This document shows, one piece after another, positions 1 through 20,493 of a stretch of 20,493 nucleotides of DNA. The notes under the pieces were generated by a model. It had not been told where the DNA came from, searched no databases, and saw only the letters and a list, made by a program, of their open reading frames with translations. The position numbers were made by a program, and so were the translations under genes. Location of the stretch: positions 1 through 20,493 of the IMG/VR virus record IMGVR_UViG_3300027749_000551; one strand, 5' to 3'. The stretch comes from a virus. The number at the start of each line of letters is the position of its first letter. The first letter of the stretch is position 1.

Positions 1-88
1 CACAAACTAACTGCGTGCGCCCGCCCGCCCGCCGACACAAACCGCCGCCGCCTGCCCTGCCCCCGTGCGCCAACTGACTTTGGCTGGC

Positions 89-105
89 TGCCGTATAATA
101 CGGCA
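89..105. repeat. 17-bp palindrome, copy 1
   Basis: Perfect inverted repeat of 7-bp arms TGCCGTA/TACGGCA around TAA. It is upstream of the first gene, and TTGAC motifs follow at 109 and 120. It is identical to the copies at 196 and 2941. Confidence 0.9.
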
Positions 106-119
106 CTATTGACCCGCTA

Positions 120-148
120 TTGACTTTCTAAGTCCTATATGGTAGGCT
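120..148 (+). promoter_or_regulatory. Weak promoter candidate for the first small-gene cluster
   Basis: TTGACT (120-125) is followed by 17 nt and TAGGCT (143-148), which fits the loose actinobacterial TTGAC-N17-TANNNT pattern. The -10 match is poor. A second TTGACC lies at 109-114 with no good partner. If it is real, transcription would start near 155 and run through palindrome copy 2 before the ATG at 233. Confidence 0.3.
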
Positions 149-195
149 TAAGCCATAATCAAAGAACCACCTATGACCGCTTAAAAAACCCAAAT

Positions 196-212
196 TGCCG
201 TATAATACGGCA
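196..212. repeat. 17-bp palindrome, copy 2
   Basis: Perfect TGCCGTA-TAA-TACGGCA. It is followed by CTTAACGAAAGG and the ATG at 233, a leader shape shared with copies 3 and 4. The centre contains TATAAT, but I see no -35 hexamer at a suitable distance. Confidence 0.9.
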
Positions 213-232
213 CTTAACGAAAGGATAGAAAA

Positions 233-406
233 ATGGCGATTGACTTCGCGGCTCTGTTCGTTCAGAGCGCAAAGCAAGAACTAGCAAGCCAGCAAGTAGC
301 AGCAAATATCAAAGCCGAAGCAGACCGCGCTCAGGCTATCTACCAGAAGGGCGTGGACATGATGACCGAGAAGCGCACTTACGCATTATCATTGGACGGC
401 AAATGA
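233..406 (+). CDS. Small hypothetical protein (57 aa)
   Basis: I do not recognise this protein. It begins MAIDFAALFVQSAKQELASQ and is predicted to be mostly helical, rich in Ala, Gln and Lys. It has no signal peptide or transmembrane segment. The ATG at 233 is supported by AAGGAT at 221-226, about seven bases upstream, and the gene follows palindrome copy 2. Its stop overlaps the next ATG (ATGA), so it is probably translationally coupled to the 41-aa ORF at 403. It is the first of a three-gene micro-operon (233-635). Function unknown; small early phage proteins often act on host functions, which here is only a guess. Confidence 0.6.
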   Translation: MAIDFAALFVQSAKQELASQQVAANIKAEADRAQAIYQKGVDMMTEKRTYALSLDGK

Positions 407-528
407 GAGAGCGCGTGTTAAAGGTATTCGAGCAACGCGATAAGGGCTTGCTTACTGATTTTGAGATGTGGCAAGAAATTGCTGAAATTGCCGATTGGGC
501 ACTTAATGATATCGATAATACAAGATGA
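403..528 (+). CDS. Small hypothetical protein (41 aa)
   Basis: This 41-codon ORF starts at the ATG overlapping the previous stop (ATGA at 403-406) and ends in an ATGA overlap with the next ORF. It begins MRERVLKVFEQRDKG and is acidic in its second half (EIAEIADWALNDIDN), probably a helical pair. I do not recognise the family. The unbroken chain of stop/start overlaps is the main support that it is translated. There is no signal peptide or membrane segment. Confidence 0.5.
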   Translation: MRERVLKVFEQRDKGLLTDFEMWQEIAEIADWALNDIDNTR

Positions 529-635
529 GCCGCTGGCGTTGGACACCCGAGCATGGGTGGCAGGTTATTGACATTGGAGTCCAGATACGCTATGATTGGG
601 CTACAAGAAAATGGTACGAGGTGCGAGCGGTCTAA
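525..635 (+). CDS. Small Trp-rich hypothetical protein (36 aa)
   Basis: A short ORF coupled by ATGA to the preceding gene. It begins MSRWRWTPEHGWQ and contains five Trp residues in 36, an unusually high share. The predicted secondary structure is beta-like (WQVIDIGVQIRYDW, then KWYEVRAV). The length, the spaced aromatic residues and the coupling suggest a real micro-protein. A strong promoter (568-596) lies inside its 3' half and reads on into the tRNA-like element and the next genes. Function unknown. Confidence 0.45.
   Translation: MSRWRWTPEHGWQVIDIGVQIRYDWATRKWYEVRAV
568..596 (+). promoter_or_regulatory. Strong sigma70-type promoter inside the 36-aa ORF
   Basis: A perfect TTGACA (568-573), a 17-bp spacer and TATGAT (591-596, five of six consensus bases). 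Transcription would start near 603 and produce an RNA carrying the tRNA-like hairpin (649-691), palindrome copy 3 and the genes at 739 and 867. Confidence 0.65.
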
Positions 636-648
636 TCTCGTACTGGTG

Positions 649-692
649 GCTCACGAAGGGCAGTTACGCAGGTTCGAGTCCTGCGGTGAGCG
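649..692 (+). other. tRNA-like element: T-arm plus acceptor-like stem, no full cloverleaf
   Basis: Bases 668-684 form a canonical T-arm: stem GCAGG/CCTGC with the seven-base loop TTCGAGT. This includes an exact GGTTCGAGTCC box. Outside it GCTCAC (649-654) pairs with GTGAGC (686-691). Together they resemble the top half of a tRNA (acceptor plus T-arm). Only 13 nt lie between the two 5' strands, so there is no room for D and anticodon arms, and no encoded CCA follows. I tested upstream sequence for a standard cloverleaf: a D-arm-like CGAG/CTCG hairpin exists at 624-640, but the acceptor and anticodon stems do not pair. It could be a tRNA remnant, a tRNA mimic, or a tRNA-derived attachment site. 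Confidence 0.4.
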
Positions 693-698
693 CGTGAT

Positions 699-715
699 TG
701 CCGTATAATACGGCG
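699..715. repeat. 17-bp palindrome, copy 3
   Basis: TGCCGTA-TAA-TACGGCG; the 15-bp core is perfect and the outermost pair is lost. It lies between the tRNA-like element and the ATG at 739, followed by a TTTAACGAAAGG leader like that of copy 2. Confidence 0.9.
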
Positions 716-738
716 ACACTTTAACGAAAGGTAAGAAA

Positions 739-867
739 ATGTCTAATAGCGAGTTAGAGTTTGATGCTGAATACTTCGTTGATGATTTAACTGATGAAGA
801 GATTATTGAACTGGTTGAACTTAATGAGTGGGAACCCGACTTCGCAGATGAAGATGAGGATTTCTAA
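739..867 (+). CDS. Very acidic small protein (42 aa)
   Basis: Begins MSNSELEFDAEYFVDD and ends DFADEDEDF. About half of the residues are Asp or Glu and there is no Lys or Arg, so the charge is extremely negative. It has no family I can name. The ATG is preceded by GAAAGG (726-731) in a leader nearly identical to that of the first gene, downstream of palindrome copy 3. Its stop overlaps the next start (TAATG). Acidic small phage proteins can be DNA mimics or inhibitors. Another possibility is that it is a substrate for the amidoligase encoded 250 bp downstream. Both ideas are speculative. Confidence 0.6.
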   Translation: MSNSELEFDAEYFVDDLTDEEIIELVELNEWEPDFADEDEDF

Positions 868-1037
868 TGATTACGCTCACGCTTACCGAAATGGAAGTGA
901 ACGAGATACGCAAGGCTCTCCATTGGGCTGAGCAATCTCACCGCAAGTACGGGTTCAAGGCTCTCGAAAGTCTGGTATCTGACCTGCGCAGTAAGATAAA
1001 TGATGTCGTGCTTGACAATCATGACATGATAGTGTAA
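867..1037 (+). CDS. Small hypothetical protein (56 aa)
   Basis: Starts at the ATG overlapping the previous stop (TAATG, 865-869). It begins MITLTLTEMEVNEIRKALHW and reads as two amphipathic helices (EMEVNEIRKALHWAEQSH and KALESLVSDLRSKINDVV), compatible with a small helical hairpin or dimerising protein. There is no transmembrane segment. I do not recognise a family. The last codons overlap the promoter at 1012-1040, whose -10 box includes the stop codon. Confidence 0.55.
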   Translation: MITLTLTEMEVNEIRKALHWAEQSHRKYGFKALESLVSDLRSKINDVVLDNHDMIV

Positions 1038-1040
1038 AGT
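1012..1040 (+). promoter_or_regulatory. Strong promoter for the amidoligase operon
   Basis: Perfect TTGACA (1012-1017), a 17-bp spacer and TAAAGT (1035-1040). The expected start of transcription is near 1047, 65 nt before the amidoligase ATG. Palindrome copy 4 (1071-1087) then lies about +25 to +41, in the untranslated leader, where a bound protein could block elongation or an RNA hairpin could form. Confidence 0.65.
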
Positions 1041-1070
1041 AGTTCCTGTAAGTGATTGAGTTCGACCGCT

Positions 1071-1087
1071 TGCCGTATAGTACGGCA
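1071..1087. repeat. 17-bp palindrome, copy 4 (TAG centre)
   Basis: TGCCGTA-TAG-TACGGCA. Both 7-bp arms are perfect; only the central triplet differs from the other copies. The arms are therefore what is conserved. It lies between the 1012-1040 promoter and the amidoligase start. Confidence 0.88.
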
Positions 1088-1111
1088 GCACTTAATGAGA
1101 AGGGAAAGTAA

Positions 1112-2329
1112 ATGTTAGATGATGATGATGTAACTGACGTTCTATGCGCACACTGTGATAGTACGATAGACTCAGACAATTCTGTTCTATCTAATGCTGG
1201 AGAAATCCTATGCCCAGACTGTCGATATGTTTGCGAGAGATGCGACTGGATAGGTAATTCTTGGGATGAAAATCCCTGTGATGTAGAGGGTGACATATGG
1301 TGCCAGAACTGTACCGAGAACCATGCTTCTTGGTGCGAGCGACATGAAGAGTATGTCACCGATAGCATGTATTATATCCAAGATGTTCACGAGTCATGGT
1401 GCGTATACTGTGCGGAGAATCACTCCTCATGGTGTGAGGACTGTGACGAATACTATGCCGATGGTTGCCAATCCTGTAATGAGATAGGTCGAGATATCCA
1501 TGACTACAACTATCGCCCTGACCCTATCTTCCGCTCAGTAACGGGCGAGAATACCAAGTTATACTTTGGTATCGAGATAGAAACAGAGAAGGGGCGAGGT
1601 GGATTAGACCTTAGTTCCTGCTCTGAATATGCTGCTCAACTAGAGCATGAGTATAACCTTGCTTATCTAAAGCATGATGGCTCGCTTAATAATGGGTTCG
1701 AGATAGTTACGCACCCAGCCTCACACGCTTACTACAAGCAAGAGGATAACCCTCTATGGACTGTGCTTGAAGGGTTGCGTACTGGCTATGGCATGAAGTC
1801 ATGGGATACTGGTACCTGTGGACTCCATATCCATATCTCTCGAGCAGGCTTTAGTGGTGGCGCACACCAACACCGCTTTCTCCAACTGGTATATAGTAAT
1901 CCAGAGTTCTACTCTACCCTTGCTGGTCGAGAGGCTAGTCACTGGGCTAAGTTCGATGACATAGTTAGAAGTGAGCGACAGATGGATGAAAATGGTTACT
2001 GGCACTACAAACAATGGCGTTCATATAAGCATAAGTTAGTGCGCCATAACGATAACTGTAGCGACCGCTACTCTGCGGTCAATACTCTCAACCGCCACAC
2101 TCTAGAGATGCGTATCTTTAGGGGTAGTATCAACAGCAGGACAGTCAAGGCCGCGATAGACTTAGCGCATGCCAGCGTTGAGTACACACGAGAATTACGA
2201 GTTCCAGATGTATGGGCTAGTGCTTTAGTAGCCGAGAACTTCATGGAATATATCAAGATGAACGTAGAGTTATACCCAGAATTAAACGAGCGCATGAACA
2301 GATTGTTCACGCTTACAAACGCGGAATAG
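1112..2329 (+). CDS. Amidoligase-family protein with N-terminal multi-Cys zinc module
   Basis: The C-terminal two thirds (about 148-365) carry the signature of the putative amidoligase family (COOH-NH2 ligases of the glutamate-cysteine ligase/glutamine synthetase fold). Visible motifs are FGIEIE (152-157), KHDGSL (187-192), GFEIVTHP (195-202), CGLHIHIS (236-243) and LEMRIFRGS (331-339), expected to supply metal- and ATP-binding Glu, His and Arg. Such enzymes join a carboxyl to an amine with ATP. Residues 1-125 are a separate Cys-rich region with CxxC pairs at 12/15, 34/37, 41/44, 64/67, 97/100, 108/111 and 119/122, probably several zinc ribbons that could bind protein or nucleic acid. The start follows AGGGA (1101-1105). 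The glutamine amidotransferase lies ten bases downstream and probably works with it. Substrate unknown. Confidence 0.8.
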   Translation: MLDDDDVTDVLCAHCDSTIDSDNSVLSNAGEILCPDCRYVCERCDWIGNSWDENPCDVEGDIWCQNCTENHASWCERHEEYVTDSMYYIQDVHESWCVYCAENHSSWCEDCDEYYADGCQSCNEIGRDIHDYNYRPDPIFRSVTGENTKLYFGIEIETEKGRGGLDLSSCSEYAAQLEHEYNLAYLKHDGSLNNGFEIVTHPASHAYYKQEDNPLWTVLEGLRTGYGMKSWDTGTCGLHIHISRAGFSGGAHQHRFLQLVYSNPEFYSTLAGREASHWAKFDDIVRSERQMDENGYWHYKQWRSYKHKLVRHNDNCSDRYSAVNTLNRHTLEMRIFRGSINSRTVKAAIDLAHASVEYTRELRVPDVWASALVAENFMEYIKMNVELYPELNERMNRLFTLTNAE

Positions 2330-2339
2330 AGGATAGAAG

Positions 2340-3185
2340 ATGTGTTTATTATTAGTGGCGCAGCCTAACAGCACGCCAAAAAAGAAGGATTTAGAGTGTG
2401 CTTCATGTAATAACCCTCATGGCTTTGGCTATGCGGTAATCGCTGGCGACAAGATTATATCTGGTCGCGGTATGTCTGCTAAGAAGGTTATCAAGGAGTT
2501 CCTAGCGGTACGCAAGGAGTTCCCAAATAGTTATGCCATGTTCCATGCTCGCTTGGCTACGCATGGCGTCAAGAATGAGGAGAACTGTCACCCGTTCAAG
2601 GTAGGTGGCGACTCACGCACCTATCTAGCGCACAATGGTATTCTTGATGTAGATATCCATGCTACTGACAAGCGTAGCGATACCCGTATCTTTGCTGAGG
2701 ATATCCTGCCTAACTTCGGTGGCGTCAAAGGCTTAGACAATGACAACACGTGGATTATCCTTAGCAAGTGGGCAGTAGGTAGCAAGATTGCGGTGCTTAC
2801 TGTAGACCCTGATGCTAAGGATGATTGCTATATTATCAACGAGAAGTCAGGCTTCTGGGATAATGACGGGATATGGTGGAGTAATGACTCATACAAGCCC
2901 AGTAGTTGGTCTTCATATTGGGATACTAAATACGAAGCAGTGCCGTATAATACGGCAGGCAGCGTCGAACGCATAGAGGATGCTCATATAGAGTTCGAGT
3001 GCCCGTCATGTCTGGGCATAGCGTATGAAGATGCCAACCCTTATTGGTGCGAGTTCTGTAATACATGCTTCGATTGTAGCGGTATCTTCAATGATACCTG
3101 CTTATGCTGGACACCAGAGAATAAACGATATGCCTTTAAGGGCAAAGAAGGGGTAGGTTATTACAATGGCACATTCGACTTCTAA
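2340..3185 (+). CDS. Class-II glutamine amidotransferase with C-terminal zinc ribbon
   Basis: Starts MCLLLVAQ, so Cys2 is the expected N-terminal nucleophile once Met is removed, as in Ntn-type glutaminases. Other family marks are HGFGYAV (27-33), FHARLATHG (68-76), CHPF (83-86), LAHNG (96-100, oxyanion-hole Asn-Gly) and SDTR (113-116). The role is hydrolysis of glutamine to release ammonia for a partner synthetase or ligase. After about residue 215 comes a zinc-ribbon-like segment with Cys at 221, 224, 237, 240, 243, 246, 254 and 256. Palindrome copy 5 encodes VPYNTA (201-206) in the linker between the two parts, as if inserted at a tolerant spot. It is co-transcribed with the amidoligase (10-bp gap). 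The synthetase domain of asparagine synthases or GlmS is absent, so it probably serves the neighbouring ligase. Confidence 0.82.
   Translation: MCLLLVAQPNSTPKKKDLECASCNNPHGFGYAVIAGDKIISGRGMSAKKVIKEFLAVRKEFPNSYAMFHARLATHGVKNEENCHPFKVGGDSRTYLAHNGILDVDIHATDKRSDTRIFAEDILPNFGGVKGLDNDNTWIILSKWAVGSKIAVLTVDPDAKDDCYIINEKSGFWDNDGIWWSNDSYKPSSWSSYWDTKYEAVPYNTAGSVERIEDAHIEFECPSCLGIAYEDANPYWCEFCNTCFDCSGIFNDTCLCWTPENKRYAFKGKEGVGYYNGTFDF
2941..2957. repeat. 17-bp palindrome, copy 5 (inside the amidotransferase gene)
   Basis: Perfect TGCCGTA-TAA-TACGGCA within the coding sequence, in the frame CCG TAT AAT ACG GCA (PYNTA), between the catalytic domain and the Cys-rich tail. Confidence 0.9.
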
Positions 3186-3369
3186 GGTAGAGATAACACC
3201 AGTCCTATACGGACAGGATGTTCACAGTTATGTTACGCTTACTAAAACAGATGAGGGTGCCGTATTATACGGCACTTTCACCTCACTTGATGAGGCAATG
3301 GTTTGGGCTAAACAATTAATTAACGCTGAGATAATTCCCGTATATTATCCAGCATACAACAGGGGGTAA
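3166..3369 (+). CDS. Small hypothetical protein (67 aa)
   Basis: Overlaps the amidotransferase 3' end by 20 bp; the ATG at 3166 is preceded by GGGGTAGG. The protein begins MAHSTSKVEITPVLYG and has alternating hydrophobic stretches (SYVTLTKT, GAVLYGTF) followed by an amphipathic helix (SLDEAMVWAKQL), an alpha/beta pattern typical of small phage proteins. No membrane segment is visible. Palindrome copy 6 lies inside and encodes AVLYG. It may belong with the amidoligase pair by position. No family recognised. Confidence 0.6.
   Translation: MAHSTSKVEITPVLYGQDVHSYVTLTKTDEGAVLYGTFTSLDEAMVWAKQLINAEIIPVYYPAYNRG
3258..3274. repeat. 17-bp palindrome, copy 6 (inverted centre, inside a gene)
   Basis: TGCCGTA-TTA-TACGGCA: the centre TTA is the reverse complement of TAA, so this copy is in the opposite orientation to the others. 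It lies in the coding sequence of the 67-aa protein. Confidence 0.88.
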
Positions 3370-3370
3370 C

Positions 3371-3505
3371 ATGTTACGAATAACTGACGTTAATATGCGC
3401 GTATACTTGATAGATGTGATAGCCGCACTGTCGGCCAACACAAACCATGAGCACGATAAACTTATCGCGCAGACCAGACTAATGCTACAGATGTTGGAAG
3501 GATAA
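3371..3505 (+). CDS. Small hypothetical protein (44 aa)
   Basis: The ATG at 3371 follows the previous stop by one base and is preceded by AGGGGG (3361-3366). The protein begins MLRITDVNMRVYLIDVIAAL and is probably two helices; the second (HEHDKLIAQTRLMLQMLEG) is amphipathic with a Leu/Met face. The hydrophobic stretch YLIDVIAAL is too short and charged for a clear membrane anchor. Position, ribosome binding site and tight packing support it as a gene. No family recognised. Confidence 0.5.
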   Translation: MLRITDVNMRVYLIDVIAALSANTNHEHDKLIAQTRLMLQMLEG

Positions 3506-3506
3506 T

Positions 3507-3764
3507 ATGAATATAGATACCAAAGAACTGCTTCAGACCTATGATGTAAATCTATACGATACTAGGACTACTGGAACCATGAAGGAGTTTGAGTTAGTCA
3601 ACCCACTCAATAACCAATCCTTTACTGGTCGCCTGTACTGGAACGAGAATGACGGATATGATATCTATTGGGACAAGCATGCGCCAGAGTTGGCGAAGCG
3701 TGACTACTTCGAGTCAGCCTTAGACGCTGCGTTAGTGCCGTATAATACGGCGGAGGAAGTATGA
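3507..3764 (+). CDS. Small hypothetical protein (85 aa)
   Basis: Begins MNIDTKELLQTYDVNLYDTR. The middle (SFTGRLYWNENDGYDIYWD) reads as beta strands rich in aromatic and acidic residues. The end (ALVPYNTAEEV) is encoded by palindrome copy 7. It is preceded by GGAAGGAT six bases before the ATG. The gene overlaps the WhiB start by ATGA, indicating coupled translation. No homologue recognised; it could be a small regulator or inhibitor, but nothing in the sequence shows which. Confidence 0.6.
   Translation: MNIDTKELLQTYDVNLYDTRTTGTMKEFELVNPLNNQSFTGRLYWNENDGYDIYWDKHAPELAKRDYFESALDAALVPYNTAEEV
3736..3752. repeat. 17-bp palindrome, copy 7 (immediately before the WhiB ribosome binding site)
   Basis: TGCCGTA-TAA-TACGGCG inside the last codons of the 85-aa gene (VPYNTA). 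GGAGGA (3752-3757) and the WhiB ATG (3761) follow directly. A hairpin here would abut the ribosome binding site. Confidence 0.9.
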
Positions 3765-4084
3765 TAGGGAACTGTACGGGGCACCAAGACCCCGATATGT
3801 GGTTCCCTGAGATGCCACCTAATCGACCTAGCATTGCTGGCACTGCGGTACTAGCACAGCGAGTCAATGAAGCCATTAGCCTTTGTAATTCCTGCCCTTC
3901 TAAGGTAGAATGTGACCTAGAAGGTGGCAAGCCCGAGAACCGTGCCTATGGCATATGGGGTGGCGTACTAGCAGGTGAAAGATTACTTGAGTCAGGCGTT
4001 AAGCGTGACGAACTGCCTAACTGGGCACCAGAAACATCTGCGATAGATTTATACAATCGCTTATCACCTTGGCTGGAAAGGTAA
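3761..4084 (+). CDS. WhiB-family iron-sulfur transcription regulator
   Basis: A 107-aa protein with the WhiB pattern: Cys5 in CTGHQDPDMWFPE, then Cys42, Cys45 and Cys51 (C-x2-C-x5-C), and the GIWGG turn at 64-68 followed by a short Arg/Lys-containing tail. In this actinobacteria-specific family the four Cys bind a [4Fe-4S] cluster and the protein acts with the principal sigma factor. Phage WhiB proteins are known to affect host gene expression and superinfection. Translation starts within the preceding stop (ATGA) and after a strong GGAGGA site that touches palindrome copy 7. Loss of the palindrome-bound factor or structure could therefore control it. It is the strongest clue that the host is an actinobacterium. 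Confidence 0.88.
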   Translation: MIGNCTGHQDPDMWFPEMPPNRPSIAGTAVLAQRVNEAISLCNSCPSKVECDLEGGKPENRAYGIWGGVLAGERLLESGVKRDELPNWAPETSAIDLYNRLSPWLER

Positions 4085-4087
4085 TGA

Positions 4088-4465
4088 ATGAAGCGAATCA
4101 TAGCAATAGCAGTAGTTGCCGTTTTACTAGTGCTATGTCACCAATCAAAGACTGCCGAGCCAGTTCAAAGGGAATGGACTGTATCGGATAGTAAGTCATA
4201 CGCTAAGAAGCAACTCTTAGCATGGGAGAAACACCAGTACGCATGTCTCGATATACTATGGACACGCGAGTCCAATTGGCAAGCCAATGCGTACAATCAT
4301 CAGAAAGTAATGGGTCGCAATGCTTATGGGATACCCCAAATACTGGGGCTTAAGCGTGGGACTCACCCAACTGTACAGATTGACAAAGGCTTGGAGTATA
4401 TCATATATAGGTATGGGACACCTTGTATGGCATGGAAATTTCACCAACGGAAGGGGTGGTACTAA
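4088..4465 (+). CDS. Secreted or anchored lytic-transglycosylase-like protein
   Basis: 125 aa. Residues 1-16 are a hydrophobic signal or anchor (MKRIIAIAVVAVLLVL) followed by Cys17, but the residue before it is Leu, so a lipobox is doubtful. The rest matches the short transglycosylase-like domain of actinobacterial proteins: LDILWTRESNW (54-64) with Glu61 as likely catalytic acid, NAYGIPQ (78-84), and RYGTPCMAWKFHQRKGWY at the C-terminus. It would cut peptidoglycan glycan strands outside the membrane. It sits in the early-type block, away from the lysis cassette at 12 kb. Cell-wall remodelling, superinfection effects or an accessory lysin are possible. It begins four bases after the WhiB stop. 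Confidence 0.72.
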   Translation: MKRIIAIAVVAVLLVLCHQSKTAEPVQREWTVSDSKSYAKKQLLAWEKHQYACLDILWTRESNWQANAYNHQKVMGRNAYGIPQILGLKRGTHPTVQIDKGLEYIIYRYGTPCMAWKFHQRKGWY

Positions 4466-4639
4466 ATGCCAACGTATGAATATAAATGTGAAAAGTGCGA
4501 GCAACTCTACACCATACAGCGCCACGTAGATAAAAGAGACAACGCGGTGCTGTGTGACTGTGGTTGGGGAGCCACAAGAGTGTACTCAGCACCAGCAATT
4601 AAGTTCAATGGTACTGGTTTCTATAGCACAGGAGGGTAA
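4466..4639 (+). CDS. FmdB-type zinc-ribbon protein (57 aa)
   Basis: Begins MPTYEYKCEKCEQLYTIQR, the hallmark of the FmdB-type small zinc ribbon (CxxC at 8/11). A second knuckle CDC lies at 30/32, then the RVYSAPAIKFNGTGFYSTGG-type ending common in this family. Zinc binding is expected; the family's molecular role is poorly defined and it is often called a regulator. The start immediately follows the upstream stop (TAAATG). The same ending motif occurs in actinobacterial homologues, so the gene could be host-derived. Confidence 0.75.
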   Translation: MPTYEYKCEKCEQLYTIQRHVDKRDNAVLCDCGWGATRVYSAPAIKFNGTGFYSTGG

Positions 4640-4735
4640 ATGGAGTACAGCAAAGAAGAGTTAGAAAAGCGTGAGATGTTGATTCAAAGTATATTAAAAT
4701 CTTTAGAAGAGATAGGGAAAGATGAAGAACTCTAA
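4640..4735 (+). CDS. 31-aa charged helical micro-protein
   Basis: Starts right after the FmdB stop (TAAATG) with GGAGGG six bases upstream. The product begins MEYSKEELEKREMLIQSIL and is a single highly charged helix with heptad-like Leu/Ile spacing, possibly a short coiled coil. Its end overlaps the next gene by 14 bp. It could be only a leader for coupling, but the ribosome binding site is good. Confidence 0.45.
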   Translation: MEYSKEELEKREMLIQSILKSLEEIGKDEEL

Positions 4736-5150
4736 CTGGGACTTAGACCTCAGAGATGGTGAGCAAGGAGAGAGCAGGGTCGCAGACCTGCTTTCCCTTG
4801 ACACTGTAGAGGTAAAGACAGACCGACGCTGGCATCAAACTGGTAACCTCTATATTGAAACTGAGTGTTACTATAAGAATTCACAGGCTTGGGAACCATC
4901 AGGCTTACAGGTTAGCAAGGCTACGCATTGGGCATTCGTACTAGAAGATAGTGTGCTGATAGTTCCTTTATTTAGATTGAAGGAAGCCGTCTATGAACTA
5001 GGTCGAGAAGTTACTTGTAACATACCGCCCAACCCCTCAAGAGGGTACTTGATAACCCCAGCAGTATTGCTGGAGTATATCAAGAACGCTAGACAGCAAG
5101 AGATTGCTGCGCATGAAGCATATGAAGCATGGAACAATGGACGAGGTTGA
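4722..5150 (+). CDS. PD-(D/E)XK-like nuclease (putative)
   Basis: 142 aa beginning MKNSNWDLDLRDGEQGES. A nuclease-like core is visible: Glu17 in GEQGES, then Asp27-x2-Glu30-Val-Lys32 (DTVEVKTD), and TGNLYIETE (40-48), matching the order of catalytic residues in restriction-endonuclease-fold proteins. The remainder (SKATHWAFVLEDSVLIVP) fits the later strands. It would cut or process DNA with Mg2+. It ends the rightward block, with only two bases before the convergent sigma-like gene, and no terminator hairpin is seen there. It could be a host-DNA nuclease or recombination nuclease. Confidence 0.6.
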   Translation: MKNSNWDLDLRDGEQGESRVADLLSLDTVEVKTDRRWHQTGNLYIETECYYKNSQAWEPSGLQVSKATHWAFVLEDSVLIVPLFRLKEAVYELGREVTCNIPPNPSRGYLITPAVLLEYIKNARQQEIAAHEAYEAWNNGRG

Positions 5151-5152
5151 GG

Positions 5153-5878
5153 TTAGTTAGACGCATCCTCATCATCATTAGTCCGTTCACTACTATCGCT
5201 ATCTGGGCTGGAATCTGGTTCGGATTCGATTTGTTCATGCGACTGTGTAGATTTCTTTACGTCATCTCTGTCTGAGAAAGGCTTGAAGCCACCAAGTCTA
5301 ATCACCAGTTTACGTATAGCGCGGTTATGACGCATTCGCGCAGCGTCTTCACTACCTAGTTTCATCTCAGCAGCAATAGCACCATAGTCTAGCGACTCAG
5401 CATACTTATAGAAGAGCACCGTCCTATCCTCGATGCTTAACTTATGGTACGCAGCATCCACTTCGACCATCATCGCCATCATGTTACCGCCCTCTGCTGG
5501 TGCTGGTGGTCGACTTGGACCCGCTAGATTTAACTTATGCGATACACCAAACTCACCTCGTAACACAGCAGGGAGTAACGCTTCAACCATATCAGATTCG
5601 TAATAAAATAAATCTGATGTTTCATAGCCAACTGTTTTTGCTTTCCACTTCTGACAATAATCTAATGCTTGATTGCGAAGCGAACGATAGATTAAGTTCT
5701 TAGCATCCTTATGTCCGATTGCCTCCCAGTCATCCAGTTTATTTGGATGCTCGAGGAACCATTGGTATAAGGATTGTTTGATATCCTCTAATTCTACCAT
5801 GTCATATTTTCTGTGATACTCAGAGGCTACGCCTACTACGATATAATCCCAAGGCTCAATACGATTCCAGTCCATCAT
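5153..5878 (-). CDS. Sigma-70-like transcription factor (putative)
   Basis: 241 aa. Residues about 25-85 resemble region 2 of sigma factors (LEDIKQSLYQWFLEH, then LIYRSLRNQALDYCQKWK). About 137-195 resemble region 4 with a helix-turn-helix (KLSIEDRTVLFYKYAESLDY, GAIAAEMKLGSEDAARMRHN). A long linker (110-135) and an acidic, Ser-rich tail (from about 205, ending DDEDASN) flank it. It may direct host RNA polymerase to late phage promoters. It is the last gene of the leftward operon, so it would be made late in the replication phase. The start has two adjacent ATGs at 5878 and 5875. Divergent; similarity is judged by eye. Confidence 0.62.
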   Translation of the reverse strand: MMDWNRIEPWDYIVVGVASEYHRKYDMVELEDIKQSLYQWFLEHPNKLDDWEAIGHKDAKNLIYRSLRNQALDYCQKWKAKTVGYETSDLFYYESDMVEALLPAVLRGEFGVSHKLNLAGPSRPPAPAEGGNMMAMMVEVDAAYHKLSIEDRTVLFYKYAESLDYGAIAAEMKLGSEDAARMRHNRAIRKLVIRLGGFKPFSDRDDVKKSTQSHEQIESEPDSSPDSDSSERTNDDEDASN

Positions 5879-5879
5879 T

Positions 5880-6371
5880 TTAATTGCCCTCTGTCTTTAT
5901 AAATAACACCCAATGCGTTCCCATTCTTTTCCCTGAGGGATGTCCCAGAACTGCTTTCTCTGGAGTGAGTGATAGAATTTCTTTTAATGAAATTGATACT
6001 TCATTCCACTTAAAAATTAAAGTGCCTCCATTTTTTAATACTCTAAAGCACTCAGCAAAGCCCTGCTTAATATCATCTTGCCAAGTATCTTTGTCTAAGA
6101 CTCCATACTTTTTGCGCATCCAAGATTTCTCAGACAGATTGAGCATGTGTGGTGGGTCAAATACTACGCATTGAAAAGACTTATCCGAGTAAGGTATGTT
6201 CCTAAAGTCCATAACTTCATCTGGTTCTATATGTATAGTCTGTCCATTAGTAAGAAGATGTGTTTCTTTCTCCCTAATATCTCCAAATAGAACTCGTTCA
6301 TCCTTCTTATCAAAATAAAATGAACGCATAGAGGAAGCAGGGTCTAGTATAAGTTTTGTCACTAGCCCCAA
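5880..6371 (-). CDS. SAM-dependent DNA methyltransferase (DPPH type)
   Basis: 163 aa. The motif FDPPHM (71-76) is the catalytic DPPx motif of amino-methyltransferases, followed by FRVLKNGGTLIFKWNE, a typical strand after motif IV. The upstream ILDPASSMRSFYFDKKDER and LFGDIR segments occupy the place of the SAM-binding motif. In the phage family I recall, that motif reads more like DPCCGxRxF; here the Cys-Cys-Gly is replaced by Ala-Ser-Ser. It probably methylates adenine or cytosine amino groups in phage DNA. The TTG start at 6371 has AAGGGA upstream; a GTG at 6362 overlapping the previous stop (TAGTG) is an alternative that loses three residues. Confidence 0.7.
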   Translation of the reverse strand: MGLVTKLILDPASSMRSFYFDKKDERVLFGDIREKETHLLTNGQTIHIEPDEVMDFRNIPYSDKSFQCVVFDPPHMLNLSEKSWMRKKYGVLDKDTWQDDIKQGFAECFRVLKNGGTLIFKWNEVSISLKEILSLTPEKAVLGHPSGKRMGTHWVLFIKTEGN

Positions 6372-7102
6372 CGTTTCCCTTCAACAATAAACGACCCATC
6401 CTTCTGAATAGGGATAGTAACTGGCACAACTGTGCGACCATCAACGTAGAGCATGCCGAAGCCCTGTTGCCACGTGAATAGTCCACCTTTAATATACTTG
6501 GCCTGCTTATAGTTCATTAGATTGCCAACTTCCATGCCCCAGATAGTTTGTGTTGGCGAAGTTCCGTAGGCTTGGGTATGGTGCGCCAGTCCCATTCTGT
6601 GGGTATGTCCGCAAACTACTGACTTGCCTGTGCGCATTGCTAAACCTAGGGCTGTAAGCCCACCAGTAGACTTCATGGCACCTTCATCGCCGTGCATTAA
6701 TAACCAGTTAGGTGCTAACTCATACGGCTTAGTATGGTATGTAGCGCCGATAGAATCCAAGCGCAAGAACTCTGGAAGTTCCAACTCGGGTAGCCCGAGC
6801 AACCCAGGCGCACGCATCATTACTGTATTGTATAGTCGGTCAGTATGATTAGAACGAATGATATGTTTAACCTTGAGTGCTTCAAGCACGCGTGTAGTTT
6901 CGTCGCGGTCGCGACCGATAGAACGCTCATACTCTAGAGGTGTGCCTTTAGCCCACTTAGAAATAGTCTGCATGTCCATTTCATCACCAACTGAAACTAC
7001 TTCGGTTGGCTTATACGCCTTGATAAACTTTGCTAGGTTATCTACGGCTCGCTTGTCATGATAAGGTATCTGTAAATCAGACACACAGACTATTGTTTTC
7101 AT
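6362..7102 (-). CDS. Calcineurin-like metallophosphoesterase
   Basis: 246 aa with the metallophosphoesterase motifs in order: Asp9 in SDLQIPYHD (Gln11 replaces the usual His), VGDEMD (38-43), RSNHTDR (83-89, Asn-His), MHGDEG (136-141) and GHTHR (165-169). These coordinate two metals and hydrolyse phosphoesters. Phage members act on nucleic acid ends, nucleotides or protein phosphates; the substrate cannot be read here. It starts in a TAATG overlap with the HNH gene and overlaps the methyltransferase, so it is part of the tight operon. Confidence 0.8.
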   Translation of the reverse strand: MKTIVCVSDLQIPYHDKRAVDNLAKFIKAYKPTEVVSVGDEMDMQTISKWAKGTPLEYERSIGRDRDETTRVLEALKVKHIIRSNHTDRLYNTVMMRAPGLLGLPELELPEFLRLDSIGATYHTKPYELAPNWLLMHGDEGAMKSTGGLTALGLAMRTGKSVVCGHTHRMGLAHHTQAYGTSPTQTIWGMEVGNLMNYKQAKYIKGGLFTWQQGFGMLYVDGRTVVPVTIPIQKDGSFIVEGKRWG

Positions 7103-7377
7103 TACTTGGCTCGTCTCTTGTTCTCTTTGGCAACGTTCTTCTTATGAGTCATTGCTTGTAAGTTCTTGATGCCATCGCGCCCAGCGCGACCACCATTATC
7201 CTTATGGTCTACGTCTACAGACTTTTTCAACTTCTTACCAGTAGCCTTCTCATAATCCAAACGTGCTTTATTGGTAGAGGTAGTCTCCGTGGTTCCGTCC
7301 TTCTTCTTCTTTTTAATAACATAGATAGGACGTCCACCATTTTGTTTACTGCCTTTGTAGGGTCCAAAGATTTTCAT
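7102..7377 (-). CDS. HNH endonuclease-like protein
   Basis: 91 aa from the ATG at 7377. I chose this start over a TTG at 7389 because it overlaps the upstream stop (ATGA) and has GGAG (7384-7387) at the right spacing. The HNH signature is DHKDNGG (Asp57-His58), then NLQAMTHKKN with Asn72, His78 and Asn81. The first half is very basic (KKKKKDGTTE), suited to DNA binding. HNH proteins nick or cut DNA; this could be a homing-type nuclease or a replication/recombination helper. There is no sign of an intron. Confidence 0.7.
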   Translation of the reverse strand: MKIFGPYKGSKQNGGRPIYVIKKKKKDGTTETTSTNKARLDYEKATGKKLKKSVDVDHKDNGGRAGRDGIKNLQAMTHKKNVAKENKRRAK

Positions 7378-7457
7378 TTGCTTCTCCAAGTGTCATTAAA
7401 GGTTGCGATACAATACCAACTACATAAAACGATTGGAATTAACAGTAGCCATTTCAT
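7374..7457 (-). CDS. 27-aa membrane micro-protein
   Basis: This very short ORF is linked on both sides by overlaps: its ATG overlaps the DUF1599 stop (TAATG) and its TGA overlaps the HNH start (ATGA). The product starts MKWLLLIPIVLCSWYCIATF, a single hydrophobic helix, then a short polar tail with two positive charges (NDTWRSK). It looks like a tiny inner-membrane protein. Upstream GTGGGA is a modest ribosome binding site. The double coupling is the main evidence that it is a gene. Function unknown. Confidence 0.5.
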   Translation of the reverse strand: MKWLLLIPIVLCSWYCIATFNDTWRSK

Positions 7458-7828
7458 TATTTATCCCACTTATCTCTTAGTAGTAACATGCCAATAATGG
7501 CGTAGTTTGCCATATCTTTGAATGAATCCTCAAGACTTTCGTGTTCTGGTTCATTCTTTGAATCAACTAGGTTATTAATACGTGCCAACTTATCGTGCAT
7601 CCGTACACGTAAACCATTGATGGCACCGCCAGGAGCATCAGCGATGTTACGTGGACCGTAGTCGCGGTGCTTAGAAAGCAGAAGCGACATCAGTTCATCG
7701 TATATAATCCTTACTTCGTCTGCGAATTCAAGAGTGGGACGCTTAGGTTTATATTCAACTGATTTTCCTGGATGTGAAAACTGTTCACCTTTAATCCTTG
7801 GCCCACCAAGTGATTTATAATCTGCCAT
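7457..7828 (-). CDS. DUF1599 / nucleotide-modification-associated protein
   Basis: 123 aa. The core SKHRDYGPRNI (52-62), then GLRVRMHDKLARINNLV and LEDSFKDMANYAIIGMLLL, matches the DUF1599 (nucleotide modification associated domain 1) pattern. It is a small all-helical phage protein often found near nucleotide or DNA-modification genes and similar in feel to MazG-type pyrophosphatases. The conserved Arg, Lys, Asp and His residues suggest a nucleotide-related pocket, but activity is not established. Here it sits between the zinc-finger protein and the micro-protein in the replication operon. No base-modifying enzyme other than the methyltransferase is visible nearby. Confidence 0.7.
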   Translation of the reverse strand: MADYKSLGGPRIKGEQFSHPGKSVEYKPKRPTLEFADEVRIIYDELMSLLLSKHRDYGPRNIADAPGGAINGLRVRMHDKLARINNLVDSKNEPEHESLEDSFKDMANYAIIGMLLLRDKWDK

Positions 7829-7834
7829 ATCTCT

Positions 7835-8203
7835 TCACGCTCCATCTTCGTTATCATCGGATTCATTTTCTAGTAGTTCAGCCAGAGCCTTATCAAAGTC
7901 TGACATTTGTTCACGTACTACCATATCTTCTATGATAGTTTTCATATTTCCTGGACTTGCTTCTGCTGCGTATAATGTTGCGTATGTTGATTGGACTATG
8001 GAACTAATCATGTCAGGGTCGTCGATATAACTATAGATACAGCGAAGTAATGAGCCAACCATAAGCGTATAGCCATTAGGCAGGATTAACTTAGGGTCAA
8101 ACTCTTCTTCACCGCCTGTCTCAACTAGATGGTCAGTAGCCTCGAAGATGTTATCGAACTGTTGACCACACTCTTTACATGGTGGAATAGGTATATCATT
8201 CAT
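7835..8203 (-). CDS. Hypothetical protein with N-terminal zinc finger
   Basis: 122 aa beginning MNDIPIPPCKECGQQFDNIF. CKECGQQF...ATDHLVETG (9-31) resembles a C2H2-like zinc finger (Cys9, Cys12, then a single His at 25), so it may be degenerate. The rest is helical (YTLMVGSLLRCIYSYIDD; MKTIIEDMVV) with an acidic end. It overlaps the primase 3' end by eight bases. It could be an accessory of the primase or helicase; no family I can name with confidence. Confidence 0.6.
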   Translation of the reverse strand: MNDIPIPPCKECGQQFDNIFEATDHLVETGGEEEFDPKLILPNGYTLMVGSLLRCIYSYIDDPDMISSIVQSTYATLYAAEASPGNMKTIIEDMVVREQMSDFDKALAELLENESDDNEDGA

Positions 8204-8825
8204 CGATTGTTAATCCCATCTTATCCCGAATATAGTCCGCTCCGAACTTGACAAAACAACTATTGACGTCTTCTCCGTCGGGCATTGATACGACTGTAAC
8301 TGGCAATTCTTTGGCAAGACTATTGGCAAATTCTTTTCCTGGTTGGTCGCCATCTGAAAAAATAAAAACTCGCTCAAAGTCTGCAAGCAATCGTGTGTAA
8401 TGTTTCTTCCATGAGTTAGCGCCTGGAACTCCGACGCAAGGAATGCCAACACACTTAGACATAGTAATGGTATCAAGTTCACCTTCGCACACCCCAATCC
8501 AATCCCCTGCTACTTCGATATCTAATACGTTGTACATCTTGGTCTCGGCTCCAGCCATACCCATATACTTAGGTTCTACTGCTGGGTTAAGCGAGCGAAA
8601 TCGTAAGTCTACTACACCAGTCTTAGTAATGTAAGGTATTGCCAAGCGACCTTGATACTGCTCATGTCCTGGCTCAGGGTCAACGACGACGCCTAATCGA
8701 GCCACTCGCGCTACTTCCCTTGTTATTCCCCGACTTGCTAGGTAATCTTCCGCCTGAAAGATGCTTGCCGCGTACTTGGCTGTGGCTCTCCCCAGTAATT
8801 CCTTCTGCGAAAGACTTTGCTTCAC
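8196..8825 (-). CDS. DnaG-like primase, Toprim part
   Basis: 209 aa. AEDYLASRGI (26-35) and QGRLAIPYITKTG (58-70) match the region before the catalytic core of DnaG-type primases. The Toprim motifs are CEGELD (113-118) and FSDGDQPG (156-163), expected to bind Mg2+ and synthesise RNA primers. It lacks its own zinc-binding domain, which is encoded upstream in another frame (8680-9048). The two ORFs overlap by 146 bp and this one is in the +1 frame relative to the first. It could be made from the GTG at 8825 (only a weak AGAGAG site upstream) or joined to the first by +1 frameshifting near 8790-8800. Confidence 0.78.
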   Translation of the reverse strand: MKQSLSQKELLGRATAKYAASIFQAEDYLASRGITREVARVARLGVVVDPEPGHEQYQGRLAIPYITKTGVVDLRFRSLNPAVEPKYMGMAGAETKMYNVLDIEVAGDWIGVCEGELDTITMSKCVGIPCVGVPGANSWKKHYTRLLADFERVFIFSDGDQPGKEFANSLAKELPVTVVSMPDGEDVNSCFVKFGADYIRDKMGLTIDE

Positions 8826-9048
8826 GTATATCTACTCTCTCTTGTCTTGCAATAATTTGGATACTGTTGCCGTTCATTCCGCAAGCGAAACAATTGAACA
8901 GATTATCCTTGGTATTAAAACTAGCACTTGCGTGTGAATCATTGTGGAACGGACACTTGATGGTTACCTGCCCTGATGAGCGAGTAATGTTTGCCCCATA
9001 ATGTTTCAGTACTGCTACAATATCTGGTAAATCATCATCCGAATACAT
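8680..9048 (-). CDS. DnaG-like primase, CHC2 zinc-finger part
   Basis: 122 aa. CPFHND (32-37) and CFACG (53-57) give the CHC2 zinc finger (Cys32, His35, Cys53, Cys56) that binds template DNA in DnaG primases. DIREAKSFAEGITG (about 73-86) is the usual helix after it. Beyond that the sequence (ending SIRRRR) is low-complexity and basic and looks like out-of-frame translation of the Toprim ORF's 5' part. Real similarity therefore probably ends near 8790. Together the two ORFs make one complete primase. Confidence 0.75.
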   Translation of the reverse strand: MYSDDDLPDIVAVLKHYGANITRSSGQVTIKCPFHNDSHASASFNTKDNLFNCFACGMNGNSIQIIARQERVDIREAKSFAEGITGESHSQVRGKHLSGGRLPSKSGNNKGSSASGSIRRRR

Positions 9049-9400
9049 CGCCCAACCTCATAACTAGATACGCATCATCTATAGACTTGCCTCTTGCTTT
9101 GATTACTATTGCTGCAATTACTTCGTCACGTTTCTTGCCTCTTGCTTCCGCATAATGCGCTGCTTCTGTTTGAGCCTCTTTCGTCCAACCGCTGAGGTCA
9201 ATAGCGTTGCCCGCCCCTGGGGCTTTGCATTCAATGACCCCAATGCTGCCCAAGAAGTCTGCTCTAACCGCAACATCGCCCTCGTCCTTTGCGCCCGCAC
9301 GAGCCAACCTCTCAGCATCATAACCACGATTACGGAACCAATCACGTATATCAGTTTCAAATGTTGCTCCTCTAGCCTTATGACTTTTCCTAGTTGTCAT
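9035..9400 (-). CDS. Holliday-junction-resolvase-like PD-(D/E)XK nuclease
   Basis: 121 aa beginning MTTRKSHKARGATFETDIRD. The catalytic pattern of the resolvase/restriction fold is visible: Glu15 in GATFETDI, Asp42 in DEGDVAV, and Glu57-x-Lys59 in IGVIECKAPG. Length and order fit archaeal Hjc-like and phage resolvases, which cut four-way junctions to resolve recombination intermediates before packaging. It starts in an ATGA overlap with the helicase and overlaps the primase start by 14 bp, a logical place in a replication operon. It could equally be a RecB-like small nuclease. Confidence 0.75.
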   Translation of the reverse strand: MTTRKSHKARGATFETDIRDWFRNRGYDAERLARAGAKDEGDVAVRADFLGSIGVIECKAPGAGNAIDLSGWTKEAQTEAAHYAEARGKKRDEVIAAIVIKARGKSIDDAYLVMRLGDVFG

Positions 9401-10179
9401 GCGTTCTCTGGAATATCTTCTATGTACATGTACTCTGGGTTAAATGCTAACCAAGTCATTAGCGTTCCTCCAGCATCTGCTCTTCCATAACGATTTTTGA
9501 CAGACGCCACGCCCATAGATGTGCCGACAGTTCCGAGCGTACATATGAGCGCAGGGAGTTGAGAGACCTTACCTTGGATAGCCGACCTCGGCTGGCAAGG
9601 ATTTCCAGGTACTGCTTCCGAAGTGTGATGTAGTACGACAATCGCTGCGTTAGTTGCTCTCGCAAGGTACTTCAACTCCTTCATAATTGCTCGCATAGAT
9701 GCGAACTCCTCGCCACCATCGGTGGCTACGTCCATCAAGTTATCTAATACAATAAGGGTTGGCGGACAACCCCATAGTTCTTCAAATGCTTGTACTTCTT
9801 CATCAATATCTTGTAGTGTAGGTGATGATTCGAACGACCAGACTATATGGCTTCCTTTTTGGAGGACTGCTTTAGTCCAACCAACATCAGTATTAAGTTT
9901 CTGTTCAACATCGCTCTGGCTCTTGCCAGAAATCATGGATGCCAAGCGCATAGCCATTGTGTGTGCATTAGTATCTGCTGATATATACAATGTTGGAACA
10001 TTAGTCTTGAGTGCTAACGCTAGCGCAAGTGTTGATTTACCTGCCCCAGGAGCACCAGCAAACATAGAAACTTCTGAACGCCTAATAATAATCTTGTTCG
10101 CTTCGAATGCTTTAAAGCAACTAGGTAGGGGTTCGCCACCAATAGAGGCTCGTCCCACAGACCTTACGAGTGTACGCAT
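9397..10179 (-). CDS. RecA/DnaB-like replicative ATPase
   Basis: 260 aa RecA-fold ATPase. Walker A is GAPGAGKST (42-50), Walker B is TLIVLDN (141-147), followed by VVLHHT (181-186, polar sensor) and KNRYGRADAGG (228-238) with candidate Arg fingers. The length matches the short single-domain DnaB-like/RepA-type helicases of phages, lacking the DnaB N-terminal domain. It probably unwinds DNA with the split primase encoded just downstream; a DnaC-like loader or recombinase role is an alternative. The ATG at 10179 has AAGGGG upstream and the stop overlaps the resolvase start. Confidence 0.8.
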   Translation of the reverse strand: MRTLVRSVGRASIGGEPLPSCFKAFEANKIIIRRSEVSMFAGAPGAGKSTLALALALKTNVPTLYISADTNAHTMAMRLASMISGKSQSDVEQKLNTDVGWTKAVLQKGSHIVWSFESSPTLQDIDEEVQAFEELWGCPPTLIVLDNLMDVATDGGEEFASMRAIMKELKYLARATNAAIVVLHHTSEAVPGNPCQPRSAIQGKVSQLPALICTLGTVGTSMGVASVKNRYGRADAGGTLMTWLAFNPEYMYIEDIPENA

Positions 10180-10223
10180 TGTATCCCCTTCCCTAGTTAC
10201 TTAAAATGGAAACTGCTCTTGTT

Positions 10224-10619
10224 CTAGTTGACTGGCTTGCACTGGTCCGCGCCCTGAGGCATCGGACAGACCCACATCGCGTATGGATTTCCCGTCTTGC
10301 TGGAGATTCCCGATTTGTACTTCCGAGCCCCGTGCTGACATGTCGGACCCGTTGTTGGGGTTGCCGTAACTGGTGCTACCGCTGCCTGGGGAGGTACGAA
10401 TGAGGGCGGAGGCGCGATGTTTGTAGTGGAACTCGGCATCGATAAAGGGGCTGCCACCGACGCACCTGTTACCAACTTCTGCACCGCAGCAATCTGGGTA
10501 GCATAGTCACCTATGCCTTCAAGCAATACGCTGAGTTCATCAGACGTGTTAGCACGAACGTTAATCATAGCATCGCCAGGAATCTTATATGATACCTGTA
10601 ACTTCCATTCTTCGCTCAT
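10224..10619 (-). CDS. Hypothetical DNA-metabolism protein with C-terminal zinc motif
   Basis: 131 aa. An N-terminal half (MSEEWKLQVSYKIPGDAMIN, then helix SVLLEGIGDYATQIAAVQ) is followed by a Pro/Ala/Thr-rich linker (57-90). The C-terminal segment CQHGARKYKSGISSKTGNPY...WVCPMP...C carries three Cys and one His, probably one zinc site. Its place between the Cas4-like nuclease and the helicase suggests single-strand DNA binding or mediator work, but no OB-fold motif is recognisable. It starts by ATGA overlap. A 44-bp gap with only a ribosome binding site separates it from the helicase. Confidence 0.62.
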   Translation of the reverse strand: MSEEWKLQVSYKIPGDAMINVRANTSDELSVLLEGIGDYATQIAAVQKLVTGASVAAPLSMPSSTTNIAPPPSFVPPQAAVAPVTATPTTGPTCQHGARKYKSGISSKTGNPYAMWVCPMPQGADQCKPVN

Positions 10620-11227
10620 TTATCTTCCTTCTTTGTTGAGAACTGACAATGCGCTGTGAGTCCACAGCGATACTGACAGTTGTTAGTGTTAGGCAAGAAT
10701 ACACCTGCCTTGCGTGCTTTGTCAAAGCCTTCGACTAAATACTCCATCTTGTCGTATGTATACTCTGACAAATCAATCATCTCAACGGTATTGCTACCAC
10801 GAGACATGTAATAATTACCCCAGTTAACTTCTACGCCAAAAGCCTGCTCAAGTCCTAGTTTATAGAAACCTAACTGGAGAGTACTGGTTGGCACTTGCTG
10901 TGAGGTCTTAAGGTCTACGATGACCAGTTGACCATTAACCTCAAAAACTCTATCGATAAACATCTTGATAGGAACACCAGCAACAATAGGTGTTAGTCCT
11001 AGTTCTACTGCTGGCACTCCTTCTGGGGTAGTCCAAATCTTCCAGTTAGGGTTAGCCTTACGCCAAGCAATGTAGTTTTCGACCCACATAGGGCCAGTAG
11101 ATTGCCAGAACTTCTCATCTTCCTTGTTGGGGTTAGCCTTGGTAGCACGACCACCAACACGAGCATTGGTTAGGTCAATATCACCTTTAGACTCTGCCCA
11201 TGCTTTATCCCAAAGTACTTGACTCAT
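10616..11227 (-). CDS. Cas4-like exonuclease, C-terminal (catalytic) subunit
   Basis: 203 aa carrying the RecB-family PD-(D/E)XK motifs: Glu75 (VELGL), Asp92 (FIDRVF), Asp105-x-Lys107 (VDLKT), and the QxxxY motif Gln118-Tyr122. C-terminal Cys184, Cys188 and Cys194 are three of the four iron-sulfur ligands of Cas4-type nucleases. The N-terminal part with the first Cys and the GxxxH motif is encoded by the preceding ORF. This ORF has its own ATG in an ATGA overlap and a perfect AAGGAG (11233-11238), so it is translated separately. Likely role: 5'-3' or 3'-5' DNA end processing for recombination. Confidence 0.78.
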   Translation of the reverse strand: MSQVLWDKAWAESKGDIDLTNARVGGRATKANPNKEDEKFWQSTGPMWVENYIAWRKANPNWKIWTTPEGVPAVELGLTPIVAGVPIKMFIDRVFEVNGQLVIVDLKTSQQVPTSTLQLGFYKLGLEQAFGVEVNWGNYYMSRGSNTVEMIDLSEYTYDKMEYLVEGFDKARKAGVFLPNTNNCQYRCGLTAHCQFSTKKEDK

Positions 11228-11415
11228 AGGTTCTCCTTGTCGTACAATTCACAGGCAAGGTGGAAAGCGGAACCTCCGACAGACCACACCGATGGCTCTT
11301 CTTGCTTATTGAGCAGTCTACCTAGGTAGTATTGAAATCCGCAGTCCACGTAAGTGGTAAATGCGGAATAGGATATATGCTCAGGTAAGTCATATTCTTC
11401 TAGTTGGATTGTCAT
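11224..11415 (-). CDS. Cas4-like exonuclease, N-terminal part (split gene)
   Basis: 63 aa from the ATG at 11415 (an upstream in-frame GTG at 11430 would lie over the promoter -10 box, so I reject it). ISYSAFTTYVDCGFQYYLGR and GGSAFH (47-52) are the first helix and motif I (GxxxH) of Cas4/RecB nucleases; Cys25 would be the first of the four cluster ligands. It then stops, and the rest of the enzyme continues in the -1 frame from 11227. The start of transcription predicted from the -10 box falls on or next to the ATG, so the mRNA may be leaderless. It is the first gene of the replication operon. Confidence 0.7.
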   Translation of the reverse strand: MTIQLEEYDLPEHISYSAFTTYVDCGFQYYLGRLLNKQEEPSVWSVGGSAFHLACELYDKENL

Positions 11416-11421
11416 ATTTTG

Positions 11422-11450
11422 AGTATACACTAGCGTTAGTTGACTGTCCA
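11422..11450 (-). promoter_or_regulatory. Leftward promoter for the replication operon
   Basis: On the minus strand TGGACA (11450-11445), a 17-bp spacer and TATACT (11427-11422), five of six consensus bases in each. It predicts a start near 11415, the ATG of the first gene, so a leaderless transcript. Confidence 0.7.
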
Positions 11451-11480
11451 GTAGTTTGTGTTGAGATAACTACTAGACAG
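11444..11480. promoter_or_regulatory. 13-bp inverted repeat between divergent promoters (operator candidate)
   Basis: Arms CTGTCCAGTAGTT (11444-11456) and AACTACTAGACAG (11468-11480), 12 of 13 bp complementary, with an 11-bp spacer. Each arm contains the -35 hexamer of one of the two divergent promoters, and the whole control region is nearly mirror-symmetric about 11462. Confidence 0.6.
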
Positions 11481-11503
11481 ATAGAGATTGATGTGTGTAT
11501 ACT
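11474..11503 (+). promoter_or_regulatory. Rightward promoter facing the small membrane protein gene
   Basis: TAGACA (11474-11479), an 18-bp spacer and TATACT (11498-11503) preceded by TG. It mirrors the leftward promoter and predicts transcription from about 11510. Confidence 0.6.
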
Positions 11504-11521
11504 TATATACAAGAACATATA

Positions 11522-11555
11522 ATGTATATAAAGGCCTTCGGCCTAATATGTACAT
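11522..11555 (+). other. Hairpin in the 5' leader of the 51-aa gene
   Basis: A perfect core AGGCC-TTC-GGCCT (11532-11544) is flanked by imperfectly pairing AT-rich arms ATGTATATAA and AATATGTACAT. It lies between the promoter and the AAGGAG site (11577-11582). There is no T run, so it is not an obvious terminator; it may stabilise or regulate the leader. Confidence 0.45.
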
Positions 11556-11586
11556 AATATATAATTAACTATATCTAAGGAGTACT

Positions 11587-11742
11587 ATGTCCACATTGTG
11601 GTCTGTGTTTTATGGTGTATTGTTAGCAAATGTTACATTCTACCTGTTTGATTTAGCAGTAACGGCTATCAAGTCAGCCAAGAATAAACGAGATTTAGAC
11701 TTACTCTGGGAGAGCCTAGAGGACGAAGAAGATGAAGATTAA
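11587..11742 (+). CDS. Small single-pass membrane protein with acidic tail (51 aa)
   Basis: Begins MSTLWSVFYGVLLANVTFYL, a hydrophobic segment of about 22 residues, then a basic stretch (KSAKNKRD) and an acidic end (LEDEEDED). The positive charges after the helix suggest the C-terminus faces the cytoplasm. It is the only rightward gene between the replication and late blocks. It has its own promoter, a structured leader, a strong AAGGAG site and a terminator after it, so it is a one-gene unit. Immunity, superinfection exclusion or membrane signalling are possible; no family is recognised. Confidence 0.65.
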   Translation: MSTLWSVFYGVLLANVTFYLFDLAVTAIKSAKNKRDLDLLWESLEDEEDED

Positions 11743-11761
11743 CCTTTAGAGACGACAAAAG

Positions 11762-11797
11762 ACCCCCTCGCCCTGGAGTAATCCAAGGTAAGGGGGT
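11762..11797. terminator. Bidirectional rho-independent terminator
   Basis: ACCCCCT (11762-11768) pairs with AGGGGGT (11791-11797); inside, TGGA/TCCA and CC/GG extend the stem around GTAA. TTTCTTGTTCT follows on the + strand, and the minus strand reads CTTTTG after the stem. It separates the 51-aa gene from the end of the convergent late/lysis block. Confidence 0.8.
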
Positions 11798-11813
11798 TTC
11801 TTGTTCTAAGTTG

Positions 11814-11999
11814 TTACTTACTACCGATTCCGAACTCTGTTGCTTTAGGGTCTAACGCCTTAAGGATTGGTCCAGCAACTGCTGCTAGTGCTGCTAGTGC
11901 TAGGTCTTTAGGGTCCGTTACTCCTGCTAGGAACAACGCAATTACTGCAGCAACCGCTGCCCGTAGGTAGGTTGATGCAACTGCTTTTACTTTATTCAT
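11814..11999 (-). CDS. Holin-like small membrane protein (61 aa)
   Basis: Begins MNKVKAVASTYLRAAVAAVI and has one or two hydrophobic helices (AAVAAVIALFLAGV and LALAALAAVAGPILKAL) separated by TDPKD, with a basic N-terminus and a short polar tail. Its position directly after the endolysin (ATGA overlap), the size and the two hydrophobic segments suit a phage holin. It is the last gene before the terminator. It could instead be a pinholin or antiholin to the other membrane protein of the cassette. Confidence 0.6.
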   Translation of the reverse strand: MNKVKAVASTYLRAAVAAVIALFLAGVTDPKDLALAALAAVAGPILKALDPKATEFGIGSK

Positions 12000-12451
12000 T
12001 TTATCTCCTTCTTAGGTAGTGGCTTCGGTATGATAGCCTTTACTTTATTGACTAATGTAGGCTTACCCAACCAAGGAAACCAAGGGGAAGTATCTTTCCC
12101 ACAGTCACTCTTGATAGAGATATGCAAATGATGGTTATGCTTGTTCGGACCAGTATAGGCATGGTCACCCTGCTCTTTAGACCAGATGCGACCAGCATGA
12201 ATTAAATACTTAACACGCTTATCTGCTTGTAGTCTTTGAAAGGCATCAATACAGTCAATGCCAAACTTAGGGTCATGTGTTACATCTACTGCGTAACCGC
12301 TATTATGGTCTGAATCAGGATTCTGTATTTGGTGCGCAGCAGAGGGTAGGAGTCCATCGCTGGCTTTCATACGCTGTGGTTTCAGCGCCGTTGCTTGGCG
12401 CAATACTGCTATTGCAGCAGGTTGCGCAGTTTTTGCAAGAGGTACAGTCAT
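11996..12451 (-). CDS. Endolysin, M15-type peptidase
   Basis: 151 aa. SDGLLPSAAHQ (31-41), SDHNSGYAVDVTHD (47-60) and HNHHLHISI (105-113) are the zinc-site motifs of M15/VanY-like peptidases: His49, Asp56 and a late His (107 or 110) as zinc ligands. It would cut peptide stems of host peptidoglycan. There is no signal peptide, so release depends on a holin. After about residue 120 a short Lys/Pro tail (KAIIPKPLPKKE) may bind the wall or be a linker; no recognised binding domain is present. A different reading frame over its 5' part encodes a Cys-rich ORF. Confidence 0.85.
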   Translation of the reverse strand: MTVPLAKTAQPAAIAVLRQATALKPQRMKASDGLLPSAAHQIQNPDSDHNSGYAVDVTHDPKFGIDCIDAFQRLQADKRVKYLIHAGRIWSKEQGDHAYTGPNKHNHHLHISIKSDCGKDTSPWFPWLGKPTLVNKVKAIIPKPLPKKEIK

Positions 12452-12461
12452 TGTTACTCAT
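12315..12461 (-). CDS. Candidate overprinted Cys-rich ORF (48 aa) inside the endolysin 5' end
   Basis: Its ATG overlaps the stop of the coiled-coil membrane gene (ATGA), eight to ten bases upstream of the endolysin start, and it runs in another frame. The product begins MSNNDCTSCKNCATCCNSS with CxxCxxCxxCC and has a second CC at 41/42. The endolysin frame is clearly the conserved one here, so this may be chance. The coupled start and Cys spacing make it worth listing as a possible embedded lysis-cassette gene. Confidence 0.22.
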   Translation of the reverse strand: MSNNDCTSCKNCATCCNSSIAPSNGAETTAYESQRWTPTLCCAPNTES

Positions 12462-12652
12462 TTCTCTGCTATTAATTTATACAGGTCATCGATGCGTTCT
12501 TCTAAACGCTTTACTGAATCTTTGAGACTTGACCCCCCATTGGGCTTTAGTTCATAGAGGTAATGCTTTACTAACCATCTAATAGAGCCAGCAAATGCTG
12601 TGACTATTGCGATGATTGCTACGGCTAATGAAGCCCAATTGGATGCGGTCAT
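12458..12652 (-). CDS. Membrane protein with coiled coil, holin-like (64 aa)
   Basis: The N-terminal hydrophobic helix (WASLAVAIIAIVTAFAGSI, about 6-24) is followed by RWLVKHYLYELKP and a charged coiled-coil end (SLKDSVKRLEERIDDLYKLI). This layout is seen in actinophage membrane proteins next to endolysins and annotated as holins or DUF2746-like. It lies immediately before the endolysin and is the better holin candidate by position. The coiled coil may drive oligomerisation. Confidence 0.62.
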   Translation of the reverse strand: MTASNWASLAVAIIAIVTAFAGSIRWLVKHYLYELKPNGGSSLKDSVKRLEERIDDLYKLIAEK

Positions 12653-12662
12653 AGTTATTCCT

Positions 12663-14582
12663 TTATAATGAACGGATAGTGACTAGAAGAACTCCACCGA
12701 ATCCAGTGAATCTTTTTCCAGTTGGTGTACGATTTACAAAATTAATCTCTTCGATAATTCCAATATAGGATTCTCCAGTTCTGAAATCATCTACGCGAAC
12801 TGAATCGCCAGCACTTTCAATTGCTTCTAGTGTTGATAATCTTTCATAAGCACTGCCATCGTAGCCAATCTGAACGCCATTCTTATCTTTTTCATTATCA
12901 AATAATGCAATAGGATATTGAATAATTCGCTTGCGTGCTACTGCTGGCAATGCTTTTAATTGATAGCCGAAGAACTTTGGCCCCTTTGTGCTATCAGTTG
13001 CACTCCTTGATAATGTAAACTTAAATGCCATGTATTCTTGAGCATTAACTGGATAGGTAACATTTACTTCTGGAGTAAAGTCACCAGCATCAAAGTTTCC
13101 AATTGAGTATTCGTTGCCATCAGAGTCGATTGATTTAATATTAAACGCACCATCAGCATTATTAACTCTTGCTTTAATAATTTTAAACACTTTATCTTCA
13201 AGAGTGTCATAGCGAATTTTACCAATTTGTAGATATCCAGAACTTGCATGGACTGTACTAGACTGCACAGCAATGCCATTGCTTCCAGAGGTTGTAAATG
13301 CTATTTGTGAACTGTTGCCTATGAAATCAACGCTGCTACCATGCCCTGTAACTCCATCAAGGTAAGCATCTGTTGCATAAGCAAAACGTAGTGTATCAAT
13401 TTCATTGTCTAAGTCAATACGGTATAGCCCAGCGTATCCACCTATGGAACCAGTTAGCCATACATATGTATCTCGAAATGCAAAGTCTTCAACACCAACA
13501 GAAATTTCAATAATAAGCGGACCATAATTAATAGAGCCATCTTGGTCTGAAACATTGGCTGCTCTTACGCCCTTGTTAGTGCCTATCATCAAGTAGCCTA
13601 AATAGTATTCGATTTTATTTACAAACTCACCAATTGGAAGTTGCGCTGCAATTACTCCAGATGTAAGAACTGGCATTGAACCATTGCTTGAAAGAGTGAA
13701 TTTATAAATAGCAGAGTTTCCGCCAGCATATCCTGATGCATAGATAGCCCCACCAGATTCAGATATTGATGTCCATACCCAAGAAGTGTTAGGGTGTGTA
13801 TAAACTGGTGTTGGTAATGATAAAGGACTTCCTGTGGCACCAGTTAACTCGTAAATGGAGTTAGTAACAGCAGCAACTAAACGTTGCTTAACCCAAGCAA
13901 GTTTTACGCGACTACCAGTTGCATAGTACTCACTCCAACCAACAGAGGCTGCATTTAATGGACCAACATAGATGTGGTCACTATCTGCTACAAATAATCT
14001 TGTACCATCCGTACACACGCCACCATCTAAAATATTGCCTAACCCAGTAGGGGTATAAGTTGTTATTACTGTGCCGTCTGCTTGAAAAGATTTAATTGTA
14101 CTAGTGCCAGGGATATATCCGATAACTACATCGGTACTTCCAGACATAGCAGAGATAAGTTTGTATATACCAGTTGTGACACCAGGCATATTTGCTGTCT
14201 CTTTTAATAAGGTTACTTGCCCTTGTGTCCATACATCTACATTGCGACTATCTGTATAGCGAGTGTATCTAACATCAACAGAACTAAAGGAGCGTTGAGT
14301 GTCATAGAATTTAATACCCATACCAGAATGGAAAGATGATTGACTTCTCAACCACCAACCAGTCAGTGATTGCTCGCCAGGTTCTGAACTAGAATCAAAT
14401 TGGTCTTTACGATAAGGCGCAGTCTGACGGCGGTATGGAGTTTCATCTGATGTGTACATGAAAAAGGGTTGGCCGTTGATTGATAAATCGTAGGCTTCAC
14501 CACTAATCTGATATGTTCTAACACTGTTAGGGTTAGATAATGGATAGGGTAAACCTTCTGTAATGTTATCGCCGTATGCCAT
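12663..14582 (-). CDS. Large tail structural protein (639 aa)
   Basis: Begins MAYGDNITEGLPYPLSNPNS. Residues about 130-440 show repeated beta-rich blocks with Gly-Asp turns and spaced aromatic residues (for example ISESGGAIYASGYAGGNSAI and TYVWLTGSIGGYAGLYRIDL), suggesting a beta-propeller-like or repeated-sheet fold. The C-terminal third is a sandwich-like domain (FNIKSIDSDGNEYSIGNFD). This fits a minor tail or tail-tip protein of an actinophage. It precedes the lysis cassette, a usual boundary of the late region. No catalytic motif is seen. Confidence 0.68.
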   Translation of the reverse strand: MAYGDNITEGLPYPLSNPNSVRTYQISGEAYDLSINGQPFFMYTSDETPYRRQTAPYRKDQFDSSSEPGEQSLTGWWLRSQSSFHSGMGIKFYDTQRSFSSVDVRYTRYTDSRNVDVWTQGQVTLLKETANMPGVTTGIYKLISAMSGSTDVVIGYIPGTSTIKSFQADGTVITTYTPTGLGNILDGGVCTDGTRLFVADSDHIYVGPLNAASVGWSEYYATGSRVKLAWVKQRLVAAVTNSIYELTGATGSPLSLPTPVYTHPNTSWVWTSISESGGAIYASGYAGGNSAIYKFTLSSNGSMPVLTSGVIAAQLPIGEFVNKIEYYLGYLMIGTNKGVRAANVSDQDGSINYGPLIIEISVGVEDFAFRDTYVWLTGSIGGYAGLYRIDLDNEIDTLRFAYATDAYLDGVTGHGSSVDFIGNSSQIAFTTSGSNGIAVQSSTVHASSGYLQIGKIRYDTLEDKVFKIIKARVNNADGAFNIKSIDSDGNEYSIGNFDAGDFTPEVNVTYPVNAQEYMAFKFTLSRSATDSTKGPKFFGYQLKALPAVARKRIIQYPIALFDNEKDKNGVQIGYDGSAYERLSTLEAIESAGDSVRVDDFRTGESYIGIIEEINFVNRTPTGKRFTGFGGVLLVTIRSL

Positions 14583-14590
14583 AATTTCTC

Positions 14591-14707
14591 CTACTTAACT
14601 TGTCGTTTATCCCATTCGGATTTATACATTACTTCCATACGATTGTCATCATATGTAACACACACTTGCTCTGGGACTGTATTGATTACCTCGACTTTGA
14701 TTGTCAT
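14591..14707 (-). CDS. Small hypothetical protein (38 aa) between tail genes
   Basis: Starts in an ATGA overlap with the tail-fibre stop and ends eight bases before the large tail gene. Begins [20 protein letters not shown]; short beta strands and a basic end (SEWDKRQVK). Small proteins of this kind occur between tail genes in phages, but I do not recognise it. Confidence 0.5.
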
Positions 14708-16302
14708 AGTATTTCCGCGCTCCATCCTTGATATGCTCCTGCAGTATTATTTGTTACTAATTCAACCATCTCGCCAGTTGTAAATGATGCGCTAGATGCT
14801 GTATAAACATAAGTAGCCGAAGTTAAATTACTTTGACTAGTAGCATAACTTGTCATAGTATAAGCAGTGTCATTTGAGCACTTGAGCAATGCGGTAAGGA
14901 AATTGTCTGACGATGATACTGCTATTCTTTTAGTAGTTTTAAAATGAACAGTTACTTTTGCTGTTGTAGCACCAGTGGCATATCCAGTACCAAATCGCAT
15001 ATATGTACTATCAGAAGTCCATCGTTCATAATAACGCTGGGCTAGTTTAATTTCTTGTCCAACACTATTTCCGCAAAGCACAAATGGCGTAGCAACTGAA
15101 CCAGTTTCTAATTGTACTCCCGTGATATCAAAATAATCATTAGCACCCGCTGTGCCAACTGGTACATACTGCGTGACCACTTGCACTTGAGTAGCAGTTG
15201 TTGCAATAGTTCCAGTAAAAGTAAAGCGTTGCCATGATGTAGTTAATGTAGCGTTGCCAGTGATTGGGGTTGCTGTGCCAGTATAGGCGGAGCCTAATCC
15301 TGCTTCATTTGTTCCAGTTCCAGTATATACTCTTACTTGTAGTGCATCAGATGTTGCTGAATAGTTAGCACCTTTGCGAGCATAAAAAGAAAATGTAACT
15401 GCTTTATTCTGCAAGGGGACAGAGTTTAATGTTTCAATAGTCTGACCCACGTACAATGTATCTGTTGCAGTATTGGCACTTGTTCTTTGGGTTCTAAGAT
15501 ATGAACTAAATCCTTCTGGGGCAGTTGTTGTACCCATTACAGAAGTTGCTCCAGTTGAACCAGCGGAGCGACGGACAAAGAATCTATCTACTGGGAATGA
15601 GGCGGATGTCGAAAGTGTTGCCCCATCACCTCTTTGCAATGCCATTATTGCACCATTAATAATTTTATTCTTGCCAAGTTCTGCAGCATTCCAAGATACT
15701 CCAGCAGCGGCTGATGAATCAGCAAGTAGAACAGTTCCAGTAGAGCCAACTGCTACTCTAGATACTGCGCCACTTCCTGTGGCTGCAATAGTATCACCCT
15801 TTGTAGTTACTGTTGATAGAGGAATCTTTGCTGTATCCGAAGTCGCTGCCCATTTAACACCAAGAGTTTGAGTGGAATCAGCAGTAAGAACATAGGTATC
15901 TGTCCCAACAGCAATACGCGCTGGAGCATTTGCTGCCGAAGCACCAATCAAATCTCCCTTTGCTGTCATTAAAGTTTCAGGAGATTTGCTAGTGAAGTTA
16001 GTTAAGTCTTCGCCAGTTAGTACGTGTTTAATGACTGCACCATTATAATGAATAATGCCAGTAGTACCAGCACGACCGCGAACTACTGTAAGAGTGTCAG
16101 TTGATTGATTAGTTACAAATACAATTTCTTCATTAATCGTATCTGGGTCGATAGCAATTGCAAATTGGTCTCCACTTGTAAATCCAGAACCTAACATAAG
16201 TGAAGAGCCAGTTCCCGTTGCTACACTTATTGAGGTAGCAGTTGCCGAGATGTCGTTCTTAAGAATAGTTTCAGTGCTGGTAGATGAGTATCGTCTAGTC
16301 AT
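14704..16302 (-). CDS. Tail fibre / receptor-binding protein with carbohydrate-binding-like domain
   Basis: 532 aa. The N-terminus ([20 protein letters not shown]; then [20 protein letters not shown]) is the beta-rich attachment domain common in phage fibres. About 115-205 holds repeats of the form [20 protein letters not shown] / GTVLLADSS typical of fibre shafts. From about 215, [16 protein letters not shown]...PVDRFFVRR followed by [15 protein letters not shown] and LAQRYYERW matches the widespread fibre domain with a jelly-roll carbohydrate-binding fold. The C-terminal 100 residues are a separate beta domain. Likely role: host surface binding. AAGGAAA precedes the start. Confidence 0.8.
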
Positions 16303-16311
16303 TTATTTTCC

Positions 16312-17214
16312 TTATCGTACGTAGTGGATTTTAGTAGGGAAGCGACCATATAGACGAGTAGACTCTTCCTGCAGTCTTTGAGAATATAGAGCATAAATAT
16401 ATTTTGATACACTAGTTCCAGCATTTGATGGCAACTTTGTATCAGCGGCATCTGATTCAGCGGATACTGTATTGAGTCGTCCAGCATCGATAAATGATAG
16501 CAATCGAGAACATGCTCCAAGGATGATTACATCCTTTGACGAATCTGGCAATCCAGTAATGTCTGCATACTCTTCGCTATTTGCATCTAAAGTATTAGGA
16601 ACAGATGTGTACCATACTTGCACCGTGCGACCAGGGCTTATATAATCATAAATTGAAATAGATGAGTTTGAATTAAATGCTGTAGCGTTAGCCATAGAAT
16701 CTGGTCGCCAACGCTTAACTGGAATCCACTCTTTAGATGGGCCAACTGATTCCCATGAAACAGATAACACATCTTTGCAATCATCTGGTAGCGCATAAGA
16801 AGATTGAACTGGATTAAATGTAAATGTAGTTGAGTTTATTGCCCACAGTTTTGGAAATACAGCACTAATTGTATCGTTGATTGCTTGTTTAATATTCTTT
16901 CTTGGAAATGCTGGTGATAAAGTTACTTGAGCATAACGAGAATGCGGTGCTGGAGTTGTACCCATATAACCGCGACCAAAGCCAGGGATTATATTTAAAG
17001 TATTGGTTGTCTTGTCAAAAGAATCAACCCATAATAGTTCATCATCAATTTCTGCAATACCTTTTGCAAGGTTACTAGATGAGCCAATTGTAATAGTTGT
17101 ATCAGTTGTAGTGATTCCACTAGTATTTGCTAGATAAGTAATTCTATCTTGTTGGAGTGTATATCCAGCAAGTTTGCTTTTTACTTCATCAACCATCTCA
17201 TCAAGCGTTGGCAT
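16312..17214 (-). CDS. Phage virion structural protein, possible connector or baseplate component (300 aa)
   Basis: Begins MPTLDEMVDEVKSKLAGY. A beta-rich first half (DTTITIGSSSNLAKGIAEID, ELLWVDSFDKTTNTLNIIPG, GRGYMGTTPAPH) is followed by helix NIKQAINDTISAVFP and a mixed half ending in helix QRLQEESTRLYGRFPTKIHY. The GRGYMGTTPAxHxxxA element recurs in phage tail/fibre N-terminal modules. Its place among tail genes supports a virion role; the exact one is not readable. It overlaps the following 17201-17413 gene by 14 bp. Confidence 0.6.
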   Translation of the reverse strand: MPTLDEMVDEVKSKLAGYTLQQDRITYLANTSGITTTDTTITIGSSSNLAKGIAEIDDELLWVDSFDKTTNTLNIIPGFGRGYMGTTPAPHSRYAQVTLSPAFPRKNIKQAINDTISAVFPKLWAINSTTFTFNPVQSSYALPDDCKDVLSVSWESVGPSKEWIPVKRWRPDSMANATAFNSNSSISIYDYISPGRTVQVWYTSVPNTLDANSEEYADITGLPDSSKDVIILGACSRLLSFIDAGRLNTVSAESDAADTKLPSNAGTSVSKYIYALYSQRLQEESTRLYGRFPTKIHYVR

Positions 17215-17413
17215 CTGTTTCCTCTTCTATAGGCTCTTCAACTGGCACCATAAACTTGCCAGTTGTTCCATCGTAAGTCCAGCCAATTCCTGCTGAATTT
17301 TCTGGTGTGTATTCAATGAGAGTCACACCTAAATCTTTTTCTGCTTGTTCTTTGTCATCGGCAACGATTACATTTGAAACCGTATTGCCACTCATCACTG
17401 CAAATGTAGCCAT
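17201..17413 (-). CDS. Small tail-associated protein (70 aa)
   Basis: Begins MATFAVMSGNTVSNVIVADD and includes LIEYTPENSAGIGWTYDG, a pattern I recognise from short phage tail proteins in many tailed phages (often next to fibre genes). The acidic end (EEPIEEETDANA) is variable in those. It could be a tail accessory or chaperone. It follows the glycine-rich gene by a 9-bp gap with a ribosome binding site. Confidence 0.7.
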   Translation of the reverse strand: MATFAVMSGNTVSNVIVADDKEQAEKDLGVTLIEYTPENSAGIGWTYDGTTGKFMVPVEEPIEEETDANA

Positions 17414-17422
17414 TATTACTCC

Positions 17423-18295
17423 TTAGTAGTAAAGATAAATTACACCGTTGCCGCCGACGCCACCTGTGCCTGAGTTGTTGGCAGCACCTCCGCCACCTCC
17501 ACCATTACCACCTGCGCCACCTGTGTTGGCAGAACCATTAGAGCCAGCGGCAATATAACCGCCACCTCCACCACCTGCACCAAATAGAACTCCTGTACCA
17601 GTCGAACCAGTTCCACCAGCAAATAAATCACCAGTTCCACCTGCTCCACCTGTGCCAGTACCAGTAGTATTGGCAGAGCCACCACCGCCTGCAATTAAAC
17701 CCTTGCCACCTGCTCCACCAGTTTGAGTACCAGTAGCACCGTTAGCACCACCACCACCACCACTTGAAACACCAACTCCGCCAGCACCACCAGTTGTAGC
17801 AGCAGCAGTTCCACCTCCACCGCCATAACCCAAAGTGCCAGGGTTTCCAGTACCAGCGGAAGGTGCGGCTGTATAACTAATTGCACTAGCAGAAGCGGCT
17901 GCTGTTCCAGCACCGCCACCTGCGCCGCCAAAAATTGAAGCAACTGAGGCAGTAGTTCCACCACCACCAGCGCCGCCACCTGCTATTACCATTCCAAAAA
18001 TTGTATTTCCACCTGTTGAACCTCGGCTTAATGAGCCACCAGTTCCACCCGCGCCAATTGTATAAGTCATTGTGGGCGTTGCCCAAGTCCACCCAACAGA
18101 ATATCCACCAGCACCACCACCACCTGCATAGGTAGCAGATGAACCACCACCACCGCCTCCACCTATGCATACTGCATAAACACGTTGGATACCAGTAGGA
18201 ATTGGAGTTGACGTTCCACTTGTTAAAGTTTGTTGCAATTTTAACCCAATAGGAGCATCACTGAATTGTGAATTTTGATAAATGTTTACACTCAT
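17423..18295 (-). CDS. Glycine-rich tail adhesin-like protein 1 (290 aa)
   Basis: Begins MSVNIYQNSQFSDAPIGLKL. An N-terminal domain ends in PTGIQRVYAVCIGGG; then about 230 residues are dominated by Gly runs (GGGGGG, GGAGG, GTGG) with Ala, Ser and Asn. It ends GNGVIYLYY. This composition matches phage tail-tip adhesins such as T4-like gp38 proteins that use polyglycine-II packing to display receptor loops. The least similar of three tandem paralogues: it lacks the SQVSSW start of the other two. Codon repeats (GGT runs, e.g. 17746-17763) make length change likely. Confidence 0.72.
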   Translation of the reverse strand: MSVNIYQNSQFSDAPIGLKLQQTLTSGTSTPIPTGIQRVYAVCIGGGGGGGSSATYAGGGGAGGYSVGWTWATPTMTYTIGAGGTGGSLSRGSTGGNTIFGMVIAGGGAGGGGTTASVASIFGGAGGGAGTAAASASAISYTAAPSAGTGNPGTLGYGGGGGTAAATTGGAGGVGVSSGGGGGANGATGTQTGGAGGKGLIAGGGGSANTTGTGTGGAGGTGDLFAGGTGSTGTGVLFGAGGGGGGYIAAGSNGSANTGGAGGNGGGGGGAANNSGTGGVGGNGVIYLYY

Positions 18296-18307
18296 TATTT
18301 GTTTTCC

Positions 18308-19153
18308 TTAATAGAAAAGATAAAGTATTCCTGCACCACTTAATGCACTGCCACCTGAACCACCACCACCACCACCTAAACCACCAGCGCCACCAGTTCC
18401 GCTCGAACCATCTGCACCATTTCCTGCTACACCTGCACCGCCACCACCACCGCCGCTTGCGTTAGTTTGTGTTCCCCCATTACCCCCAGTAGTGATAGCA
18501 CCAGTAAGTATATTTATTCCATTGCCACCGTTGCCACCAGTGCGTGTTGTAGTTGTAGTACCATTGCCTTGACCGCCACCGCCACCCACTAAACCTGAAC
18601 CACCATTACCACCAGTTGAAGTTCCAACAGATGCGTTACCAAAACCACCTGCGCCGCCTGAAATTCCGTTACCACCGCTACCGCCAGGAGTGTTGCCAGC
18701 AACGGCACCACCACCAGTGCCAGCATTGGCGCCAGCGCCACCATTGGTTCCAGTATTATCACCAAAACTTGCTCCAGCAGGTTGTCCAAAATAATTAGTT
18801 CCAGAACCTAAAGAAATAATATGTCCATATCGAGTGTAATTACTTGTATTAGATGTTGTTGCTGCGCCAACTATACAAGATGAATTTGCTGGCGTCCAAC
18901 CCCAAGCAATACCACCCCCAGCGCCACCATAACCAAAAAAACCACCGCTACCACTTCCAACAGCAATTGCGTATACCCAAGTGATGCCAGATGGGATTGT
19001 CACAGTTGTGGTTCCAGCATTTATTGTCTGACGAAGTGTTAAACCGTAAGGCAAAATAAAAGATGTTTGTTGATTAGGTGTAATTGTATTAGAAGATTGT
19101 TGCCAAGAAGATACTTGCGTACCTGCTTTACTCTTGCGATATATATTTGACAT
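18308..19153 (-). CDS. Glycine-rich tail adhesin-like protein 2 (281 aa)
   Basis: Begins MSNIYRKSKAGTQVSSWQQS. The N-terminal domain (QTSFILPYGLTLRQTINAGT, then TVTIPSGITWVYAIAVGSGS) is nearly the same as in the next paralogue (19162-20073); the following Gly-rich body differs in loops between Gly runs. It ends GAGILYLFY. Same inferred role: receptor-binding adhesin with polyglycine core. The spacing to its neighbours is 12 and 8 bp, so the three genes form one operon of duplicates. Confidence 0.72.
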   Translation of the reverse strand: MSNIYRKSKAGTQVSSWQQSSNTITPNQQTSFILPYGLTLRQTINAGTTTVTIPSGITWVYAIAVGSGSGGFFGYGGAGGGIAWGWTPANSSCIVGAATTSNTSNYTRYGHIISLGSGTNYFGQPAGASFGDNTGTNGGAGANAGTGGGAVAGNTPGGSGGNGISGGAGGFGNASVGTSTGGNGGSGLVGGGGGQGNGTTTTTRTGGNGGNGINILTGAITTGGNGGTQTNASGGGGGGAGVAGNGADGSSGTGGAGGLGGGGGGSGGSALSGAGILYLFY

Positions 19154-19161
19154 TTTAACTC

Positions 19162-20073
19162 CTAATAAAAAATATAAAGAATGCCTGCGCCGCTTGTGCC
19201 GTTTGAGCCAGCACCTGCACCACCACCGCCTAAGCCACCTGCGCCAGCAACAGTCGCTGTAGCATCAGCACCATTTCCTGCTACACCACCACCGCCACCG
19301 CCATATGCTTGAACAGCAGTACCGCCTGCACCACCAGTGGTAACAGCACCAGTTAAAATGTTAATTCCATTGCCACCAGTACCGCCAGTATTTGAAGCGC
19401 CCGTGTTAGCACCACCACCACCACCACCGATAATGCCACTGCCACCTGCACCGCCACCACCACCTGCTACAGCATTACTACCACCACCACCACCACCAGA
19501 GATTCCATCTCCACCTTTAGAAGTAGCACCGCCTGATGCGGAAGTTCCACCAGAAGCATTTGCTCCCATATTGCCTGGGCTGGTTCCCGATACTCCTGCA
19601 CCACTAGTCATACCATAATAATTTGTAAGGGGAGTGATTGTGCCACCTGAATAATTTCCACCGCCTCCACCCATTGATGGAGTTTGACCGCCACCTGCAT
19701 AACTGGCTCTTCCACCACCACCTGTAATTATGCTTCCATAACGACTATAATTTCCTTCAGCCAAACCAGTAACAGCAGCGCCTACAACACAAACTGATTG
19801 CGCTAAAGTCCAACCCCAAGAAATACCGCCTGCACCGCCGCCACCACCTGCATAGGTGTTACCACCGCCTCCGCCAGAGCCAACTACTATTGCATAAACC
19901 CAAGTGACACCAGTAGGGATTGTGACAGAAGTTGTACCAGCATTTACGGTATGACGAAGTGTCAATCCATATGGAAGTATAAAAGATGTTTGAGATGCTG
20001 GAGTAACTATGTCGCTTTGCGACCAACTAGAAACTTGCGAGCCAGACTCGCCTCTGCGAATCGGGTTAGCCAT
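19162..20073 (-). CDS. Glycine-rich tail adhesin-like protein 3 (303 aa)
   Basis: Begins MANPIRRGESGSQVSSWSQS and shares with protein 2 the conserved QTSFILPYGLTLRHTVNAGT and VTIPTGVTWVYAIVVGSGGG region and the GAGILYIFY end. The central Gly runs are longer, and variable segments such as NYSGGTITPLTNYYGMTSG and GASNTGGTGGNGINILTGAV are probable exposed loops. A TAATG overlap couples it to the preceding gene. A shared GINILTGA segment in proteins 2 and 3 shows recent common origin or recombination. Confidence 0.72.
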   Translation of the reverse strand: MANPIRRGESGSQVSSWSQSDIVTPASQTSFILPYGLTLRHTVNAGTTSVTIPTGVTWVYAIVVGSGGGGGNTYAGGGGGAGGISWGWTLAQSVCVVGAAVTGLAEGNYSRYGSIITGGGGRASYAGGGQTPSMGGGGGNYSGGTITPLTNYYGMTSGAGVSGTSPGNMGANASGGTSASGGATSKGGDGISGGGGGGSNAVAGGGGGAGGSGIIGGGGGGANTGASNTGGTGGNGINILTGAVTTGGAGGTAVQAYGGGGGGVAGNGADATATVAGAGGLGGGGAGAGSNGTSGAGILYIFY

Positions 20074-20435
20074 TAAGAAATCCTATTTACGTAACCTGAA
20101 ACTGTAATAACGTTGGCTGTTGCAGCGTAGGCTGCAATTGTATTACCGACAGAACCAGTGCCAGCCAAAATAAGTCCAGGGACTACCAAAGTCAATCCCG
20201 ATAAAGAAGGAATAGTAATCTTAATATCATCATCAACTGCGGTTGTTCCACCAAATTGAATGGTCAATAAGCGAGCCGCTGTATCTGAGTTGTAAGCATA
20301 TAGCCACACTTCATCATAGGCAGTTGCAGAAGTACCTGTTGTATGAATAGTTGTACCAGTAGATGCAGTCGCCACTACTTTGATTGGTGAGCCATCTGTT
20401 CCACCTGAGAACGGTACCTTTGTAAATGTTGCCAT
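20073..20435 (-). CDS. Virion structural protein, small beta-rich (120 aa)
   Basis: Begins MATFTKVPFSGGTDGSPIKV. The sequence alternates short hydrophobic strands and Gly/Thr turns (EVWLYAYNSDTAARLLTIQF; SGLTLVVPGLILAGTGSVGN; NVITVSGYVNRIS), fitting a small jelly-roll like those of head-decoration or tail-accessory proteins. It lies upstream of the adhesins. The start codon follows GGAGTAATAATG. Family not named with certainty. Confidence 0.6.
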   Translation of the reverse strand: MATFTKVPFSGGTDGSPIKVVATASTGTTIHTTGTSATAYDEVWLYAYNSDTAARLLTIQFGGTTAVDDDIKITIPSLSGLTLVVPGLILAGTGSVGNTIAAYAATANVITVSGYVNRIS

Positions 20436-20444
20436 TATTACTCC

Positions 20445-20493
20445 TTAACTAAATACTTGCTGTGAAATTACGCCTTGGTCTGAATCATAACTT
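20445..20493 (-). CDS. 3' end of a further leftward virion gene (partial)
   Basis: The reading frame is open from the window edge to the TAA at 20447-20445 and ends in SDQGVISQQVFS. Only 15 codons are visible. By position and spacing (9 bp before the next ATG) it is probably another tail gene. Confidence 0.4.
   Translation of the reverse strand, partial: SYDSDQGVISQQVFS

Follow-up and report, generated by a model that had tools for sequence, protein, structure and literature searches.

A lineage-specific set of palindromes in the early operon of freshwater actinophages and its co-variation with one phage gene

The operators of lambdoid repressors (17 bp, symmetry 8-1-8) and the conserved inverted repeats of phiC31 are similar in length and dyad symmetry to the sites described here, and in both systems heteroimmune relatives carry different operators. 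In the cluster A mycobacteriophages (L5, Bxb1, TipsytheTRex) a phage-encoded immunity repressor is paired with lineage-specific short sites, the stoperators, which are 13 bp long, asymmetric and oriented and number more than 20 per genome; the repressor is a monomer with a helix-turn-helix (HTH) and a second domain (PMC6550527, PMC9283540). A block of initiation together with a roadblock to elongation has been proposed for stoperators (PMC9283540). In the cluster K phages (TM4 and its relatives), inverted repeats termed SAS and extended SAS (ESAS) are found shortly upstream of non-structural gene starts. The ESAS consists of two imperfect 17-bp repeats, 4–13 bp apart, beside the 13-bp SAS, and its consensus varies by subcluster, for which the authors proposed DNA-binding proteins with different specificities (PMC3203893).

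The palindromes analysed here were noticed in a viral DNA stretch of 20,493 nt (IMG/VR record IMGVR_UViG_3300027749_000551), hereafter the window. Like the stoperators, they are located at promoters and between genes, and motif and cognate candidate protein (f18, see below) diverge jointly. In contrast to the stoperators, they are 17–18-bp palindromes without orientation, present in 5–11 copies in one 7-kb region (204 of 207 sites in near-complete genomes lie within 7.2 kb), and f18 is unrelated by sequence to the L5/Bxb1 repressor. Cluster A phages are temperate, whereas none of the 24 near-complete genomes of the phages studied here was found to encode a tyrosine or serine integrase or ParA (PF00589, PF00239, PF13614). 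The HTH_3 repressor of a lambda-type CI/Cro system was likewise found in none of the 24. Because these searches covered four families only, non-standard lysogeny is not excluded. The geometry of the sites is nonetheless compatible with repression of initiation and arrest of elongation as in cluster A, although function is inferred. With the ESAS the sites share a position upstream of gene starts and a lineage-specific consensus, but here the whole site is a single palindrome (8-1-8 or 9-0-9), and the window contains no match with up to 2 mismatches to the 13-bp SAS GGGATAGGAGCCC, an element expected at the ribosome-binding site. The cognate protein of the ESAS is unnamed in PMC3203893, whereas a candidate can be named for the present sites. 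The literature searched gave no account of such an operator-regulator system in phages of Nanopelagicales.

Palindromes of the early region and their turnover

The palindrome of the window is TGCCGTAT-N-ATACGGCA, 17 bp with 8-1-8 symmetry. All seven copies listed in an earlier note on this DNA are present (operators 1–7 in Table 1) and, as it had also claimed, there is none in the rest of the window, even with up to 3 mismatches. Its statement that the copy number is beyond chance was borne out by 14 strand matches versus 2.0 expected, a number that 0 of 100 dinucleotide-preserving shuffles reached. The symmetry had to be redrawn: the note had described perfect 7-bp arms around a variable central triplet, but the arms are 8 bp long and only one central base is free, the other two bases of the triplet being arm bases. 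The two exceptions at the last base (copies 699 and 3736) stand, and copy 1071 deviates at the innermost base of the arm. The copies at 89, 196, 699 and 1071 are intergenic or in leaders, and those at 2941, 3258 and 3736 are within reading frames. A role as intrinsic terminators was rejected, since only one copy resembles a terminator, and only on its reverse strand. Contig IMGVR_UViG_3300009182_000477, which is 99.95% identical to positions 1–16060 of the window and reaches 1,462 bp further left, adds two copies (L138:552 and L138:1320), one on each side of a gene for a 205-aa protein; the full set is therefore nine.

Table 1. Features of the window. Promoters are consensus matches.
Feature	Position	Strand	Remarks
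Operator 1, TGCCGTATAATACGGCA	89..105	no strand	upstream of the early-operon promoter region
Candidate early promoter, TTGACT-N17-TAGGCT	120..148	+	between operators 1 and 2; read from sequence
Operator 2	196..212	no strand	leader, 20 nt ahead of the ATG (233) of a 57-aa gene
Promoter-like TTGACA-N17-TATGAT (11/12)	568..596	+	precedes structured RNA
Conserved structured RNA, tRNA acceptor/T-arm-like	645..694	+	directly upstream of operator 3
Operator 3, TGCCGTATAATACGGCG	699..715	no strand	leader, 23 nt ahead of ATG 739
Promoter-like TTGACA-N17-TAAAGT	1012..1040	+	precedes amidoligase gene
Operator 4, TGCCGTATAGTACGGCA	1071..1087	no strand	30 nt past the -10 of promoter 1012..1040; 24 nt ahead of ATG 1112
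Amidoligase-like gene (Amidoligase_2)	1112..2329	+	anchor for finding relatives
Class II glutamine amidotransferase-like gene	2340..3185	+	
Operator 5	2941..2957	no strand	variable linker within amidotransferase gene; retained in close relative L104
Operator 6, TGCCGTATTATACGGCA	3258..3274	no strand	within 67-aa reading frame 3166–3369; retained in L104 with 2 mismatches
Operator 7, TGCCGTATAATACGGCG	3736..3752	no strand	3' end of reading frame 3507–3764; ends 8 bp ahead of the ATG of the WhiB-like gene
WhiB-like gene	3761..4084	+	binder candidate, not supported
Sigma-like gene	5153..5878	-	binder candidate, not supported

The exact 17-mer was found in 21 viral stretches, and every viral contig that carries it more than once is a relative of the window. 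Among 84,980 bacterial and archaeal species genomes (257 Gb) it gave 26 single scattered hits, against about 30 expected by chance; these were in unrelated organisms, none of them a visible actinobacterial host. A host regulon or prophage element was rejected on the basis of this chance-level result, which indicates that the palindrome does not belong to the host, nor is it common among prophages; judged by its distribution among sequences, it is an element of the phage lineage. The closest records of named phages are OX376641 and OX376640 (∼70–72% DNA identity over 9–12% of the query), which are phages LanE43-AprF5 and LanE43-AprE7 (hereafter F5 and E7). Since these were isolated on 'Ca. Planktophila' (PMC10202952), we infer that the host of the window phage is probably a Nanopelagicales actinobacterium.

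Alignments of the amidoligase and amidotransferase retrieved ∼100 related contigs, all of them metagenomic, of which 24 were treated as near-complete (38–42 kb, one of 32 kb). A palindrome occurs in 5–11 copies at conserved positions of the early operon in ∼80 related contigs of freshwater actinophages, but its sequence is specific to the lineage, with ∼20 versions among these contigs. Nearly every relative whose early region is intact has its own repeated palindrome. Relatives lacking the motif without a replacement would have refuted the reading put forward in the earlier note; what was found is the opposite, namely another palindrome at the same places. When the 24 near-complete genomes were rotated to the start of the amidoligase gene, 204 own-type sites (6–11 per genome) fell within the region from −2.6 to +4.6 kb and 3 elsewhere. 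The motifs of other types are nearly absent from each genome, except between types that differ by 1–2 bases.

Refinement of the half-sites yielded two classes, odd-centred (8-1-8) and even-centred (about 9-0-9). The odd-centred half-sites are TGCCGTAT, TGCTGTAT, TGTCATAT, CACTATAT, CACTTTAT, CATATTAT, TGTATGAT, TGTCCGAT, TGTAAGAT, TGTATGAA, TGTATTAA and TGTCTGAA, with TGTACGAA in one additional genome; the even-centred ones are TGTCGGGCT, TGTCGGACT, TGTCGGCT-like, GTTCGGTT, GTTCGGCT, GGTCGGCT, ATCCGTTT and TGTTCGTGT. Type labels were assigned by script, and small variants were lumped. Within the odd class, deviation is least at arm positions 2–4 and 6 from the centre and greatest at the outer base. 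Sites of one type are exchanged for those of another in place: in 141 orthologous site pairs of different type, identity is 70% or more in each of the two 50-bp flanks (maximum 97%), as in the pair TGTCATATACTATGACA and TGCTGTATAATACAGCA. The counterpart of operator 7 is a CACTTTAT palindrome in one relative (L142) and a CACTATAT palindrome in another (L133).

The sites are also placed consistently with respect to genes and promoters. A Shine-Dalgarno (SD) sequence and start codon are present within 60 nt of 110 of the 204 sites, compared with 22% of random positions. In relatives with a detected -35-like hexamer, the ortholog of operator 1 ends 4–35 bp upstream of it. About half of the 24 genomes have a promoter-like pair between the first two operators, and in many the second site is downstream of the -10 of the early promoter. 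Most of the 24 also have a strong promoter ahead of the amidoligase gene, with spacing similar to that in the window, and there too the promoter is upstream of a site that precedes the start codon.

Co-variation of the palindromes with gene f18

The palindromes, confined to the early region and replaced in place, co-vary with a single phage gene, f18. This gene (L138:684-1301) is the first of the early operon, codes for a protein of ∼205 aa and starts 0.78 kb left of the window. Clustering assigned it to 23 of the 24 near-complete genomes, and 85 distinct homologs were found. Phages E7 and F5, in which f18 was not found, likewise lack repeated palindromes. The f18 proteins share 68% identity when their phages have the same operator type and 23% when the types differ. 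Whether two phages share a type is predicted from f18 with an AUC of 0.97 (0.94 with core-gene divergence removed); the values for 11 other gene families are 0.39–0.79. On a tree of 82 f18 proteins the 20 types require 20 label changes (minimum 19; mean of shuffles 62.7), and the deepest split (100/99) separates even-centred (18-bp) from odd-centred (17-bp) operators. For the 56 contigs containing all the genes compared, the f18 tree needs 14 label changes, which is the minimum, against 26 for the amidoligase, 27 for the amidotransferase, 27 for the WhiB-like, 28 for the lysozyme-like and 23 for the sigma-like protein. Linkage of f18 to nearby sites could inflate the co-variation, but it does not suffice to account for this contrast, since the amidoligase gene, which is itself flanked by operators, fits much worse.

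The co-variation can be followed to individual residues. Among 1,288 pairs of residue and operator position, the strongest were residue 53 with outer bases 1–2 and residue 76 with base 4, followed by residue 56 with base 4. In all 12 odd-centred types an A at base 4 goes with Gln (one His) at residue 76, a C with Glu or Asp, and a T with Pro, Ser or Ala; no column separating base 4 as perfectly was obtained in any of 2,000 label shuffles. In the even-centred types this rule holds only in part. Residue 53 is Arg or Lys where the outer bases are TG and not otherwise, with a single exception among the 12 GTTCGGTT sequences; taken alone this is weaker evidence, because ∼25% of label shuffles equal its perfect column. 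It should be kept in mind that label shuffles ignore phylogeny, which residues and operator bases share. Gln-A and Glu/Asp-C pairs are typical of major-groove contacts.

The AlphaFold model of f18 is all-helical and confident (pLDDT 87; about 95 in the N-terminal domain). Residues 53 and 56 lie on a predicted helix 52–62 and residue 76 on a predicted helix 72–87, and from the model we infer that the two may form an HTH-like arrangement. As f18 has no recognisable DNA-binding fold, the reading helices were inferred from co-variation. No known family in Pfam, PHROGs or NCBIfam matched f18; a tblastn search of 50,697 phage records, including many mycobacteriophages, gave a best E-value of 0.8 over 40% of the query, and a fold search of PDB and BFVD gave no match with E <0.001 (best BFVD hit E 4e-3, TM about 0.3). 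With no convincing relative among families, phage records or folds, f18 is apparently an undescribed family and, in the absence of binding data, can only be said to look like a DNA-binding one.

Possible function and competing explanations

The earlier note had considered an operator/stoperator-like set, and this reading is supported by the confinement to the early operon, the in-place swaps and the tracking of one phage gene. We consider it likely, without data on binding or expression, that the palindromes are DNA operators of f18 acting as a dimeric phage regulator that damps or silences the early genes in a stoperator-like manner. The existence of the sites, their restriction to the early region, their replacement in place and their co-variation with f18 are observed; that f18 binds them directly, forms a dimer and represses, and why specificity should have diverged, are inferences. 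One subunit of a probably dimeric f18 would contact each half-site through helices 52–62 and 72–87. The sites around its own gene and the early promoter would allow autoregulation, and early transcription would be damped or silenced by promoter occlusion combined with roadblocks within the transcribed region, in the fashion of stoperators. Specificity appears to have been switched about 20 times, regulator and all sites presumably changing together, and such switching would probably spare co-infecting or superinfecting relatives from cross-regulation. An early-to-late shut-off with protection from cross-regulation is the role we favour, as an inference made without expression or infection data. 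Only tentatively, and with rather more doubt than conviction, do we suggest that these virulent-looking phages possess a new class of regulator with ∼20 orthogonal specificities and a residue-base code, forming an immunity or superinfection-exclusion system in which 5–11 dispersed sites switch in step with one gene.

Several other explanations have to be weighed. Were f18 an activator or dual regulator, sites upstream of the -35 would recruit RNA polymerase and downstream sites would tune expression. The position of the operator 1 orthologs, ending 4–35 bp upstream of the -35-like hexamer, would suit this, as would the f18 promoter, whose -35, read by eye, matches the consensus but whose -10 is weak. 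The majority of the sites, however, follow a promoter, within a leader or a gene, and it is hard to see what an activator would do there; we regard this as unlikely, if still worth keeping in mind. The palindromes might instead work at the RNA level, as leader or intergenic hairpins to which f18 or some other factor binds after the manner of the lambda N/boxB antiterminator or of a translation regulator, an option also raised in the earlier note. Operators 2–4 of the window are indeed transcribed, 20–24 nt ahead of start codons, and RNA-protein pairs could diverge in specificity too. Yet among 536 distinct sites the one-sided transitions comprise 141 G-U and 161 A-C on the transcript strand; G-U being no commoner than A-C, a duplex DNA site, for which equal numbers are predicted, is favoured over a hairpin, which would favour G-U. 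Operator 1, moreover, is upstream of its promoter, and the pairs formed by residue 76 and base 4 fit major-groove contacts. The hairpin reading is thus disfavoured and seems to us quite improbable.

A slim chance remains that the binder is the WhiB-like protein, the sigma-like protein or a host factor and that f18 co-varies through linkage only. Proteins of the WhiB-like and sigma-like kinds occur in most of these phages, and also in E7 and F5 (PMC10202952), and the earlier note had named both as candidates. They are not supported: the WhiB and sigma trees require 27 and 23 changes where f18 requires 14, the 17-mer is at background among bacterial genomes, and the pairing of f18 residues with base 4 is perfect in the 12 odd types. 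Equally improbable is that the sites organise DNA in a nucleoprotein complex for partition, compaction or replication, as with KorB or ParB. Several spaced palindromes across ∼6 kb with a single cognate protein would be in keeping with it, but ParA was found in none of the 24 genomes, and the sites keep to leaders and promoters instead of being gathered in an AT-rich centromere-like block. As to small mobile palindromes copying themselves around the early region, another idea of the earlier note, the three window copies within reading frames might point that way. Conserved positions, base-for-base exchange within near-identical flanks (replacement, not insertion) and co-variation with one protein have already largely refuted it, and its likelihood is negligible.

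If the f18-operator reading is correct, about 20 specificities are available at identical positions in otherwise similar genomes, and several operator types seem to be separated by only one or two changes in the half-site. Because the identity of one operator base can be predicted from a single protein position, single-residue switches are directly testable, and since the whole site set changes with the regulator gene, the matching of protein to DNA sequence reads as a code. None of the libraries searched describes the regulator family, and the phages group with relatives of phages isolated on 'Ca. Planktophila', which ranks with the most abundant bacteria in fresh water. The question is raised what phages in which no lysogeny genes are recognised would need diversified operators for.

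The neighbourhood of operator 3 contains a further conserved element. A tRNA gene near this site was rejected, as ARAGORN and Rfam gave no match, and the element is a different structured RNA. It occurs in 29 distinct variants among the relatives, with compensatory changes in 8 of its 14 pairs.

Two lineages of f18 proteins with a common operator type

The proteins of the candidate regulator f18 that are associated with the TGCCGTAT-type operator, the putative f18 site, fall into two lineages, represented by the groups of the related viral contigs L131 and L058 (∼26–30% identity). The operator is identical for both lineages, and both retain Arg53, Arg/Lys56 and Glu/Asp76, at positions that co-vary with operator bases. 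That such diverged proteins share the operator and these three residues suggests either convergence or retention of an ancestral specificity.

Structured RNA adjoining operator 3

Immediately upstream of operator 3 lies a conserved structured RNA of 50–56 nt, the shape of which resembles the acceptor stem and T-arm of a tRNA; it lacks a normal D arm and a normal anticodon arm. Relatives carry 29 distinct variants, with compensatory changes at 8 of the 14 pairs. ARAGORN identified no tRNA at this position, and an Rfam search with the RNA returned no significant match. A strong promoter-like pair is located nearby.

Features of the window and of the related viral contig L142
Feature	Source	Position	Strand	Remarks
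Promoter-like pair	window	568-596		
Structured RNA, tRNA acceptor/T-arm-like	window	645-694	+	variants in relatives, compensatory changes
Amidoligase-like and amidotransferase-like genes	window	1112-3185		
Several long reading frames	window	17423-20435	-	glycine-rich, internal repeats
Additional reading frame	L142	8993-9586		

Other genes

The amidoligase-like gene adjoins one for a class II glutamine amidotransferase-like protein, and the two occupy the same early-operon position in all 24 related genomes. In L142 the additional frame is inserted into the replication module; its product looks, by eye, methyltransferase-like. The glycine-rich frames probably encode tail or fibre proteins.
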